A DNA stretch of 64,000 nt from contig NZ_CP009631.1 of the NCBI RefSeq assembly GCF_000959445.1, positions 2,604,001 through 2,668,000 on the forward strand, given 5' to 3'. Made by a program: the position numbers and the translations under genes. Every line of letters begins with the position of its first letter. The first letter of the stretch is position 1. This DNA comes from Burkholderia vietnamiensis LMG 10929 (GTDB taxonomy: Bacteria; Pseudomonadota; Gammaproteobacteria; Burkholderiales; Burkholderiaceae). This document shows, piece by piece, positions 1 to 64,000 of the stretch. The notes under the pieces are model-generated. The model was not told the DNA's origin. It worked only from the letters and a program-made list of their open reading frames with translations, and ran no database searches.

Positions 1-762
1 GGTCGGCTTGTGGTACAGCAGCACGCGCGGCGGCTTGTTGGGCAGCTTGCGCTTGACCGGCTTGCCGTTGATGCGGACCTGGTCGGTCGGCATGATGCGC
101 TGGCCGATGTGCGCGGGCTCACCGTTCACCGACACGCGGCCGGCAACGATCAGCTCTTCCATTTCGCGGCGCGAACCCATGCCGGCTTCCGCCAGCACCT
201 TGTGGAGCTTCGGCGCATCGTCGTCCGGCGACAGCACGCGCTTATTCGCCGGCTGGGCGCGGCCGCGGCGCAGCATCGGCGCACGCACGCCGCTGCCGCC
301 CGCGGCGTTGTCCGCGTCGAACGCCGGCGACGTCACGTAGGCGAACAGATCGTCCTGCGATGCCGCCTCGGTGCCGGCATTCGCGACGGCGCCGTCGGTT
401 TTGGCCGCGCCGCCGCGCCGCCCCTGACCGCCCTGCGCGGCCTTGGCCGCACCTTCGCGCTTGCCGGCCGGCTTGCGGCCGCCCTTGGCCGCTGCGTCCT
501 TGCGCGGCGCACGCGCGGGTTGCGCGTCGGCAGCGTCGGCCGGCGGCGCATCCGCGGCTTCGCCGCCTTGCGGTTCGCCATCGGCGCCCTTCGATTTGGC
601 AGCAGCGCGCCGGCGCGCGATCAGGCTGCGCGGGCCGCGCCGCAGGCCGCGACGGGGACGTTCGTCACCACCCGCGGCGCCAGCGTCCTGCTCCGGCGCA
701 TCGTCGGCACGCGCGGCCTGCACGGCAGGCGCGGACGATTCAATATCGTGGATATCTGTCAA
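1..762 (-). CDS. rluB: 23S rRNA pseudouridine synthase B, partial
   Basis: Runs off the left edge; 254 codons are present. It should convert a uridine in helix 89 of 23S rRNA to pseudouridine (family knowledge). A long basic, Ala/Arg/Lys-rich extension covers about residues 1-170, as is usual in Burkholderia. An S4 RNA-binding domain follows from about 170 ([20 protein letters not shown]), and the visible end, RVLLYHKPT, is the start of the catalytic fold. The catalytic aspartate lies outside the window. I chose a TTG start at 762 because an in-frame stop lies a few codons upstream and GAGG sits 5 bases before it. It lies 60 bp downstream of scpB on the same strand and is probably cotranscribed with it. 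Confidence 0.9.
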
Positions 763-822
763 AACAACCTCAAAATGTCAGGTCTCGCGCCCGGCCCGGG
801 CGCGGCAAGAAGTCGGCCGCGA

Positions 823-1845
823 TCAGGCGCGGCGCTGTTCGGGTTCTGCTTCGTCGTCGGGCAGCGCGTCGGCGCCGCGGGGCGCGCTCGCACTGCGTAC
901 GGCATCGGCCAGGCTGTCGGACGTATCGTCCAGCATCTCGCCGTCCGCGGGACGGGAGCGCGAGGCATCGGCCTGGCCAGCCTCGCCCGGCATGTCGCCG
1001 GCCGCTTCCGCTCCGTCTCCGGCAGCCGCATCGGCGGCCGGCTTGCGGTCTTCCTCGTTCCATTGCTCGTGCAGCGACTCGGGCTGCACGCCGGCCGGCG
1101 CTGCTTCGGCGCCGCCCTGCTCCGCCTGGGCGCGATCAGCTTGCAGCGTATCGCGATTCGGCGTTTCCTGCGTCGACGCTGCGCCCGTGGCAGCGTCGAC
1201 CGGCAATTCGTTCGGTGCGTCATGCGGCTCGTCGGCCGCCGGTTCGACGGCCTCCGGCTCCGCTTCCGCAACCGCCGCATCGCCGTCGAAATCCATCGCC
1301 TGTTGGGCAAGCAGCGCGGCCTCGATGTTCGCCGCGGGCTCCTCGAGCGCCGGCAGATCGTCGAGCGCCTTCAGGCCGAGGTCGTCGAGGAACTGCTTGG
1401 TCGTCGCGTACAGCGCCGGGCGGCCCGGCACGTCGCGATGGCCGATCACCTCTATCCAGCCGCGATCCTCGAGCTGCTTCACCACCTGCGTATTGACCGT
1501 GACGCCGCGAATCTCTTCGATGTCGCCGCGCGTGACCGGCTGCCGATACGCGATGATCGCGAGCGTTTCGAGCACCGCGCGCGAATATTTCGGCGGCTTC
1601 TCGGGATGCAGGCGATCCAGAAAATGGCGCATCGCCGGCTTGCTCTGGAAGCGCCATCCGGTTGCCAGCGCCACCAGTTCGACGCCTCGGCCGGACCAAT
1701 CCTGTTTCAGATCTTCGAGCAACGTGCGGACCGTGTCAGCCGACACGCCGTCGGCAAAGAGCTTACGCAAATCGCCGAGCTTCAGCGGCTCCTGCGCACA
1801 GATCAAAGCAGTCTCGAGGACGATCTTCGCCTCTTGGGTATTCAT
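823..1845 (-). CDS. scpB: Segregation and condensation protein B
   Basis: 340 aa. ScpB is the kleisin-associated winged-helix subunit of the SMC-ScpAB condensin, which acts on the nucleoid in chromosome segregation. Residues 1 to about 185 form the two winged-helix domains, recognisable from [12 protein letters not shown], the [20 protein letters not shown] stretch and the GRPALYATT segment. Residues about 190-340 are a low-complexity acidic Glu/Asp/Ala-rich tail, longer than in E. coli-type or Bacillus ScpB but common in Burkholderia. The start is the ATG at 1845. The neighbour rluB is the usual partner in beta-proteobacteria. Identification is secure; the role of the tail is unknown. Confidence 0.95.
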
Positions 1846-2242
1846 GCAGCTAGGCCAGACCCTGTGGTCAAACGAACCGGATCAACGAACAGACGAAAGG
1901 AACGGAAGACGCGCTCGCCCGATTCTGATCGGTCATATTGATGGGAGCACGAACCGGGGGCGGCGAACCAACTTCAAGCCAGGCCCAAACCGGACGGAAC
2001 AGCACGGCTCAACGGCGGAACCGCGTGACTGAGCGCCATATTACGCAAAATTGCCCGGTGCGTAAAGATAAGCCGATCGCACTACTCCGCCTCATACCAC
2101 GCTGCTCCATTCCGGCTGCGGTGCGGGTCGGCCATGCGGCGCAGTGTCGGCGTCGGCGCGTGGCGTGGGCGCAAGCGGGGCTCGAAAACCGGCGTCGAAA
2201 CACACGACCCACGCCGGAGACGCACATGCGCACAACCCACGC
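1846..2242. other. Intergenic, no gene recognised
   Basis: About 400 bp between scpB and the LysR gene. I see no convincing coding frame; the open frames here are Arg/Pro-rich antisense-type frames. It should hold the scpB promoter reading left. No clear terminator was found. Confidence 0.5.
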
Positions 2243-3145
2243 CTAGTCCAGATCCTCCGCCCTCGACGGCATCTGGCGCACCAGCTCCCAGATCGCCTGC
2301 GCGGCGGGCGACAGCGACCGGTCGCGGCGGCGGACCAGTTCCACGGTGCGCTCGGTGCGCGGCGCGAGCGGCCGCGCGACCAGCGTCGATCCGGCGGGCA
2401 GCGGCAACGACAGCCACGGCTGCACGCTCACGCCGACGCCGGCTTCGACGAGCCCGAACACGGTCGCCGAATGACCGAGTTCCTGCACGACCGTCGCATT
2501 GACGCGGTGAGCGGCCAGCGCGGCGTCGATCAGCGGCCGGCTTCCGGACGCGTGGTCGAGCAGCACGAGGCGCTCACCCTCGAGCGCCGCCCACGGCACC
2601 GAGTTGCGCGCCGCGAGCGGATGATCGGCGCGCGCGACGAGGCAGAACGAATCGGTCATCAACGGTTCGCAGACGAGATCGCCGGCAGCGAGCGGGCCGA
2701 TGACCACGCCGAAATCGACTTCGCTCGATTTCACCTTGCGCAGCACGTCGCTCTGCACGTCGTCGCGCAGCCCCAGCGTGACGAACGGAAACTGGCGCTC
2801 GCACGCCGCCACGACGCGCGGCATCAGTCGGCAGGCAATCGTCGGGCTCGCGGCGACGATCACGCGCCCGCGCCGTTGTTCGCCGATCTCGCGAATTTCG
2901 CGCAACGTATCGTCGAGATCGTCGATCAGGCGCGACACGCTCGCGATCAGATTGGCGCCGACGTCGGTCAGCTGCACGTCGCGCGTGGTCCGGTCGATCA
3001 GTTTCAGCCCGAGCTCGGCCTCGAGCTCACGCACGCACCGGCTGACCGCGGACTGCGTGAGCCCGATCTCGTCGCCCGCGCGGCTGAAGCTGCTGAGCCG
3101 CGCGACTTCGATGAATACGCGAAGCTGCCGCAGCGTTACGTTCAT
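2243..3145 (-). CDS. LysR-family transcriptional regulator
   Basis: 300 aa, the normal length of the family. The N-terminal winged HTH occupies about residues 1-60 (LRQLRVFIEVARLSSFSRAG, LTQSAVSRCVRELE). A periplasmic-binding-protein-like effector domain follows from about 90 (RVIVAASPTIACRLMPRV). I prefer the ATG at 3145 over a GTG two codons upstream because GAGGGGTGGAG sits directly before it. No divergently transcribed target gene lies within 400 bp, so the regulon cannot be inferred from context. The C-terminal domain resembles the CynR/CbbR/GltC group in general layout only; the ligand is unknown. Confidence 0.9.
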   Translation of the reverse strand: MNVTLRQLRVFIEVARLSSFSRAGDEIGLTQSAVSRCVRELEAELGLKLIDRTTRDVQLTDVGANLIASVSRLIDDLDDTLREIREIGEQRRGRVIVAASPTIACRLMPRVVAACERQFPFVTLGLRDDVQSDVLRKVKSSEVDFGVVIGPLAAGDLVCEPLMTDSFCLVARADHPLAARNSVPWAALEGERLVLLDHASGSRPLIDAALAAHRVNATVVQELGHSATVFGLVEAGVGVSVQPWLSLPLPAGSTLVARPLAPRTERTVELVRRRDRSLSPAAQAIWELVRQMPSRAEDLD

Positions 3146-3570
3146 CTCCACCCCTCATCAATCGTCGCCATCGATGCGCGATTCTAATGCCTGCCGAGCG
3201 ACGACACGCCGATCGAGCGCCTATCGGCCATGTTTCGCTGCGGTGCAATATCACCGCAAACGCACGTGACGCGGGCGACTTGCACAAGATTGGTGATTGT
3301 CCCGATTTGCTGGCGGGTTATTTTGGCGTCTTATACGCCCCTAGCTGACTTAGCCGTCAGCCCGCTGCCAAGCGGCTCTCGAGGGTATCGCCCCAGACAT
3401 GGCACGCTTCATGCGTGAGATGGCGTACAGGGCGCAGGTTTCGTCGGGCGGAAGGCAGAAACGCCGCTGCCGGCCAACCGGACGCCCCCACCTGGCACTC
3501 GACGCTCGAGTGCTTGAAGAGTGCGCGGCGCAGGGCAGCGCACCGGAGTTAGCTTCGCTGAGGTGAGGAC
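3146..3570. other. Intergenic, no gene recognised
   Basis: About 425 bp between the LysR gene and the IS5-like gene, which point away from each other. It should contain both promoters. I found no clear T-N11-A LysR box that I would defend, no repeats and no small gene. Confidence 0.4.
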
Positions 3571-3972
3571 ATGATGCTGTTCGACGATTTGAGAGATAAC
3601 GAATGGGCGCTGGTCGAGGGTCTGTTTTGCTCGGAGCCGGCTCGGAGCGAACGACGCGGCCGTCCCCGCGTGGAGGCCCGTTCGGTGGTCAACGCCGTGC
3701 TCTGGGTACTGTCGACCGGCGAAGGCTGGTCGAAGCTGCCCGGCCGCTACCCGTCGCCGCCGACCTGCCGCCGTCGTTTCGACGAATGGCAGGCTGATGG
3801 TACGCTCGCCGAAATCGTCAAGCGACTCGGCACGAACGGCCGTCAGATCTCGCTGCGCGGCCGGATCGGCGCAACTGCGGCAAAGCCGCCCGCACCGCCC
3901 AGCCGCGACCGCCTGCGCGGCGCGTTCTGGACCAACCCGGAATCGTGGCGCGCACCTGTGAAGATGGCGTAA
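3571..3972 (+). CDS. Short IS5-like transposase-domain protein
   Basis: 133 aa. The first ~85 residues match the N-terminal domain of IS5-family transposases (DUF4096 type): FDDLRDNEWALVEGLF, then GRPRVEARSVVNAVLWVLST and the PPTCRRRFDEWQ segment. The DDE catalytic part is absent and is replaced by a short Pro/Arg-rich tail, so it cannot transpose. No IS ends flank it, and it has its own SD (AGGTGAGGAC) and a terminator. Near-identical stand-alone proteins are, as I recall, common in Burkholderia, which suggests a domesticated DNA-binding protein rather than a fresh fragment. A second ATG one codon later is an equally good start. Confidence 0.75.
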   Translation: MMLFDDLRDNEWALVEGLFCSEPARSERRGRPRVEARSVVNAVLWVLSTGEGWSKLPGRYPSPPTCRRRFDEWQADGTLAEIVKRLGTNGRQISLRGRIGATAAKPPAPPSRDRLRGAFWTNPESWRAPVKMA

Positions 3973-3984
3973 CGCATCCGTGAT

Positions 3985-4013
3985 CGGGCGGCTTCGGCCG
4001 CCCGGTTCGTTTT
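3985..4013 (+). terminator. Rho-independent terminator
   Basis: Perfect 8-bp stem CGGGCGGC/GCCGCCCG with a TTCG tetraloop, 13 bp after the stop of the IS5-like gene, followed by a short T-rich stretch (GTTCGTTTT). Confidence 0.75.
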
Positions 4014-4168
4014 GGCGCCGCGGCGTCGTGCACGCGACGGTCGTCCCGTCGGCGTCGTTGTCGCGTAGCGATACATCTATTTACTAATATTTACAGCAAG
4101 CCTGCACTCCCGCGCTTACCTTAGCGAAATATCAACAAGCCGCACCGACGGCTTGAAGGGAGCCCGCC

Positions 4169-4420
4169 ATGAAACCAATGTCACTGCTCGTTGCATGGGG
4201 CATTGTGATTTCGCTGGCGCTGACCGCCCCCGCACGCGCTGACGATCGCGCGAAACCGCCTCACCGCCAGCAGGATCACCGCACCACCCTTCGCCAGCAA
4301 CCACCGCCGGCATCGTTCAATCGGCAGACGGTGCCGCGTGGCGATTTGCGCGGCGACATTGCAAGCAATGCACGCGCGCGCATCGGCCCGCAGTTGACTG
4401 AGCCGCGGCGTCATCCGTAG
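4169..4420 (+). CDS. Small secreted hypothetical protein
   Basis: 83 aa. The first ~24 residues are a signal peptide (LLVAWGIVISLAL, then APARA-DD as a likely signal peptidase I site). The mature part is a ~60-residue basic Gln/Arg/Pro-rich segment with no known domain, presumably periplasmic. A good SD (GAAGGGAG) precedes the ATG. Proteins of this type are found in Burkholderia, but no function is known to me. It is followed by a possible small RNA and a strong terminator. Confidence 0.6.
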   Translation: MKPMSLLVAWGIVISLALTAPARADDRAKPPHRQQDHRTTLRQQPPPASFNRQTVPRGDLRGDIASNARARIGPQLTEPRRHP

Positions 4421-4435
4421 TCTGCAGTCCGATAT

Positions 4436-4587
4436 TGGTACGTCGCATCGCAACGGTTCCCTAAAGAAAATCCCTCGCTTGGGGAACTGGCCGCCAGCCG
4501 ACGAGTCACATGGTTGCCATGAGCACAGCGTGGCAACAGCAAAAGTATCCGGTACGCCCGTATCCTCGCGATACGGGCTTTTTTTTT
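4436..4587 (+). ncRNA. Possible structured small RNA
   Basis: A stretch without an ORF holds three consecutive stem-loops: CCCTCGCTTGGGG (near 4471), GTTGCCA/TGGCAAC (about 4513-4536) and a textbook terminator (4556-4587). This could be an independent sRNA or the long 3' UTR of the upstream small gene. No promoter was assigned and I recognise no known RNA family. Confidence 0.35.
4556..4587 (+). terminator. Strong Rho-independent terminator
   Basis: Perfect 9-bp stem GCCCGTATC/GATACGGGC with the loop CTCGC, followed by nine T residues. Confidence 0.92.
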
Positions 4588-4629
4588 GACATCGCCCGCG
4601 AGCGGACGGGCGAGGAAGGGAGTGCGCTG

Positions 4630-4947
4630 CTAGAGGCGGCTTTCGAGGATCGACATGGCGCCCGCATCGCTCAATACGTAGTCGTCCATACGACGATCGA
4701 CCCAGGAGAGCAATTTCTCGTCGCGCTCGAGGCGCGCACATTCGGCTCGACCGCTGTCGGTGAGTACCGCGATGTCGACCGGGGCGTGAAAGCCGGGTGC
4801 AGGAGCGACGGTTTTCTGCCTGACCGTGTCCATCAGCCCCAGCGACCGGAGATACTCGAACACGCCCGGGCGGCGCGCCCACGGTACCTGGCGGTACTGC
4901 ACTCGTCTCAATGCGTCGAGCACCGCTTCGTTGGAATACGTGGCCAT
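4630..4947 (-). CDS. Hypothetical protein, winged-helix-like
   Basis: 105 aa, start ATG at 4947 with a weak AAGAAAG SD. The N-terminal part (SNEAVLDALRRVQYRQVPWA, then a GVFEYLRSLGLMDTV segment) has the helix pattern of a small winged-helix or DUF-type protein. The C-terminus is acidic (LERDEKLLSWVDRRMDDYVL). No signal peptide or membrane segment. It stands alone, convergent with the terminator at 4556. I do not recognise a family, so function is unknown. Confidence 0.6.
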   Translation of the reverse strand: MATYSNEAVLDALRRVQYRQVPWARRPGVFEYLRSLGLMDTVRQKTVAPAPGFHAPVDIAVLTDSGRAECARLERDEKLLSWVDRRMDDYVLSDAGAMSILESRL

Positions 4948-5104
4948 CTCGATTCTTTCTTAAAGTGCAGCGACAATGCGAAGCGGCACGTCGGGCAAAA
5001 TCACCACCCGCGGATACCGCCACCGGTTCTGGGGGCCGATATTCGGCGTCGCGTCAAGGCTGGATCGTCACTGATCCATAAAAAGACACCATACCCCAAT
5101 CAAA

Positions 5105-5821
5105 TTGATTCTGTTCGATTCATTTGCACTTCTCTTCATCTGTTTCATGCTCTGTCGCAAGCAGCGGCGGCACATCGCCATCGCCGGCGCCGCAGTGTTC
5201 TGGCTGCTCGCCACCGGATGGCTCGCCGCCCCGCTGATCGCATGGAGCGAAGCTGGCGTCGCACCCGTCGAGCACCCCGACATGCACGGGCGAACGACGT
5301 TGATCGTGCTCGGCACCGGGACGCGCCGCAGCGACAACGGCCTGCGACCGCCACCCGATGGCGAAGCGCGAATCCGCAAAACCGCTGCGCTCTATCGCGT
5401 CTGTCGCGAACAGACGATCCGCTGCACCGTCGTAATGTCAGGCGGCGACCCGCAGCGTCACGGCGACACCGAGGCTGCCGTCTATGGCCGCCTGTTGCTC
5501 GCACAGGGCGTTGCACCGGCTGACCTCATTCTCGAACCCGACAGCCGCACGACCTACGAAAACGCCAAGTTCACTGCGTCTATACTACGCTCACAACATG
5601 ACGACTCGCGCATTCTCGTCACGTCGTCGTATCAAATGCGGCGCGCGCTACTCGATTTCCGTCACTTCGGCATCGATCCGCAGCCCGTGTACGCGAACCG
5701 CCGGCTCGCGCAATGCGGCTTGCTGCCCCGTTGGCGCAATCTGGCGGCGGCGAACCAGGCGGTGCACGAGCTCATCGGTATCGCCCAGTTCTACGTATAT
5801 CGGCAACTCGGCTGGTTTTGA
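5105..5821 (+). CDS. YdcF/SanA/ElyC-family DUF218 protein
   Basis: 238 aa. Two membrane segments at the N-terminus (about 3-17 and 25-47) precede a DUF218 domain: TTLIVLGTGTR, then VVMSGGDPQRHGDTEA, then SRTTYENAKFTASIL and ILVTSSYQMRRAL. DUF218 proteins sit in the inner membrane with the domain outside and are linked to envelope or peptidoglycan precursor homeostasis (ElyC, SanA); the exact substrate is unknown. The start used is TTG at 5105; no ATG lies upstream in frame near a good SD, so the start is uncertain. No operon partners. Confidence 0.85.
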   Translation: MILFDSFALLFICFMLCRKQRRHIAIAGAAVFWLLATGWLAAPLIAWSEAGVAPVEHPDMHGRTTLIVLGTGTRRSDNGLRPPPDGEARIRKTAALYRVCREQTIRCTVVMSGGDPQRHGDTEAAVYGRLLLAQGVAPADLILEPDSRTTYENAKFTASILRSQHDDSRILVTSSYQMRRALLDFRHFGIDPQPVYANRRLAQCGLLPRWRNLAAANQAVHELIGIAQFYVYRQLGWF

Positions 5822-6040
5822 AGGCGTTGCGACCCGTGACCGACCGCCACTACACTGCGCCGAACGGCATGCGCATGACGAATTTAGCGAAGTGTTGCGC
5901 GACTTCAACGAGGGGTTGCGCCGCGCGGCGATCCGGTTCACATTGATCCGTCACTTTTGTTACACTCGTCACGCACTCGTTTGCGGTCGCCAGAAAACGG
6001 CAACATTCGGGTTCATCACCACTTTAGCGGAGGTAAAGCA

Positions 6041-6310
6041 ATGAAGAAGACGTCCCTGGCTATTCTGGTCGCGATGTCGGCGCTGACTGGCGCAGCGTAT
6101 GCGCAAGAGAGCACGCAAATCCAGACGATCACCGATCCCGCAAAAATCGCCGAAATCGAGCAACGCGCGCAGGCGCTGCAACAGCAGCAAGCGGCCGAAG
6201 CGGCTCAGCCGATGATGCACGAAGAGCATCACGGCAAGAAGGCTGCCCACCACAAGGCAGCGAAGAAGACCGCCAAGAAGGCCGCCCCGGCAGACGCTGC
6301 CAGCCAGTAA
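6041..6310 (+). CDS. Small periplasmic His/Lys-rich protein
   Basis: 89 aa from the ATG at 6041, preceded by GCGGAGGTAAAGCA. The signal peptide is KKTSLAILVAMSALTGAAYA, cleaved before QEST. The mature protein has a Gln/Ala helix (QRAQALQQQQAAEAAQ) and then a His/Lys-rich tail (HEEHHGKKAAHHKAAKKTAK). The His clusters suggest metal binding, but that is inference. Single gene with its own terminator. I know of no functional assignment. Confidence 0.7.
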   Translation: MKKTSLAILVAMSALTGAAYAQESTQIQTITDPAKIAEIEQRAQALQQQQAAEAAQPMMHEEHHGKKAAHHKAAKKTAKKAAPADAASQ

Positions 6311-6332
6311 GTTCGACGGCACCGCACAAGCG

Positions 6333-6368
6333 AAAAGCCGAATCCGGGCAACCGGGTTCGGCTTTTTT
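6333..6368 (+). terminator. Rho-independent terminator
   Basis: AGCCGAATCC pairs with GGGTTCGGCT (one G-T wobble) and is followed by six T, 23 bp after the stop of the small periplasmic protein. Confidence 0.88.
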
Positions 6369-6447
6369 GGTTGTGCTGCCCGCGCGCTGTGCTAAAGTCG
6401 CGCACCGAAATTTTCCACCCGTACGCACCGCCGGTGCGGAGGACAGC

Positions 6448-6705
6448 ATGAGCAACATTCAACTCGACATCGAGTGGACCGAAGCAGCCACTCGCCAGAT
6501 CAAGCAACTGATGCCGCGCGGTTCGGCCGATGCCTTCCTCGCGCTGCCGCCGATCGAATGTCTGCCGATGGAAGGCGACGTGCTTTTCCTCGGTCCGCAA
6601 GGCAAGCAGCAACCGTTCATCGTCGCAGAACGCCAGTATCACCACGACGGCGATGCCGACTGGACGATCATCCTGATTCTCGACGTTCCCAGCGCGTCGC
6701 ACTGA
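6448..6705 (+). CDS. Hypothetical protein
   Basis: 85 aa, ATG at 6448 with a good SD (GCGGAGGACAGC). It is a soluble, acidic, compact protein (IEWTEAATRQIKQLM near the start, ERQYHHDGDADWTIILILD near the end). I recognise no family. It is a single gene, with no neighbour on its strand that suggests a role. Its regular codon use and SD argue that it is real. Confidence 0.6.
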   Translation: MSNIQLDIEWTEAATRQIKQLMPRGSADAFLALPPIECLPMEGDVLFLGPQGKQQPFIVAERQYHHDGDADWTIILILDVPSASH

Positions 6706-6831
6706 TCGCGCGCTGTCGCGGGTGGCACTCGCGCCGCCACGCCATCGCCGCGCAATTGCGCGAAAACGGCGAGCACGGTCCGCTGCCGCTCGAGCCGCAG
6801 CGCAGCGGCCTCCACCGTCACTTCTGCTGCC

Positions 6832-6868
6832 AAAAAAATTGCCCGCGCTTCAGACGAAGCGCGGGCAA
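6832..6868 (-). terminator. Minus-strand terminator, no clear gene
   Basis: Perfect 13-bp stem TTGCCCGCGCTTC/GAAGCGCGGGCAA with a 4-nt loop; the minus-strand reading ends in seven T. A second perfect hairpin, CCGTCGCC/GGCGACGG (6871-6897), lies just upstream in the minus reading. The bamC transcript already has its own terminator at 7224-7251, so this pair may end a separate minus-strand RNA. Confidence 0.75.
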
Positions 6869-7223
6869 AACCGTCGCCCTACGAGGATAGGCGACGGGGC
6901 CATCGAGATCCGCGCGCTGCGCAGATCATCATCGAATGCGCCGGCGCTCGTTGCACCGGCATATGCGGACATCGACACCGTTGGTCGGGCGCTCGCGACG
7001 CACGCCCGGCATCTGACGCCATCCTCCCTGCCCTAACGATTCCAACTTATAAAGCAGGTTGCATGCCAAGCGCGATTTGTCGCGCACACCATTGATTTTT
7101 AACTGAATTCCGGAGCATACGGAAACGATGTGGGCCATCGCGTCGCCGTAACGCGAGGATGTTACGTAACATCCCAACAGGCATCGGTCATGGCACGCAT
7201 GCAGGCTTGCGGCGCGCGAACAT
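6869..7223. other. Gap with an 18-bp perfect palindrome
   Basis: No convincing gene. A minus-strand frame of about 80 codons at 6929-7177 has no SD and atypical composition, so I do not call it. The stretch contains GGATGTTACGTAACATCC at 7157-7174, a perfect palindrome typical of a dimeric regulator site. Confidence 0.45.
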
Positions 7224-7251
7224 AAAAAAAGCCCGCCGAGCGGCGGGCTTT
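7224..7251 (-). terminator. bamC terminator
   Basis: GCCCGCCG/CGGCGGGC stem (7231-7248) flanked by seven A on the left and TTT on the right. Read on the minus strand it ends in seven T, 22 bp after the bamC stop. Confidence 0.9.
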
Positions 7252-7273
7252 ACGAGACGGGATCTCGCGACGA

Positions 7274-8485
7274 TCAGCGCAGCTGGTTCACGAGCAGCGC
7301 CATGATCTGCCGCGCCGGCGACGACGTATCGATCGCACCGGAATCATCGACCACGGCTACTCGCGTCTGGTCGGGCGTCAGCGCCTTCACGTTCACGCGA
7401 TACTGCTTCGCCTGCTTTTCCTTCTTGCCGTGGAACAGCTGGCTCCAGAAGCCCTGCTCGGCCGCGCTCAGATCCTTCGGATCGACGTACCGGACGAAAT
7501 AGAGGCCCTTCGTGCGGTCGCGATCGTCGACCGTGAAGTTCGCACGATCCAGCGCCAGGCCGACATGCAGCCACGACCGATCGTACGGCTCGCCGAGCGT
7601 GACTTCGGACGGCACCGTGCTCGTCTCGACGTCGTTCGCCTGCGATGAAGTGCGCGCGACGTTCTGCGCAGCGATCGCCGCAGCCGCGGCCTTCGCTGCG
7701 TCGGTATCGGCCTTCTTGTCCTTCACGACGACCGTGTTGTCCTTGATGTTGGCGATCGGCGGCTCGCCGTTCTTCGCCCGCTGCTCGTTCTGAGCGAGCA
7801 CCGCCATCAGGCGCTTCAGGTATTCGGCCTCGAGCGCGGGATCGTTCGGCTTCGCTTCCCACTTGCTCGAATCGTTGTTCGCGCCGGTGATCGCCTCGCG
7901 CATGCCCTTCTGGCTGATGAACACGTAGGTGCCACCGTTCGGCGCGGTATCGAGGCGGGTGCGGTACTTGTTGCGCTCGGCCGTCACGTAGGAATTGCCC
8001 ATCGCCTTCGAGATCACGCTGCGAATCAGGCCGTCGTTGATCTGCGGGTGGGTTTCGTTCCAGTCGGTTTCCATCACGCCCTTGTCGCGCTGATCGACGA
8101 CCAGCAGGAAACCTTGCTCCTGCCAGAAGCGGCGCACCTGCGGCCAGATCTCGGCAGGCTTTCTGCCGTCGATCACGAGCCAGCTCTCGGTGCCGTCGCG
8201 CTGGATGTGCATGCCGCTGACGGCCGGTGCGACGGTGTCCGTCGGCGGTGCTGCCTGCTGCACCTGGTTGAGCGCGGACAGGGAAGTCGCGCCGCCCTGG
8301 GGCGGCAGCGAACGCTGATCGGCCGTCTCGTCGAGCATGTTGGGCGGCACTGCGAGCGACGCTTCCTTCGATTTCGAATCGCTCTTGTAGTCCACTTTCG
8401 TGGGCGACGACGTACCGCAACCGGCGACGAGCGCGCCGGCGGCGAGCACTGCAGCGAACCGCATGGTAAGACGAAGATCAGTCAT
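7274..8485 (-). CDS. bamC: Outer membrane assembly lipoprotein BamC
   Basis: About 403 aa from the ATG near 8485. It starts with a lipoprotein signal (AAVLAAGALVAGC), so it should be lipidated on the Cys at about residue 23 and anchored in the outer membrane as part of the BAM complex that inserts beta-barrel proteins. It has an N-terminal unstructured region, then two helix-grip domains (MHIQRDGTESWLVIDGRKPA and the LGEPYDRSWLHVGLALDR segment). A TTG further upstream would add 16 residues before the lipoprotein signal and is less likely. In many beta-proteobacteria dapA lies directly upstream of bamC; here an integration site does, so the operon may have been split. Confidence 0.9.
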   Translation of the reverse strand: MTDLRLTMRFAAVLAAGALVAGCGTSSPTKVDYKSDSKSKEASLAVPPNMLDETADQRSLPPQGGATSLSALNQVQQAAPPTDTVAPAVSGMHIQRDGTESWLVIDGRKPAEIWPQVRRFWQEQGFLLVVDQRDKGVMETDWNETHPQINDGLIRSVISKAMGNSYVTAERNKYRTRLDTAPNGGTYVFISQKGMREAITGANNDSSKWEAKPNDPALEAEYLKRLMAVLAQNEQRAKNGEPPIANIKDNTVVVKDKKADTDAAKAAAAAIAAQNVARTSSQANDVETSTVPSEVTLGEPYDRSWLHVGLALDRANFTVDDRDRTKGLYFVRYVDPKDLSAAEQGFWSQLFHGKKEKQAKQYRVNVKALTPDQTRVAVVDDSGAIDTSSPARQIMALLVNQLR

Positions 8486-8586
8486 GTTCGGGGAATCCTC
8501 TTCCGCTAAATCACGGCGCTTTCCGTGGATCAACCTTGCATTTTACCGGGGCTGCGCCGGGCTGTGCAAAAAAGGACCGACAAGAA

Positions 8587-8621
8587 AGAACCCGCGTCGG
8601 CTTGAACTGACGCGGGTTCTT
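8587..8621 (-). terminator. Terminator of the first tRNA-Pro remnant
   Basis: AGAACCCGCGTC/GACGCGGGTTCT, a 12-bp perfect stem. It lies directly 3' (minus sense) of the tRNA-like fragment and is followed on that strand by TTTCTTG. Confidence 0.8.
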
Positions 8622-8624
8622 ATC

Positions 8625-8672
8625 TGGTCGGGGCGAGAGGATTTGAACTTTCGGCCACCCGGCCCCCATGCA
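8625..8672 (-). repeat. Degenerate tRNA-Pro 3' end (att remnant 1)
   Basis: Minus-strand reading ends in GTTCAAATCCTCTCGCCCCGACCA-like sequence: T-loop, acceptor arm and CCA of tRNA-Pro(GGG). It matches the copy at 12071 except for several changes in the variable and anticodon parts. Only the 3' ~48 nt is present, so this is a displaced attachment-site fragment, not a tRNA gene. Confidence 0.8.
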
Positions 8673-8810
8673 GGCCCCAAGTCATTCCCACCGCATCCCC
8701 GCCGATCCACTATTGCACACTTCTTTGATTTTAAACGACTAATTGACCACTCCGAGCTCAATTGGGGCCGCTAGAATGCACAACGGACCTCCGAAATCGT
8801 GCGGGCAAAT

Positions 8811-9172
8811 GTGGGGGCAAAAATTTGTTCCTCGCGAAGAAAGCGACGACGGGACTCACGAGGAGAGAACGGCAACACCGACACCGGCCGCCGACCGACG
8901 ACGTCTTGCCGACGGACAGGGAATCTTCGGCATCGTCCGCGCCGGTTTGAACGGGATCTCCGTGCGGTTTTCACTGCGCGCCCGATCGACCGGGGCAATT
9001 CGAGAGATCCGGGAAGCGCGCGATAAGGCGCGAGCCCACATCGGTTCAGGCGAAGACCCGCTGAAGCGAAGACGAATCGGTAGACCTAAAAAGGAAGCCC
9101 ACATTGAGGCCGATGCCGTTGCCTTGGAGCAGAAACTGGCGCTCCGCGCCGCGCCGGACGCGCACTCGAGTC
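8811..9172 (+). pseudogene. Decayed P4-type integrase fragment
   Basis: The translation aligns with the N-terminal region of the intact integrase at 12288. Compare RRLADGQGIFGIVRAGLNGI here with RRLSDGHGVFGVVRAGVKGI there, and SGEDPLKRRRI with SGEDPLEQRRI. The upstream DNA is also similar (a GGGCAAATGTGGGGGCAA-type stretch). The start codon is lost, the segment between the AIREIR and REARDK motifs is shortened, and everything after about residue 120, including the whole catalytic domain, is missing. It is the dead integrase of an earlier insertion at the same tRNA. Confidence 0.85.
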
Positions 9173-9205
9173 GTACAGCGACCCGGCCGGCTTTGCCATG
9201 ACCAT

Positions 9206-9660
9206 CCGCCACTGGCGGTTCGAGCACAACGATGCGCGAGGGCAATCTACCCTTTCGGCAAGGGCGCGCTGACGCTTGTCGACACCGCGTTCACCGGTAA
9301 CTGCGCGATCTATGATGACGCGGCGCTCGCCCTCGGGGGCTTGATGGCAACGCGTGAGCGTTCTTCCCCCGTCCGCAACGAGGCCGCGCGCGACGGCGCT
9401 GCAGCTTACCGCGGACTACGGTTCGCTCGTGTCGTTCGACGCGACGCGGTTCCAGTCCAACGGGGCGCGCGACAAGCGGCCCCCGTCTACATGATCAGCC
9501 CTGCATCGCAGATGCGAGCGACCAGCGTCACGATGATGAAGAGCCTGTTCCGGGGCAGCAAGGCTCGCGCCGGCGCGAGCATCTACAACCTCGACGTGGG
9601 TACCTCGCGGTCGCGGACAAGGAGTACCCGTCCGGCTCGCTTTACCGGCCGAAAAGCTGA
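9206..9660 (+). pseudogene. Remnant of an unidentified gene
   Basis: Parts of different frames look like real protein: FGKGALTLVDTAFTGNCAIY, then YMISPASQMRATSVTMMKSL, then in another frame VADKEYPSGSLYRPKS. The alternation points to one coding sequence broken by frameshifts. I do not recognise the family; together with the integrase relic it suggests a decayed island or prophage gene. Confidence 0.4.
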
Positions 9661-9884
9661 AGCAGGCCGTCGGGCCTTTTCGTATCGCGAGTTGGAATTC
9701 GTTTCATTCGATACGGTGCGCGTGGCAATGATAAGCGCCTGATCTATCAGGCGCTCGACCGAGAGCCCGCATGTGGCGACAGCGATGGGCCGATGGCAAA
9801 ACGGGGCGGTCAGGCGGCTTGCGTACGCGTCGCCGTCATGCATTGGACGCTCCGATTTTCATGAAAACACTGAAGGGGGATTCA

Positions 9885-11558
9885 ATGAGACGGAAATATT
9901 TTCACCAGAAACTGACGCACCTGAATTGCAAGATTAAAGATATTGGACGGGCGGCATTGCCGGTTTTATTGTCGACTGCGATAACCGGATGTGGTGGTGA
10001 CGACAATGTCACATCGCAGGTTTTCTCGTGTGCCACCGACGTCTATCCATCGAATACCGGGGCTACCACGCCAGCGCCCATTCTGGCATCCCCTCAAGTC
10101 TGGAGCTTTGTTAGCGCGCCAAATCTGCACCCGATGAAAGTGAATGTCAATTACTCCGATCCCGTGCGGCTGGCCGAGGGATTGATTTTCAATTCACCTT
10201 ATACGAGCTCGAATACCGCAATGTATGGGCAGAATGGCGCGTTAATTGCCGACAATGCCGGAAACCCGGTGTGGTTTAACGCATTGAATAGCGTAAGCCT
10301 GATGAATTTTGATTTTCGCGTCCAGCAATACTTTGGCATGCCGGTTTTGACTTTCTGGCAAGGCACCGTTGCTACGCCGCCCGCCTACACCAACTTGCCG
10401 TCCGGCGCAGCAGAGCCAGGAGCATGTTATTACATCGTCAATAACCGTTACCAGACAATAAAAACCGTCTCCGCACGCAATGGCTTTGTTGCCGACAATC
10501 ACGAATTTCTGATTACGCCGAACAATACTGGACTATTCCTGGCAACCAAGGTGGTTCCCATGGATTTGACGCCATATGGCGGACCGAAAAATGGGGCAAT
10601 CCACGATTTTTCCATTCAGGAAGTAGATCTGACCACAAATGAGTTGGTCTTTTTTTGGGACGCGAAGGACCACATCGCGTTGGAAAGCTCGCATCTCCCG
10701 GCCTCGACTGCCACCGCCACCAGTAATGTCTGGGACCCTTACCACCTGAATTCATTGGATCTTGTGGCAAACAATAACAACGATATCGTGTTCTCGGCCC
10801 GCAGCACCTGGACGGTTTATCGCCTGCACAAGCCCACGGGTGAATTTGTCTGGAAGCTGGCTGGAGACGGAAGCGGAGATTTCAAGATTCCCGCGGGTAA
10901 TGCGCAATTTTCATGGCAACATGATGCCCGCTATATCTCCGATAATGTAATCAGCATGTTTGATGATGCTTGCGATGATTGTTATGCATCAATTCCGCCA
11001 GGAACCGCACCTTCACATGGCCTGGTGCTGAATCTCGATTTCAACAACATGGTCGCAACGGCACAGACGTCGTACTACCACAATCCAAACCTCTTCTCCT
11101 CCGCGCAAGGAAACACGCAATGGCTGGGAAACGGCAATAAATTTATCGGCTGGGGGAACGGGTATTACACTGAATTTGCGCAGCCCGGCAACACTGAATT
11201 AACGCCTGCGACCAGCACACTGTATGACGTAAAAATGGCTGGCGACAACATCTCGTACCGGACGTATCGGCAGGCGTGGGTGGCTACGCCATATTATCCG
11301 CCAAGCGTAACGGTCGCATCTGGTGACAGCGGCCCGGCCGTATATGCTTCGTGGAACGGTTCAACGGAAACGAGATCTTGGCAAGTATACGCCGGTGCTG
11401 CCGCGAATAATTTGAGACTCATAGCCAGCAGCGCGAAAACCGGTTTTGAGACGAAAATCCCCTTGACCGGGAATAGCTATGCTTATGTTCAAGTCAAGGC
11501 GATCGACAACGCTGGCGCAATTATCGGGGTCTCTGATATTAAAAATATATTCAAATAA
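9885..11558 (+). CDS. Arylsulfotransferase-like lipoprotein
   Basis: 557 aa from the ATG at 9885, preceded by GAAGGGGG. A lipoprotein signal (ALPVLLSTAITGC) predicts a lipidated periplasmic or surface protein. The body resembles the arylsulfotransferase (ASST) family, a beta-propeller that moves sulfate between phenols: HEFLITPNNTGLFLATKVV, IHDFSIQEVDLTTNELVFFW, DPYHLNSLDLV, then QFSWQHDARYISDN with the conserved His. The C-terminal ~90 residues look like a fibronectin-III-type domain (SGPAVYASWNGSTETRSWQV). Substrate unknown. The gene is clearly AT-richer than its surroundings, with Asn-, Ser- and Thr-rich codon use, so it is probably recently acquired. Function by family only. Confidence 0.8.
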   Translation: MRRKYFHQKLTHLNCKIKDIGRAALPVLLSTAITGCGGDDNVTSQVFSCATDVYPSNTGATTPAPILASPQVWSFVSAPNLHPMKVNVNYSDPVRLAEGLIFNSPYTSSNTAMYGQNGALIADNAGNPVWFNALNSVSLMNFDFRVQQYFGMPVLTFWQGTVATPPAYTNLPSGAAEPGACYYIVNNRYQTIKTVSARNGFVADNHEFLITPNNTGLFLATKVVPMDLTPYGGPKNGAIHDFSIQEVDLTTNELVFFWDAKDHIALESSHLPASTATATSNVWDPYHLNSLDLVANNNNDIVFSARSTWTVYRLHKPTGEFVWKLAGDGSGDFKIPAGNAQFSWQHDARYISDNVISMFDDACDDCYASIPPGTAPSHGLVLNLDFNNMVATAQTSYYHNPNLFSSAQGNTQWLGNGNKFIGWGNGYYTEFAQPGNTELTPATSTLYDVKMAGDNISYRTYRQAWVATPYYPPSVTVASGDSGPAVYASWNGSTETRSWQVYAGAAANNLRLIASSAKTGFETKIPLTGNSYAYVQVKAIDNAGAIIGVSDIKNIFK

Positions 11559-12030
11559 AGCGGTTATTGGAAATTCCGGTCCTCAATAAGTGGATCCCCG
11601 GCAGAATCTGGCAACGACGCCGCAAGACGCAGTAAGCGGCGACTCCTGCCGCGGTCGGCATGGACGCGATGTCAGCATCGGTGTGATCGCAGTGAGCACC
11701 GCACTGGTGGCCGGCGCGCGGTCAGTGAGGCAGCCGTTCTGACTGTGCCGCGGCCTGCTGCTGCAGGGCGAACTGAACGACAGCAGATTCGGGACGTCGG
11801 TCCACACCTCCGCCAGAGAATCTGCCGGATCGACGAGTCGAGTACGTGTGAGCTGCTCTGTAGCACGACATGACGCTCACCGAACCGCTTGCGTCGACAC
11901 CGAGCGATGGCCGCAGACCCAGAGAACGAAACGGCACGGATGCTTCGCGCCCGCGGACAATTCCCCGCGGCTCCCCCGAAAGCCATCCGTCTTGCGAAGC
12001 AAACCTTGGGCAAAAAATCCGCCCCAAATG
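11559..12030. other. Gap, no gene recognised
   Basis: About 470 bp between the lipoprotein gene and the second attachment site. GC returns to the high local value. Several overlapping open frames exist on both strands, but none has an SD or a recognisable domain. It is probably decayed island DNA. Confidence 0.4.
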
Positions 12031-12064
12031 GAAAAGGCCTTACAAGCATTGCTTGTAAGGCCTT
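12031..12064 (-). terminator. Terminator of the second tRNA-Pro remnant
   Basis: Perfect 14-bp stem AAGGCCTTACAAGC/GCTTGTAAGGCCTT with a 3-nt loop. On the minus strand it ends in TTTTCC, directly downstream of the tRNA 3' end. Confidence 0.88.
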
Positions 12065-12070
12065 GATTCC

Positions 12071-12119
<49 letters not shown>

Positions 12120-12287
12120 TTTTTTGTCGCATCCGTCGAGTTCCGCTGGCGTCCGAGAAAACACCCCAATGCATTGATTTTAATGCTTATTTTCTCAAGA
12201 ACTTGCCCTAGCAATTCCATTACAATACGACCCAAGCTTCCGGATCTGTGGGGGCAAATGTGGGGGCAATTTCCCCCGGAGGTTGCA

Positions 12288-13688
12288 ATGAGCACGCTCA
12301 CCACGAAGGAATTGCAAGGGCTAATCCCAGCTGACAATGGCCGTCGCCTGTCCGATGGACATGGTGTTTTTGGTGTGGTCCGTGCCGGGGTGAAGGGCAT
12401 ATCGGTTCAATTTTCATTGCGCTATCGAGCAGGCGGCGGCGTCCGCGAGATCCGTCTCGGTACCTTTCCGAAGGCGAGCCTGCGCCAGATCAGAGATGCC
12501 CGCGACCGTGCGCGTGCACGCATTAGTTCCGGGGAAGATCCGCTGGAACAGAGACGCATCGAAAGGCTGAAGAAACTAGTCGACGTGAACGCAGAAGTCC
12601 GCACCCTCGAGGACAAGCTCGCGCGTAGGACGTTCAAACAGCGATTCAACGAGTGGGCCGACTCCGCCTTGCGGAAGCGGGCAGACAACGGACAAGAAGT
12701 CCGTCGAGCATTCAAAAAGGATGTCCTTCCAGTGATCGGCGACATCGCGATGGAAGACGTACGCCGCTCTGACATCATGTCCTCACTGGACGCGATTATC
12801 GCGCGAGGCGCAAACCGGCTCGCCAACCGGACTCTCACCGATCTCAAACAATTCATCAAATGGTGCCAGGCGCGGGAGTACGTTTCCGCCAATCCTCTGA
12901 TGATGGTCTCAAAGAAGGATGTCGGCGGGACAGACGCCGAACGAGAACGAACCCTTTCCGATCACGAGATCGGCGCCTTTCCGAAAGCACTGGAGTCCGC
13001 GAACTTGCCGGAACCCACAAAGCACGTATTGATGTTGATCTTGGCGACCAACGCACGCGTGGGCGAGGTCATTAAGGCACGCAAGCGCGACATCAACCTT
13101 GAACTTCGGACTTGGCGCGTACCAATTGAAAACGCGAAGAACGGGGATGCACACATTGTATTTCTGTCTGACTACGCCACAACGCACATGAGCGCACTCT
13201 TTCACCTGTCCAACAGTAAGGAATGGCTGCTACCCGCCCGCCGGCACAAGGACAAACCAGAAACGCACATTGACCTCAAAAGTATCACCAAGCAGGTAGC
13301 CGACCGTCAGTTAGTCTTTTACGAGCGTGGCGCACATACGAACCGAACCGCTAAAACGAATTCCCTCGTTCTCGGCGACGAAAAATGGACTCCGCACGAC
13401 TTACGGCGAACAGCCGCCACCTTGATGCAGGCGACGGGAGTATTGCCCACCGTGATCGACAAGTGTATGAACCACCGCGAGCAGAACCGCATGAAACGCA
13501 TCTATCAGCGGTACCCATATACGGTCGAGAAGCGCGCCGCATGGCACCTGCTGGGGGCACGACTGGACCAACTGACGGGCCTGGATCGATTTGCAGAACG
13601 AGCTGAGCATGACGGGGCCACGGAAATGAGGGAGCACGCCATGCAGGCTGCCGCGATCGACGTCTCGACATCAGAGCCGGGGGGATAG
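12288..13688 (+). CDS. P4-type tyrosine integrase
   Basis: 466 aa from the ATG at 12288 (SD CCGGAGG). It catalyses island integration and excision at the adjacent tRNA-Pro 3' end. The N-terminal DUF4102-like arm-binding part contains NGRRLSDGHGVFGV and REIRLGTFPKASLRQIRDAR; a core-binding domain spans about 130-230. The catalytic domain has the first Arg in NARVGEVIKARKRDI, the HxxR box in TPHDLRRTAATLMQ, a late His in CMNHREQN and the nucleophilic Tyr in RIYQRYPY. Its 5' end lies 170 bp from the tRNA remnant, the standard arrangement. All catalytic residues are present, so it should be active. Confidence 0.92.
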   Translation: MSTLTTKELQGLIPADNGRRLSDGHGVFGVVRAGVKGISVQFSLRYRAGGGVREIRLGTFPKASLRQIRDARDRARARISSGEDPLEQRRIERLKKLVDVNAEVRTLEDKLARRTFKQRFNEWADSALRKRADNGQEVRRAFKKDVLPVIGDIAMEDVRRSDIMSSLDAIIARGANRLANRTLTDLKQFIKWCQAREYVSANPLMMVSKKDVGGTDAERERTLSDHEIGAFPKALESANLPEPTKHVLMLILATNARVGEVIKARKRDINLELRTWRVPIENAKNGDAHIVFLSDYATTHMSALFHLSNSKEWLLPARRHKDKPETHIDLKSITKQVADRQLVFYERGAHTNRTAKTNSLVLGDEKWTPHDLRRTAATLMQATGVLPTVIDKCMNHREQNRMKRIYQRYPYTVEKRAAWHLLGARLDQLTGLDRFAERAEHDGATEMREHAMQAAAIDVSTSEPGG

Positions 13689-13754
13689 GGCTCGCACTCT
13701 TTGGCGCCGGTGTGGAATCCATACGTAAGCGGCCAGCCAACCCGTCTGAGTTTG

Positions 13755-13830
13755 GCCGAGGCGCTTGGACATGCGTGCTGGTTTCGACACGGCCTTGGCG
13801 CGTGTGGTCACCGCACGTAGACCTCCTCGG
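13755..13830 (+). pseudogene. IS66 TnpB fragment
   Basis: A short frame reads LDMRAGFDTALARVVTA, the N-terminal signature of the IS66 accessory protein TnpB (Orf2). Only about 20 residues remain. A second fragment of the same region lies at 43005-43211 in the opposite orientation. Confidence 0.6.
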
Positions 13831-14017
13831 AGACCACCCCTTCGAGAAATGGCGGCATCGACCGCTTTCGTGTCATCGTTGTTGTTCTCTTGCGCCCGTG
13901 GTTCGTGGCAAAAAATCGGAGCCGTGCACCGGCAGGCTCCGAAGGAAGAAATGATCGAGTGGGCGGTCACGAAATATCCGCCCCCTGGCATTTCTGCCGC
14001 TTCGTGCCTGTCTTCGC

Positions 14018-16261
14018 TTACTCGCCATCGCAACAAGCACTTCCGAGCTCACTGGCGAAAGCCAACGCGCCATCAATATCCAGATGTGTCGACGCGAACG
14101 CACGCCGCCTCACTTTTTCAGGTAGCGCCCAATCCCATTTCTCTTGCTCGAGATTTTCAATTTTCCCGAGCGAATCCAGGGCTGTCGTCGCATCCCATTC
14201 ACCGATCTCCCCAAAGACGTTGACTAGACGGTCAACGTTTCCGTTGGTAACGCTGACGACCACACCACCGTTGAAGGCATCGATTTTGTGGGCCTTGAGC
14301 AGCAAGACGAGTGTGTCGTTAATCCAGTCACCGCGCCAAGTAGCGATGTGCACTTCCGCTCCTTCCGATATGAACGTGGCGGAAGCCAACGAGGCATCAG
14401 CATAGTAGCGACGTGCCTCTTGCAGCAGTTCACGACCTCGTGCGTCCAGAGTGAGTTCCGCCTGGTCACTTGCAAGAACGCGCCGCATTTCGCGCCGAAC
14501 TTCGTCGTGAACCATTGCACCGTAGCCGTCAAATTGTGGCGGCGCACCACCGTGGTCAGGCAGCACATAGATGGTCTTGTTTTCCTGATCTACTTCCTGG
14601 ACGCGCCAGCGCCGCCCAGCAAAAATCAGCCCCTGTCCGATTGTCAGTGGATGTGCTACTGGCAGGCTCCCGAGTTGGCGCCCTTTGGCAATCAGTCGGA
14701 ACTCCTCGTCAGTCGCAAACGCGGAATAGAACTCATAGTGGTTGACCAACTTCTCGCCCGCCTCGCCGTGCAGCAGCAGGCCGTTCGACGACTGCACAAT
14801 GAGGTCGAGCTTGCCAAGATGAAGCAGAATCTCCGTGAACGTCTGCTTATCGATCGCGTTGAACGTGCCGCTCGCAATCAGGCTGCTCCATAGATATCCT
14901 GCAGTGCACCCTCCGCGTTCAGCGATGATTGAAAGAATCTGTTGTACGAGAGTCGATGCATGGAGGCCGCCGATTCGTGGTGGCTCGAACCATTTCCGCA
15001 TCAGCAGATGCACCATAGCGACCGACTGAACCAGACCTTCGCGTATCCTGTCCGAAAAGTCGGACTGCGGTGTTAGATCGGACTCTATACAGTAGCCACG
15101 GAGGATGGATGGTTCTCCTTTGCGGCGGCCGGATCGACCTAGACGCTGACGCAGGCTCGCCACCGAGGGCGGTGCCCCAATCTGCGCAATACTCTTCACT
15201 GAGCCAATATCGATTCCGAGTTCAAGTGTAGTCGTGCAAATGGCGCTAGCCGGTCTTGCACCTTCCTTCAAAGCTCGCTCGGTGTCCTCTCGTAGTTCCT
15301 TCGAAAGGCTTCCGTGGTGAGGCCAGAATTCGTTGGGATACGCGTCGCGCTCGCACGCGCGGCGCAAAAGATCCGCGTACGTTTCCACCTGTCTGCGGCT
15401 GTTCGGAAATATGAGATTGTTAGAGCCGCGCAACGACGCATAAAGCTGATTCGCAACGTCAACGGTACTTCCTGGGAGCGCATCCTCAAGCTCCGGACTT
15501 TCAAGATCAGGTTCGCGCTCTACGCGTGGCGGTCGATGCACGAAGCCCTTGATTAGGACCTTCAGCTCCTGAGTGGTACTTTTTGACTCAATGATGCCAA
15601 TCGTCGACTCGCCACCCGGACGCAAGAACCGCGCGGCGAGCTGCATGTCCCCGAGGGTCGCCGATAGGCCGACACGTGGCACTGCATGACCACATGCACG
15701 TTCAACGCGATACATCAAGGACTGAAGCTGCTTTCCTCGCTCGGAGCCGATAAAAGCGTGCAATTCGTCGACAACGATGTAGCGCAGAGAAGCGAATGTC
15801 GCCTCCATGGACGACCCGCGGTTGACGAACATCGCTTCTAGGGATTCGGGTGTTATCAGAAGAACGCCCGTCGGATTCCTGAAAAATCGCTGCTTCTTAC
15901 TGCTGGAAACATCACCGTGCCATCCGACAACGGAAATCTCTAGCTCCTCGCAAAGGCTATCCAGCCGAGACCACTGGTCGTTGATGAGAGCCTTAAGGGG
16001 ACTAACGTAAAGAACTGATCCACTGCACGGAGACTCGCGCAGCAGGTTTGACAAGATCGGAAGAAATGCCGCTTCAGTCTTCCCAGCCGCTGTTTGGGCC
16101 GCAATGATGATGTCTCGGTCGGCATTGATTAGCGCAGGCACCGCACGCTCCTGCGCGTCGCGCAACTCAGTCCACCCTTCTCTCCAGATCCACCGGCGAA
16201 TCCTTTCGTCGAGAAGGTCAAAGCTCCTCGAATCAGCCGAGGCGGAAGCTGGCGAATTCAT
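14018..16261 (-). CDS. Lhr/BrxHI-like SF2 DEAD/DEAH helicase
   Basis: 747 aa from the ATG at 16261, overlapping the ATPase gene by 29 bp. Superfamily 2 helicase motifs appear in order: Q-motif region LRDAQERAVPALI, Walker A in AAQTAAGKTEAAF (about 54-66), Walker B as VVDELHAF (about 158), SATLGD (motif III) and QRLGRSGRR (motif VI). An Lhr-type C-terminal region of about 300 residues follows. The closest functional class I can name is the Lhr-like helicase BrxHI of some BREX systems, which pairs with a BrxD ATPase as here. No PglZ, PglX or methylase is present, so this is not a BREX locus. It is the last gene of the TerB-ATPase-helicase operon. Confidence 0.85.
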   Translation of the reverse strand: MNSPASASADSRSFDLLDERIRRWIWREGWTELRDAQERAVPALINADRDIIIAAQTAAGKTEAAFLPILSNLLRESPCSGSVLYVSPLKALINDQWSRLDSLCEELEISVVGWHGDVSSSKKQRFFRNPTGVLLITPESLEAMFVNRGSSMEATFASLRYIVVDELHAFIGSERGKQLQSLMYRVERACGHAVPRVGLSATLGDMQLAARFLRPGGESTIGIIESKSTTQELKVLIKGFVHRPPRVEREPDLESPELEDALPGSTVDVANQLYASLRGSNNLIFPNSRRQVETYADLLRRACERDAYPNEFWPHHGSLSKELREDTERALKEGARPASAICTTTLELGIDIGSVKSIAQIGAPPSVASLRQRLGRSGRRKGEPSILRGYCIESDLTPQSDFSDRIREGLVQSVAMVHLLMRKWFEPPRIGGLHASTLVQQILSIIAERGGCTAGYLWSSLIASGTFNAIDKQTFTEILLHLGKLDLIVQSSNGLLLHGEAGEKLVNHYEFYSAFATDEEFRLIAKGRQLGSLPVAHPLTIGQGLIFAGRRWRVQEVDQENKTIYVLPDHGGAPPQFDGYGAMVHDEVRREMRRVLASDQAELTLDARGRELLQEARRYYADASLASATFISEGAEVHIATWRGDWINDTLVLLLKAHKIDAFNGGVVVSVTNGNVDRLVNVFGEIGEWDATTALDSLGKIENLEQEKWDWALPEKVRRRAFASTHLDIDGALAFASELGSACCDGE

Positions 16262-17531
16262 CGTCACCCTCGGTCGCCACGTCACTCATGCCCCCGGTGT
16301 CTTTCTCGACTTCGAGCGCGCCGATCAGTTGCTGCCATTCAGCTGTTGGATTCTGTTCGAGTACGGCCAAGAGATTGATGAAGGCGGTAATCGTAGTTCG
16401 TGGCGTGCGAAAATATTGGTCGCCGAGACGCATCGCGCAATGAGCCATGAAAGCGGGAATAGCTTCGGCCGGCAGTTGCGCCTTTGCCTCGTCGCCGAAC
16501 GCATGCACGAGGCGAATCTTGTCCAGCAGAACATAGAAGTCTTCCGGCGTAAGACTGGCAAGCCGGATGACGGGGCCCGTGTAATCGACAAGCCCGCTCG
16601 TGGCGAATGTATTTTCTGCGAGTCGCGACTGGAGAGCCGTATAGCTGTAAAGCCCGCGTTTCGTGTCCAACAGAAATTCAGGCGTGCCACCGAGGACGAA
16701 TCCGAGCCCTTCAGCAGAACCCTGAAGAGAGTCGTTCAGGATCCTCAGGATTTGTTCGTAGTTCGCGTTCCGTGCCTGAACGTTCGCGAGCTTGTAAAGA
16801 TTGACCAGTTCATCGAGGCACACCAGCAGCCCGCTGTACCCTGCAAGTCTTACGAAACGTGCCATTAGCTTAAGTTGGTCGTAGACCGACGCATCATCAA
16901 TGATAGTGCGTACGCCCAGCGCGGCACGTGCATCCGTCTTCGTAGTGAACTCACCTCTCAACCAGCGAACGGCATCACCCTTGAGCTGCTCATTTCCCTC
17001 TTCAAACCCACGGCAATATGCGGCGATGACGTCGGCGAAATCGTATCCGTTGACCATCTCGGTCAACTGGTTGAGCTGAGCACGAATAGCCTCTTCGCTC
17101 GTTCGCCCTGCTGCCTTTGCTTCGGTTTTTGCTTGGCCGATGAATTTTTCGACGATGGCCGCCATGGCACCGCCATCAGCCTTCGTACGTGTTGAGATGT
17201 TCTTCGCCAGTTCAGCGTACAACGAGCGCGCCTGCCCGCCCGACGCATGCAATCGGCGGTCGGGATTCAGGTCCGCGTGGACCGTGACAAGTTTTTTCTC
17301 CAGGGCAATAGCCCGCACGAGATTCAAGAAAAACGTCTTGCCTGCACCGTACTCACCGGTCACCACGCGGAAACTCGATCCGCCATCGGCGACGCGCGCG
17401 ATGTCCTGGATCAGGGCATCGAGTTCTTTCTGACGACCCACCTGAATCAGGTGTTGTCCGATTCGCGGAACGACGCCCGCGCGGAGTGACTGAAGAACCG
17501 CATCGCGATCCTTGGGACGAATTGTTGTCAT
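16233..17531 (-). CDS. BrxD-like P-loop ATPase (DUF2791 type)
   Basis: 432 aa. P-loop NTPase with Walker A in GEYGAGKTFFLNLVRA (about 59-74) and Walker B in GLLVCLDELVNLY (about 240). The overall pattern (RVVTGEYGAGKT, LVTVHADLNPDRRLHA, FVLGGTPEFLLDTKRGLYSY) fits the BREX BrxD/DUF2791 ATP-binding family. The ATG at 17531 overlaps the TerB stop (ATGA) and the gene overlaps the helicase by 29 bp, so the three are translationally coupled. BrxD proteins act with a BrxHI helicase; what the pair does outside BREX is not established. ATPase activity is well supported, biological role is inference. Confidence 0.85.
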   Translation of the reverse strand: MTTIRPKDRDAVLQSLRAGVVPRIGQHLIQVGRQKELDALIQDIARVADGGSSFRVVTGEYGAGKTFFLNLVRAIALEKKLVTVHADLNPDRRLHASGGQARSLYAELAKNISTRTKADGGAMAAIVEKFIGQAKTEAKAAGRTSEEAIRAQLNQLTEMVNGYDFADVIAAYCRGFEEGNEQLKGDAVRWLRGEFTTKTDARAALGVRTIIDDASVYDQLKLMARFVRLAGYSGLLVCLDELVNLYKLANVQARNANYEQILRILNDSLQGSAEGLGFVLGGTPEFLLDTKRGLYSYTALQSRLAENTFATSGLVDYTGPVIRLASLTPEDFYVLLDKIRLVHAFGDEAKAQLPAEAIPAFMAHCAMRLGDQYFRTPRTTITAFINLLAVLEQNPTAEWQQLIGALEVEKDTGGMSDVATEGDDEFASFRLG

Positions 17532-19930
17532 GCTGCTAACCGTTGTGCAAGTTCCTGATTGATTTCGATTGGGTCGTCCCCGTCAATGAGCGGTTCGTCC
17601 CAGTGATCAAGCGCAGCCTCATTGACCTGTTCAATGGCGCCATCTAGCATCATTTCAAGGTCAGATGCAGCATCGACCAACTCCGCGCGCGTCCATTTCG
17701 GCCTCGTCAGCAGCAGCCGAAGGAACGCCGAGTGAGCATCGTCCATCCCGAGCAAGCTAAAGGACTCTGACTTCGTTGCCAGGGCAGCGGCGTGATCCGA
17801 AACTAGCTGGGCGCCCGACTCCTCGTCGGCAAACACGCCGGCCAACATTGCGGATACCTTCGCAGTCTCCTTTTGGAGCGCTTCGATTCGAGCGGAATCA
17901 AGTGTGAAGGTCGGCTGCGACGACACAAGCTTCAACGTAGGTGCGTTGGTGTGCGCTTGCGACAAGCTTGGAGAACCAACAACGGCATTACCGTGTAGAT
18001 CCCTATATAACTGCTGCGGGTCGAGTCCGAGCATCTGGTACACTTTTTCTAGCAGCTTGACTTCCGCCGGCGACACAACACCGTCCGCGTTTGCGGTCTG
18101 GATCAGCAGCGTTGCAAGGGAACGCTTCGCGTCCACCGATAGTGGCTCAAGCCGCTTTTTGAGGCTTGCCAGAGTCGGCGGTTGTGCGATCTGCACCTGC
18201 ACACGTGCTTTGAGCCGATCCTGCTGACGTGGGGCCATCTGCGACCAGGATTCAATCTGTCGATAGATGAGATCAATTTCGGGCTCCGTCGCCGCCCCAT
18301 CAGCCATCGCGATCGAAGCAGCCATGTCCACCATCAACGCTAGCGTGAGATATGTCTCGTCCGCCAGGTTTGTGGAATTGCTAGGTGGCGTCGTGTACAA
18401 CGCCACAAAATCCGTGTTCTTCGGTGTGCGCCCCGAAATTCGCACATCCGGCTCCATTGCTACGCCGGCTTCTCCAAGCACGCGAGCGAGGGTCGCCAGC
18501 TTGTCGCGCGTGAGGTTCCCTGCTGCCTTAAACCGCTCAAACAGATTTCCGAAAGTTGTCACGACGGTACTACTAGCGACTGACGTGACGAGTGTTTCGA
18601 GTTCGAGTCGAGCACTCTCCTGCCAAAGCTCAACCGGGAGTAGGAGGGTGCTTTCCAGCGTACCCTCTGCGTCTGGGTTCCGCCCCAAAAATCTGCTGTA
18701 AGCGTCCAGTGCATCGGTGCACTCGTACACCAACTCCTGTAGCTTGTTTCTCGGGCCGGTCACGGCCGTGAGATCGGGCAACGAGGTAATGTAGTCGGGA
18801 TATTCAATTTCGCGGAGCGCGTAGAACGATGTGGACGCAGGCGCTCGAAGCTTCGTTTTGTTCACGGGCAGTCTCATCCCGTCGCGATACTTCTCAACGT
18901 ACTTCCTCTCGAACAACTGACGGAATTCGCGGGCACAACGGGTCACCGGCGTACGCTTGTTGACGGCACCGTCACCCAACACCCACGCGAGGGCCCACTC
19001 GACAGGAACGGGCGCTTTGTCCACCGACGCCTGGCCGAACGCTACGCGTATGCTAAGTGGCACTTCGAATGTGTTGCTGATTGGGCCTGGCCTCTGCTCA
19101 TACTGCCGCCTGGGATGCACCGAATGCACGGAGATGAACTCGAGCAGATTGTCGACAGCGCTCGTGGAAAGCGTGTTCGAATATACAGTTTTCAGACGCA
19201 GCAGCTCAGTCGCGATAGCATCGAACTCCCCCTTTTCGACGCGGCCCTGCATCCCATCCACGAGAACACGGCGTTCGAGTCCGTGGAGGTAGAACTGTAC
19301 GAAGCCTCGATGCAATTGCGGATCTGACCGGTCGGATGCCAGCCATTGGATATATGTTCGTCGATGTGCAGCAGAAAACGAGTTGTAACTCAGCCAGTAG
19401 TCTTCGGGACCAACCGAGCTTTCACTCCCTTTCGCTGCCACGTTCGAATTCGGAACAACAGCGCACGCATCGAGGCCTTGGTACCCCTCGCCTCGTCGCG
19501 GTGTACCGAGAAAGAACATACCCCCAGTAATCGTTGTTCCGGCAATGTCCACAGCCTCGCCGCGATTGATCCAGTGAACTTTTGGCGAAGACTCGACGCT
19601 CGGGGGCGCGATCCGATAGGATGAGCCAGTTGAATCAGATGACAGTGTTACTGTCAAAAATTCCTCATCGTGCTCTGGCCGGGTCTCTAATGTAGCTTTC
19701 GGCATAACCTCCGCCGGCCCAATAGATTGCGACTCCGCCGAGCTTGTGCTCATGGAGTTCGTTGTCGGGGGCAATTGCTTTTTCTTTGTAAGGGCGGAAA
19801 TGCTTACACAGACAAGGGTGAACACCAAAGCGATCGTCCAGCTCCCTTTCGGGGCCACAACGATAGCAATCAATAGGGCCATGACGAGCACGCCCACCCC
19901 AGCACCCGACTTTTTTGCCTTGCGGCTCAT
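17528..19930 (-). CDS. TerB-N/TerB/TerB-C membrane protein
   Basis: 800 aa from the ATG at 19930; the open frame extends upstream, but that part has no good SD and atypical composition. Two adjacent membrane segments (GVGVLVMALLIAIVVAP and the following hydrophobic stretch) lie at about 9-45. A TerB-N domain runs from about 115 (KVHWINRGEAVDIAGTTITG, GYQGLDACAVVPN) through a Trp-containing region. A central TerB helical domain at about 525-645 has two acidic metal-site motifs, MADGAATEPEIDLI and ADGVVSPAEVKLLEKVY. TerB-C lies at about 680-790 with an acidic end. TerB folds bind metal and associate with membranes. It is first in the operon with a BrxD-like ATPase and BrxHI-like helicase, implying membrane-linked DNA processing or defence. 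Confidence 0.82.
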   Translation of the reverse strand: MSRKAKKSGAGVGVLVMALLIAIVVAPKGSWTIALVFTLVCVSISALTKKKQLPPTTNSMSTSSAESQSIGPAEVMPKATLETRPEHDEEFLTVTLSSDSTGSSYRIAPPSVESSPKVHWINRGEAVDIAGTTITGGMFFLGTPRRGEGYQGLDACAVVPNSNVAAKGSESSVGPEDYWLSYNSFSAAHRRTYIQWLASDRSDPQLHRGFVQFYLHGLERRVLVDGMQGRVEKGEFDAIATELLRLKTVYSNTLSTSAVDNLLEFISVHSVHPRRQYEQRPGPISNTFEVPLSIRVAFGQASVDKAPVPVEWALAWVLGDGAVNKRTPVTRCAREFRQLFERKYVEKYRDGMRLPVNKTKLRAPASTSFYALREIEYPDYITSLPDLTAVTGPRNKLQELVYECTDALDAYSRFLGRNPDAEGTLESTLLLPVELWQESARLELETLVTSVASSTVVTTFGNLFERFKAAGNLTRDKLATLARVLGEAGVAMEPDVRISGRTPKNTDFVALYTTPPSNSTNLADETYLTLALMVDMAASIAMADGAATEPEIDLIYRQIESWSQMAPRQQDRLKARVQVQIAQPPTLASLKKRLEPLSVDAKRSLATLLIQTANADGVVSPAEVKLLEKVYQMLGLDPQQLYRDLHGNAVVGSPSLSQAHTNAPTLKLVSSQPTFTLDSARIEALQKETAKVSAMLAGVFADEESGAQLVSDHAAALATKSESFSLLGMDDAHSAFLRLLLTRPKWTRAELVDAASDLEMMLDGAIEQVNEAALDHWDEPLIDGDDPIEINQELAQRLAA

Positions 19931-20599
19931 AGTTTTGGTCTCTCGCTTCTTCGAACTCAGCCGCCATCCGGTCAGGCAGTCCGATTGGACGATTATATTA
20001 CGCTGGAATATGCGTCCTCGGGCATCGCGTTCGAAATCAAACGGCGGCTCCCTTTCGAAGGTTCTCCTCTTCGCGATGAATGGTTCGGCACACACTAGAG
20101 GGGGAGAGGCACACGGAAAATCGACGCTGCACGCGTCGGTTAGCGGGAACGCCTTGATATCGAGTATCGGCCAGCAGATCCCGACAAGCTCAACCTGCAC
20201 TATGCGAATAGCGCGAGCTGCCACTATCACGCGCAGCGCAGCATCGAAACTGGACATGATCACGCGACAGGACATGGTCTTGCACTCGCCTGCTGCTGCG
20301 CGCTGAAGTAGCGTGGGGACGACTGTTGACTGCGTCAAACCGGCGTTTCCGTACTCCAGCGCCCGACTCTTGCGATTCAGCGGTACGCACCTGACGAGGA
20401 CTGGCACGCTTGCCGAACTTGAAATTCCCTATAGCTACTACAGACTTTTTGATGCCAATGTCTATTATGTAAAATTATGGATACCTAACCGATTTGAACC
20501 CCGCATGCGCCATTGAAATATCGATGCCGCGACACCGCATCGACCGATCGGGTATCCACCTGCGTCGACCGGCCAACGCGACCGTACTAGATTCCCGTG
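19931..20599. other. Upstream region of the TerB operon
   Basis: About 670 bp. The TerB frame stays open for some 160 codons here, but without SD, domain or normal composition. I expect the operon promoter here. No repeat or RNA gene seen. Confidence 0.4.
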
Positions 20600-20785
20600 T
20601 CAGAGGACGGTCATGTGTCGCGCTTCAAATTGCAGCTTGCTACCATCCGCAAACACGCAAATGTCCACGCACAATTGCGGAGCCTCTATCGACACAGCGA
20701 GGTCGCACGCGGTGTCATACGCTCTGCAGACATCGGCGTCCATGCTGATGCACTCGGCAGTCGTGTATTGCGGTCGGTCCATCAT
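20600..20785 (-). CDS. Small hypothetical protein
   Basis: 61 aa from the ATG at 20785, SD GGAAAG. Acidic with five Cys (ECISMDADVCRAYDTACDLA, QLCVDICVFADG). It lies 20 bp downstream of the two-TM protein on the same strand, so probably the last gene of that short operon. No family recognised. Confidence 0.4.
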   Translation of the reverse strand: MMDRPQYTTAECISMDADVCRAYDTACDLAVSIEAPQLCVDICVFADGSKLQFEARHMTVL

Positions 20786-20805
20786 CTTTGCGCGCTTTCC
20801 TATGG

Positions 20806-21144
20806 CTACTCAGCGGTTTTGCGCGCCCGCGATCGCTTTGTCTGAAATCCTCTAGCGACCCAGGCTACCGCAGCGATGATCAATCCAGTTGTCACACTGA
20901 CACCCGTGGCAAGTACCACGCCACTGACGACGGCTTCTTTGACTGCACCTTGCATCAACTTGTCGTCGCAATCCTTCCTAGAACTGTACTTTCCTAATGC
21001 GCTCGAATCTGGTTGCGTCCACGGAGAACAAAGTTGCGCATCGACGTAAACGAGGCTCCTGACGTACCACGCTCTTGAAGCATACGAAGCGAAGACGATA
21101 CCAACGAGCGTCGCCACGATCCAAAGCCGCACCCATCCTCTCAT
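20806..21144 (-). CDS. Small two-TM membrane protein
   Basis: 112 aa from the ATG at 21144, with a strong SD (AGGAGTGGCG). One membrane segment at about 4-22 (LWIVATLVGIVFASYASRAW) and one at about 72-95 (VVSGVVLATGVSVTTGLIIA). A loop between them has two Cys (QLCSPW, RKDCDDKL) that could form a periplasmic disulfide; the C-terminus is basic. No family recognised. It is downstream of the HNH and 125-aa genes on the same strand. Confidence 0.6.
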   Translation of the reverse strand: MRGWVRLWIVATLVGIVFASYASRAWYVRSLVYVDAQLCSPWTQPDSSALGKYSSRKDCDDKLMQGAVKEAVVSGVVLATGVSVTTGLIIAAVAWVARGFQTKRSRARKTAE

Positions 21145-21209
21145 TTCGCCACTCCTGGGGACACTCAACGCTGCTCTCCGTGGTGTTGAGCGGGGCGCTG
21201 CCTGCCACG

Positions 21210-21587
21210 CTATGCCCGCCCTTGGCGACGGCGTTCGCCGAGCGCCTGCGCTTCCGCAGAGGTCTCAATTTGTCTCAACGCATACAGCACATGTTCAATT
21301 GCTATCGGCCAGTCGGCGCATTCCCTGATGCCCCGCTCATTCATTTCGAACCATAGATCACGTGCGACCGAAGCGAGCTTGTTGCCGTTGCGCATGAAAT
21401 CTAGGGCGAGATTGTATAGGGCGCCATCCTTAAGGATGAGCGCTTCGACGCGGAACGGTGCCCAGTAAACTTGAGTTGCAATGTATTGGTCGCGCTCACT
21501 TTCGGTCGAGTACAAGTTCGTACCGTCTCTAACGTCTGTTCGCACACCCCAGAGACGACCGTGCTTATTTATTTCGTCGGCTGTCAT
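21210..21587 (-). CDS. Hypothetical protein next to HNH gene
   Basis: 125 aa, ATG at 21587 with SD GAGGGGG. Soluble, mixed alpha/beta, no recognised domain (RDQYIATQVYWAPFRVEALI, ARDLWFEMNERGIRECADWP). It begins 19 bp after the stop of the HNH endonuclease-like gene, so the two are very likely one transcript. It could be a partner or an immunity-type protein; this is inference from position only. Confidence 0.6.
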   Translation of the reverse strand: MTADEINKHGRLWGVRTDVRDGTNLYSTESERDQYIATQVYWAPFRVEALILKDGALYNLALDFMRNGNKLASVARDLWFEMNERGIRECADWPIAIEHVLYALRQIETSAEAQALGERRRQGRA

Positions 21588-21605
21588 GCTACCCCCTCGC
21601 GTTTC

Positions 21606-22751
21606 CTAGTCCTGCGCCGACGATGTACGTCTTACGACAGTTGTCATTTGCTCAGCAGAAGGCACGAAGACAGCGACATTGCCCGACCAAGCACCTATTC
21701 CCTTGACCTTCAGGTCAAAAGCGAACACTTGCCAGTTCTCTCGTCCGGCCGGACCTACAAGGCTGACGTCTTTCACCTGCGTCACGCTTTGCATCGGGGT
21801 ATATTGGCTCGTTTGAACTGGATCGTGAAATGGCACGCACGACAAGCGGATCATATCCAGCTTAAGCATCCTTGATAACCAGGGCGAGTTACCGTATAGC
21901 GCTGCATACTCGCCTACGCGAGAGCCAAATTTCGGATAGAAGGGGGACTCCCCTCTGATCATCGACAACTTGTCTTTGATGACCTGTGGCAGCGACGCCA
22001 GTCCAGATACCGTAGCTATATCGTGAAACCGGGAAAGAATGTCACCGCTTTCATCCGTCTCCATCGTCGAGCCGAGCGAATTCACGTCCTTGCGCTCGAA
22101 AGCCGGCGCGATCGGACAGAGGATTTCGAGGCGCCCGGCAACAAAGCGCCAAGTAGGCGGCGCTACTAGTTCACGACCGTCTCCCCATGCATTGCTAAGG
22201 ACGTAGCAATCGTACGGATCGTGCTCATCGTAACGATCGATGAACTGCATTAGTGCGTGATGGTCCCCCTGGACGAAATGTTCGACCGCGAAGTGCCACT
22301 GGTCCCGTCCTCCGCTTACGGGAGATGCAGTACAGATCACCTCGGGTCCGATCGCTATCAGGTCAGAGTGTACCGCGGAAGTCGCATAGGAAGACCGAGC
22401 CGCGCTCAGCTGCATACCAACCCTATGGAGGTGTTCTTCCTTCATGGCGCGGAGGACATCCGCAGTGTACGTCACCTCATCCCGATCAATGAGGACGCTG
22501 TGGTTGCTGCACAGCCAAATACCATTGCTAATATGCCGGCGCTCATCTGAGGTCATCTCTTTTAGGTACCGCCGGCTCCCGGGGCCCTCGGCAGCGCCAT
22601 GAATATGTGCGGCCACACCTATGCTGGCGACTGCCATGTCCGACTCATCGCTAGGTCCCGATGTTGGACAGTCGCATCCTCGAAACGAACACCGATAGTT
22701 CGCCCGAGCAGCGAGTGCGTTCCTTGTCTTTGAATCGAAGTCGTCGCGCAT
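21606..22751 (-). CDS. HNH endonuclease-like protein
   Basis: 381 aa. The N-terminal ~115 residues form an HNH module: CSFRGCDCPT (Cys pair), IGVAAHIHGAAEGPGSRR (AH of the first motif), then NGIWLCSNHSVLIDRDEVTY (N and H of the second motif, with Cys). This NGIWLC..H..ID pattern is typical of HNH proteins in restriction and other phage-defence loci. The remaining ~260 residues have no recognised domain and may be a sensor or target-recognition part. Two genes follow closely downstream. With the TerB-ATPase-helicase operon starting 1.7 kb downstream on the same strand, a common defence role is plausible but unproven. Confidence 0.75.
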   Translation of the reverse strand: MRDDFDSKTRNALAARANYRCSFRGCDCPTSGPSDESDMAVASIGVAAHIHGAAEGPGSRRYLKEMTSDERRHISNGIWLCSNHSVLIDRDEVTYTADVLRAMKEEHLHRVGMQLSAARSSYATSAVHSDLIAIGPEVICTASPVSGGRDQWHFAVEHFVQGDHHALMQFIDRYDEHDPYDCYVLSNAWGDGRELVAPPTWRFVAGRLEILCPIAPAFERKDVNSLGSTMETDESGDILSRFHDIATVSGLASLPQVIKDKLSMIRGESPFYPKFGSRVGEYAALYGNSPWLSRMLKLDMIRLSCVPFHDPVQTSQYTPMQSVTQVKDVSLVGPAGRENWQVFAFDLKVKGIGAWSGNVAVFVPSAEQMTTVVRRTSSAQD

Positions 22752-22777
22752 CGTACAGGCCGTAGGTTTCAGTTTTC

Positions 22778-23062
22778 CTACACCTTGGTGTTACCGCTCG
22801 CCGTTGTGTTCGGCTTCGCGACGATCGGCTTAGTCGCCGGGTTATTAGCGAACTTTGCCTTCAAGAATTCGTTGTGCAAAGTACTGTGTGCCGTCTGGAT
22901 CGCGCTACTCGCAGTCTCGCCGATAAATTCGCGTTCGTCGACTTCACCACCGCCGCGCCACGTCTTTACGCTGACTACAACGCCGTCGCGGGACTCGCGA
23001 CAGCAAACAATGGCGGGGATACCTCGTGTTTCGTACAGATCTTCAATGTCAGATTTTTCCAT
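22778..23062 (-). CDS. Hypothetical protein
   Basis: 94 aa, ATG at 23062 after an AGGGGGCTCAGCC stretch. Soluble; N-terminal acidic helix (EKSDIEDLYETRGIPAIV), then a beta-rich segment ending GETASSAIQTAHSTL, then a Lys/Asn/Pro tail. No family known to me. It is 26 bp upstream of the HNH gene and probably cotranscribed with it. Confidence 0.5.
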   Translation of the reverse strand: MEKSDIEDLYETRGIPAIVCCRESRDGVVVSVKTWRGGGEVDEREFIGETASSAIQTAHSTLHNEFLKAKFANNPATKPIVAKPNTTASGNTKV

Positions 23063-23125
23063 GGCTGAGCCCCCTGCGCTTTTTGAATGTTGAAGTTCAA
23101 CGCGCGTTGAGTATTGCTTGTTTTC

Positions 23126-23611
23126 CTATCGTTTCACTTCGTGAAGAGCAGCGGCGATTCGGCTCTTCCACGTGCCCGGCCGAACCTCATATTGCGAGAG
23201 CAAGCCCAGGAGCCTCTCGCTTGGCGCCGTCGTCGTGTACCGGCCGCCGTGGAGCCATGAGTCCGTGATCAGCCATCCCATCGACTCGCCAACGTCCACT
23301 GACTCGCGGTAGGTTAGCGCGTAGATGATGGCCGTCTCCGGTTGCCCGATGCCCCACACGTACGCCAAGAGGAGGTCGGGGAATTTGGCGTACTTCCGAT
23401 CGATGGAGAATGAGCGCTGCGTCGCCGCTTTGATCTGTATAGGAACGGCCGCAAATTTTCCAATCTGCTCATCGATGTCCACGTACGCAATCAGATCGAC
23501 ACCCCGATCTCGTACCGGCGTGGCGACCTCAATGCCGCTCCGCAAGAGATCGTTGATCAGCCGATTCCGACCGAAGATCTCCGTCAACTGGGTATCCGTC
23601 GCCGTTGGCAT
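23126..23611 (-). CDS. PD-(D/E)XK-like nuclease-fold protein
   Basis: 161 aa from the ATG at 23611. It has the order expected of a restriction-endonuclease-like fold: an N-terminal helix (TQLTEIFGRNRLINDLLRSG), the Asp in RDRGVDLIAYVD, then VPIQIKAATQRS, where QIK supplies the (D/E)-X-K-type residues. The later part is beta-rich (DLLLAYVWGIGQPETAIIYA). This layout resembles small DUF4365/Mrr-like proteins. Nuclease activity is inferred from motif spacing. It lies in a run of small minus-strand genes, close to the HNH gene. Confidence 0.55.
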   Translation of the reverse strand: MPTATDTQLTEIFGRNRLINDLLRSGIEVATPVRDRGVDLIAYVDIDEQIGKFAAVPIQIKAATQRSFSIDRKYAKFPDLLLAYVWGIGQPETAIIYALTYRESVDVGESMGWLITDSWLHGGRYTTTAPSERLLGLLSQYEVRPGTWKSRIAAALHEVKR

Positions 23612-23634
23612 CCTAGCGGCCTCTTTTTCCCATG

Positions 23635-24081
23635 TTAATTCGCGTGAACCCAAGCCACCCACGAGCCAAACAATACGGCGAGAGCGATAGTGCAGATCAC
23701 CGTCCTTCGCTCGGCCGGTTCGGGATTATCGCGTGGGCCTTTTCTTTCGCCTCGCCACAGCAACCGGTAATGAGCGAGGATTGCAGGCGTATAACCGGCA
23801 ACGAGTACTGATGACACCGCGCAGAAAGTCGCTGGAACGACCCGACCGATGGCCGATTCCGGACGCGCCGCAACCGTCGGGAGAATTACCAGCATCAACG
23901 AAACCAAGCCCGCCAAAATTAGCAACCAGTCGGCCCAAGGGATCCAGTTCGGCTCGCCGAGTTCTTGCATCGTATGCTCGCGCTGCATCCTAAAGAACAG
24001 CATGGACGCGGAGAAAGCCATGGTTACGCTGGCAATGGTCGTCAGCGTTCCTGTGTCTGGCCAAGCCGTGGACGGCGTCAT
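23635..24081 (-). CDS. Four-TM membrane protein
   Basis: 148 aa from the ATG at 24081, SD AAGGAAAAACG. Hydrophobic stretches at about 12-30, 50-70, 80-105 and 128-147 (ADWLLILAGLVSLMLVILPT, TVICTIALAVLFGSWVAWV), with a short Arg/Glu-rich cytoplasmic loop. No family recognised. Part of the small-gene run with GGAAAA-type ribosome sites. Confidence 0.6.
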   Translation of the reverse strand: MTPSTAWPDTGTLTTIASVTMAFSASMLFFRMQREHTMQELGEPNWIPWADWLLILAGLVSLMLVILPTVAARPESAIGRVVPATFCAVSSVLVAGYTPAILAHYRLLWRGERKGPRDNPEPAERRTVICTIALAVLFGSWVAWVHAN

Positions 24082-24094
24082 CGTTTTTCCTTCT

Positions 24095-24346
24095 TCAAGC
24101 GTTCTGGTACGCAACACATACCTCATGCGGCAACCCTGTCACCTCCATGAGGAATTCGACTGCCTTTTCGTCCGATACGCAGCCTTCACCCGACTGCGAG
24201 CGTGTCAGCAGATGCGGGTAGGCTGCCCGGTCCGACCGAGCTTGCGCGTCGAGTTCTCCGCGATGTCCGAGGAAGCCGTGGTAGCGCAGGTTCGCGGCCT
24301 GAAGCTGATCGAGCTGGGCATCGGATAAGTCTTCGTAGTTCAGCAC
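24095..24346 (-). CDS. Hypothetical protein
   Basis: 83 aa if started at GTG 24346, which has the SD AGAGGAAAAAACG; an ATG at 24394 would add 16 Lys/Pro-rich residues. Sequence: LNYEDLSDAQLDQLQAANLR, then GEGCVSDEKAVEFLMEVTGL, all predicted helical. Ends 13 bp before the next gene. Family unknown; looks like a phage-island small protein. Confidence 0.5.
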   Translation of the reverse strand: MLNYEDLSDAQLDQLQAANLRYHGFLGHRGELDAQARSDRAAYPHLLTRSQSGEGCVSDEKAVEFLMEVTGLPHEVCVAYQNA

Positions 24347-24387
24347 CGTTTTTTCCTCTTTTGGGCCGGGACCGTTTTCCTTCGTTG

Positions 24388-24633
24388 TCAGCACGGGGTC
24401 CCATCAGCGGTGAATCGACGGAGAACGGTCTTGGCTAGGACGGTCGCCCCAAGGGGCAACTCGTCCGCGGTTTCCACAATGGCAATGCGGGGCGCCGGGA
24501 AACCCCTCCGACGCCAGTCGTCATTTCGTTCGCTGAGATCCCTGACAGCCCCTCCAACTGACACATGCTTGCTAATCGCTGCCCCGAGCACGGTCGCGCC
24601 CTCCTGATCGGCATTCACGAGATAGAACGGCAT
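24388..24633 (-). CDS. Hypothetical protein
   Basis: 81 aa, ATG at 24633 with SD GAAGGAGATTAT. It contains YLVNADQEGATVLGAAISKH and APRIAIVETADELPLGATVL, an alpha/beta pattern with no recognised motif. Same strand and tight spacing as its neighbours. Confidence 0.5.
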   Translation of the reverse strand: MPFYLVNADQEGATVLGAAISKHVSVGGAVRDLSERNDDWRRRGFPAPRIAIVETADELPLGATVLAKTVLRRFTADGTPC

Positions 24634-24678
24634 ATAATCTCCTTCCCCCGTTTTCCTATGCCGGCCTTGCCGGCAGGC

Positions 24679-24876
24679 TCATCGATAGATTGTTATCCCA
24701 ACAGCACCGATTGCAACGTAGGGTTCCACCTCATCCAGCCGAAAGCGTTTCTTCAATACTTTTCGCCCGATTTTCTTTTCACAATCGAGCCAGTCGGGCC
24801 CCACCCCCACGATCTTCCAGATCGCCATCGTCAGCTTGTGACGCACGGTACGGCCGGCCTTATAGTGATCGCGCAT
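24679..24876 (-). CDS. Small basic hypothetical protein
   Basis: 65 aa from the ATG at 24876, which has a clear SD (GCAGGAGATGAA). Lys/Arg-rich with the segment KLTMAIWKIVGVGPDWLDCE. The same frame is open well upstream, but that part has out-of-frame composition, so the long version is rejected. Confidence 0.5.
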   Translation of the reverse strand: MRDHYKAGRTVRHKLTMAIWKIVGVGPDWLDCEKKIGRKVLKKRFRLDEVEPYVAIGAVGITIYR

Positions 24877-24913
24877 TTCATCTCCTGCTGCGTGACAGTT
24901 CCTTCTTCCGATC

Positions 24914-25156
24914 TCAGCAATCCGCGTAGGCGCGCAGTGCGTCGCTGGCCGCGCGTTCGTACATCCACACCTTATCGGGGTCGTCTCCGCACGTTCGGGC
25001 AATGACATTGGCCAGATGCGATACTGCACTACGCCTTGGCTCGCCCATTTCGGCAGCCATGAGTTCAACCAGAACTGCGGCGGCCGAATGCTCGTAATCT
25101 TGCCAGCGGATCGCGTTGCCGCGCGCATCGCCCGGCTTGTCTGGCTGTTCGCCCAA
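24914..25156 (-). CDS. Hypothetical protein, possibly frameshifted
   Basis: 80 aa from a TTG at 25156 with no SD. The C-terminal part looks well coding (HSAAAVLVELMAAEMGEPRR, SAVSHLANVIARTCGDDPDK). Directly upstream another frame looks coding instead (LADELRKRAREAVARAISVA at about 25160-25220). The two pieces together would make one ~115-residue helical protein, so a frameshift near 25150 is likely, either a mutation or programmed. Function unknown. Confidence 0.4.
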   Translation of the reverse strand: MGEQPDKPGDARGNAIRWQDYEHSAAAVLVELMAAEMGEPRRSAVSHLANVIARTCGDDPDKVWMYERAASDALRAYADC

Positions 25157-25222
25157 GCTACGCTGATCGCCCGCGCTACAGCCTCCCGGGCACGTTTTCG
25201 CAGCTCATCTGCGAGATCTTTC

Positions 25223-25900
25223 CTATACAGGGAACTTCGCTCGAACAAAGGCCGCGAGCCGTTCATGCGACGCCCTATTGGCCGGAAAATTGCAGCCTGG
25301 AGGGGCAATCGCTCCTGCAGCGAAAAATTCACTCACTCCACATGATTGCAGCCGCGCCTTTGCCTTATTACCCAAGGCAGCGACTATGGCGTTCGGGAAC
25401 ATAGCCAGCTGCGCGTGCAGGAAACGCGCTCCACACTCGCGTACAACCCCGATCGGCACCGATCCGCCTTCCTTGCTTGCGGAACATAACACCGAGTCAG
25501 TGATCCATGTCCAATGCATTTGGGTATTAAAATCCGTACCTGGCCAGCACGCGTCGAGCAGCTCGCGCACGCGTCGGTGAAACAGATCCTTACCCGTCTC
25601 AAAAGCCTCCCAAGCATACCGAGCAGCCGATTCTTGACGCCCACGAGCAGAGCCGTCATCCATATGCGACTCGGAATGGTGAGGATCACCCGGCTCTGCC
25701 ATCACGAGCACGAGGCGAACCTGAGCCAGCTCCCCGATTGCTCCGCAGTATCCACGCGGCACATGTCCACGCTCCGGCGCCCAGGAGATCTTGTTTCGGC
25801 ATCCACCCGCCAAGCCCGCACACGGCTCATATGCAGGTGCCAAGCGGTCTAAGAGGTCCGAGGATGGCAGGATGCGTTTGGCGCTGAGTGTCGAGGGCAT
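25223..25900 (-). CDS. Uracil-DNA-glycosylase-superfamily protein
   Basis: 225 aa from the ATG at 25900 (SD AGGAAAAG). UDG-fold landmarks appear in order: LVLVMAEPGDPH (first motif region), HWTWITDSVLC, NAIVAALGNKAKARL, and a C-terminal PPGCNFPANRASHERL in the place of the H-P-S motif. Early cysteines (AYEPCAGLAGGCRNK) could hold a metal or Fe-S site as in family 4/5 enzymes. It would remove damaged or modified bases, or sense them; the substrate is not predictable. It sits among small island genes upstream of mobile-element functions, and a role in base-modification defence or anti-defence is possible. Confidence 0.6.
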   Translation of the reverse strand: MPSTLSAKRILPSSDLLDRLAPAYEPCAGLAGGCRNKISWAPERGHVPRGYCGAIGELAQVRLVLVMAEPGDPHHSESHMDDGSARGRQESAARYAWEAFETGKDLFHRRVRELLDACWPGTDFNTQMHWTWITDSVLCSASKEGGSVPIGVVRECGARFLHAQLAMFPNAIVAALGNKAKARLQSCGVSEFFAAGAIAPPGCNFPANRASHERLAAFVRAKFPV

Positions 25901-25904
25901 GAAA

Positions 25905-26104
25905 ATCTTTTCCTGTTTGGTTTTGCGTGCATCACCCAAGGCGCAGCCACGCGTGGCGCAACACGAACGGCCCCACCAACAATCAGCAGCAGGCCAGGTG
26001 TACCAAACCCATCTTTCGCCTGGGCGACCTTGGATCTTCACGCGGATCATGAGGCACAAGCCTATAACCGCGAGAGCGATTGCTGATAACGACGTGATGT
26101 TCAT
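25905..26104 (-). pseudogene. Small one-TM protein, frame uncertain
   Basis: The ATG at 26104 has SD AAGGAAAACAGGG and encodes ITSLSAIALAVIGLCLMIRV, a membrane segment. After about 31 codons the open frame becomes Trp/Cys-rich and unlike protein, while the +1 frame reads GTPGLLLIVGGAVRV, a plausible second membrane segment. A single-base error or frameshift is the simplest explanation. It overlaps the start region of the glycosylase-like gene. Confidence 0.35.
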
Positions 26105-26126
26105 TGTTGCCCTGTTTTCCTTCGCG

Positions 26127-26369
26127 TTACTGAAACGATTCGTGGAGCCGCGCACTAGCTTCGATTTCGTCGGCGGTCAGCTGCCGCACGCCCTCGCCGT
26201 CGATCCGCCAATCGGTTCCGTCCGAGAGACGTGCAGTAAGCACACCATCACGCCCTAGCACGGCGAAGCTGCGCGTCGCCTTTACGACCTCCGCGGCCGT
26301 CGGATATACCTTACGGATCGCGGCGTCAGCCTCCTCGATCCACCGATTGTTCGACTGTATCAGGTTCAT
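26127..26369 (-). CDS. Hypothetical protein
   Basis: 80 aa, ATG at 26369 with SD ACGGAAAACT. Pattern: IEEADAAIRKVYPTAAEVVK, then AVLGRDGVLTARLSDGTDWR, an alpha-beta hairpin arrangement. It is soluble and acidic. No family recognised. Confidence 0.5.
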   Translation of the reverse strand: MNLIQSNNRWIEEADAAIRKVYPTAAEVVKATRSFAVLGRDGVLTARLSDGTDWRIDGEGVRQLTADEIEASARLHESFQ

Positions 26370-26381
26370 AGTTTTCCGTTG

Positions 26382-26582
26382 TCAGCGAAGCCATCCGTAA
26401 TGACGCATGGCTTCCTCGATTGCTCCGCGCCACTGAGGCGGGCACGGCTTAACACGCTCGGATGTCCGCGTACCTCGTAGCGGGAGTCCATTCAATTCCT
26501 TGACGTGCGCGATCCAACAGGTCTGCGCAACAATGCCGTGCCGCTGCTTCACGAACGTCTGTATGTCCTTGTAGCCCGCCAT
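26382..26582 (-). CDS. Hypothetical phage-island protein
   Basis: 66 aa, ATG at 26582. Sequence KDIQTFVKQRHGIVAQTCWI, then LPLRGTRTSERVKPCPPQWR, with a Trp-rich end. Such short proteins (HGxxxxTCWIAxVKE) recur in beta-proteobacterial prophages; function unknown. Preceded by an AGGAAAACG motif further upstream. Confidence 0.5.
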   Translation of the reverse strand: MAGYKDIQTFVKQRHGIVAQTCWIAHVKELNGLPLRGTRTSERVKPCPPQWRGAIEEAMRHYGWLR

Positions 26583-26606
26583 TTCGCGCTCGCGTCGCTC
26601 GTTTTC

Positions 26607-26717
26607 CTATCGGACAGTGCCGTTCTTGCAGTTACCGCACCACATCCCCTTGCTTGCGCTGCACAAAGCAAGACGGCCGCAGTGCGGACAGCGGATCGAG
26701 ATTGCTCCTAGATACAT
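26607..26717 (-). CDS. 36-residue zinc-ribbon-like protein
   Basis: 36 aa. The ATG at 26717 has the SD AGGAAAACGCT. Two Cys pairs, RCPHCGR at the start and WCGNCKN near the end, 14 residues apart, make a minimal zinc ribbon. It is typical of small phage Com-like proteins, which bind mRNA or DNA. It is tightly placed between two small genes with the same kind of ribosome site. Confidence 0.5.
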   Translation of the reverse strand: MYLGAISIRCPHCGRLALCSASKGMWCGNCKNGTVR

Positions 26718-26726
26718 AGCGTTTTC

Positions 26727-26957
26727 CTACGCCTTCTGAATGTTGAAGTTCGCCGCCGCGTACCGTGCATTGCAGGTCCAGACTTCTTCCCCGTTACGGT
26801 AGAAAACTGCCCAACCTTTTGCGACGGTCATCCGGGCTTGCGGAAACACGGCGCTATGACCATTGATGGCAGCTGACATCTCATTTCGTTCGCGGCATGT
26901 TGCCCAGTAGTCTCCGTCGGGCAATAAGTCCGGATCTGGGCGCCCTGATTTCGTCAC
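26727..26957 (-). CDS. Hypothetical protein
   Basis: 76 aa from GTG 26957, SD AGGGAAAACATC. Contains GDYWATCRERNEMSAAINGH and GWAVFYRNGEEVWTCNARYA. Its start lies 10 bp after the mazF stop, so it could be cotranscribed with mazEF. No family recognised. Confidence 0.5.
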   Translation of the reverse strand: MTKSGRPDPDLLPDGDYWATCRERNEMSAAINGHSAVFPQARMTVAKGWAVFYRNGEEVWTCNARYAAANFNIQKA

Positions 26958-26967
26958 GATGTTTTCC

Positions 26968-27288
26968 CTATTCCGCAAAGACTTCCTGCAAGGTCCGCAG
27001 GGTATCCAACAACGTTTTATCGGCAATTGCACCCTCTTTCTTAACCAGGCGCACCTTGTCCACTGCGCGAATCTGATCCAGAAGGATCAAACCATGTTTG
27101 CGCTTGAACGTCACGGGAATCCGAAACGGCGCTGGACGCCCCTTGGAAGTCATCGGCGCGACGATGACTGTGCGCAAGTGGTCGTGCATTTCGGGAGGTG
27201 AAACGACCACACAGGGGCGCGTCTTTTGAATCTCGCTACCAAGCGTCGGATCGAGTGCGACCAACCAGACTTCCCCGCGCATCACCAT
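26968..27288 (-). CDS. mazF: MazF/PemK-family endoribonuclease toxin
   Basis: 106 aa. MazF fold signatures: RGEVWLVALDPTLGSEIQKT, RPCVVVSPPEMHDHLRTVIV, then APMTSKGRPAPFRIPV and LDQIRAVDKVRLV. The conserved Arg and the S/T of the RNase site are present. It would cut mRNA at short sequences when its antitoxin is degraded. The start overlaps the antitoxin stop by 7 bp, the normal coupling. It probably stabilises the island; a stress role is possible. Confidence 0.92.
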   Translation of the reverse strand: MVMRGEVWLVALDPTLGSEIQKTRPCVVVSPPEMHDHLRTVIVAPMTSKGRPAPFRIPVTFKRKHGLILLDQIRAVDKVRLVKKEGAIADKTLLDTLRTLQEVFAE

Positions 27289-27530
27289 GCAAGCTCCGCG
27301 TCATCGGCGTTCGAAAACTCGCCCATAACCAGCGCATCGTCGCCGCTCTCGGCCAGAGCCTTGCTTGCTTCCGCCCACCCCTCACGGGCTTTGTGCTTCG
27401 GGCGGCGCAGAACAATCGCGTCGTTCTCGACCTCCATTTCCACTTCGCTCTCCAGCCCGAGTTGCGCAAGGACGGGCTTCGGAATCAGCACGCCCTGCGA
27501 GTTACCCATTCTGCGAATCGTCGTCTTCAT
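27282..27530 (-). CDS. mazE: MazE/AbrB-family antitoxin
   Basis: 82 aa. The AbrB-type swapped-hairpin DNA-binding domain fills about residues 1-45 (TTIRRMGNSQGVLIPKPVLA, ESEVEMEVENDAIVLRRP). The acidic C-terminus (WAEASKALAESGDDALVMGE) should wrap around and block MazF. It also autoregulates, consistent with the inverted repeats directly upstream. The ATG is at 27530. Confidence 0.92.
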   Translation of the reverse strand: MKTTIRRMGNSQGVLIPKPVLAQLGLESEVEMEVENDAIVLRRPKHKAREGWAEASKALAESGDDALVMGEFSNADDAELAW

Positions 27531-27544
27531 GACATACCCCTAAA

Positions 27545-27596
27545 GTAATAACAATGTTACACCGTGCGTTCTCAGCAGTCAACACAATGTTATTAC
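27545..27596 (-). promoter_or_regulatory. Probable mazEF operator repeats
   Basis: GTAATAACAATGTTAC (27545-27560) and CAATGTTATTAC (27585-27596) are inverted copies of one motif, the first being itself partly palindromic, 15-66 bp upstream of mazE. The AT-rich tract also offers -10-like sequence. Probably the MazE/MazEF binding sites. Confidence 0.7.
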
Positions 27597-27655
27597 AGTG
27601 GGCGTACGTTGCCCCGCCCGCCACACAGCGCCGCGATGGCGTGGTCGGGTGGCTC

Positions 27656-28459
27656 TCATAACACCTCGCGAAACATCTGTCGGAGCCTTTTATCGGACAC
27701 GTCCAGATACGGCAAAACGTGGTCAAGCTCCGCATGACCTAGAAGCTGCTGCACCGTCTCAAGATCGTGCCCCTGCTCAACGAGGTTACTGGCAAACGAG
27801 CGTCGGCCCGAATGGGACGATCCACCGCGTATCCCAGCGCCCCTGTAGAGCTTTGTGACGTGTGATTGCAAGCTGTCACACGCAGCGTAATCAACCTGCT
27901 CCCCGGCCTCGTTGACGCGGCGCTTGGTGTTCATCGCAAACTTGCGACCCTTGCCAGCAAGGACGAGGCACGTTGACGGTGCAAGTCCGCGATAGCGCTC
28001 TGCGGTTAGCTCGGTTCCCATGCCGCGTGCAATGCGATGGTTCAGATAGCACTCCAGGGCCGAAACCGTTTTCGGATGCGTGAAATAAACGCATCGTTGC
28101 CGACAACCCTTCGTGATTGCGGCCCGAAGACTGACCTCCGAACGGATAGCGCCCGATGGAAAAAGCACGTCTTGAACTTCGATTTGAGCTATTTCGCTGA
28201 CGCGCATTCCGCACGTAATGCCTAGCAGGAGAACGAGACAATCGCGCTCAGGATGGCGCGATGTTGCAGACGTGACGGCGAGTAGATGCCGGATTTGAGC
28301 CGGTCGAAGTGTTGCAGCTTGGGCCATGCGTCCCTCTGAATGAATCGGTTGAATGACATATTCAGAGAGAGATTTGGTTAGGGTCTTTTTCAAGCGTACC
28401 ACGGCTTGTTTCTTCGATTCCTCGGAAAATTCGGCGCGGCGCTGAGATTCCATTACCAT
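27656..28459 (-). CDS. Tyrosine recombinase/phage integrase
   Basis: 267 aa, shorter than most integrases. The catalytic domain begins at about 50 (MAQAATLRPAQIRHLLAVTS). First Arg in GITCGMRVSEIAQI; HxxR box in SHSGRRSFASNL; late His in QQLLGHAELDHVLPYL; the Tyr follows at once. The N-terminal arm/core-binding domain is reduced to ~45 residues, as in some plasmid or ISC-type recombinases. An ATG at about 28327 is a possible later start. Divergent from the H-NS-like gene. It could be the recombinase of the small-gene element at 23-27 kb. Confidence 0.85.
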   Translation of the reverse strand: MVMESQRRAEFSEESKKQAVVRLKKTLTKSLSEYVIQPIHSEGRMAQAATLRPAQIRHLLAVTSATSRHPERDCLVLLLGITCGMRVSEIAQIEVQDVLFPSGAIRSEVSLRAAITKGCRQRCVYFTHPKTVSALECYLNHRIARGMGTELTAERYRGLAPSTCLVLAGKGRKFAMNTKRRVNEAGEQVDYAACDSLQSHVTKLYRGAGIRGGSSHSGRRSFASNLVEQGHDLETVQQLLGHAELDHVLPYLDVSDKRLRQMFREVL

Positions 28460-28490
28460 TTCGCTCTATTGCAATAACTCGAGCACGATC

Positions 28491-28817
28491 GTGACGACCG
28501 AACTACAAGACCTACAGGCTCAGCTCCGCGACTTGAATATTCGACTCGCGGACGTGAAGAAGGACGAGAAGCAGGCGTACTTGGCCGGCGTCCAGGAGCG
28601 CGTTGCGCTCTACGGCATCACCGAAGATGAACTGCTACGCGCGGCCGGCTTCCGGAAAGCGCGCAAACGGCAGGCCCAAGCGAAGTACTACGACCCCTCG
28701 TCGGGTAAGCAATGGTCGGGATTAGGCCCGCGACCGAGATGGCTCGAAGGCAAGAATCTCGACGACTACCTGATTGAGCGTGCTGCGAAACCGTGGTGGC
28801 CCGGAGAAGACGCCTGA
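28491..28817 (+). CDS. H-NS-family nucleoid protein
   Basis: 108 aa from GTG 28491. The N-terminal half is a coiled-coil oligomerisation region (TTELQDLQAQLRDLNIRLAD). The C-terminal H-NS domain is clear: KYYDPSSGKQWSGLGPRPRW, with the DNA-contact loop WSGLGPRP in place of TWTGQGRTP. Such proteins bind AT-rich, often foreign, DNA and silence it. Encoded on a mobile island, it may dampen the cost of the island genes. Divergent start with the recombinase gene 31 bp away, so the two share a promoter region. Confidence 0.88.
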   Translation: MTTELQDLQAQLRDLNIRLADVKKDEKQAYLAGVQERVALYGITEDELLRAAGFRKARKRQAQAKYYDPSSGKQWSGLGPRPRWLEGKNLDDYLIERAAKPWWPGEDA

Positions 28818-28947
28818 CGACGCGCGCAAGCGAATTTCGCACCGATATAGTGCTCCACGGTCGGGGCGTACCTGACGACAGCGATTGCCACCGGCAACCC
28901 GATACTTGCGTTACCCTGTTTCGGTACGGTTGCCCTGGGAGTCGGCG

Positions 28948-29739
28948 ATGTGCTATTCGGCAAAAATCCAAGCCAACTATCGTGAGTACGTGCGACGTTA
29001 CGGTGCCGAGATGGACATCGAGACGTTCCGCCGCCTGTTCTTCGCGCGTGCGGCCGGGAGCGACATCAAGATTCCGAAGGCGGTCGACGCGGCGCTCGTA
29101 GGTGTCGACGAGGAAATCTCGGCCGCAATCGCCGCGTATCGAAGCCAGCGAACACGGAAGCTCGAGACGGATCTGTTCGAGCAGCGCACTCGGCTCGCCG
29201 CGGCAGAGAAGAATCTCGCCGTGAAAATCACAAAGAAGGCTGGCGAGGACGTCAGGATTGCCACCGACAAGATCGAAGCCGCGCAGCGCGGGCTGGATGA
29301 TCTTCGCCGTCGGGATCTACAGGAGCGCGATTCCCGGATTTTCCCCGGCTGGTACGCTCCCGTGCTCATCGAGCTCGACGGCAAGCGCGTTGTTGTGCCG
29401 ATGCGTTACCGGTGCCGTCTGCCAGGCTGGACCGAGGCAGACGAGAAGCAGAAGCCCGGGACTTACAACGCGCGGCTGGACAGTCTGTCGACGGCTTGGC
29501 GCAAGGTCTTCGGATTCACGCATGGCCTCGTACTCGTCGACGCCTTTTTCGAAAACGTTAAGCGCGACGGCCAGAACGTCGTGCTGCGTTTCGATCCGAC
29601 GCCGCGGCAACCGATGCGGGTCGCGTGCCTGTGGACGCGCACCGAGATCCAGGGCGGCGACGACTTATGGTCGTTCGCCGCGATCACCGACGACCCACCG
29701 CCGGAAGTGGAGGCAGCTGGCCACGACAGATGTTTCTGA
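28948..29739 (+). CDS. SRAP-family (YedK/HMCES) protein, C-truncated
   Basis: 263 aa from the ATG at 28948, so Cys2 is the catalytic residue (MCYSAK). SRAP proteins form thiazolidine crosslinks to abasic sites in single-stranded DNA and protect them. Visible: the NARLDSLST segment with the conserved Asn, a Glu in DAFFENVK, and the catalytic His motif AAGHDRC. Between residues 60 and 140 there is a long coiled-coil insertion. The usual C-terminal ~50 residues after HDRC are missing, replaced by a stop and an inverted repeat, so it is truncated and perhaps inactive. Confidence 0.82.
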   Translation: MCYSAKIQANYREYVRRYGAEMDIETFRRLFFARAAGSDIKIPKAVDAALVGVDEEISAAIAAYRSQRTRKLETDLFEQRTRLAAAEKNLAVKITKKAGEDVRIATDKIEAAQRGLDDLRRRDLQERDSRIFPGWYAPVLIELDGKRVVVPMRYRCRLPGWTEADEKQKPGTYNARLDSLSTAWRKVFGFTHGLVLVDAFFENVKRDGQNVVLRFDPTPRQPMRVACLWTRTEIQGGDDLWSFAAITDDPPPEVEAAGHDRCF

Positions 29740-29743
29740 ATAC

Positions 29744-29758
29744 TACTAACTGTTAGTA
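29744..29758. repeat. Inverted repeat at truncation point
   Basis: TACTAAC-T-GTTAGTA, 7-bp arms with a 1-bp centre, five bases after the stop of the truncated SRAP gene. It could be a recombination junction or regulator site; nothing else supports either. Confidence 0.4.
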
Positions 29759-29981
29759 AGTTCCATGTCATTGATTTCCAATGAACTCTCGCGACTAACA
29801 ATGATTTTCGGATCGTATAAGTTTGGACTTGATCGGACAGACGTCGAGGCCAGATCGCGTCCGGCCGTCCGATAGCCCGGCTCGAATCACGGACGCTTTG
29901 GACGGTCGCAAGCATCACGCGGTACATATTGAGAATTTTCGAAGCAGCAACGCCCGATAATGGCGAAGGAGAGTAGACAAC

Positions 29982-30308
29982 TTAATACAGTTTCCCGCCG
30001 GTCACGCTGTAATGCCAATTGATAATAAAGCGATGGGAATTCCTGGGTTCACCGGGACTATCGCCATGCTCCACGTGGACGTCGAACTTGTTGTTACGCA
30101 AAGTCTCTGCGTAGGCATCGAATTGATCGTCTGAATCGCCATTGTCGATGATCGACATGAGAGTGGCCTGAGCTTCAGGCGAATGAGTCTTCATATCAAA
30201 AATGGAACGACGCAAGATGTCCTCGATCCGGTTGTCGGTCGGGTCGGTGCGAGGCACCCCATGATCATCAACCTCCTGGATCAACTGCGCATCTTTGGCT
30301 GTGAACAT
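29982..30308 (-). CDS. Hypothetical protein
   Basis: 108 aa, ATG at 30308 with GAAAAACT before it. Acidic N-terminal half (AQLIQEVDDHGVPRTDPTDN, IEDILRRSIFDMKTHSPEAQ), then a His/Asn-rich end (SHRFIINWHYSVTGGK). No known domain. Isolated between the SRAP gene and the CBASS regulators. Confidence 0.5.
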   Translation of the reverse strand: MFTAKDAQLIQEVDDHGVPRTDPTDNRIEDILRRSIFDMKTHSPEAQATLMSIIDNGDSDDQFDAYAETLRNNKFDVHVEHGDSPGEPRNSHRFIINWHYSVTGGKLY

Positions 30309-30545
30309 AGTTTTTCAAAATTAAAGGGAGCTTGACCGAGTGGGCTAGTCAGTATAAGCCGCTGCATCAGTGCCTGAGCGCCCGGTCACGTCCGTGGCGG
30401 GCGGGATGCCTGCTTTGTACGAAGACAAGCCGTATCGCTGTCACCGCAGGCTCGTGGCCAAATACCTTCGCGAGAGGTGGACGTGTGCGGAGATCGTCCA
30501 TCTTTGAGGGCGCCCATGTCGGCATCGACTCGCTGTGCACGCCAT

Positions 30546-31433
30546 TTACTTCTTGAACCTCGGCGTCCAACGCTCAACGAGATCGTCCTCGTCGTCGCCT
30601 TCGTCGGCATAGGCTTCCTGGCCGATCGTGCGCGAGGACAGCACCGTAAGTGTCTTGCCATAGCGGCCGAGTCCGATCACTTCTTCCCTAACGATGCTTG
30701 AGCGCTTGCCACCGAGCCAGTCCAGAACATCGATCTCTTCCTCGTCGCGCTCTGCTCGAACAACTCTGCTGCCGTCGGCGTTGAATCGCGCGGTCACCGT
30801 GCTCTTTGGCACGGGCGAGCCGCGCTTCAGCCAGGTCAGGTCCGGCAGCGACTTCATGGCCTCAGATAGGATGCAGTAGTCAATGGCGCCGCCCGTGCTC
30901 AGGATGACTGCAATGGCGTCGTCCGTCAGCTCCGCGTAGCGGATGGCGGTGGAGGTCAGCGATGTCTTGCATGCCTCGCGTGCGGACTCGATATCGGCGA
31001 GGCCGAGGCGGGCCCGGCCCATGAGCCTCCTAAAGGGCTTCGCCGGCATCAGAAGGCCGACCGCGAAATTGTCCGCCTCCTGCTCATAAGGGTCGCCGGA
31101 TGAAAAGCCTGCGTGCGATGTATGTATGCCGTCGTTCGGCAGCACATGATCGATGTGACCGTCGAGGAAATAGTGGCCCAACTCGTGGGCCACGCTGAAC
31201 CGCTGAAATCCCTCGTTCGGAATGTCCGAGGCATAGAGGATGCCGAAGGCGTTCCCGTGCCGCAGCAGCATCCCGGACACGCCGGACTCGGTATCTGGCT
31301 TCGCCTGCACTACGATGTCGTGCTTTTGGGCAATCGCATACGGATCGACCGGCAGGTCTGTAATCTTCTCTTCGGCAAGGACGGCCTCGCCGCGCTGTTT
31401 CGCGAGTTTGAGGCGCAGCAGCAGGCTCGTCAT
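30546..31433 (-). CDS. capP: CBASS-associated metallopeptidase CapP
   Basis: 295 aa. ImmA/IrrE-type peptidase with zinc motif HELGH at H83/E84/H87 and a downstream acidic ligand in YEQEADNFA (about 116-124). A C-terminal ~100-residue part (from about 195) probably senses a signal. In known CBASS loci such a peptidase (CapP) cleaves the paired repressor CapH after DNA damage, inducing the immune operon. Here it follows an XRE regulator by 3 bp and both point away from cdnC, exactly that arrangement. The name is based on context plus family; the peptidase call itself is secure. Confidence 0.88.
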   Translation of the reverse strand: MTSLLLRLKLAKQRGEAVLAEEKITDLPVDPYAIAQKHDIVVQAKPDTESGVSGMLLRHGNAFGILYASDIPNEGFQRFSVAHELGHYFLDGHIDHVLPNDGIHTSHAGFSSGDPYEQEADNFAVGLLMPAKPFRRLMGRARLGLADIESAREACKTSLTSTAIRYAELTDDAIAVILSTGGAIDYCILSEAMKSLPDLTWLKRGSPVPKSTVTARFNADGSRVVRAERDEEEIDVLDWLGGKRSSIVREEVIGLGRYGKTLTVLSSRTIGQEAYADEGDDEDDLVERWTPRFKK

Positions 31434-31436
31434 CGA

Positions 31437-31784
31437 TCATTTCCCTTGCTTGTTTCGCTCGGCGAGCATCTTCAAGAAGTCCTTGGCTAACTCGCGGTCA
31501 TTGCCTGTCAATTTGCTGACATCGCGGAAGAGCGGGTCAGCGGCTTGTGCCATTGTGGGGTCGTCGACCCTACCTAGCAGGTAGTCCGTCGTTACTTCAA
31601 GCGCGTTCGCGAGACGTCTGAGTGTATCGAACGACGGCTTGCGCGAGCCGGATTCGAAATGCGCGATCGAGCTGGGCGGCATGCTTGCCTTCTCGGCCAG
31701 TTCGCCCTGGCTCCACTTGCGCAACTCACGGGCGGCCCTCAGTCGTTCCTGGAAGAGGTCGGAGGGGGTACGTTCATCGGTCAT
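31437..31784 (-). CDS. capH: CBASS-associated XRE repressor CapH
   Basis: 115 aa. XRE-type helix-turn-helix at about 10-70: LRAARELRKWSQGELAEKAS, PPSSIAHFESGSRKPSFDTL, LANALEVTTDYLLGRVDD. A C-terminal helical part (FRDVSKLTGNDRELAKDFLK) could dimerise or be the cleavage region. Its start codon lies inside a CATGTCTAG repeat that recurs before cdnC, so it likely represses both its own and the CBASS promoter. Cleavage by the neighbouring CapP would derepress. Assignment by analogy with CapH-CapP pairs. Confidence 0.85.
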   Translation of the reverse strand: MTDERTPSDLFQERLRAARELRKWSQGELAEKASMPPSSIAHFESGSRKPSFDTLRRLANALEVTTDYLLGRVDDPTMAQAADPLFRDVSKLTGNDRELAKDFLKMLAERNKQGK

Positions 31785-31864
31785 GTCTAGTTCGCCATAA
31801 AAAAATTGACTCCTTTTTTGTGATTAGTATAGACTAGACATGTGTGGTATGTCGAGTTCGACAT
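31782..31864. promoter_or_regulatory. capH-cdnC promoter and CapH operators
   Basis: Three related elements: CATGTCTAGT at 31782-31791, its inverse CTAGACATG at 31834-31842, and the near-perfect palindrome ATGTCGAGTTCGACAT at 31849-31864. A plus-strand promoter TTGACT (31806-31811), 16 bp, TATAGA (31828-31833) reads into cdnC; the CTAGACATG site starts directly at its -10 end, where a bound repressor would block it. Confidence 0.75.
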
Positions 31865-31885
31865 GCCCTACCATGAGGGAAGCCG

Positions 31886-32851
31886 ATGAGCCAAGAACAC
31901 GTTAGTCATGCCGAGATCGTGCGCTTTGCCCAAGACAGGGTCAACCTGCCCAAAGACAAGGCGGACGTGTTCCGTGCCCAGGCCAGACGCCTGCGCGAGC
32001 GGCTGGAAACCTACCTGACCGAGCATCCAGACTTCACTCTGAAGAAGATGCTGCTTGCCGGCAGCCTCGCCAAGGGCACGGCACTGCGCTCCCTGAATGA
32101 CATCGACGTGGCCTGCTACATAAGCGGTGCCGAGGCGCCGCACGAGGTGTCGGCGCTCCTGGAGTACCTTGCGGAGCGGCTGCGCAGGGCGTTCCCAAAC
32201 TTCACTGCGGACCAGGTGAAGCCGCAGACTTACAGCGTGACGGTGTCGTTTAAGGGCACCGGGCTGGATGTCGACGTGGTGCCGATCCTCTATGACGGCG
32301 ACCCCAACTGGTACGGAAACCTCATCAGTCAGGACGACGGCTCGTTCCTCAAGACCAACATCCCGCTGCACCTCGAATTCATCCGCAAGCGCAAGCGTGT
32401 GCAACCCGAGCACTTCTCTCAGGTGGTCCGGCTGGTGAAGTTCTGGGCAGCGCGAATGAAAGCTGCCGATGAAAACTTCAGGTTCAAGTCGTTCATGATC
32501 GAGTTGCTCCTTGCGAAGCTCGCAGACGATGGTCTGTCCTTCTCCGACTACCCGGAGGCGCTGCAGCACTTCTTCACTTATCTCGCGCGCACCGACCTGA
32601 AGGAGGAGGTGTTCTTCACCGACAACTACCCAGCGTCGGCGATCGGCACCTTCAGCCAGCGCGTGCAGATCATCGATCCGGTAAACGGCTTGAACAACGT
32701 CAGTCGGCTCTACACGGACGCAAATGCCTCGGCGATCTATGAGGCCGCGATCGACGCCGGAGATGCCATCGACTCGGCGCTCTCGGCGCCGACTAAGCAA
32801 GAGACCGTCTACTACTGGCAGAAGGTCTTCGGTTCGGCATTCCAGGGATAA
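31886..32851 (+). CDS. cdnC: CD-NTase CdnC (CBASS nucleotide cyclase)
   Basis: 321 aa. Nucleotidyltransferase core GSLAKGTALRSLNDIDVA has G59-S60 and the metal-binding D72 and D74; the third carboxylate is in GLDVDVVPI (about D130). The sequence closely follows, from memory, the CdnC of the E. coli MS115-1 CBASS operon, also beside HORMA, TRIP13 and NucC. It makes a cyclic trinucleotide (cAAA in the characterised system) when bound by activated HORMA protein. SD GAGGGAAG. First gene of the operon, transcribed from the CapH-controlled promoter. Confidence 0.95.
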   Translation: MSQEHVSHAEIVRFAQDRVNLPKDKADVFRAQARRLRERLETYLTEHPDFTLKKMLLAGSLAKGTALRSLNDIDVACYISGAEAPHEVSALLEYLAERLRRAFPNFTADQVKPQTYSVTVSFKGTGLDVDVVPILYDGDPNWYGNLISQDDGSFLKTNIPLHLEFIRKRKRVQPEHFSQVVRLVKFWAARMKAADENFRFKSFMIELLLAKLADDGLSFSDYPEALQHFFTYLARTDLKEEVFFTDNYPASAIGTFSQRVQIIDPVNGLNNVSRLYTDANASAIYEAAIDAGDAIDSALSAPTKQETVYYWQKVFGSAFQG

Positions 32852-32861
32852 GAGAGGAACC

Positions 32862-33374
32862 ATGTCCAGCTACACCTACACCGAATCCACTACATTCACG
32901 GTCACGCATGCGCGGCATATGGCGGCAAAGATCTCTGCTGACCTCAAGCGCATGCAGCGCTTCTACGGTCATCCCAGCGACAGTAGCATCGTCAGCTACG
33001 AGAGCGAGGCGATCGAACTGCTGAAAGCGGGATATTTCGGAACGCTCACGGTCGGCTTCCTGCGTGACGGCCAGTGGATCGAGCCGACGCTGCGTTATTC
33101 GGCCCGCGATCTCGCAGGCATGGTAGCGAATGACGACGACCCGGGGCGGGTGCTTCCGGGGCGCGACATTTCGGGCGCAACCTTCTACAACTACCTTACA
33201 TACTCGGCGGCTTGGTACACGTTGTCGGATAGTCAGAGGGATACTTTCAAGCGGCAGATGCCGTTCTATCGAACAGAAAGGACACAGCCGACGGTGAACG
33301 GATATTTGGTGGATGACAAGACATACTCGGCCGGCGGTCGGGCCCTCAACCGCGCAAGTGTGAGGGCCTATTGA
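32862..33374 (+). CDS. cap7: CBASS HORMA-domain protein Cap7
   Basis: 170 aa from the ATG at 32862 (SD AGAGAGGAAC). Bacterial HORMA1-type protein: HARHMAAKISADLKRMQRFY, IELLKAGYFGTLTVGFLRDG, and a C-terminal safety-belt part with RQMPFYRTERTQPTVNGYLV. In these systems HORMA senses a peptide, presumably a phage protein, and in its closed form activates CdnC. It follows cdnC by 10 bp and overlaps cap6 by one base. Recognition relies on the conserved gene order as much as on sequence, since HORMA proteins diverge fast. Confidence 0.88.
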   Translation: MSSYTYTESTTFTVTHARHMAAKISADLKRMQRFYGHPSDSSIVSYESEAIELLKAGYFGTLTVGFLRDGQWIEPTLRYSARDLAGMVANDDDPGRVLPGRDISGATFYNYLTYSAAWYTLSDSQRDTFKRQMPFYRTERTQPTVNGYLVDDKTYSAGGRALNRASVRAY

Positions 33375-34309
33375 TGCAAACCAGACCCTCACTCGATGAG
33401 CTGTTTGAACGTCGCCTGACGTTTCCGGATTTTGAACCCCAGGAGCGGTTTGCGCGACTGGTCGGCCTTGACGACCACAAAGAGCGCCTGAGCAAGATCC
33501 TCGGCCTGCTGGTGAACCCCGCGGGCCTCGAGGCTTGGGCCCAGAAGCATCACCCCGGCGCGGAAGAGTTGCTGAAGCACGTACTTCGTCGTCCGCCGCT
33601 CGTAGTGCTGGCGGGCGATGTTGGTTCCGGCAAGACAGAGTTGGCCGAGACTATCGGGGATGCCGTCGCGCGACAAGAGAAGATCGAGATCACGCTGTAC
33701 CCGCTGAGTCTCTCAAGTCGCGGCCAGGGTCGGGTCGGGGAAATGACGCAGCTCCTGTCGGCGGCCTTCGACTACACGGTCGAGGCAGCAACCAAGCTGA
33801 AGGGGGCAACCGGTCGCTCGCGCGGAGCCATCATTCTCCTTGTCGACGAAGCAGACGCGCTTGCACAGTCGCGTGAATCAGCGCAGATGCATCACGAGGA
33901 TCGGGCCGGCGTAAACGCATTCATCCGGGGCATCGACCGCCTGGCGAACGGCCAGCTTCCGGCGGCAGTGATCATGTGCACGAACCGGCTGAGTGCTCTT
34001 GATCCGGCTGTTAAGCGGCGCGCGGCTGAAATCCTGGCGTTCGAGCGGCCGAACGAAGCACAGCGTCATGCTGTGCTTGGTGGGGCGCTGCATGCGCTTG
34101 GCCTGAGCGCAAGGCACATCGAGGACCTGGTCGCCGAAACTGGAAAAGCAAAGAGACACTACGGGTTCACATTCTCGGACCTGACCCAGCGCTTGCTTCC
34201 CGCCATCGTACTCGATGCGTATCCGTCGCAAGGCGTTGAGGCCGCCCGCGCGCTCGAGATCGCAAGGCAGATGCAGCCGACGCCGCCCTTCGAGGAGAAA
34301 AAATCATGA
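33374..34309 (+). CDS. cap6: CBASS TRIP13/Pch2-like AAA+ ATPase Cap6
   Basis: 311 aa from the ATG at 33374, which overlaps the HORMA stop (TGATG). Walker A is GDVGSGKTEL (81-90), Walker B IILLVDEADAL (153-163); sensor-1 region VIMCTNRLSALDPAVKRRAA. It remodels the closed HORMA protein back to the open form and so keeps CBASS off until infection. It overlaps nucC by 4 bp (ATGA). All AAA+ core motifs are intact. The pairing with a HORMA gene makes the TRIP13 call strong. Confidence 0.93.
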   Translation: MQTRPSLDELFERRLTFPDFEPQERFARLVGLDDHKERLSKILGLLVNPAGLEAWAQKHHPGAEELLKHVLRRPPLVVLAGDVGSGKTELAETIGDAVARQEKIEITLYPLSLSSRGQGRVGEMTQLLSAAFDYTVEAATKLKGATGRSRGAIILLVDEADALAQSRESAQMHHEDRAGVNAFIRGIDRLANGQLPAAVIMCTNRLSALDPAVKRRAAEILAFERPNEAQRHAVLGGALHALGLSARHIEDLVAETGKAKRHYGFTFSDLTQRLLPAIVLDAYPSQGVEAARALEIARQMQPTPPFEEKKS

Positions 34310-35034
34310 GCGGTTGGTCACTGCCTGTTTTGCTGGCAAGTTTGCATGATGATATTCAGCACCGGTTACAGACCACGAGGAAGTCGTTTGGGCATCCCGA
34401 TGCCAAAGGCGACGCGAGCGAGGCGGTTTGGCTCGAGTTGCTGAAGACCTATCTGCCGGAGCGCTATCGCGCTGACAAGGCATATGTAGTGGATAGCAAC
34501 GGGGCCTTCAGCGACCAGATCGACGTCGTGGTCTACGATCGGCAGTATTCGCCCTTCATCTTCCACTATCAGGGCGAGACGATCGTGCCGGCAGAAAGCG
34601 TCTACGCGATTTTCGAGGCGAAGCAAACAATCAATGCCAATTACGTGGCCTATGCACGGAAGAAAGTCGCGTCGGTGCGCACGCTGCATCGCACGAGCCT
34701 GCCTATCCCCCACGCTGGCGGCACTTACCCACCGAAGCCCTTGATCCCAATCCTGGGTGGCATATTGACGTTCGAAAGCGACTGGTCTCCCTGCTGTGGC
34801 GATCCGCTGTGGAAGGCGCTCGGAGACGGCAGCGTCGATGAAGATCGGCTGAATATCGGTTGCGTAGCAGCGCACGGTCACTTCGTTTGGGAGAAGGATA
34901 CCGGCAAGTACGAGTTCACCAAAGAAGGCAAGCCGGCGACCGCGTTCCTGTTCAAGCTGATCTCGATGCTGCAGTTCAGCGGCACGGTTCCGATGATTGA
35001 CGTGAATGCTTATGCCGAATGGCTAACGAGGTAG
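34306..35034 (+). CDS. nucC: NucC, cAAA-activated DNA endonuclease
   Basis: 242 aa, the normal NucC length. Restriction-endonuclease fold with active residues D73 (FSDQIDVVVYDRQ), E104 and K106 (YAIFEAKQT), the same numbers as in the characterised E. coli enzyme. Conserved stretches RTSLPIPHAGGTYPPKPLIP and AHGHFVWEKD belong to the trimer/ligand region. Binding of a cyclic trinucleotide joins two trimers into a hexamer that cuts double-stranded DNA and kills the infected cell. Last gene of the cdnC operon; no terminator was recognised behind it. Confidence 0.96.
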   Translation: MSGWSLPVLLASLHDDIQHRLQTTRKSFGHPDAKGDASEAVWLELLKTYLPERYRADKAYVVDSNGAFSDQIDVVVYDRQYSPFIFHYQGETIVPAESVYAIFEAKQTINANYVAYARKKVASVRTLHRTSLPIPHAGGTYPPKPLIPILGGILTFESDWSPCCGDPLWKALGDGSVDEDRLNIGCVAAHGHFVWEKDTGKYEFTKEGKPATAFLFKLISMLQFSGTVPMIDVNAYAEWLTR

Positions 35035-35179
35035 CCAACGCAGGCAACCGTCCTACCTCGAGGCGCCGCGTCGGTTTCACGACTTATACATCTCAGCAAT
35101 CAGCCGTCTTTCCGCGGGGGCAGGATCAATCTGGCGTGCACTTCCACAACGAACAGTTTGTGGCTCCCCAGCATCCGCG

Positions 35180-35617
35180 TTAAACGCCCCTCCGAGGGGG
35201 CAGAACGACGATCTTTCCAGAGGCCGCCGCCTGCAGCGTCGCAACTTCCTGACGTAGTGTTTCATTGATCGAGGCCAGTCTCGCGACGTCGGCAAGTGCA
35301 GCGTCTCGCTCGGCGCGCAAGGTCTTCAACTGCTCTCTTGCTACCTTGACTTCTGCGGCCTTGGCGTCGCGCTGCTGCCGAGTGCCCCGACCGACTTGAG
35401 CTCGGATCTCTTCAGCGATGTCGGGATACGTGTTGTGGATGAGGCCGGCGCTCACACCCGCCTCGGTGGCGACTGCGGAGATGCTCAGCCTCAGCCCCTT
35501 GTTCTTGATCCGCAGCATCGCCAGCTGCAGCTCCTCGCGCGTACTCACTCTGCTCCTGCGACGAGGCGCCGACTCGGTGTGGGGCTCGACGGACGTGGTG
35601 CTTGCACGGGTGCTCAT
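35180..35617 (-). CDS. HTH-coiled-coil accessory protein, Tn554 TnpC/GmtX-like
   Basis: 145 aa. The N-terminus carries a TetR/KfrA-like HTH (EELQLAMLRIKNKGLRLSIS, VATEAGVSAGLIHNTYPDIA), followed by a basic linker and a coiled coil at about 80-130 (VKVAREQLKTLRAERDAALA). The start overlaps the stop of the large recombinase gene upstream by 4 bp. A small HTH/coiled-coil protein after a large tyrosine recombinase is the layout of Tn554 (TnpC) and of gamma-mobile-trio elements (GmtX). It probably directs the recombinase. Which family is closer cannot be settled by eye. Confidence 0.65.
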   Translation of the reverse strand: MSTRASTTSVEPHTESAPRRRSRVSTREELQLAMLRIKNKGLRLSISAVATEAGVSAGLIHNTYPDIAEEIRAQVGRGTRQQRDAKAAEVKVAREQLKTLRAERDAALADVARLASINETLRQEVATLQAAASGKIVVLPPRRGV

Positions 35618-37376
35618 TCGCCCTCCAGCGCGGCCGTGTACGCCCGAGCCTGGTCATCGGTGGGCAGCGCGCAGCCGAGATCCTGCAGCACTTGCATCGA
35701 GCGCTCGACCGCCCGCCGCGCCTTATCCGCCACCGCGGGACCGCAATCGGTGATCGCCGCTAGCCGCAGGTTGTCCAGGTGGATCATTTGCCACGTAGAT
35801 GCTTGCCCCTGGTCGACGATGGCCTGCGAGCAGCCACCGCACATTGATGAGTCGTACACCCCTTGGCCGTGGCAGCCGCGCGTGCCACTGATGCACCATG
35901 CGTGTCCGGTGCTGCGTAGTTCGACCGACTCGGCCGTTTGTCTCAGCAGTTGCTTGAGGTCTCGCGCGGCACGAGCCCGCGTCTGCATGATCTTCTTGCC
36001 GGCGCCACCGCTGAGCAGGGCATCGGGGTGCGCCCAACCTTCCAGCAGCCCCAGCCGCGCCTCGAACATCTCCTCCTCGAACTCACGATATAGCGCGTGA
36101 TCCTGGTAGGGGCTGGCGGCGTAAAGCTGCGTCCACGACATCGACGCATGTTTGAGTTGCCACTTCAGGAAGACGAGGCCCATTCGCCCCAGACGCGAGT
36201 TTGCGACGTTGTAGGCGAAGGTGCGACGGCACTGATGGTTGGCCAGGTCCCACTCCGTCCCGGCAGCGACCGCCAGTTGCTTCAATTGGTAGGCGCAGGA
36301 AGTTGAGCTCAGCACCTCGACCCGCGACCCAGTTCCCAAGTGATCAGAGGCTTTCACGTTCAGACCCAACACCAGATGCCGGCCGATCTCACGCACATGG
36401 TTCAGGCGGTGTGCGGCTTCAGCTATCTTCATGCCGTTGCCCAGGTGACCGGTGAGATCGGAGCCCTGTGCTAGCATGTCTTCGAGCCATCGTGCCTCGT
36501 CGACCAACCGCGCCTGCAGCGGTTCGGCGTAGCGCTGCAGGATCTCGAGCGCGCGGATGGCCTCCGGGGGCACCAAGAAGTCGACCTCGGTTCCGCCGGT
36601 CGTCTTGATCTCGCGCGTGCGCACCCAGTGATACGTCATGCCGTTGCGCTGTTCGGTACGCCAACACCCGCTGGTGACACCGGTGCTCTCCGAGTTACGC
36701 ATTCCCGAAGAGATCTGCAGCAGATACAGGACCGCATTGCGGACCGCGGTTAGCGCGGCGCGATTGGGGGCTCCGACTTCACCCGCGTCTCGAGCTCGGA
36801 ACAGGTCCTCTGCCTGAGCGAGGTTGGCTTCGCAGTGAGCAAAGAGTATGCGCTGCACCGAGCGCGGAATCACAGGGGTCATGCCGGTGCGGCCCGATGG
36901 CCCGCGGTCGCCCTCGTTGCCACCACATACGTCCCAGAGGGCCAGCCCCATCCAGGGGTGCTCGAGCAACGGGTGCAAGACTTCCATGTGGAATGACCAC
37001 ACGAGGTCGATAATCTGCAGCCGTTTATGCACGGACATCGGCTTGAGCGTGCGCCGCAGATCCGTAATGTGGTCAGACAGTTGCAGCGTTCGTACCTGAC
37101 TGAAGTCGCCCACCCCCAATTGTGCGAGGTGCCTCAGCACCTGGACGGCCCTGTGGCCAATCTCCGCAATAGAGCTACCCGACCACTGCCGCCCACGGGG
37201 GCCGCGTCGCTGGGCGCAGTAGAGTGCCGCCTTGGCATCGTCGACCAGCGCGTTCGGCACATCGTCCGGCCAGACGATCTTCGAGGCCGAACCCTTGCGG
37301 TTCTTCGCCTCGACCTCCGACGCGAGGTCCCAGACGCGGTCGCCGAAGCGGCTCACTGGGTGCTCGTGGCCAGCGG
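35614..37376 (-). pseudogene. Large tyrosine recombinase, split by IS21
   Basis: About 587 residues remain before the IS21 edge. Catalytic features: Arg in SSGMRNSESTG, HxxxRR box NHQCRRTFAYNVANSRLG, and Tyr in SMSWTQLYAASP. The C-terminal Cys-rich part (CISGTRGCHGQG, SSMCGGCSQAI) resembles a zinc-binding tail. Length and neighbours match Tn554 TnpB or GmtZ-type integrases. The IS (37377-39859) with AGCGG on both sides interrupts the 5' end. Removing it restores an open frame (RRIWDQFATAHHGGRPAGHE) reaching to about 39915-39930. A third recombinase expected upstream is missing, so this module is probably dead. Confidence 0.75.
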
Positions 37377-37482
37377 CTGTTGATGTCCACGCAGAACTGA
37401 CCCACCTGAGGCTGTAATTTTCATCGAATTTTGACCCACGTGATTGAATGCCCTGCTCAATCTTTGAGCAGGGGATACAGAG

Positions 37483-38997
37483 GTGATCACGGTGGGCATA
37501 TTGGCCAAGATCAGGCGGATGTATTTCCGCGAGAAGGTCCCGCTGCGCGAGATTGCCAGGCGCACGGGCCTGTCCCGGAACACGGTGCGCAGCTGGCTTC
37601 GGCAAACTGATGCCGTTGAGCCGAAGTACCCGAAGCGCGTCAGCCCGAGCGTCGTCGACGAGTGGGCCGCGCAACTGACGGGCTGGCTGCGGGCAGACAG
37701 TCATCGCCCGAAGCATGACCGGCGCACGGCCCGGTTCATGTTCGAGGCCATCCGCGGCGAGGGCTACGCCGGCAGCTACGGCCGCGTCAGCGCCTTCGTG
37801 AGACGCTGGCACGAGGAGCAGGCTGAAGCACCGCGCAGGAAGGCCTATGTACCGCTGGCCTTCGAACCCGGCGAAGCATTCCAGTTTGACTGGAGCTGCG
37901 AATACGCCTTCATCGGCGGGTTGCGGCGACGCCTGGAGGTCGCCCACGTCAAGCTCAATGCCAGCCGGGCGTTCTGGCTGGTCGCCTATCCGACCCAGAG
38001 TCACGAGATGCTGTTCGATGCGCACGCCCGCGCATTCGCCGCGTTCGGCGGCGTGCCGCGCCGCGGCATCTACGACAACATGAAGACCGCCGTGGACAAG
38101 GTCGGCCGCGGCAAGGAGCGCGCGGTCAACGCCCGCTTCGAGGCAATGTGCGGCCATTACCTGTTCGAGCCGGAATTCTGCAACCGTGCCGCCGGCTGGG
38201 AGAAGGGCATCGTTGAGAAGAACGTGCAGGACCGGCGCCGCCAGATCTGGCACGAGGCTGCGCTACGACGCTGGGAAACGCTGGAGCTTCTGAACGAATG
38301 GGTCGCGGGCCAGTGTCGTCAGGCCTGGCAGATGCGGCACCCGCAGTGGCCCGAGCTGACGGTCGAGGACGTGCTGCAGGACGAGCGCACCAGGCTGATG
38401 CCCAATCCACGCCCGTTCGACGGCTATGTCGAGCAGACCCTGCGGGTGTCGTCGACCAGCCTCATCCACTTCCAGCGCAACCGCTACAGCGTGCCCACCG
38501 AGTATACGAACCAGCTGGTGAGCGTGCGCTGCTATCCGGCATATCTCAGCGTCGTCGCCGACGCCCAGGAGATCGCACGCCACGAACGCAGCTTCGAGCG
38601 GCACATGACCTTCTACGACTGGCGCCATTACATCACACTGGTCGAGCGCAAACCCGGCGCGTTGCGCAACGGCGCTCCGTTCGTCACGATGCCACAGCCG
38701 CTGCAGCAGTTGCAGCGACACCTACTGAAGCACCAGGGAGGCGATCGCATCATGACGCAGGTGCTCGCCGCGGTGCGCGAACACGGACTCGATGCCGTGC
38801 TGCTTGCCGTGCAGGCAGCGCTGGACTCGGGACGCCCCAGTGGGGAGCACGTTCTGAACGTGCTGAGCCGGTTAAAGGCGCCCACCACGAGTACCAACCT
38901 CGCGACGACGAAACTCCAGCTTACCGAAGAGCCGGCTGCCGACGTGAGCCGCTACGAAACCCTGCGCGCCAACCCACCGGAGGACCGTCATGTCTAA
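37483..38997 (+). CDS. istA: IS21 transposase IstA
   Basis: 504 aa, starting at GTG 37483. N-terminal HTH ([20 protein letters not shown]), then an RNase H-fold DDE core: [34 protein letters not shown], and the Glu in [17 protein letters not shown]. It cuts and joins the IS ends with help from IstB. Overlaps istB by 8 bp. Intact, so probably active. The second copy at 52073 is close in protein sequence but clearly not identical in DNA. Confidence 0.95.
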
Positions 38998-39787
38998 CGA
39001 CATCGCCGCCCAGCTTAAGGGGCTCAAACTGCATGGCATGGCGAGCACCTGGCCAGAGCTGCTGGCGCAGTCGCGTCACACGGAGTTCGACCCGGAGCGC
39101 TTCATGAAGCAGCTGCTGATGGCTGAGACGGCGGAGCGACAGGTGCGCTCGATCGCCTATCAGATGACCGCCGCTCGCTTCCCGGCTCACCGCGACCTGA
39201 AGGGCTTCGACTTCGCGCAGGCGCACGTCGACGAAGCGCTGGTTCGAGAACTCAGTGACCTGTCGTTCCTCGCAAGCGCACACAACGTCGTGTTCATCGG
39301 TGGCCCCGGCACCGGCAAAACGCACCTCGCCTCAGCGATCGGAATTGAGGCCGTGCAGCGCCACGGCAAGCGCGTGCGCTACTTCTCGACCGTCGAGCTG
39401 ACCAACGCACTGGAGCAGGAGAAGTCCATCGGCAAACAAGGCCAGATCGCCCATAAGCTGATGTACGTCGACCTGGTAATCCTCGACGAACTGGGCTACC
39501 TGCCGTTCAGCCAGACCGGTGGCGCATTGCTGTTCCACTTGCTCTCGAAGCTGTATGAACACACGAGTGTCGTGATCACCACCAACCTCAGCTTCGGCGA
39601 GTGGGCGACCGTGTTCGGGGACGCAAAGATGACGACGGCGCTGCTGGACCGCGTCACCCATCACTGCCACATCGTCGAAACGGGCAATGAATCCTGGCGC
39701 TTCAAGTCCAGTTCTGCCAAGGCGAAGGCAACCAGAAAGAGAGTAGCAAAAGCCGCAGGCAGTGAGGAGTTATCCACACCGGAATAG
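38990..39787 (+). CDS. istB: IS21 helper ATPase IstB
   Basis: 265 aa. DnaC-like AAA+ ATPase: Walker [12 protein letters not shown] (about 105), Walker [15 protein letters not shown] (about 163), sensor region [12 protein letters not shown]. It loads on DNA and activates IstA for target selection. The start overlaps istA by 8 bp. Complete. Confidence 0.95.
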
Positions 39788-39934
39788 ATGTACTACGCTG
39801 TCTCGGGGTGGGTCAGATTTAGATGAAAACGGTGGGTCAAGATTCGGTGAAAATCAACAAGCGGGCCGCCCACCGTGATGTGCGGTAGCGAATTGGTCCC
39901 AAATTCGTCTGACATAACAAACCGAGGGCTGGCG

Positions 39935-40444
39935 ATGACCTACGCGTTTATTCGAGAAGGCGATACGACGTCGCATGGTGGACGTGTACTCGCCTGCAGA
40001 TCAACGAACATGATGTTCGGCAAAGCCGTCGCGCTGCTTGGCGACATGGTGGCATGTCCGAAATGCGGCGGCGTGTATCTCATCGTCGACGTCAAGGTGA
40101 GAAGCATGACCTTCGATGGCCGCCCGGTTGCGACAGAAGGCGACAAGACGGCGTGCGGCGCCTCGCTGATCGGATCGCAAGGGTCTCTGGACATGTCGAG
40201 CAGGTTTCGGCGCCGCTGGCGGCGTCGGCGGCGGAATTCCCCAGGCAATGGCGTCGCCGTTGAGAACATAGCATTCGTGTTGTCAAGGCGCGCCAATGCA
40301 GTCAAAGGATGCGGTTGGACTCAACCATTAACGTCCTTTTTCGTCCACGGTCAAATTGTTTTTGACCGACGTAACGCCAGGAACACTCTCGGCAACTTTC
40401 CCTGCGAGATCGATCTGCGCTTGGTCCGGAGCCATTCCTACTAG
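39935..40444 (+). CDS. PAAR-domain protein, C-terminus suspect
   Basis: 169 aa from the ATG at 39935. A PAAR domain fills about the first 90 residues: FIREGDTTSHGGRVLACRST, GDMVACPKCGGVYLIV, PVATEGDKTACGASLIGSQG. PAAR proteins cap the VgrG spike of type VI secretion and may carry toxins. After GSQG the frame is Arg-rich and unlike protein, whereas another frame reads GFGAAGGVGGGIPQAMASPL to a stop near 40265, so a frameshift about 40195 is likely. No vgrG or effector is near; it looks like a displaced relic. Its end overlaps the BON gene on the other strand. Confidence 0.7.
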   Translation: MTYAFIREGDTTSHGGRVLACRSTNMMFGKAVALLGDMVACPKCGGVYLIVDVKVRSMTFDGRPVATEGDKTACGASLIGSQGSLDMSSRFRRRWRRRRRNSPGNGVAVENIAFVLSRRANAVKGCGWTQPLTSFFVHGQIVFDRRNARNTLGNFPCEIDLRLVRSHSY

Positions 40445-40681
40445 CGTAATCTTGCCGCTACGAGCGATGGCATGAACATCAGTGGACTCCAAGCCCTTTT
40501 GTTTGTACAACGTCTTCTGAACTCGTTTCGCCAAATCCTTATTTGCTGCTCTAATAGCCGAACGAGAGGGAGCTGTTGCTGAAGGTGCCGCGGTCGTCTC
40601 TTGTGCATGAACAACGGGCACGATCGCAGCAATGGCGCTGATGGCGATCGCTGCAGCAACGTAGGTTTTCAAGGATTTCAT
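40328..40681 (-). CDS. Periplasmic BON-domain protein
   Basis: 117 aa from the ATG at 40681 (SD GAAGGACTAGAG). Signal peptide with the core YVAAAIAISAIAAIVPVVHA, cut before QETT. A single BON domain covers about 50-115 (LAKRVQKTLYKQKGLESTDV, ARSGKITLVGMAPDQAQIDL, VPGVTSVKNNLTV). BON domains bind phospholipid or envelope structures; OsmY-like proteins protect against osmotic stress. Single gene. Its 3' end overlaps the doubtful part of the PAAR gene. Confidence 0.88.
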   Translation of the reverse strand: MKSLKTYVAAAIAISAIAAIVPVVHAQETTAAPSATAPSRSAIRAANKDLAKRVQKTLYKQKGLESTDVHAIARSGKITLVGMAPDQAQIDLAGKVAESVPGVTSVKNNLTVDEKGR

Positions 40682-40915
40682 CTCTAGTCCTTCGGGTGGG
40701 TGGAAAAACTGGGTGGGAGAAACTCGAAATGATCGATTGTCGATCAAAGTGCGGCGGGAAATGGGGCCAAACTTTGACGAGCAGTGGTCACGATGTCTGG
40801 CAGTCAAATTATCAACTCTTCCTCGGCGGATGCGCACATTCAGGCACGCCGACACCTGTCAGGAATTTCGCTTGCTGAGGCCGGCTGAGGGTGAGGGCTC
40901 CATGAACAACGCTGC

Positions 40916-41089
40916 TCAAGTATTCGTTGCAACTACAACAAACCGATCACAGGTTGAGATCCTTTTGCCCCCATACCTTGGCTCGCAGACTTCTAATCCT
41001 GGCGGGAACTGCCCTCGCCCTAGATCAAGAACTTGAATCGCATTTCTCACACGCGCTAATTCCTTCTCGACCGTGTAGTACCAGTTCAT
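40916..41089 (-). CDS. Small hypothetical protein
   Basis: 57 aa from the ATG at 41089 (SD GGGAGGCT). Helical start WYYTVEKELARVRNAIQVLD, then a Gly/Cys-containing end. The open frame continues upstream without an SD. No family known. Confidence 0.4.
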   Translation of the reverse strand: MNWYYTVEKELARVRNAIQVLDLGRGQFPPGLEVCEPRYGGKRISTCDRFVVVATNT

Positions 41090-41358
41090 AGCCTCCCTGC
41101 GTGAATGCACGGATGATTGTGCACGTCGCTTACGGGATACGATTGATTTGACGCAAAGAGATCGACGGAGATCGCTCCTGCGGGAGCGATCTCGGATGCA
41201 GATTGTGGACCGCCCCCCTTGCGTGGACATCTTCGGGCCGTAATTTACGGTAGCCGAGGAGGTCAGTCTGAGCGGGACAAGCATTCCAGAATTCACGTCA
41301 TTCCATCATCGAGTATCGTCCTGCTATTGTCCAATCACTCTGTGGAGCGCGTTCAGCC

Positions 41359-42489
41359 ATGCGATCGTCCAACAAATCAGACATCAATAGGCTTCGAACC
41401 AACCTGCGGGACGAGATGGACGGAGCCGCGCTATATGAAGCGCTTGCCGCCGCGGAACCAGACCCATCGCGCCGCGACGTATTTATGCAATTGGCCGAGG
41501 CCGAACATGAACACGCGGAAATATGGCGCGCCAAGCTACAGCACCGGGGTGTCGATGTAGCGACCACGAGGCCGACATTCAAAACCAGAGCATTGCGTAT
41601 GCTTATACGCAGCTTCGGTCCGCGCTTTGTACTGCCGGCGCTCGCCGCCTCGGAGTTCGCCGACCGCGACAAATATGCCAGGCAGACCGATGCGGGGGCA
41701 CTCTCCGCTGACGAATCCACACACGCGGCGGTCGTCGCCGCCGTCGCGCGGAGCAACCCTTCGGGTGGCGTGAAAGGCTCCGATATCGCGCGCGCGGAGT
41801 CATGGCATCGTGGAGCGTCAGGTAACGATTTGCGAGCGGCGGTCCTCGGTGCCAACGACGGTCTCGTGTCGAATTTTTGCCTCATCATGGGCGTTGCTGG
41901 AGCCGGCGCCTCCAACAAGACAATCCTTCTGACGGGACTGGCTGGGCTCATTGCTGGCGCATGTTCAATGGCGCTTGGAGAATGGTTATCGGTCACGAAC
42001 GCGCGCGAGCTCGCGCAAACCCAGATCGCGCGGGAAAGCGAAGAACTCGAGCGGACGCCAAAGGCGGAATTGCGAGAACTCGCGCTTATCTATCAGGCTA
42101 AGGGTCTCGACAGAGATGATGCGCATCGAGTGGCCGAGGAAATGATGCGCAATCGTGACAAGGCGCTCGATACCCTCACGCGGGAAGAGCTGGGCCTTGA
42201 CCCGGAGGAGCTGGGCGGGAATCCCTGGCGTGCCGCTGGCACGTCGTTCGGTTTGTTTGCACTCGGAGCGATTTTTCCAGCCGTACCGTTTTTCTGGTCC
42301 CACGGATTGGTGGGCATCGGAATCAGTGCTTCACTCAGCGTGCTTTGCTTGACCGTGATCGGTGCAGTGACCTCGCTGCTCAATGGCCGTTCCCCGTGGT
42401 TTTCGGTAATCCGCCAGATCGTGATTGGATGCGTTGCCGCCGGCTTCACGTATGGTGTCGGCGCGCTGCTTGGGGTGTCGATGTCGTGA
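41359..42489 (+). CDS. mbfA: MbfA-type rubrerythrin-VIT1/CCC1 iron exporter
   Basis: 376 aa. The N-terminal ~150 residues form a rubrerythrin/ferritin-like di-iron domain with Glu/His ligands in RDEMDGAALYEALA and LAEAEHEHAEIW. The C-terminal part is a VIT1/CCC1 transporter with about five membrane helices (GANDGLVSNFCLIMGVAGA, LAGLIAGACSMALGEWLSV, FFWSHGLVGIGISASLSVLC). The fusion defines MbfA, an inner-membrane iron (or manganese) exporter giving acid and peroxide resistance in alpha-proteobacteria. An Irr or Fur site was not recognised. Stands alone. Confidence 0.9.
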   Translation: MRSSNKSDINRLRTNLRDEMDGAALYEALAAAEPDPSRRDVFMQLAEAEHEHAEIWRAKLQHRGVDVATTRPTFKTRALRMLIRSFGPRFVLPALAASEFADRDKYARQTDAGALSADESTHAAVVAAVARSNPSGGVKGSDIARAESWHRGASGNDLRAAVLGANDGLVSNFCLIMGVAGAGASNKTILLTGLAGLIAGACSMALGEWLSVTNARELAQTQIARESEELERTPKAELRELALIYQAKGLDRDDAHRVAEEMMRNRDKALDTLTREELGLDPEELGGNPWRAAGTSFGLFALGAIFPAVPFFWSHGLVGIGISASLSVLCLTVIGAVTSLLNGRSPWFSVIRQIVIGCVAAGFTYGVGALLGVSMS

Positions 42490-42579
42490 CACCCTACAGG
42501 CTACCGGAGCGGTGCGCGCTTCAAATCCTACGATCGAAAAGTTGTGGTATTTTTCCTAATATCGACAGGAGCGCAGAGC

Positions 42580-43002
42580 ATGGGATATGTCTGTCAAAAG
42601 CGTGACGCTTGGGCGAAAATCATCGCGAACCTTGACAGACAGAACGACGTGGACTGTTTTACGTCGGTAGGTCCGGTAGTAGACAAGGACCTTAGTGGGA
42701 CCGACCGATTCAACACGGGTGGATCAGTCACATACGATGTAGTGCGAGTGGTAAAGATTGTTGACCGGCCGTCTCAGGGAACACTGTTAGTTTCGTGGAG
42801 CGACGCTCGAAGATGTGTCTACCTTGAGCAGATTTGGAAATTGCGGGTAGCGAATAAACGTGGGCAATGTGTTCTCAGTGGCCGAGAAATTCAGATCGGC
42901 TCGACCGTGTTCATGCCATTTTGCCGCCCGCGGCCACTTAATGCTGGTGCGATGATAATCGAGGAAGCTGCACCGAAATTTTTCCACGCTAGCAAAGCGT
43001 AG
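42580..43002 (+). CDS. DUF3331 protein
   Basis: 140 aa from the ATG at 42580. It shows the pattern of the Burkholderia-centred DUF3331 family: WAKIIANLDRQ, then VVRVVKIVDRPSQGTLLVSW, SDARRCVYLEQIWKLRVANK, and RGQCVLSGREIQIGSTVFMP with the Cys pair. No signal peptide. The function of the family is unknown; members are numerous in Burkholderia genomes and often sit at island edges, as here next to an IS66 relic. Confidence 0.75.
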   Translation: MGYVCQKRDAWAKIIANLDRQNDVDCFTSVGPVVDKDLSGTDRFNTGGSVTYDVVRVVKIVDRPSQGTLLVSWSDARRCVYLEQIWKLRVANKRGQCVLSGREIQIGSTVFMPFCRPRPLNAGAMIIEEAAPKFFHASKA

Positions 43003-43004
43003 CC

Positions 43005-43211
43005 TTCCGCCAGAGCCTCCAAATCTGGGTCGGCTCGCAGCGCTGGCGCGGCGATTGGCGAACGATAAGCATGGTGCGGGTGCGCGGCACCGAATACCTT
43101 GACCACGCGCGCCAAGGCCGTGTCGAAACCGGCACGCATGTCCAGCGGATCGGTCGCCAGCCAGATCTCGTTGACGCAGATCACCGCATCCACTCGCGTA
43201 GACCAAAGCAA
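43005..43211 (-). pseudogene. IS66 TnpB fragment
   Basis: The minus strand reads NEIWLATDPLDMRAGFDTAL and continues ARVVKVFGAAHPHHAY, the N-terminal ~40 residues of IS66 TnpB. It then breaks into unrelated sequence. The same part of the protein, in the opposite direction, survives at 13755-13830. Confidence 0.7.
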
Positions 43212-43503
43212 AGTTGTCTACATGAACGCCCCCCCTTTGCGCCGGACTTTCGAGTCTTCGAAAAACAGGATGGGCTGCAGCTCTACATTCGGCCTTGTTG
43301 CAGCCTGATTCGCTGCGGGCCCCTATGAAATCCGCAGACTCACGCCTCATTCACCTCGCGAGCTGGTCAGGCTCAGACAACTTTTCAGGCTTAGTGAGTC
43401 CCAGGTCCTACCTGTCTTGTCATCACGCTCGAATGCCACCGCAACTTTTGACGTTCTGACCTGCCCCCATCAATAGGGCCAATGGGCTTCTAGCAAAGTC
43501 CCT

Positions 43504-44364
43504 TTAAACCAACTCCTGGAAAGCGGCAGGAGTATCCGCGGTTGCCCGATGTTTCGCCGCAAACTCTGACGGCGCAAGGTAGTTCAGTGCGCTGTGCGGC
43601 CTTTGCTCGTTGTAGTCCTGACGCCATGCCGCGATGACTGCCCGAGCATGCGCGAGCGTCGTGAACCAGTGCTCGTTAAGGCATTCGTCGCGGAACTTGC
43701 CGTTGAACGATTCGATGTACGCATTCTGCGTTGGCTTGCCCGCCTGAATCAACTTCAGAGCGACGCCGTTCGCATACGCCCACTGGTCAAGCGCGCGGCT
43801 CGTAAATTCGGGGCCCTGGTCTGTTCGCACCGCCTTGGGATAGCCACGGAAGCGAGCTGCGCGGTCCAATGCCCGAGCGACATACAAACCTGAGATGCCA
43901 TGGTCGACAACGATGTCGACAGCCTCTTTCGTGAAGTCGTCGACGACGGTCAGGCACTTCACGCGCCGGCCGTTGGAAAGCGCATCCATCACGAAATCGA
44001 TTGACCACACCTCGTTGGGGGCGCCCGGCAATGCCAGTTGCTCGCGCTCAATCATTACGCCGTGGCGCTTGCGACGGCGCCGCACAGCCAGCCCTGCCTC
44101 ACGGTACAGGCGATAGATGCGCTTGTGATTGGCGTGCGTGCCTTCGCGTTCTACTAGGGCGTGCAATCGGCGGTAGCCGAATCGACGACGTTCGTGTGCC
44201 AACTCCACCAGACGCGCCGCTAGCACCTCATTCTCGTGGTCTGGCTTCGCGTCGTAATGCAGCACGCTGCGAGAAAGCCCGACAAGCCGGCAGGCGCGGC
44301 GCTCGGAGATGTTGACCTTCCCCCGAATCGCCGATACTGCTTCGCGTTTGGCTTGCGGGCTCAG
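43504..44364 (-). CDS. IS3 transposase OrfB
   Basis: About 286 aa in the -1 frame; the joint with OrfA is around 44361-44375 and the product is probably an OrfAB fusion made by -1 frameshifting. HTH_21-like start (RREACRLVG-type: SERRACRLVGLSRSVLHYDA), then the rve DDE core: VWSIDFVMDAL, AVRTDQGPEFTSRAL, and AYIESFNGKFRDECLNEHWF. All three carboxylates are present and the protein reaches the normal end, so it should be functional. Confidence 0.92.
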   Translation of the reverse strand: MSPQAKREAVSAIRGKVNISERRACRLVGLSRSVLHYDAKPDHENEVLAARLVELAHERRRFGYRRLHALVEREGTHANHKRIYRLYREAGLAVRRRRKRHGVMIEREQLALPGAPNEVWSIDFVMDALSNGRRVKCLTVVDDFTKEAVDIVVDHGISGLYVARALDRAARFRGYPKAVRTDQGPEFTSRALDQWAYANGVALKLIQAGKPTQNAYIESFNGKFRDECLNEHWFTTLAHARAVIAAWRQDYNEQRPHSALNYLAPSEFAAKHRATADTPAAFQELV

Positions 44365-44624
44365 GGCTTTCCCTTGACGACGACCTTCAACGCTTCCATA
44401 TCGAGCATTGCTTCGGCCAGCAGCTTCTTCAGCCGGGCATTCTCCACCTCGAGGTCCTTGAGCCGGCGCGCTTCCGAGACCTCCATGCCGCCGAACTTCG
44501 CACGCCAAGTGTAGAACGACGCATCACTGAACCCGTGCTTCCTGCACAGTTCCTTGACCGGCATACCGGCCTCGGCTTCCTTCAGAAACCCGATGATTTG
44601 CTGTTCCGTAAAGCGCTTCTTCAT
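44361..44624 (-). CDS. IS3 OrfA (HTH protein)
   Basis: 87 aa. HTH_Tnp_1 domain: FTEQQIIGFLKEAEAGMPVK, ELCRKHGFSDASFYTWRAKF, followed by a leucine-zipper-like segment LKDLEVENARLKKLLAEAML. It binds IS ends and regulates transposition. The stop overlaps the OrfB frame. Confidence 0.93.
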   Translation of the reverse strand: MKKRFTEQQIIGFLKEAEAGMPVKELCRKHGFSDASFYTWRAKFGGMEVSEARRLKDLEVENARLKKLLAEAMLDMEALKVVVKGKP

Positions 44625-44692
44625 GTTCGTCTTCTTCTCCGAAAACGAACTTTACTAGACTCCGGCTGGCCCTGTTTGCAGGGGGCAGGTCA

Positions 44693-45007
44693 TTTGCTGG
44701 CCACACTCCGATGATGCAGCAGTACCTGCGCCTTATCTGACAAGACTCAAATCGGAAAGCTACGCTGATAGGCAGGCCAACATTTTCAAAGTGACAGTAT
44801 TGCAGCTCGTGGCAACGGAGCGTGAACTGAGTCAGAGGGTTCAGCTAATCGCGCGGGCGTCTGCCTCTTGATGACGACGTTACGCAGTTGCGGCCAGATT
44901 AGTTTGAGCACGGCCTCGCCGGACCGAAAATGGCCCACGCCTTGACCAACTTCCGAAGCAGCATCTCCACGCGACTCGATAGCATGAGTGCCAGATGCAG
45001 TTTTCCG
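44693..45007. other. Gap, no gene recognised
   Basis: About 315 bp between the IS3 end and the last cytochrome gene. No coding frame with an SD and no clear terminator for the oxidase operon were seen. Confidence 0.4.
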
Positions 45008-45808
45008 TTATGGTCGACCGGAGTAAAACTTTGCGGCCGCTTCGATCTCGTCGCGAGTCATATGTCTCGCAACGTTGCGCATTTGCTCGCTGGTATCGTT
45101 ATGTCGTTCGCCTGCAGCAAACGCCAATAGTTGCTGGCGTATGTAGACGAGCGGCTCACCCTCCAACCACGGCGCACCTAGCTTGTTTTCAGCGGCTCCG
45201 TGACAAGAAGCACAGGGAGCAATATTCCGCATCGGGGAACCCGTCGCAACGATAGCGGGTGCCGGCCCTGCAGACGCGCCGACCCGAACGCGAGGCAGCG
45301 AGGCGTAATATGCCGCCAAGTCCTTCATGTCCTGGTCGCTCAAATTCGTAGCCATCGGGGTCATCACGGCGTTCGTGCGCGCCCCGCTCTGGAAGTCTTT
45401 CAACTGCTTATACACAACACTTTCGTACTGCCCCGCGAGATTCGGCGAATTTGCGAAGCTAAGTCCCTGCGGCCCATGACACATCGTGCATCGCAGTGAG
45501 AGCGTCGCACCGCGTCCGATCGAAAGTCCATCCGTTCCCGCGAAGGTCTGCGGAGTAAGCACTGCCGTGCTTGTCTTCGTGGAAGAAACCACAGGCTGCG
45601 AGACGAGCCATTGCTGCGGCACCCCGGCCGCGCTACAGATCGCGTTCCACAGTCCTTTGAACTGCGGGTCGGTCTGGGCCGACGGTAACCACACGAACCC
45701 TATCAGGGCCGAGACGCCGGCAACTGCGACTGTCAGCCCTACGCTCACGGTGAACCAACGGTTGCGCAGCGAGAACAGGCGCGCTTCGGGTGGCGGTGGT
45801 GTCCTCAT
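45008..45808 (-). CDS. Membrane-anchored dihaem cytochrome c
   Basis: 266 aa. An N-terminal membrane anchor at about 17-40 (FTVSVGLTVAVAGVSALIGF). Two c-type haem sites: LRCTMCHGPQG (about 107) and APCASCHGAAEN (about 198), each in a cytochrome c4-like domain with a following Met (MTPMATNLSD; EQMRNVARHM). It ends the oxidase operon and its start overlaps the subunit I stop by 4 bp. It probably passes electrons from the quinol/cytochrome pool to the oxidase, like CcoP or a fused c4. Periplasmic face of the inner membrane. Confidence 0.88.
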   Translation of the reverse strand: MRTPPPPEARLFSLRNRWFTVSVGLTVAVAGVSALIGFVWLPSAQTDPQFKGLWNAICSAAGVPQQWLVSQPVVSSTKTSTAVLTPQTFAGTDGLSIGRGATLSLRCTMCHGPQGLSFANSPNLAGQYESVVYKQLKDFQSGARTNAVMTPMATNLSDQDMKDLAAYYASLPRVRVGASAGPAPAIVATGSPMRNIAPCASCHGAAENKLGAPWLEGEPLVYIRQQLLAFAAGERHNDTSEQMRNVARHMTRDEIEAAAKFYSGRP

Positions 45809-47430
45809 CGCTGCCCTCCGATCCAGACGGCCGGCACGGAAGTCTGCTGGAGCGCCAACAACTGCGCAATCGGGTAGCCATAGTTCACTACGGTAAGTCC
45901 GATCATCAGCGCGATCCAGAGTCCGAAGCTATTGAGCGCAACCGGGAGGGTACGAGGAGGATGCACTGCCACGCTAAATTGGAAGCGACGCGCGGGTTCA
46001 ATTGCGCCCCGGTGCCCCCTTGCAAGCACGATGAAGAACAATACCGCCGAAGCGACCAGAATCAGAGCACCGACGAACGAGAGCACGACGGTGATAGCCT
46101 CGGGCGCAATCGCGGGGTCGCTGTAGTCGAAAAAAGCCATGCGACGCGGCATACCGAGGATGCCGGCATAGTGCCACGGGAACGTCGTAACGATCATCCC
46201 GACAAACCACGTCCAGAGCTGCCATCGAATGAGCCGCACGCTCGTAAGCGAGCGACCTGTGAGTTGCGGCCATAGTTCGTAGGCAATCGCAAAGTACATG
46301 ATGACGATGGCGCCGCCGAAAATCAGGTGGAAGTGCCCCGTGATCCATTGCGTGTTATGGATCGTCGAGTCGAGCTGGTAGCTCATGTTGATAAGGCCGC
46401 CGGCGCCACCGAACCCCAGCATCACGAACGAGAACGCCACAGCCAGCATCATCGGCTCGTGCCACGGCAGCGCGCGTATCCAGCCAAACGCGCCCTTGCC
46501 GCCGCGCAGTCGGCCTGCAATTTCCACGGACGCGCAGATCGTGAAGACCGTGAGCAGCGTGGGCACCGCGACGAGCGCCGTAAACACGGACTGCAGGAAC
46601 TTGAAGCCCGATCCCACTTGAGGGTCCGCGAACAAATGGTGAATGCCGATCGGCATCGCGACCACGAGAAAGAGGATGAACGAGATGCGCGCCATCTCAT
46701 CGCTGTAGAGCCGGCCTCCCACGGCGCGCGGCACGAGCGTGTAGTACGCGATATAGGCCGGCATCAGCCAAAAATAGACGATGGCGTGCAGCGTCCACGA
46801 AAAGAATACGCGCGCGAGGCCCGAATCGATGGTGGATTTGAGACCCAGCGCGACCGGCAGAATCTGAAACAGGATTTCGATGGCGGCGCCCACCGCCGTC
46901 CATGCCCACAGGTACGAGCCCGCGACGTTCGCGAACATGGGCAGCGGCACAGGCGTACCTGGATTCGCCTTCTTCCAGACATGCAGGTTCACGGACATGA
47001 GTGCCACCCAAATCCATGATCCGACCACCACGAGTACCACGCCAATGTAATAGAACGGGTTGCCGATCATGGGCGGATAAAACGTGTAAAGCACCGAGGC
47101 ACGACCCATCGATACCGGCACCATCGCAACGATTGAGCCTACCGCTACGAGCCACCAGCCGGCCCATGCCCACCGCTTCCCGACCAGCCGCTGCGCAAGC
47201 GAGAGCTCCGTGATCGCATAGCCGAACCCCATAGCGATTAGTGTCGGAAATACGTACGCCATCACAGAGCCGTGCGCCGTCACCGAACGGTAATACAGCT
47301 CAGGCGCGGACAACCAAGCATGCAGCGGACTGCGCACGTACATTTGCCACGCGCCCAACAGCAGCGCCACCCCGAAGGTCGCGAAAGCGAACCAGAAATG
47401 TGCGAGCACGAGTCGTCGGTTATTTAACAC
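45805..47430 (-). CDS. B-type (ba3-like) haem-copper oxidase subunit I
   Basis: 541 aa from GTG 47430 (SD GGAGG). About 13 membrane helices. Haem and Cu ligands: TAHGSVMAYVFP (low-spin haem His), SWTLHAIVYFWLMPAYIAYY (CuB His and the crosslinked Tyr in the H-x3-Y spacing of B-family enzymes), GIHHLFADPQ (two CuB His), and NTQWITGHFHLIFGG (both haem His). The D channel motif of A-family oxidases is absent. It reduces O2 to water with proton pumping, usually at high oxygen affinity. Its start overlaps the subunit II gene by 11 bp. Confidence 0.93.
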   Translation of the reverse strand: MLNNRRLVLAHFWFAFATFGVALLLGAWQMYVRSPLHAWLSAPELYYRSVTAHGSVMAYVFPTLIAMGFGYAITELSLAQRLVGKRWAWAGWWLVAVGSIVAMVPVSMGRASVLYTFYPPMIGNPFYYIGVVLVVVGSWIWVALMSVNLHVWKKANPGTPVPLPMFANVAGSYLWAWTAVGAAIEILFQILPVALGLKSTIDSGLARVFFSWTLHAIVYFWLMPAYIAYYTLVPRAVGGRLYSDEMARISFILFLVVAMPIGIHHLFADPQVGSGFKFLQSVFTALVAVPTLLTVFTICASVEIAGRLRGGKGAFGWIRALPWHEPMMLAVAFSFVMLGFGGAGGLINMSYQLDSTIHNTQWITGHFHLIFGGAIVIMYFAIAYELWPQLTGRSLTSVRLIRWQLWTWFVGMIVTTFPWHYAGILGMPRRMAFFDYSDPAIAPEAITVVLSFVGALILVASAVLFFIVLARGHRGAIEPARRFQFSVAVHPPRTLPVALNSFGLWIALMIGLTVVNYGYPIAQLLALQQTSVPAVWIGGQR

Positions 47431-48007
47431 AGCTGAGCCTCCGTGCGCCGGCCGCAAGTTTGTCGAATTCGGTGACGTCGATCACCTTCACATTTGCCCA
47501 CATGCCCTCGTGCCCCGTCCCGCAATACTCGTGACACGGCATCAAGTGGTCCCCCGGCTCACTGAACGTACTGCGGAACGTGGAGATATAGCCCGGCTCG
47601 ACCATCGAGTTAATGTTTGTATTCGCGATGAGGAAACCGTGAACGACATCCGCGCTCGTGATCCTGAATGTGACAGGAGTACGGGCCGGCACGAGAATAC
47701 ATTGTGGCGTGAATGAATACTGCTGTGCGACCACGCGCACCGTCACCGAACCGTCCGCCTCGCGTGCGGTCCCGAGGTTGCTTTCTACAAATTCTCCGGA
47801 CACGTGGAGGGTGGTCGGATCGATGGTTTCCACTCGCGACGGGGGCATCATTGCCCAGTGCAAACCGGTGAAGATCACTATTGCGACAAGCAGCAGTACA
47901 AGCGCCACCGAGAACATGGCCCAGCGCCGCTCAGTACGGACTGCTATTGCGTGGCTGTCGGCATGATTCGCCGGCGCCGTCGGAGGCGTGTTTTGGGTGT
48001 TCGACAT
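47420..48007 (-). CDS. Haem-copper oxidase subunit II (CuA)
   Basis: 195 aa from the ATG at 48007. One membrane helix at about 30-52 (AMFSVALVLLLVAIVIFTGL), then a periplasmic cupredoxin domain. CuA ligands: His in VVHGFLIAN, and PCHEYCGTGHEGM with Cys, Cys, His and Met. It accepts electrons from cytochrome c. The subunit is short, as in ba3 and other B-type enzymes. It overlaps subunit I by 11 bp and follows the small subunit by 10 bp. Confidence 0.93.
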   Translation of the reverse strand: MSNTQNTPPTAPANHADSHAIAVRTERRWAMFSVALVLLLVAIVIFTGLHWAMMPPSRVETIDPTTLHVSGEFVESNLGTAREADGSVTVRVVAQQYSFTPQCILVPARTPVTFRITSADVVHGFLIANTNINSMVEPGYISTFRSTFSEPGDHLMPCHEYCGTGHEGMWANVKVIDVTEFDKLAAGARRLSCVK

Positions 48008-48017
48008 GGGCTCGGAT

Positions 48018-48218
48018 TTACTGGAGGACGCCGCGAGGCAAAAACACCAGAAAGTAGAACGCAAACCACATAGCGATCACGATAATCGTCGCGATCCCGG
48101 CCAGCGCAAGTGCGCCCTTCGGGCCCGTGCGCACGATGTCATCGACGTGCTGCTCGTCGTCGGATAGCCGCCCGGCGATCTGTGATCGGGGCGTTCCTTC
48201 CTCAGTTGAGTCGCTCAT
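48018..48218 (-). CDS. Small one-helix oxidase subunit
   Basis: 66 aa. Soluble acidic N-terminus (SDDEQHVDDIVRTGPKGALA), then one membrane helix (IATIIVIAMWFAFYFLVFLP). Size, topology and place between the cytochrome and subunit II genes fit subunit IIa of ba3 oxidases or CcoQ-like peptides. No catalytic residues expected. Confidence 0.75.
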   Translation of the reverse strand: MSDSTEEGTPRSQIAGRLSDDEQHVDDIVRTGPKGALALAGIATIIVIAMWFAFYFLVFLPRGVLQ

Positions 48219-48227
48219 GGATTCCCC

Positions 48228-49571
48228 TCAATACAGCGGCGCCGAACGCAATGCGTTGGCATCTTTGGCTGAGACAGGCATGCCGCGGTTACCCCATGCA
48301 GTGCGGATGAACGTGACGACTGCAGCCACTTCGTCGTCGGACATCGATTGAGCGAACGGCGGCATACCGTAAGGCATGGGATTCTTCGCAGTGCCCGGTG
48401 CGTAGCCGCCGTTGAGCACCATCCGTATCGGATTCACGGCGGACACCATCTGGATAGACTGATTGTTCGCGAGCGGCGGGAAATCGGGTAGCTTTCCTTC
48501 GCCGTTCTTACCGTGGCACGTGGCGCACTGTGAATCGTAAATCTTGCTGCCGGCTCTGAAGAGTCGATTCCGCTCATCGCGTGACATTGATGAAGTGGGT
48601 TCGGCGGCCCCCTCGCCACCGTGCTGCGGCAGTGATTTCAGATAGACGGCCATCGCACGAACGTCGTCGTCTGAAAGGTACTGAAGACTGTCGTACACAA
48701 CTTCGGCCATCGGACCGTAGACAGCGCCACGCCGCGACACCCCCTTCTGCAGCAGGTCAGTAATGTCTGCAATGCTCCACGCGCCGAGGCCCGCCTCTCG
48801 ACTAGACGTGAGTGATGGCGCGTACCAATCCTGCATTGGAATGAGGCCACCTTCAAATGCCTTGGACTCCGAACTGCCACCCAGCGCATTTATCGCGGTA
48901 TGGCACATCGAGCAGTGTCCGAGGCCTTGTACGAGATATGCTCCACGATTCCATTCAACGGACTTTTCGTGATCGGGCTTGTATACACCCTCGCGAAAAT
49001 ACAGCGTTCGCCAGCCAAGCAGCAACTCGCGATTGTTGTATGGAAACCTCATATCGTGCGGGCGATTCGGCCGCCTGACGGGCGGCACGGACATCAGGTA
49101 AGCGTAGATCGCATCGCTATCTTCGCGTGTGACCTTCGTGTATGCAGCGTAGGGCATTGCGGGATACAGGATGGAGCCATCGCGGGAACGTCCCGTGTGC
49201 ATCATCGCGTAGAACTCGTCGGAACTCCATCGGCCGATCCCAGTTTCGGCGTCTGGTGTGATGTTCGGTGAGTACAACGTCCCGAACGGAGTGGGCATTG
49301 CGCGACCGCCCGCGAAGAGTTTGTCGCTGGGTTGCGTATGGCACGCTATACAGTCGCCGGCACGCGCGAGATATTCACCCCGTTTGATGACGTCCACCTT
49401 GGCGGAACCGTCTTGCGCCGCCGCGAGCTTCGGGTGCGCAATTATCAAGGCCGCAGAGGCGGCGACCGTGGTCAAGCAAACGCGTAGAGCCTTGCTCATC
49501 CGGGTAACCGGAAGTGAACCGAACGAACGACTGAACCGGAAAGGCCTGATACGCACCGTGAGCTCCGTCAT
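48228..49571 (-). CDS. Trihaem cytochrome c
   Basis: 447 aa from the ATG at 49571, overlapping the upstream stop (ATGA). A later ATG at 49499 gives a cleaner signal peptide (ALRVCLTTVAASAALIIAHP, cut near LAAAQ) but has no SD. Three haem sites: GDCIACHTQ, GHCSMCHTA and SQCATCHGK. The arrangement is that of the cytochrome subunit of membrane alcohol/gluconate dehydrogenases. No dehydrogenase gene is near, and its place in the oxidase operon suggests it feeds this oxidase. Confidence 0.9.
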   Translation of the reverse strand: MTELTVRIRPFRFSRSFGSLPVTRMSKALRVCLTTVAASAALIIAHPKLAAAQDGSAKVDVIKRGEYLARAGDCIACHTQPSDKLFAGGRAMPTPFGTLYSPNITPDAETGIGRWSSDEFYAMMHTGRSRDGSILYPAMPYAAYTKVTREDSDAIYAYLMSVPPVRRPNRPHDMRFPYNNRELLLGWRTLYFREGVYKPDHEKSVEWNRGAYLVQGLGHCSMCHTAINALGGSSESKAFEGGLIPMQDWYAPSLTSSREAGLGAWSIADITDLLQKGVSRRGAVYGPMAEVVYDSLQYLSDDDVRAMAVYLKSLPQHGGEGAAEPTSSMSRDERNRLFRAGSKIYDSQCATCHGKNGEGKLPDFPPLANNQSIQMVSAVNPIRMVLNGGYAPGTAKNPMPYGMPPFAQSMSDDEVAAVVTFIRTAWGNRGMPVSAKDANALRSAPLY

Positions 49572-50284
49572 TGAGGTACGCTCCCGCAAGCGATCGGCAA
49601 CTTCACGCTTCCCGCAGTCGCAGGTGCCGAGTTTGCCGCACCGGGCAATGACGAGAGCCAGGCGGCGACGGCAGTGATGTCGTCGTTACCAAGACGCGAG
49701 GCGATGTCGTGCATACAGTCTGGTGCTGTCGAAACTCGCGTTCCGTAGCGCCAGGCGCCGAGTTGGGCACTGATATATTGCGCATGGAGGCCGAGCAACC
49801 CAGGAATGGCCGGCTCCATACCCGTAAGCGCTGCGCCGTGACAAGCAGCACAAGCCGGGATGTTGCGCGTACGGTCGCCGTCATTCACGAGCTGCTTGCC
49901 GCGCCGCAGTAGTTCCGCGCTGACGGCAGGGGCTGTGGCAGGCGGGTACGGTGGATGCTGGGCTGCGAAGAAATCGGCGATCTTTCTTAGATAGGCGTCC
50001 GGTAGATACGCCAAGAGATAGTTCATTGGCGGGTACTGGCGCTGGCCATCGCGGAATGCCTTGAGCTGATTGAACAAGTACCCGGAAGGCTTACCCGCCA
50101 GACGGGGAAAGTAATCGTTATTGGTGCCCTCCCCGGCTTTGCCATGGCATGCCGCACATGCAAGCACCCGTGCTTGCATGGTGTCCGGCGCGCGTTCCGT
50201 GGGTCTATCCTGCCCGAAGACAAAGCAGGAGGGAACGGCGCACAACAGTATGGCTCCTGCGAGTCTTCTCAGCATTGTTCGCAA
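49568..50284 (-). CDS. Dihaem cytochrome c (c4-like)
   Basis: 238 aa. Signal peptide (RRLAGAILLCAVPSCFVFG, cut before QDRP). Two haem sites: VLACAACHGKAGEG and IPACAACHGAALTG, each followed by a Met-bearing region, giving the duplicated c4 fold. First gene of the oxidase operon, coupled to the trihaem gene by ATGA. Soluble periplasmic electron carrier to the oxidase is the likely job. Confidence 0.9.
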   Translation of the reverse strand: MRTMLRRLAGAILLCAVPSCFVFGQDRPTERAPDTMQARVLACAACHGKAGEGTNNDYFPRLAGKPSGYLFNQLKAFRDGQRQYPPMNYLLAYLPDAYLRKIADFFAAQHPPYPPATAPAVSAELLRRGKQLVNDGDRTRNIPACAACHGAALTGMEPAIPGLLGLHAQYISAQLGAWRYGTRVSTAPDCMHDIASRLGNDDITAVAAWLSSLPGAANSAPATAGSVKLPIACGSVPQ

Positions 50285-51157
50285 CGCCTGTTGTCATGGC
50301 TGTCTGATGATTCTAGACATCAGTATCCGTAAACCGCAAGTTCGAAAACCAGCGGCGGCGGCTACAAATTGCCCAACGTCCATTTCCGCACCGGTGCGGT
50401 TTACCCCCCACGCCGTCATCGTCGTCTGCAGCAAACCCGGCTACCGAGCCAATATGGTCACTTGGTCCCGACATCGCCCCCTGGCGCGAAAGCCAGCGAC
50501 GTACCCCTCTATCCAAGAAAGCGGCGAATGAACCGTGCCTCAACGTCGTCGGCGGGCGCCGGCGACCCGGCAGCACGTCTCCCCGGCGAGGGGTCGGGCT
50601 AAGGCCGTCAGGCTGCATCGAGCGTCGTAGGATGATGGTGAAAAAACATTGCCATGAGGACAGCGAGCCGACGAAGAGTCAGCTTGATCGGCCGGTTGAA
50701 CATCACGGAACCAGTTGCTCCACCGAGCCATTGTCGAAACGACCGCCGGCACATCTCAGCGGCATCACACCCGCACATCGAAGCGCCTCCCACATATCGC
50801 CGACTATGTCTCCGTCGCCGAATTCAGCACGACGCACTACCAGTCCCGCAATCGGCTCGTTCCAGCCGATTCCCGCATACACACGATCACGGATGGGATC
50901 CTTAAGCGCGTCTCGCCACAGTCGGAAAACAGAACGTCTGCCTCAGAAATTGTTCAGTTTAACAACGATTTAGTTTGACATTTATCAAGCCGCGCGTTTA
51001 CAGTTTCGCATAGGCATCTTTTATGCGGGACATGTCAGGCATGGATATCAATACCAAACCGAAGCAATAAGGCGCCGTATTCAGGCATTGCATGGTTCAT
51101 ATAAGCCGACGTGTCGGTTTGCAAGTCACGTCCGAGAGAACACAACGAGGGTTCAGC
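50285..51157. other. Regulatory gap between divergent units
   Basis: About 870 bp between the oxidase operon (left) and the response regulator (right). I see no protein gene with an SD. It must hold both promoters. An FNR-type box is at 50975-50988. The size leaves room for an sRNA, but no terminator hairpin was found. Confidence 0.45.
50975..50988. promoter_or_regulatory. FNR/ANR-type box
   Basis: TTGACATTTATCAA, 9 of 10 defined bases of TTGAT-N4-ATCAA. It lies 170 bp before the response-regulator start and about 690 bp from the first cytochrome gene. An FNR-type regulator is encoded at 62442. Confidence 0.6.
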
Positions 51158-51796
51158 GTGAAAAAAGTACTTCTCGCGGAACGTCATGCAATTACGCGTG
51201 ACGGCATTCGGTACATCCTTCAAGAAACTGGAGAGTACCAAGTCGCTCGCGAGTTGTCTGATGGTGACACACTGATTGCAGCAATCCAAGATGAGACATT
51301 CGACATTGCGATCGTCGACCTCACTAGTATAGGTGCGCCCTCGATTGAATTGATCAGTCAAGTCGTCGCCTTCACCCCAATGATGCGAGTCCTTGCACTA
51401 TCCAGCACGGCCGAGCCGATTTATGCAAAGTCTGTGTTTAGTGCCGGCGCATCGGGCTTCGTGACGAAAGACAGCACCGCAGCCGAATTGGTCCGAGCGG
51501 TGCAGTCGGTGTTAGCCGGGCAGAGGTACATGAGCGCACAAGTCGCAGAGCGCATGGTTCGTACGATTGATATTCCTCCCGCCGCACAGTTGCATGCGCG
51601 CTTGACCGCCCGCGAGAAGGAGGTACTCAAACGACTGGCGTGTGGTGACGGTATATCGGAAATTGCAAGCCGTCTGGGCATCAATGCAAAAACTGTCAGT
51701 ACATACAAAGCACGTCTACTTAAAAAGCTAGAACTCCGCACCGAAGCAGCATTGATACGGTACGCACTCGAGCATCAAATTGCCGATCGAGACTGA
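51158..51796 (+). CDS. NarL/LuxR-family response regulator
   Basis: 212 aa from GTG 51158 (SD GAGGG). Receiver domain at 1 to about 120 with the phospho-acceptor D54 in DIAIVDLTSIG, conserved Ser/Thr in LALSSTAEP and Lys in FVTKDSTAAE; the usual acidic pair at the start is reduced (LLAERHAITRDG). LuxR-type HTH at about 148-205 (LTAREKEVLKRLACGDGISE, INAKTVSTYKARLLKKLEL). No histidine kinase is adjacent. With an FNR box upstream, it may belong to the low-oxygen regulon of this region. Confidence 0.9.
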   Translation: MKKVLLAERHAITRDGIRYILQETGEYQVARELSDGDTLIAAIQDETFDIAIVDLTSIGAPSIELISQVVAFTPMMRVLALSSTAEPIYAKSVFSAGASGFVTKDSTAAELVRAVQSVLAGQRYMSAQVAERMVRTIDIPPAAQLHARLTAREKEVLKRLACGDGISEIASRLGINAKTVSTYKARLLKKLELRTEAALIRYALEHQIADRD

Positions 51797-52072
51797 GCGC
51801 GTCGGCTTTCATCCGGCCTTTCGACCAGAATCTCTCGATGACCGCACGGCGTTGATCGTTTCGGCCAATCATTCGGGTCACGTGAGCGTCGTGCACCATC
51901 CTCACTGCACTAACCCTGAAATGGGATGAACTTTTAGCACACGATTGAGAAAAAATTGCCACACGTGTGTTAACGCGCGCGCAGAATCGACCCACCTGAC
52001 GGTGTGATTTGCACCGAAATTTGACCCACGTGATTGAATTTCCTGCTCAATATTTGAGCAGGAGATACAGAG

Positions 52073-53590
52073 GTGATCACGGTGGGCATGCTGGCCAAGA
52101 TCAGGCGGATGTATTTCCGCGAGAAGGTGCCGTTGCGGGAGATTGCGCGGCGAACGGGGTTGTCCCGAAACACGGTACGGACATGGCTAAAACAGCCGGA
52201 AGCGGCAGAGCCGAAGTACCCGAAACGGGTCAGTCCGAGCGTGGTGGACGAATGGGCCGGGCAGCTTGAGGAATGGCTGCGCACGGACAGCCACCGCCCG
52301 AAACGGGACCGGCGCACGGCGCGGTTCATGTTCGAGGCGATCCGCGCGCAGGGATTCAGCGGAAGCTATACGCGCGTGAGCGAGTTCGCGCGACGCTGGC
52401 GCGAGCAGCAGACGCAGGCTCCGCGCCGACAGGCCTACGTGCCGCTGGCGTTTGAGCTGGGCGAGGCCTTCCAGTTCGACTGGAGCTGCGAATACGTCTT
52501 CGTCGGCGGACTGCGCCGACGCCTTGAGGTCGCCCATGTGAAGCTGAACGCGAGCCGCGCGTTCTGGCTGGTAGCCTACCCGACCCAGAGTCACGAGATG
52601 CTGTTCGACGCGCACGCGAAGGCGTTCGCCGCGTTCGGCGGCGTACCGCGCCGGGGCATCTATGACAACATGAAGACGGCCGTGGACAAGGTCGGGCGTG
52701 GCAAGGCGCGCACGGTCAACGCCCGCTTCGAGGCGATGTGCAGTCACTACCTGTTCGAGCCGGAGTTTTGCAATCGCGCGGCCGGGTGGGAGAAAGGCAT
52801 CGTCGAGAAGAACGTGCAGGATCGGCGTCGGCAGATCTGGCATGAAGCGGCCCAGCAGCGCTGGGCGTCGCTGGAAACGCTGAACGACTGGGTGTCGCAG
52901 CGGTGCCGCCAGGCTTGGCAGATGCGGCATCCGCAGTGGCCGGAGTTGACGGTCGAGGACGTGTTGCAGGACGAGCGCACGCGCCTGATGCCGAACCCGC
53001 GTCCGTTCGACGGCTACGTCGAGCAGTTCCTGCGCGTGTCGTCGACCGGCCTGATCCACTTCCAGCGCAACCGCTACAGCGTGCCGACCGAGTTCGTGAA
53101 CCAGCTCGTGAGTGTGCGCAGCTATCCGGCGTGGCTAAGCGTGGTCGCCGACGACCGGGAGATCGCCCGTCACGCGCGCAGCTTCGAGCGGCACATGACG
53201 TTCTACGACTGGCAGCACTACATCACGCTGGTCGAGCGCAAGCCCGGTGCGCTGCGCAACGGCGCACCGTTCGCGACGATGCCGCAACCGCTTCAGGACT
53301 TGCAGCGGCATCTGCTGAAGCATCCCGGCGGGGATCGCGTGATGACCGAGGTGCTGAGCGCGGTGCGCGAGCACGGACTCGATGCGGTGTTGCTGGCCGC
53401 GCAGACCGCGCTCGACTCGGGCCGCCCCAGTGGCGATCACGTCCTCAACGTATTGAGCCGCCTGAAGGCTCCGGCCGACCGGAAGGTCATGGCCGTCACC
53501 GCACTCAACCTGAACGAAGAACCTGTCGCGGATGTCGGCCGCTATGAACGCCTGCGCGCAACCGAACCGGAGCACCGCCATGTCCAATGA
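52073..53590 (+). CDS. istA: IS21 transposase IstA (copy 2)
   Basis: 505 aa, GTG start at 52073. Same architecture as the copy at 37483: [23 protein letters not shown] and DDE core residues in [29 protein letters not shown] and [13 protein letters not shown]. Differences are scattered through the protein and more frequent in DNA, so the two copies are separate acquisitions, not recent duplicates. Open and complete. Confidence 0.94.
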
Positions 53591-54377
53591 AGTCATCGCC
53601 CGCCTCAAGGAGCTGAAGCTGCACGGCATGGCCAGCAGCTGGGCGGAACTGTATGCGCAGTCCCGCCACACTGAGTTCGACCCGGAACGCTTCATGCAGC
53701 AGTTGCTACTGGCCGAAGGGGCCGAGCGCGAAGTGCGCTCGATTGGTTACCAGATGGCGGCAGCCCGCTTCCCGGCGCACCGCGACCTCAAGGGCTTCGA
53801 CTTCGCGCAGGCGCGTGCCGATGAAGATCTGATCCGTGAGCTGTACCAGATGAAGTTCCTCGACAGCGCGCACAACGTCGTGTTCATCGGTGGGCCGGGC
53901 ACGGGCAAAACCCATCTGGCCACGGCCATTGGCATCGAAGCCGTCCAGCGGCACGGCAAGCGTGTGCGGTACTTCTCCACGATCGAGCTGGCCAACGCAC
54001 TGGAGCTGGAAAAAGCCGCGGGCAAGCAGGGGCAGCTCGCGCACCGGCTCACGCACGTCGATCTGGTGATTCTGGACGAGATGGGCTATCTGCCATTCAG
54101 CCAGACCGCCGGGGCACTGCTGTTCCACCTGCTCTCGAAGCTGTACGAGCGCACCAGCGTGGCGATCACGACCAACCTGAGCTTCGGGGAATGGGCCAGT
54201 GTGTTCGGCGACGCCAAGATGACCACGGCGCTGCTCGACCGGCTCACGCATCACTGCCACATCGTTGAAACCGGAAACGAATCGTGGCGCTTCAAGGAGA
54301 GTTCGACCAAGGTCCGGGCAACCCGGAAAAAGACCGTCAGGGAGGCGGACAACGCAGAGTTATCCACAACGCGGTAG
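53580..54377 (+). CDS. istB: IS21 helper ATPase IstB (copy 2)
   Basis: 265 aa from the ATG at 53580, overlapping istA by 11 bp. Walker [15 protein letters not shown], Walker [15 protein letters not shown]. Complete, though the IS right end behind it is truncated. Confidence 0.94.
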
Positions 54378-54461
54378 ATGTATTACGCTGTCTCGGGGTG
54401 GGTCAAATTTAGATGAAAACGAGGGTTGGCCGGGATTCGTGAAATTTTCGCCAAAATGAAC

Positions 54462-57443
54462 CTAAGCAGCTGATTCAAAAGAGAAATCGATACTCGGATC
54501 GAGTGGCGCCGCCCTCCGCTGGAGATCCAGCAGATAGGAGCCGAGCCGGTTGATGTGTTCACGTCGATACGGCGAGAGTGCTTGCAACACTTCGGCATCG
54601 ATCGGCAGGCCCTTGTCCTGCAGCATCTTGAGCTTGCGCGAAATCCACTGCACGTTGTACAGAATCACCATGTTCGCGACGAGCTGGTTGTACTTGATGA
54701 CCTTGCGCTGCTCGTGCCGGATATTTTCGGCGATCACTTCCCCGCCGAACATCAGCCACTTCGCGAAGTCGTTGAACTGCTCGCTTTTGTTCGTCGCCGC
54801 GTGGATGGTCTGGCGCATTTCCGGGTCGTTGATGTAGCGCAGCAGGAACATCGTGCGGATCACGCGGCCGAGTTCGCGGAAAGCAAAGTACAGCTTGTTC
54901 TTGACGCTCTCGGAACCGAGGCGGCGCAGGATTGTCGACGGCGTCATCCGTCCGGCCTTGATTGAGACCGCAACGCGCAGCATGTCGGGGAAATGCCGTT
55001 CGATCAGCCCCCAGTCGATGCTGGCCCGAAACAGCGACTCGATGTTCTTGTAGCGCCGGCGCCGATCGGCCTTGTAGAACACCAGCTCCTTGATATCGCG
55101 AATACGCGGCATCAGGTTGATCCCGAGCAGATGCGCGAGCGCGAACACCGGCGCGCTTTGTGCGTGCGTGTCGCCATGCACGGTGTCCGGCTGCACCTCG
55201 GAGGCATTCTTGATCAGGCCATCGAGGATGTACACCGCCTCGTGTACGCCGCACGGAATGAAGTGGCTGAACAGCGCGATATACATGTCGGACACGTGGT
55301 AGTAGCCGATCCCGCCATAGCCGCCGTAGCGGATATGGTATTCCGACAGCAGGTTCTGCTCGTACAGATTCCACTTCGTCCCATCCGCCGACACGCGCTT
55401 GCCCGAGCCCCAGAATTTCGGCAGCGCGAACTGGTTGTACGCGTTGATCACCTTGACGGTCGCCTTGTCGAGCCGTTCTTCGGTGACATGCTTCAGGTTC
55501 AGCCACGCGACCTGCTTGCGGCTCAGATTCTTGACCGAGCGCGCTGTCTGTGTTGGCCCGAGATTGCAGCCGTAGCAGAACAGCGTCGTGATAAAGCGCT
55601 TGCGCGGATCGTCGACCTTCGCCTCGAATCCCGAGAGCGGCCCGAAGAGCCGATGCAAATCGAGCCATTGCTCGGTTTCGGTGAGGATATCCAGGATGCT
55701 AACCGGTCGCATCGAAGCCGTGATCGCCTGGTCAATCAGGGTCCGGTTGGGCGGGTCGGGTTTCTTGTCGAGCCGATGGAGAATGAGACCCTGTGCACTG
55801 ATCTCGACGTGGTCGTTTTCCGGGAAACCCGCGTCGGCCTTGTCGGCCAGCGCGCCGAGTTCGTCCTTCAGATGCTGGGCGAAGGCCCGACCATCGACCG
55901 GGAAGTCGACGTGCTCACTATAGCGCGGCAATTCCTCGCGGAATTCGTCCCACGACACCTGGTGTTCGCGCGGGTCGTCGTATTGATCGCTGCCCTCGAC
56001 AAAAACGTCGCCGGAATTGAGCTCCCGCATGACCTGGCTGAACACGCAAAGCTCGAAGTACTTCCGGTGCAGCAGGCGTGCCGATTGGCCATCCGGCAAC
56101 ACGCATCGCTCCCACTTTTCCGGGAGCCAGTCGAGCGGCAACTCTGCGAGATCGGCGTCGCTGAGCAGCAGATACTCCCGTCGCGACGACCGGAGCCGCT
56201 TGATCCAGTCGAGCGCTCGAAGCAAAGCGTCGTCCTGCGAACTGGATTTCAGCGACAGTTGCTCGACGCACTGAAACAACAACGACCGCAGGTTTTTGTA
56301 CGGGGCAAGCAGGAATGGGAAGATGTGATTGCCGGCCTGCGCGATATGCTCGTTGCAGCGGATTAGCACGGCATCGGGATCGCCGTTCAACGCGGCGCGC
56401 ATCTGCGCGATACGCATGGCCGCGGGCGTTTCGTCATCCTGCAGCACGTTCAGGACGTCGCGGAACTGACTGACGAGCGACTGCAATTGGTCGGCGTGCG
56501 CAAGCTGGTACTGCTGAAGTCGCAGCTTGGCGGTGTGCTCGAGGTTGCGCACCGTCTTGATGAAAATCTCGGCGACGTCGTCGAGCGCCTTCTGGCGTTG
56601 CGCGAGCATGAACAGTAGCGCGAGCGTGTAGCGCTTGGCGGGCTTGAGCGCCCGCATTTCGTGCACGTCGAGCGCGCGTGCTTCGGTGACGAACTGCATG
56701 CGCTTCGCAACCGAGAGCATGTTCGGCACGGGCGGCAAGCCGTCCGCCACCGCGTTCATGGCTTGAATGTGCTCGAGGAAACTCGCGATCTCGCGTGGTC
56801 CGGGGCGCTTCGGTTCGCGCTTGAGCTCGTCCCACTGCGTTCGCCCGCGCCGGACAAGAAACAGCGCGTCGACACGGGCCTTCAGCTCATCATCGAGAGA
56901 GTCGACGAAGGCACGATAAATCGACTCATGGAGCTGACTGCGGGCGTGGCCGGCGATCCGCGTGAGCGTCGCGAGGGGCGGCAGTTCGTAGCGGCGCCGC
57001 ACCAACTCTTCCAGCATCACGTTGACGATATCGGGCAATTCCGCCTTGGTCCGGGCCGCATGAGCCGCTAACTCAGCCAGCCATGCGTGGACTGCGCTGT
57101 CGACAGGGAGAATCCGGACGAACTCGCGCAGGATTTTCTGGTGCCGGGATTTGCTGCCCGAGCGGTCGTAGCGCGCGAGAGTTGTGCGCGGTAGCGGACG
57201 GACGCCGAGCACCGCGCACACGTGTTCGATGATGGCGGGCGGAACTTCCGAGATCACCGGCATGTACCCGAGGCGCTGTAGCAGCTTAAGTTGCGCAAGG
57301 ATCAGCACGCGGGTAGGCGCTTGGCGGAACTGGCCGAAGACGAACCGGATCTCCGCCGTGTTGGGTGTGTAGACCGTCCGCAATTCCGCGTCCTCCAGCT
57401 CCGCCGGGAGTACCGGGTACGCAGGTTCGTGAATTTTGGTCAT
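54462..57443 (-). CDS. tnpA: Tn3-family transposase TnpA
   Basis: 993 aa, full length for the family. DUF4158-type N-terminal DNA-binding half (RTVYTPNTAEIRFVFGQFRQ); C-terminal DDE_Tnp_Tn3 domain with D in SADGTKWNLYEQN, D in VHGDTHAQSAP and E in TNKSEQFNDFAKW. It carries out replicative transposition. No serine resolvase, tnpS/T or res site is nearby. The 3' side is directly joined to the cut IS21 copy. On the 5' side a tyrosine-recombinase fragment (57683) may be what is left of its accessory gene. Probably a stranded Tn3-type transposon. Confidence 0.93.
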   Translation of the reverse strand: MTKIHEPAYPVLPAELEDAELRTVYTPNTAEIRFVFGQFRQAPTRVLILAQLKLLQRLGYMPVISEVPPAIIEHVCAVLGVRPLPRTTLARYDRSGSKSRHQKILREFVRILPVDSAVHAWLAELAAHAARTKAELPDIVNVMLEELVRRRYELPPLATLTRIAGHARSQLHESIYRAFVDSLDDELKARVDALFLVRRGRTQWDELKREPKRPGPREIASFLEHIQAMNAVADGLPPVPNMLSVAKRMQFVTEARALDVHEMRALKPAKRYTLALLFMLAQRQKALDDVAEIFIKTVRNLEHTAKLRLQQYQLAHADQLQSLVSQFRDVLNVLQDDETPAAMRIAQMRAALNGDPDAVLIRCNEHIAQAGNHIFPFLLAPYKNLRSLLFQCVEQLSLKSSSQDDALLRALDWIKRLRSSRREYLLLSDADLAELPLDWLPEKWERCVLPDGQSARLLHRKYFELCVFSQVMRELNSGDVFVEGSDQYDDPREHQVSWDEFREELPRYSEHVDFPVDGRAFAQHLKDELGALADKADAGFPENDHVEISAQGLILHRLDKKPDPPNRTLIDQAITASMRPVSILDILTETEQWLDLHRLFGPLSGFEAKVDDPRKRFITTLFCYGCNLGPTQTARSVKNLSRKQVAWLNLKHVTEERLDKATVKVINAYNQFALPKFWGSGKRVSADGTKWNLYEQNLLSEYHIRYGGYGGIGYYHVSDMYIALFSHFIPCGVHEAVYILDGLIKNASEVQPDTVHGDTHAQSAPVFALAHLLGINLMPRIRDIKELVFYKADRRRRYKNIESLFRASIDWGLIERHFPDMLRVAVSIKAGRMTPSTILRRLGSESVKNKLYFAFRELGRVIRTMFLLRYINDPEMRQTIHAATNKSEQFNDFAKWLMFGGEVIAENIRHEQRKVIKYNQLVANMVILYNVQWISRKLKMLQDKGLPIDAEVLQALSPYRREHINRLGSYLLDLQRRAAPLDPSIDFSFESAA

Positions 57444-57682
57444 CGATGCAGCCTAGATACTCGAAGTCTCGGCATTGTTGATCGATCAGTGTTTCGGGAA
57501 CTTGAGGTGCCCCGATAGCACCGCTGCGGCGAGGTCGGCATCGCTCATGCATATGATCCGGTCGATGGTGCCCTGAGACAGTTCGTCGACCAGTGGAGAA
57601 TCTGATCCTGCAACGCCGATAGCTGATCGGCCCATGCCGTCAGTTGCGGGCATGTCGCGCTGTTCAGGCGTCGAGACCTCGG

Positions 57683-57795
57683 ACTACCGAAAAGAGGCCG
57701 AACGCCTGATTCTGTGGGCGCTCGTTGAGGGCAGTTGCGCACTGTCGTCGCTCACCATCGACGATGCGATCGCCTATCGAAGCTTTCCACAAGTG
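57683..57795 (+). pseudogene. Tyrosine recombinase N-terminal fragment
   Basis: Reads SDYRKEAERLILWALVEGSC followed by ALSSLTIDDAIAYRSF, the SAM-like N-terminal domain of a phage/transposon integrase family. It keeps about 38 residues and no catalytic part, and lies between the Tn3 transposase and the reductase gene. Confidence 0.6.
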
Positions 57796-57842
57796 TGGTC
57801 GGTGGATATGCGTGTAAAGCGTGGTGACATCTCGGGCCTCAG

Positions 57843-58898
57843 CTACGGATGAACGGCGGCCACGCGCTCGGCAAGCTTTGCGTCGTAGCTCGAGTGCACA
57901 TGCACACGCTTCTTGTCGGGAAATGCATAATTGTATGCCTTGCGCAACGCGAGCGAGGCCTCATGAAACCCGCACAGGATCAGCTTCTGCTTGTTTGGGT
58001 AGCAGGCAATGTCGCCTGCCGCGAAGATACCTGGCCGCGAGCTTTCGTAGTATGACGTATCGACGACAATCCGTCCGGCCTGTATGGCGATTCCCCAGTT
58101 GACGATCGGACCCAGGTCCGCGACAAGTCCGTACAGCACGAGCAATTGGTCGGCGTCGAGGCACACAGAGCCGCCAATCTGGCGAACTTCGATCGATTCG
58201 AGCGGCCCCACGGGCGAATTCAGCCGGGCAATCGTGCCGACCACGAAATCCATCTCACCCGCCGCGACCGCCTGACGCAACCGGGCGACGCTCGAGTCTG
58301 TCGCGCTGAAGCCGCTGCGTCGATGAACGAGCGTGACGTGCCGCGCGACTGAGCGCAGCGCCAGCGCCCAGTCGAGTGCGGAGTCGCCGCCGCCCGCGAC
58401 CACGACGTTCGTCCCGGCTAAGCCGTTCATGTCGGAGACTCTGTAATGGACGTACCGGCCTTCAAGGCGTGCCGCCTCGTCGAGGGCCAGCCGCTGTGGC
58501 ACGAACGCGCCGTTGCCGGCGGCAATCAGGATCGCCGCAGCGTCAAACGTATGCCCCTTGTCGGTGCGGGCAAGCCATCGACCGCCCTCGAGCGGATCGA
58601 GCCTCTCGATGCGCTGACCGAGATGCATCGGGGGATTGAAGGGCCGGCATTGTTCAACGAGGCGATCGACGAGATCGCGCGCGGTGCACGACGGTACCGC
58701 CGGGATATCGTAGATCGGTTTGTCTGGGTACAGTTCGATGCACTGGCCACCGGGGCGCTCGATCCCGTCGACAATCTGGCACGAGAGTCCGATTACGCCT
58801 GCCTCGAACGCGGCGAACAGGCCCACGGGACCTGCTCCGACGATCAGCACGTCGGTTCGTAAAGGATTCGAGACCGACGAATTTTCCGAGGATGTCAC
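57843..58898 (-). CDS. Ferredoxin/flavodoxin-NADP+ reductase, TrxR-like
   Basis: 351 aa. FAD site LIVGAGPVGLFAAFEAG near the N-terminus, the RPGGQCIELYPDKPIYDIP stretch typical of this family, the NADPH site VVVAGGGDSALDWALAL and a C-terminal FAD loop GIFAAGDIACYPNKQKL. There is no CxxC redox motif, so it is the thioredoxin-reductase-like ferredoxin-NADP reductase type (YumC-like), not TrxB. It moves electrons between NADPH and ferredoxin or flavodoxin. It is divergent from the SdhB-like gene, and no ferredoxin gene is nearby. Confidence 0.9.
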   Translation of the reverse strand: MTSSENSSVSNPLRTDVLIVGAGPVGLFAAFEAGVIGLSCQIVDGIERPGGQCIELYPDKPIYDIPAVPSCTARDLVDRLVEQCRPFNPPMHLGQRIERLDPLEGGRWLARTDKGHTFDAAAILIAAGNGAFVPQRLALDEAARLEGRYVHYRVSDMNGLAGTNVVVAGGGDSALDWALALRSVARHVTLVHRRSGFSATDSSVARLRQAVAAGEMDFVVGTIARLNSPVGPLESIEVRQIGGSVCLDADQLLVLYGLVADLGPIVNWGIAIQAGRIVVDTSYYESSRPGIFAAGDIACYPNKQKLILCGFHEASLALRKAYNYAFPDKKRVHVHSSYDAKLAERVAAVHP

Positions 58899-59402
58899 GT
58901 GAGTTCCTCATGGATGTCATGCGGGGCGCACCATTGCGCCCGCCGTCTTTCCCCTTACCGAGCCGGTGCAGCACTTGCAACGACGCCACGCCAGCGCGCA
59001 TCGACTACTCTAAGGTCAAACGGGCCCGGCCTGCTTCTGGCCATTATCGCAACTGCCAATATACATCATGTTGTGATATAAATTGAATGTCTTGACGTGG
59101 AGCAAAGTCCTCCAATTTCCGATCGATAGGGTGAGAGTCAGCGGTCCATGACGCGATGTGACTGCCGCGGCAAGTCGGACGGAACATGATCCAGCCCTCT
59201 TGCTAAATTGCGTCCAGTTTTTGGCGGAACGGCCATGGCTTCCATGTGTTGACGGCGTCTGACCAAGGCGAACTATGAACGGAGCACGGCGGTGACCGGA
59301 TTCTCCGTTTGGGGTACCGTCGGTCCGCGCTTGACCGGGCTGGAGTGGCGTAGGGGACAATGCGCGCTAGCTACGAGATTCGTTCCACCGAGGAGGAACA
59401 TC
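58899..59402. other. Divergent promoter region, possible FNR half-match
   Basis: About 500 bp between the reductase and the SdhB-like gene, with no convincing ORF. TTGACGTGGAGCAA at 59092-59105 matches 8 of 10 defined bases of an FNR box (TTGAC/AGCAA). Local AT-richness around 59045-59090 suggests promoters. A plus-strand frame runs into sdhB from 59292, but without an SD. Confidence 0.4.
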
Positions 59403-60110
59403 GTGAGTGACACAAGAACCTTTGAAATTTTTCGCTACGATCCGGATCGGGATCCCAGGCCGTACATGCAAACGTACGAGATAGCGGTTGCCGATAGTGA
59501 CCGGATGTTGCTCGATGTACTTGTCCGCCTCAAGGCACTGGACGAGACGCTGAGCTTTCGTCGTTCGTGTCGTGAAGGCGTGTGTGGTTCGGATGCAATG
59601 AACATCAACCGCAAGAACGGGCTTGCTTGCATCACCAACCTCAACGATCTCCCCCGCCATACGGTGCTGCGTCCGCTGCCCGGGTTGCCGGTCGTTCGCG
59701 ACCTGATCGTGGACATGACTGCGTTCTTCAAGCAGTACCACTCGATTAAGCCCTATCTGATCAACGACACTCCCCCACCCGAACGGGAAAGGCGTCAGTC
59801 GCCCGAGGAACGCGACCAACTCGACGGCCTCTACGAGTGTATTTTGTGCGCGTGCTGTTCCAGCGCGTGCCCCTCGTACTGGTGGAATCCAGATAAATAT
59901 GTCGGTCCTGCAGGTCTCCTGCAGGCCTACCGCTTTCTGGTCGATTCCCGCGACGAGGGCACGGGCGAGCGGCTGGACAATCTTGACGATCCGTATCGCC
60001 TCTTCCGGTGCCGGACGATACTGAACTGCACGGACGTCTGCCCCAAAGGCCTGAACCCGGCCAGGGCAATCGGCGAGATCCGCACCATGCTTGCGCGCCG
60101 AACGATCTGA
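59403..60110 (+). CDS. Orphan SdhB/FrdB-like iron-sulfur subunit
   Basis: 235 aa from GTG 59403 (SD GAGGAGGAACATC). Plant-type [2Fe-2S] site SCREGVCGSDAMNINRKN with a later Cys in LACIT (Asp in place of one Cys, as in E. coli SdhB). [4Fe-4S]/[3Fe-4S] sites CILCACCSSACPSYWW and CRTILNCTDVCPKGLNP. It would carry electrons between a flavoprotein and quinone. No SdhA, C or D lies in the window, and the housekeeping sdh operon is normally elsewhere, so this is an extra copy. It may partner another flavoprotein or the sdh complex under low oxygen. Confidence 0.9.
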   Translation: MSDTRTFEIFRYDPDRDPRPYMQTYEIAVADSDRMLLDVLVRLKALDETLSFRRSCREGVCGSDAMNINRKNGLACITNLNDLPRHTVLRPLPGLPVVRDLIVDMTAFFKQYHSIKPYLINDTPPPERERRQSPEERDQLDGLYECILCACCSSACPSYWWNPDKYVGPAGLLQAYRFLVDSRDEGTGERLDNLDDPYRLFRCRTILNCTDVCPKGLNPARAIGEIRTMLARRTI

Positions 60111-60139
60111 GTGCCGCAAACTGACACGGGGAGGCTGTT

Positions 60140-60475
60140 ATGGCAATGCCACGGGTGACACAGGGGGAACTGATCGACGTTCGCCCCCTCGGTGAGGCAC
60201 TGCGGGATTCGAAATCCGTCACGCTCATGCGCTCGGATCACTTGGAGGTCGTTCGACTTGTGCTTCCGGCGGGCAAGCACATCTCCGAGCACCGGGCGCC
60301 CGGAGAAATAACCGTGCAGTGTCTCGAAGGCGTCGTCAAATTCGGCACGGGCGCGGGAGCCCAACTGATGCGCAGCGGGGATATGCTATTTCTGTTGGCC
60401 GGGGAGCCACATTGGCTCGAGGCCGTGGAGAACGCCTCGGTACTGGTAACCCTTTATCTCCCACATGGTCGTTAG
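60140..60475 (+). CDS. Small cupin protein
   Basis: 111 aa, ATG at 60140 (SD GGGGAGG). Single cupin_2 barrel: [20 protein letters not shown] with two His and a Glu as metal ligands, and later [20 protein letters not shown]. Such cupins often bind Fe, Mn or Zn and protect or sense small molecules. It is 30 bp after the SdhB-like gene, likely the same operon. Exact function unknown. Confidence 0.82.
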
Positions 60476-60541
60476 GTTGGCCGGCTTGATCAGCGGGAGG
60501 ACCGCCGCAGACCCGACCCGCAAGACAATAGCGAGGCAAGC

Positions 60542-60754
60542 ATGAGCGAGCAGCGACGCATTGAGTTCCTCATCGAACGCGACGGGCTGCCGCAGGCCAC
60601 CGACTGGGTGCGCCGCACGATGTATATCTATCGCGGTGCGGTGCTCACCAGGGGACATTTCGCGCGCACCCATCCTTACCGGCACCGCTTCATCATTGCG
60701 TATCTGGAGTTCAAGAGATGGTTACGAACGGGTTCCACCGCCCGGTCGGCGTGA
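60542..60754 (+). CDS. Small basic hypothetical protein
   Basis: 70 aa, ATG at 60542 with SD GCGAGG. It contains EFLIERDGLPQATDWVRRTM and YRHRFIIAYLEFKRWLRTG. Homologous small proteins occur, as I recall, in low-oxygen or hemerythrin gene clusters of Burkholderia. No domain name known to me. In line with the cupin and AhpD-like genes. Confidence 0.55.
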   Translation: MSEQRRIEFLIERDGLPQATDWVRRTMYIYRGAVLTRGHFARTHPYRHRFIIAYLEFKRWLRTGSTARSA

Positions 60755-60871
60755 CGGCGGGTTTTCGGGAACCTCTTTCATGGCTGTCAACGCCGGCACG
60801 TCGGGCTGGATTGCGAGTGCGAAGATGTCGCCTGCGGACGTCCGCGTTTTTTGCGTTTTAGCGGGAGGTGA

Positions 60872-61240
60872 ATGATGGACGACTCAATGTATCCGCAGTG
60901 GACCGCGGAAATTGCTACCCGACGCCGGGAACTCGCCCCCGAAGCGCTCGCTGCGTTCCGGGCTTTCAATAGCAGCGTGTTTGGCGACGGCGCGCTGCCG
61001 GCGAAAACGAAGCAGCTGATCGCCGTGGCCGTCGCACATGTGACGCAGTGTCCCTATTGCATCCGTGGTCACACAAAGGAGGCCTTGAAAGCCGGGGCAT
61101 CGGAGAATGAGATCATGGAAGCGATCTGGGTCGCGGCCGAGATGCGTGCCGGTGCAGCTTACGCGCATTCGGCACTCGCGCTCGACGTGATGAAGCAAGA
61201 GGGGCAATCGCGCGAGGCTCGGCATGACGAGCATCATTGA
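60872..61240 (+). CDS. Carboxymuconolactone decarboxylase/AhpD-like protein
   Basis: 122 aa, start at the first of two ATGs (60872; SD GCGGGAGGTGA). The CMD helical domain has the AhpD-type site QCPYCIRGHTKEAL with the CxxC and following His, plus AVAVAHVT and MRAGAAYAHSAL. AhpD-like proteins are alkylhydroperoxidases or carry thiol-based peroxide reduction. The stop overlaps the hemerythrin start by 17 bp, so both are translated together. Confidence 0.88.
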   Translation: MMDDSMYPQWTAEIATRRRELAPEALAAFRAFNSSVFGDGALPAKTKQLIAVAVAHVTQCPYCIRGHTKEALKAGASENEIMEAIWVAAEMRAGAAYAHSALALDVMKQEGQSREARHDEHH

Positions 61241-61799
61241 CAACCTGATCGCCGAGCACCGGCGTCTGGAGCGACTCGTGCGGCTTCTCGAACGTCAAGC
61301 AATACTCCGTGACGCGCAGGCGGCAACGAATGCCGCAGTGCTTGTGGATGCCCTCTATTACCTCACGCGGTTTCCCGACGTGAACCACCATGCACTGGAG
61401 GATCGCATCATCATCAAGCTGCTCGAGAAGCAGGCGTTGCCCCCCGGGTTGGCAGGCGAACTGTCGGCGCAGCACGCGACACTGGCTTCTCAGGGCCACG
61501 CACTGATGCAAGATCTCGAATCCATGGTGCGCGATGAAAATATGTCGAGAGAGCTCCTCGAATTTCGCATCCGGCTGTACGCAGAACGGCTTCGCCATAA
61601 CATGGCGGTTGAGGAACTCACGCTGTTTCCGACGGCGACGCGTTATCTGGATTGCGGCGACTATTCCTCGATTCTGCAGGCAAGCCCAAACCAGTCTGCC
61701 GACCCACTTTTTCAGAACCCGGTCCACGAGCGCTTTGTGCAACTGCACCGCATAATCGCGGCCGAAGCCGATTGCGGATGCCCGGAGGGTGGCGCGTAG
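61224..61799 (+). CDS. Hemerythrin HHE-domain protein
   Basis: 191 aa. Hemerythrin-like four-helix di-iron domain: IAEHRRLERLVRLL, VNHHALEDRIIIKL, ELSAQHATLASQGH and RLRHNMAVEELTLFP supply the His and Glu ligands. The C-terminal ~40 residues end in a short Cys pair (DCGCPEGG). It may bind O2 or NO or store iron. Coupled by overlap to the AhpD-like gene, consistent with oxygen or nitrosative stress handling. No terminator seen after it. Confidence 0.88.
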   Translation: MTSIIDNLIAEHRRLERLVRLLERQAILRDAQAATNAAVLVDALYYLTRFPDVNHHALEDRIIIKLLEKQALPPGLAGELSAQHATLASQGHALMQDLESMVRDENMSRELLEFRIRLYAERLRHNMAVEELTLFPTATRYLDCGDYSSILQASPNQSADPLFQNPVHERFVQLHRIIAAEADCGCPEGGA

Positions 61800-61861
61800 A
61801 GCCCCTTACAGTGAAGTCGGGACGGGTGCCGGCCTGGGCCACCCCGCCTTCAGCAACTGAT

Positions 61862-62041
61862 CTATGATGGTACTCGCGGCCCGCTACCGGGCGGCACGTT
61901 CGTTGTGACTGGCGAGCGTTCCGGGTGGACAGCAGGGGGATCGCTTGCCGGGAAGCTCTCCGCCCCCGCCTCGTCGATCAGGGCTTCCAGGTGATCGGCC
62001 CGCTGTCGGGCCAGGCGCTCAGCTTCGTGGGAGATTTGCAT
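61862..62041 (-). CDS. Small acidic protein, SFPASDPPA motif
   Basis: 59 aa from the ATG at 62041 (SD GAGGCCCATC). Helix QISHEAERLARQRADHLEAL, then DEAGAESFPASDPPAVHPE. The ESFPASDPPA motif recurs in many short proteobacterial proteins of unknown function. It lies 9 bp after the stop of the 130-aa gene and is the third gene of the fnr transcript. Confidence 0.65.
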   Translation of the reverse strand: MQISHEAERLARQRADHLEALIDEAGAESFPASDPPAVHPERSPVTTNVPPGSGPRVPS

Positions 62042-62049
62042 GATGGGCC

Positions 62050-62442
62050 TCAGTGAGGGTCTCGACTGCGATCAAGGTTTGATAAGGCATCTTTCGAGGC
62101 CCGGCGCGTTGTTTTACAAAGCCGGACAACGAGAGCTTCTCCCAACGGCGTCATCTGAGGTTTGCCCCGGCATCTGCGACACCGGTCAATCTTGACCAGA
62201 TTGCCGTTCAACAATGGCAGCAGGTCGGGCCGCTCGATGCTGACCAGCTCAGGTGCATGAGCGACGAGCATGAGCGTGGCGATCTCGTGCGGCGTCAGCA
62301 TCGGGAAATTCGTGGCGCAAGTGGGAGACGTACCGAATTCCAGCGCGGTCCGGTCTGAAGGCCGTGCTTGCACATACCGCTGGGTGGCGACATGGTCGAC
62401 CTGTCGGGATGCAATGCCTTCGATTTCGTAGGGAGATTCCAT
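62050..62442 (-). CDS. Hypothetical protein coupled to fnr
   Basis: 130 aa from the ATG at 62442, overlapping the regulator stop (TGATG). Contains MLTPHEIATLMLVAHAPELV, then RPDLLPLLNGNLVKIDRCRR, and near the end MTPLGEALVVRL. The pattern of a helix-rich domain with ...LTPLG.A.V. resembles small DNA-binding regulators, but I cannot name a family. It is cotranscribed with the FNR-type gene. Confidence 0.65.
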   Translation of the reverse strand: MESPYEIEGIASRQVDHVATQRYVQARPSDRTALEFGTSPTCATNFPMLTPHEIATLMLVAHAPELVSIERPDLLPLLNGNLVKIDRCRRCRGKPQMTPLGEALVVRLCKTTRRASKDALSNLDRSRDPH

Positions 62443-63317
62443 CAATGTGCTCCTAGCCGATGTTCTGGCAAGCGAACATCAGGCGCGTACCCGAATGCCG
62501 CCCGGTGCGGTTGACCCCGGAAGGTAGCAGGGCCAACGTCTGTCGCCAGCTTCTTCAACCCGTCAATATCGAGAATCCGGAGATCCTTGCCACGCACCTC
62601 GATCAGCCCTCGCCCCTGCAATTTTGACAACATCCGGCTGACTGTCTCGAGTTTCAGGCCGAGGTAGCTGCCAACCTCCTCGCGCGTCATCTTCAGTGTG
62701 AAAACAGCAGCGGAGTAGCCGCGCGCCTGCCAACGCTTCGACAGGTCGACGAGAAAGGTGGCCACCCGCTCCTCAGCCGTCGTAGTGCCCAGCAGCATCA
62801 TGAGGACAGACTCGCGCACGATTTCAGCGCCCAGCATCTGATGCACATGGCGCTGGACTGCCTTCACTTCCCGGCACAGCATCTCGAGTAGGTCAAACGG
62901 CATCGCGCACACGGAACTGTCTTCCAGCGCAATCGCCTCACAACTGTGTCTGCCGGTGGCAATGCCATCGATGCCAAGCGTGTCGCCTACGATGCCGAAG
63001 CCCGTGACCTGCTCATGCCCCTCCTGATGCATGACCACGGTCTTGAACGAACCCGCGCGGATAGCATAGATGCTCGCGAAGGTGTCGCCAGGGCGATACA
63101 GCGCATGCCCGCGATGCACGGTACGGACGCACTGCATGGCGGCGTTGAGCCGCTCGTGGGTCAAGGTGTCTATTGAACTGCGGGTGCATAGTCCTGCCAT
63201 CGCGCATGTCTTGCAGGCGATGTTTGACGCCGGCCTCCCTTGGTCGGTTTGCCGCACGAACGGCTCGCGACAGTAGAGAAATGTCGAACCTCCGTAAGGT
63301 TCAGTTATGGTCAACAT
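62442..63317 (-). CDS. CRP/FNR-family oxygen-sensing regulator
   Basis: 291 aa from the ATG at 63317 (SD GAGGAAAAC); an upstream in-frame start would add 30 atypical residues. Sensor cysteines IACKTCAMAGLC (C35, C38, C44) and the central Cys in RHSCEAIAL match the four ligands of the FNR [4Fe-4S] cluster. cNMP-binding fold follows; the C-terminal HTH EEVGSYLGLKLETVSRMLSK has the E..SR contacts that read TTGAT-N4-ATCAA. It should switch genes under low oxygen, including the box at 50975. It has a longer C-terminal tail than E. coli FNR. Confidence 0.92.
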   Translation of the reverse strand: MLTITEPYGGSTFLYCREPFVRQTDQGRPASNIACKTCAMAGLCTRSSIDTLTHERLNAAMQCVRTVHRGHALYRPGDTFASIYAIRAGSFKTVVMHQEGHEQVTGFGIVGDTLGIDGIATGRHSCEAIALEDSSVCAMPFDLLEMLCREVKAVQRHVHQMLGAEIVRESVLMMLLGTTTAEERVATFLVDLSKRWQARGYSAAVFTLKMTREEVGSYLGLKLETVSRMLSKLQGRGLIEVRGKDLRILDIDGLKKLATDVGPATFRGQPHRAAFGYAPDVRLPEHRLGAH

Positions 63318-63469
63318 GTTTTCCTCTATCCACAAGTATCCAAGTGATCGGAGGCGTGTTGGCGGCCATCGCGAGACGCTAATCTCTCGTGCAACGCACT
63401 GGATCAACTGGCTTAGTCAAAGAAATGTCTCCGCCACCGCGAGACTTGTTGCCGCACGTAGCGGGCATT

Positions 63470-63739
63470 TCAATTCACCGCCGTCACCGTGAAGTCAATT
63501 ACGATGTTGCCCGGCTCGCGATCGACGTACCCGATATCCACGCGCGGCCCGAAGTGATGCTCGATTTGGGCCACGAGCGGCAGCGGGTCATGATCGTTGA
63601 CGAAGCGCATCACCTCGGCTGACTCCAGCTCATTGAGCGCGCCGAAAATGGCCGCGTGGCGGAAACGCTTGGCGATGCCGCGGGCATCGAAGAGGTATTG
63701 CTGGGAAAGAATGGGCAGGACTTCTGCTCGATTTCGCAT
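63470..63739 (-). CDS. DUF2249 protein
   Basis: 89 aa from the ATG at 63739 (SD GAGAGACATC). DUF2249/TusA-like fold: FDARGIAKRFRHAAIFGALN, VNDHDPLPLVAQIEHHFGPR, VDREPGNIVIDFTV. DUF2249 genes usually lie next to hemerythrin and FNR/denitrification genes, as here. The ARGI....R and DHDPLPL motifs are the family signature. Biochemical role unsettled. Confidence 0.85.
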   Translation of the reverse strand: MRNRAEVLPILSQQYLFDARGIAKRFRHAAIFGALNELESAEVMRFVNDHDPLPLVAQIEHHFGPRVDIGYVDREPGNIVIDFTVTAVN

Positions 63740-63777
63740 AGATGTCTCTCCTGAAAGGCCGTCGGTCGCGGCTGTCA

Positions 63778-64000
63778 TTACGACGTAATGGTGCGTCGGG
63801 CCACCATAGCCGCGCTTAGGTTGGCCATCTGCCGCCGATCGAGGCTCGCTTCGGCAAATGGCAGAATCTCGCTTTCCTCCAACGCGATGTGGCCGCGGTA
63901 CGCATCGGCAAAGTCATCCACCCAAACGCGCTCAAGCAGCCTTGCTTTCCCTTGGCCGATATCGGAGAGCACAGGTCGCAACCGTACCCACCCTGCCTCC
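63778..64000 (-). CDS. Hemerythrin-like protein, partial
   Basis: The C-terminal ~73 residues only; the gene runs off the right edge. DAYRGHIALEESEILPFAEA contains the HxxxE ligand pair of hemerythrin HHE proteins. It lies 38 bp upstream of the DUF2249 gene on the same strand and is probably cotranscribed with it. Confidence 0.7.
   Translation of the reverse strand, partial: EAGWVRLRPVLSDIGQGKARLLERVWVDDFADAYRGHIALEESEILPFAEASLDRRQMANLSAAMVARRTITS

What the first reader, a model, noticed from the sequence alone, without database searches (positions are those of the whole stretch)
14018..19930. TerB-N/C membrane protein + BrxD-like ATPase + BrxHI-like helicase operon without BREX
Three tightly coupled minus-strand genes (ATGA overlap, then a 29-bp overlap) combine a membrane-anchored TerB-N/TerB/TerB-C protein with a BrxD-like ATPase and an Lhr/BrxHI-like helicase. 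BrxD and BrxHI are known as a pair in some BREX types, but no PglZ, PglX, PglY or methylase is present. The third partner is a metal-binding, membrane-linked TerB protein. Comparative work on ter genes has, as I recall, predicted TerB-linked DNA-processing complexes, but I know of no experimentally described system with this exact trio. It is on an island beside nuclease-like genes and is my main candidate for an undescribed defence or DNA-processing system.
Basis: partly seen in the sequence, partly recalled or inferred. Interest (0 to 1): 0.85.

Follow-up and report, generated by a model that had tools for sequence, protein, structure and literature searches.

The report
Shango anti-phage operon on integrated island
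The three coupled genes are a complete copy of Shango, an anti-phage system already tested in other bacteria, carried here by a roughly 90-kb mobile island; it is a known system in a new place, not a new one.

Summary
The three genes (sngA 17528-19930, sngB 16233-17531, sngC 14018-16261, minus strand) match PADLOC's Shango models nearly end to end: SngA 3.7e-89, SngB 2.2e-182, SngC 9.3e-283. They score far better as Shango than as BREX, and the genome shows no PglZ. Shango protects P. aeruginosa PAO1 10-100-fold against many phages (PMC10250203, passages). The trio keeps order and strand in 80 of 80 close relatives. By TerB_N domain alone, 17 of 249 family genomes are positive, and 16 of these also have sngB and sngC. 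The operon lies on a ~90.7-kb island in tRNA-Pro(GGG) with 52-bp att repeats, an integrase and an empty site in a relative, with a full type III CBASS. My searches listed no paper on Shango's mechanism. Best guess: a membrane-tied complex in which ORC-like SngB loads the SngC helicase on invading DNA. A divergent Shango with degenerate TerB residues in relatives is the freshest by-product.

The parts
12067..12118 (.). attL: 52-bp direct repeat, piece of tRNA-Pro(GGG), left end of the island; attR is at G000:C3:2706815-2706866, outside the window
   Evidence: exact 52-bp repeat; intact tRNA-Pro at the right end; uninterrupted site in G064
12114..13688 (+). tyrosine integrase of the island, directly beside attL
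   Evidence: Pfam Phage_integrase 2e-17, Arm-DNA-bind_3, Phage_int_M
14018..16261 (-). sngC, SF2 helicase, 747 aa from ATG (open frame to 16285)
   Evidence: PADLOC SngC 9.3e-283, 938 bits (BrxHI 432 bits); Pfam DEAD, Helicase_C
16076..16099 (-). SngC motif I AQTAAGKT (residues 55-62)
   Evidence: K61 and T62 in 81 of 81 sequences
15758..15769 (-). SngC motif II DELH (residues 165-168)
   Evidence: D165, E166, H168 in 80 of 81, one gapped
16233..17531 (-). sngB, BrxC/BrxD-family AAA+ ATPase, 432 aa
   Evidence: PADLOC SngB 2.2e-182, 605 bits (BrxD 155.5 bits); Pfam BrxC_BrxD 5.1e-153
17334..17357 (-). SngB Walker A GEYGAGKT (residues 59-66)
   Evidence: K65 and T66 in 81 of 81
17528..19930 (-). 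sngA, TerB_N-TerB-TerB_C protein, 800 aa from ATG (open frame to 20407)
   Evidence: PADLOC SngA 3.7e-89; Pfam; start by homologue lengths
19787..19903 (-). SngA predicted membrane hairpin, residues 10-48
   Evidence: hydropathy; helices 12-25 and 31-49 in the model, modest confidence there
18944..19561 (-). SngA TerB_N domain, residues 124-329, with the GLERR motif
   Evidence: Pfam; E219, R220, R221 in 81 of 81
18008..18331 (-). SngA TerB domain, residues 534-641, two DG-x5-E motifs
17537..17920 (-). SngA TerB_C domain, residues 671-798; winged-helix-like arrangement in the model (weak)

Best explanation
The locus is a complete Shango anti-phage system (sngA-sngB-sngC), cargo of a ~90.7-kb integrase-bearing island in tRNA-Pro(GGG) (shown by sequence). 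Inferred way of working, about 0.4 likely among mechanisms: SngA is held at the membrane by its N-terminal hairpin and uses its TerB (metal) and TerB_N/TerB_C parts to recruit SngB and perhaps to sense infection; SngB, an ORC/Cdc6-like AAA+ ATPase, oligomerises and loads the SngC helicase on invading or replicating phage DNA; SngC unwinding stalls phage DNA replication or exposes that DNA to host nucleases, as no nuclease domain was recognised in the three proteins. Shown: gene identity by models, order, coupling, intact ATPase and helicase motifs, conservation. Inferred: complex, membrane attachment, loading, outcome. The confidence given is for the identity.
For: All three PADLOC Shango models match nearly end to end and beat the BREX models; the curated BREX_BrxD model is missed (149.9 against a 350-bit cut-off). 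Same order and strand in 80 of 80 loci, the best 80 of 405 by SngA likeness; sngA-sngB gap, estimated from alignment ends, -1 to 14 nt in 77 of 80; estimated sngB-sngC distance -32 to +28 in 80 of 80. By TerB_N alone, 16 of 17 positive genomes (of 249) also have sngB and sngC. SngB Walker A and B residues unvaried, SngC motifs I, II and VI unvaried apart from gaps. No other gene stands out beside the trio among the 40 largest clusters from 83 loci. Anti-phage activity tested in P. aeruginosa, E. coli work cited there (PMC10250203, passages). SngC falls in a potentially distinct clade with BrxHI, DruE and DpdJ (PMC12278908, passage). ORC-Cdc6 class of BrxD, its tight pairing with BrxHI and possible helicase loading are argued for type 2 BREX; Shango is not mentioned there (PMC12839542, passages).
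Against: No phage test of this copy. The tested E. coli and PA14 Shango proteins were not fetched, so identity rests on models, not on direct comparison. SngA is long (800 aa) against a 528-position model. The hairpin is not universal: 57 of 80 loci show two N-terminal hydrophobic segments, 11 one, 12 none. Of the 12, L073 is cut by the contig end, L053 has the hairpin in another frame and L017 in a separate frame upstream; L020, L022 and L025 showed no hydrophobic frame within about 1 kb upstream; four of the 12 were not looked at further, L073 among them. In SngA of G096, G123 and G011, D616, E551 and E623 are lost and D544 is lost in two of three, although their SngB matches Shango, so TerB metal binding cannot be needed everywhere. 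In G011 about 5 kb lie between sngA and sngB, so coupling is not universal either.
Confidence: 0.95

Rival explanations
1. Shango, but working as an abortive system: SngB-SngC sense phage DNA structures and SngA is the effector that harms the membrane through its hairpin.
For: Two N-terminal hydrophobic segments in 57 of 80 SngA; no nuclease domain recognised in the trio (the PADLOC list for SngC was cut at 25 of 54).
Against: 12 of 80 SngA show no N-terminal hydrophobic segment under the simple test; in three of the eight looked at closer (L020, L022, L025) none was found just upstream either. [quoted passage not shown]
Confidence: 0.15
2. Shango, but working as a genome-integrity sensor as Hachiman does: SngC patrols DNA and its activity on damaged or phage DNA releases or activates SngA.
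For: SngC is an SF2 helicase; HamB also appears, far weaker (1.6e-16), among its matches. Hachiman shows the principle (PMC12278908, abstract start in search listings, and passages).
Against: No HamA-like match seen in the trio; SngC sits in another clade than HamB (PMC12278908, passage); Hachiman is described there as two proteins, without an AAA+ partner.
Confidence: 0.2
3. A BREX remnant or BREX accessory pair that lost PglZ/PglX and gained a TerB protein.
For: SngB and SngC share families with BrxD and BrxHI.
Against: No PglZ match in the genome; Shango models score far higher; BREX_BrxD cut-off missed; the trio recurs in 80 of 80 loci. Whether BREX genes lie near those 80 loci was not searched by model.
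Confidence: 0.02
4. A general ter-type stress or DNA-repair complex whose phage effect is secondary.
For: TerB family; metal-binding type motifs.
Against: Patchy distribution (SngA match in 7 of 65 genus genomes, the own one included), carriage on an island with CBASS and on plasmids, and published phage protection.
Confidence: 0.06

Closest known systems
Shango (SngA, SngB, SngC)
   Same: Three genes, same order, same domains, all three PADLOC models
   Different: SngA longer than the PADLOC model; no phage test of this copy
Type 2 BREX (BrxD + BrxHI pair)
   Same: Homologous ATPase and helicase families, tight pairing
   Different: No PglZ match in the genome; BREX_BrxD cut-off missed; TerB protein as third partner
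Hachiman (HamA-HamB)
   Same: SF2 helicase at the core of a compact defence operon
   Different: No HamA-like match seen; different helicase clade; extra AAA+ ATPase
TerB-containing defence systems Bunzi and Dionysus
   Same: A TerB-family protein: Bunzi is listed with PF05099 (PMC10952713, passage), Dionysus as encoding a TerB homologue (PMC12926258, passage)
   Different: Their other genes were not compared here; SngA matched only the models SngA and PDC-S48; whether the 2023 library holds Bunzi or Dionysus models was not checked

Membership tests
Shango | SngA: TerB-family protein matching the SngA model | tested here: met
   3.7e-89, model positions 12-524 of 528
Shango | SngB ATPase matching the SngB model | tested here: met
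   2.2e-182, positions 4-438 of 439
Shango | SngC DEAD/DEAH helicase matching the SngC model | tested here: met
   9.3e-283, positions 3-718 of 720
Shango | Three adjacent co-directional genes in the order A-B-C | tested here: met
   same order in 80 of 80 loci and on the Aeromonas and Salmonella plasmids looked at
Shango | Intact ATPase and helicase motifs | tested here: met
   Walker A/B of SngB; motifs I, II, SAT, VI of SngC
Shango | Protection against phage | not testable with these tools
   published for other copies (PMC10250203, passages)
BREX (type 2) | PglZ/BrxZ present | tested here: not met
   0 matches at E 0.001 in the whole genome
BREX (type 2) | True BrxD (NCBIfam BREX_BrxD cut-off) | tested here: not met
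   149.9 bits against 350
BREX (type 2) | PglX methylase and BrxC/PglY | not tested
   none seen among the 33 window frames given to Pfam, apart from SngB itself, which hits the joint BrxC_BrxD model; no genome search
Hachiman | HamA nuclease beside HamB | tested here: inconclusive
   no HamA among the rows shown for the trio (SngC list cut at 25 of 54) or for 20 other window frames (one list cut at 25 of 30)

The most novel reading that the evidence does not exclude
Shango is a membrane-tethered helicase-loading machine, an ORC-like loader and SF2 helicase held by a TerB scaffold. In it the loader is the near-fixed core (SngB median identity 79% against 59% for SngC and 39% for SngA over 80 loci) and SngA the fast-changing recruiter, which in a divergent branch has lost most TerB acidic residues and, in one genome, is doubled. 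If so, SngA would be the part that decides what triggers Shango.
Probability: 0.3. Interest if true: 0.5.

Novelty: new member of a known kind. Interest (0 to 1): 0.2.

Why it matters
It settles that this trio needs no new name, and gives a well-conserved set of Shango copies from which the system's unknown mechanism can be tested. The conservation pattern (loader nearly fixed, TerB protein variable, TerB acidic residues dispensable in one branch) points to SngA as the variable, possibly sensing, part.

Tried and rejected
BREX remnant: rejected. A fourth conserved gene: clustering of flanking frames in 83 loci, of which the 40 largest clusters were printed, gave none beyond frames that lie antisense to or overlap the trio, and groups of at most 14 loci. 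The nuclease-like neighbour at 21606-22751 belongs to a large family (1767 proteins at E 0.001) and has no tblastn match at 1e-8 in the 83 Shango loci or in 19 further stretches, so I do not count it as part of the system.

DNA search of the E. coli genomes with sngC found nothing, so the tested E. coli operon was not reached. Of 678 plasmid records with a SngA-like match, many in Klebsiella and Salmonella, I looked at three. Promoter and terminator scans were no better than shuffles. No Rfam or tRNA match in the window. Exact repeats of 14 bp or more between 11400-12300 and 14000-64000: none, because the right att site lies outside the window.

Full report
What is there. Three intact minus-strand genes lie at 14018-19930. 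The first two share ATGA, the last two overlap by 29 bp if sngC begins at the ATG at 16261. Pfam gives TerB_N, TerB and TerB_C for the first, BrxC_BrxD for the second, DEAD and Helicase_C for the third.

What it is. PADLOC's three Shango models match nearly end to end: SngA 3.7e-89, SngB 2.2e-182, SngC 9.3e-283. The BREX readings are far weaker (SngB 605 bits against BrxD 155.5; SngC 938 against BrxHI 432). NCBI's BREX_BrxD model stays under its cut-off (149.9 against 350), and the genome gives no PglZ match. So this is Shango, not BREX. The genus looks like Burkholderia by protein relatives; no tool named the species.

What is in print. PMC10250203 (abstract, outline and passages) names Shango as a three-gene TerB, ATPase and helicase system, reports 10-100-fold lower plating for many but not all phages in PAO1, and says it had also been found in E. 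coli (its reference 22; I recall this as Millman et al. 2022, not seen). PMC10855318 (passages) and PMC12926258 (passages) place it among systems of unknown mechanism. PMC11096173 (passages) shows Shango on E. coli genomic islands, PMC10221251 (passages) on a Sulfitobacter megaplasmid; PMC11888443 (passage) finds it under Gac/Rsm-type control in P. fluorescens. PMC12278908 (passages) puts SngC in a potentially distinct clade with BrxHI, DruE and DpdJ. PMC12458937 and PMC12839542 (passages) discuss BREX-type helicases without naming Shango. My searches listed no paper on a Shango mechanism or structure; most listings were capped (for example 20 of 424 and 40 of 224) and the library lacks most subscription journals.

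Conservation. In 80 of 80, sngB and sngC follow on the same strand; in L012, L024, L073 and L089 sngC is only partly covered, at the end of the held DNA. Median identities are SngA 39, SngC 59, SngB 79%. A search of 249 genomes of the family by TerB_N alone does not depend on SngA likeness, though some of its genomes appear to be the same as loci (equal contig lengths, as G238:C17 and L087). There 17 have TerB_N; 16 of these also have sngB and sngC (in G048 the operon is split between contigs, in G033 sngB is interrupted by about 1.3 kb, in G123 about 1 kb lies between sngA and sngB) and one, G031, keeps only the first 198 residues of SngA. In the genus, 7 of 65 genomes have a SngA match at E 1e-20, the window's own included. 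The distribution is patchy, as for mobile defence.

Parts under constraint. In 80 loci plus the window, SngB K65, T66, D240 and E241 are unvaried (81 of 81); SngC K61 and T62 likewise; motif II D, E and H are kept in 80 with one gap, motif VI arginines in 79 with two gaps; SngA E219, R220 and R221 in 81 of 81; TerB residues D544 in 81, D616 in 79, E551 and E623 in 77 each of 81. N-terminal hydrophobic segments: two in 57, one in 11, none in 12 of 80; in the protein search, 87 of 119 relatives had at least one and 57 two, fragments included.

Where it lies. The left flank is continuous with relative G064 up to window position 12118, and G064's sequence beyond that point is found in the window's own genome at C3:2706861. 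An exact 52-bp repeat, window 12067-12118 and C3:2706815-2706866, lies in tRNA-Pro(GGG), intact at the right end and in G064. Since window position x is C3:2604000+x, the island spans about 90.7 kb, with an integrase beside attL. G064's uninterrupted tRNA is the empty site. The same island carries a complete type III CBASS: cyclase, HORMA, TRIP13, NucC and CapP and a small helix-turn-helix gene that I read as capH (by eye).

How it may work. BrxD is classed as an ORC-Cdc6 AAA+ ATPase paired with BrxHI, possibly as helicase loader (PMC12839542, passages). Carried over to SngB-SngC, with SngA as membrane-bound recruiter, this gives the model in Best explanation, about 0.4 likely; loading, membrane attachment and outcome are inference. 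Against parts of it: the hairpin is missing in some loci; SngA of G096, G123 and G011 has lost D616, E551 and E623, and two of the three D544 too; in G011 sngA and sngB stand about 5 kb apart.

Verdict. A complete and ordinary Shango copy on a mobile island. Interest is low as a discovery, moderate as material for the open question of how Shango works.

Noticed in passing
window 30546-35034: Complete type III CBASS on the same island: capP (30546-31433 -), capH-like helix-turn-helix gene (31437-31784 -, read by eye), cyclase (31886-32851 +), HORMA (32724-33374 +), TRIP13 (33371-34309 +), NucC (34306-35034 +).
   Followed up: partly
window 12067 to G000:C3:2706866: About 90.7-kb island in tRNA-Pro(GGG) with 52-bp att repeats and an empty site in relative G064. 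Mosaic cargo: a second integrase (27656-28459), SRAP gene (28885-29739), IS21-type (37483-38997, 52073-53590) and Tn3-type (54462-57443) transposases, VIT1 (41359-42489), COX1 (45805-47457) and cytochrome c (48228-49589) genes in the window; fimbrial usher and other genes beyond it.
   Followed up: yes
L140 (G096), L144 (G123), L150 (G011): Divergent Shango: SngA without a Pfam TerB match and with most TerB acidic residues lost, SngB matching the Shango model; G096 has two SngA-like genes in tandem (886 and 495 aa) before sngB, and in G011 about 5 kb of other genes lie between sngA and sngB.
   Followed up: partly
window 21606-22751: 381-aa protein of a large, mostly unnamed family (1767 relatives at E 0.001); its first ~120 residues match N-terminal parts of CBASS endonuclease effectors, SAVED-HNH and SduA models. 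Not linked to Shango in 83 loci.
   Followed up: partly
L143 (G033): sngB interrupted after about codon 40 by an insertion of about 1.3 kb with a short duplication at the joint; the rest of the operon is present.
   Followed up: no
L017 9654-9977 and L053 9733-10044: Where SngA seems to lack the membrane hairpin, a short hydrophobic frame lies just upstream: a separate gene in L017, an apparent frame break in L053.
   Followed up: no
proteins P0089-P0092, P0096, P0099, P0118, P0119: SngA relatives with other or extra domains: TerD-like PF02342, PF01471, PF14020 (precomputed domains; the name TerD is recalled); their neighbourhoods were not examined.
   Followed up: no
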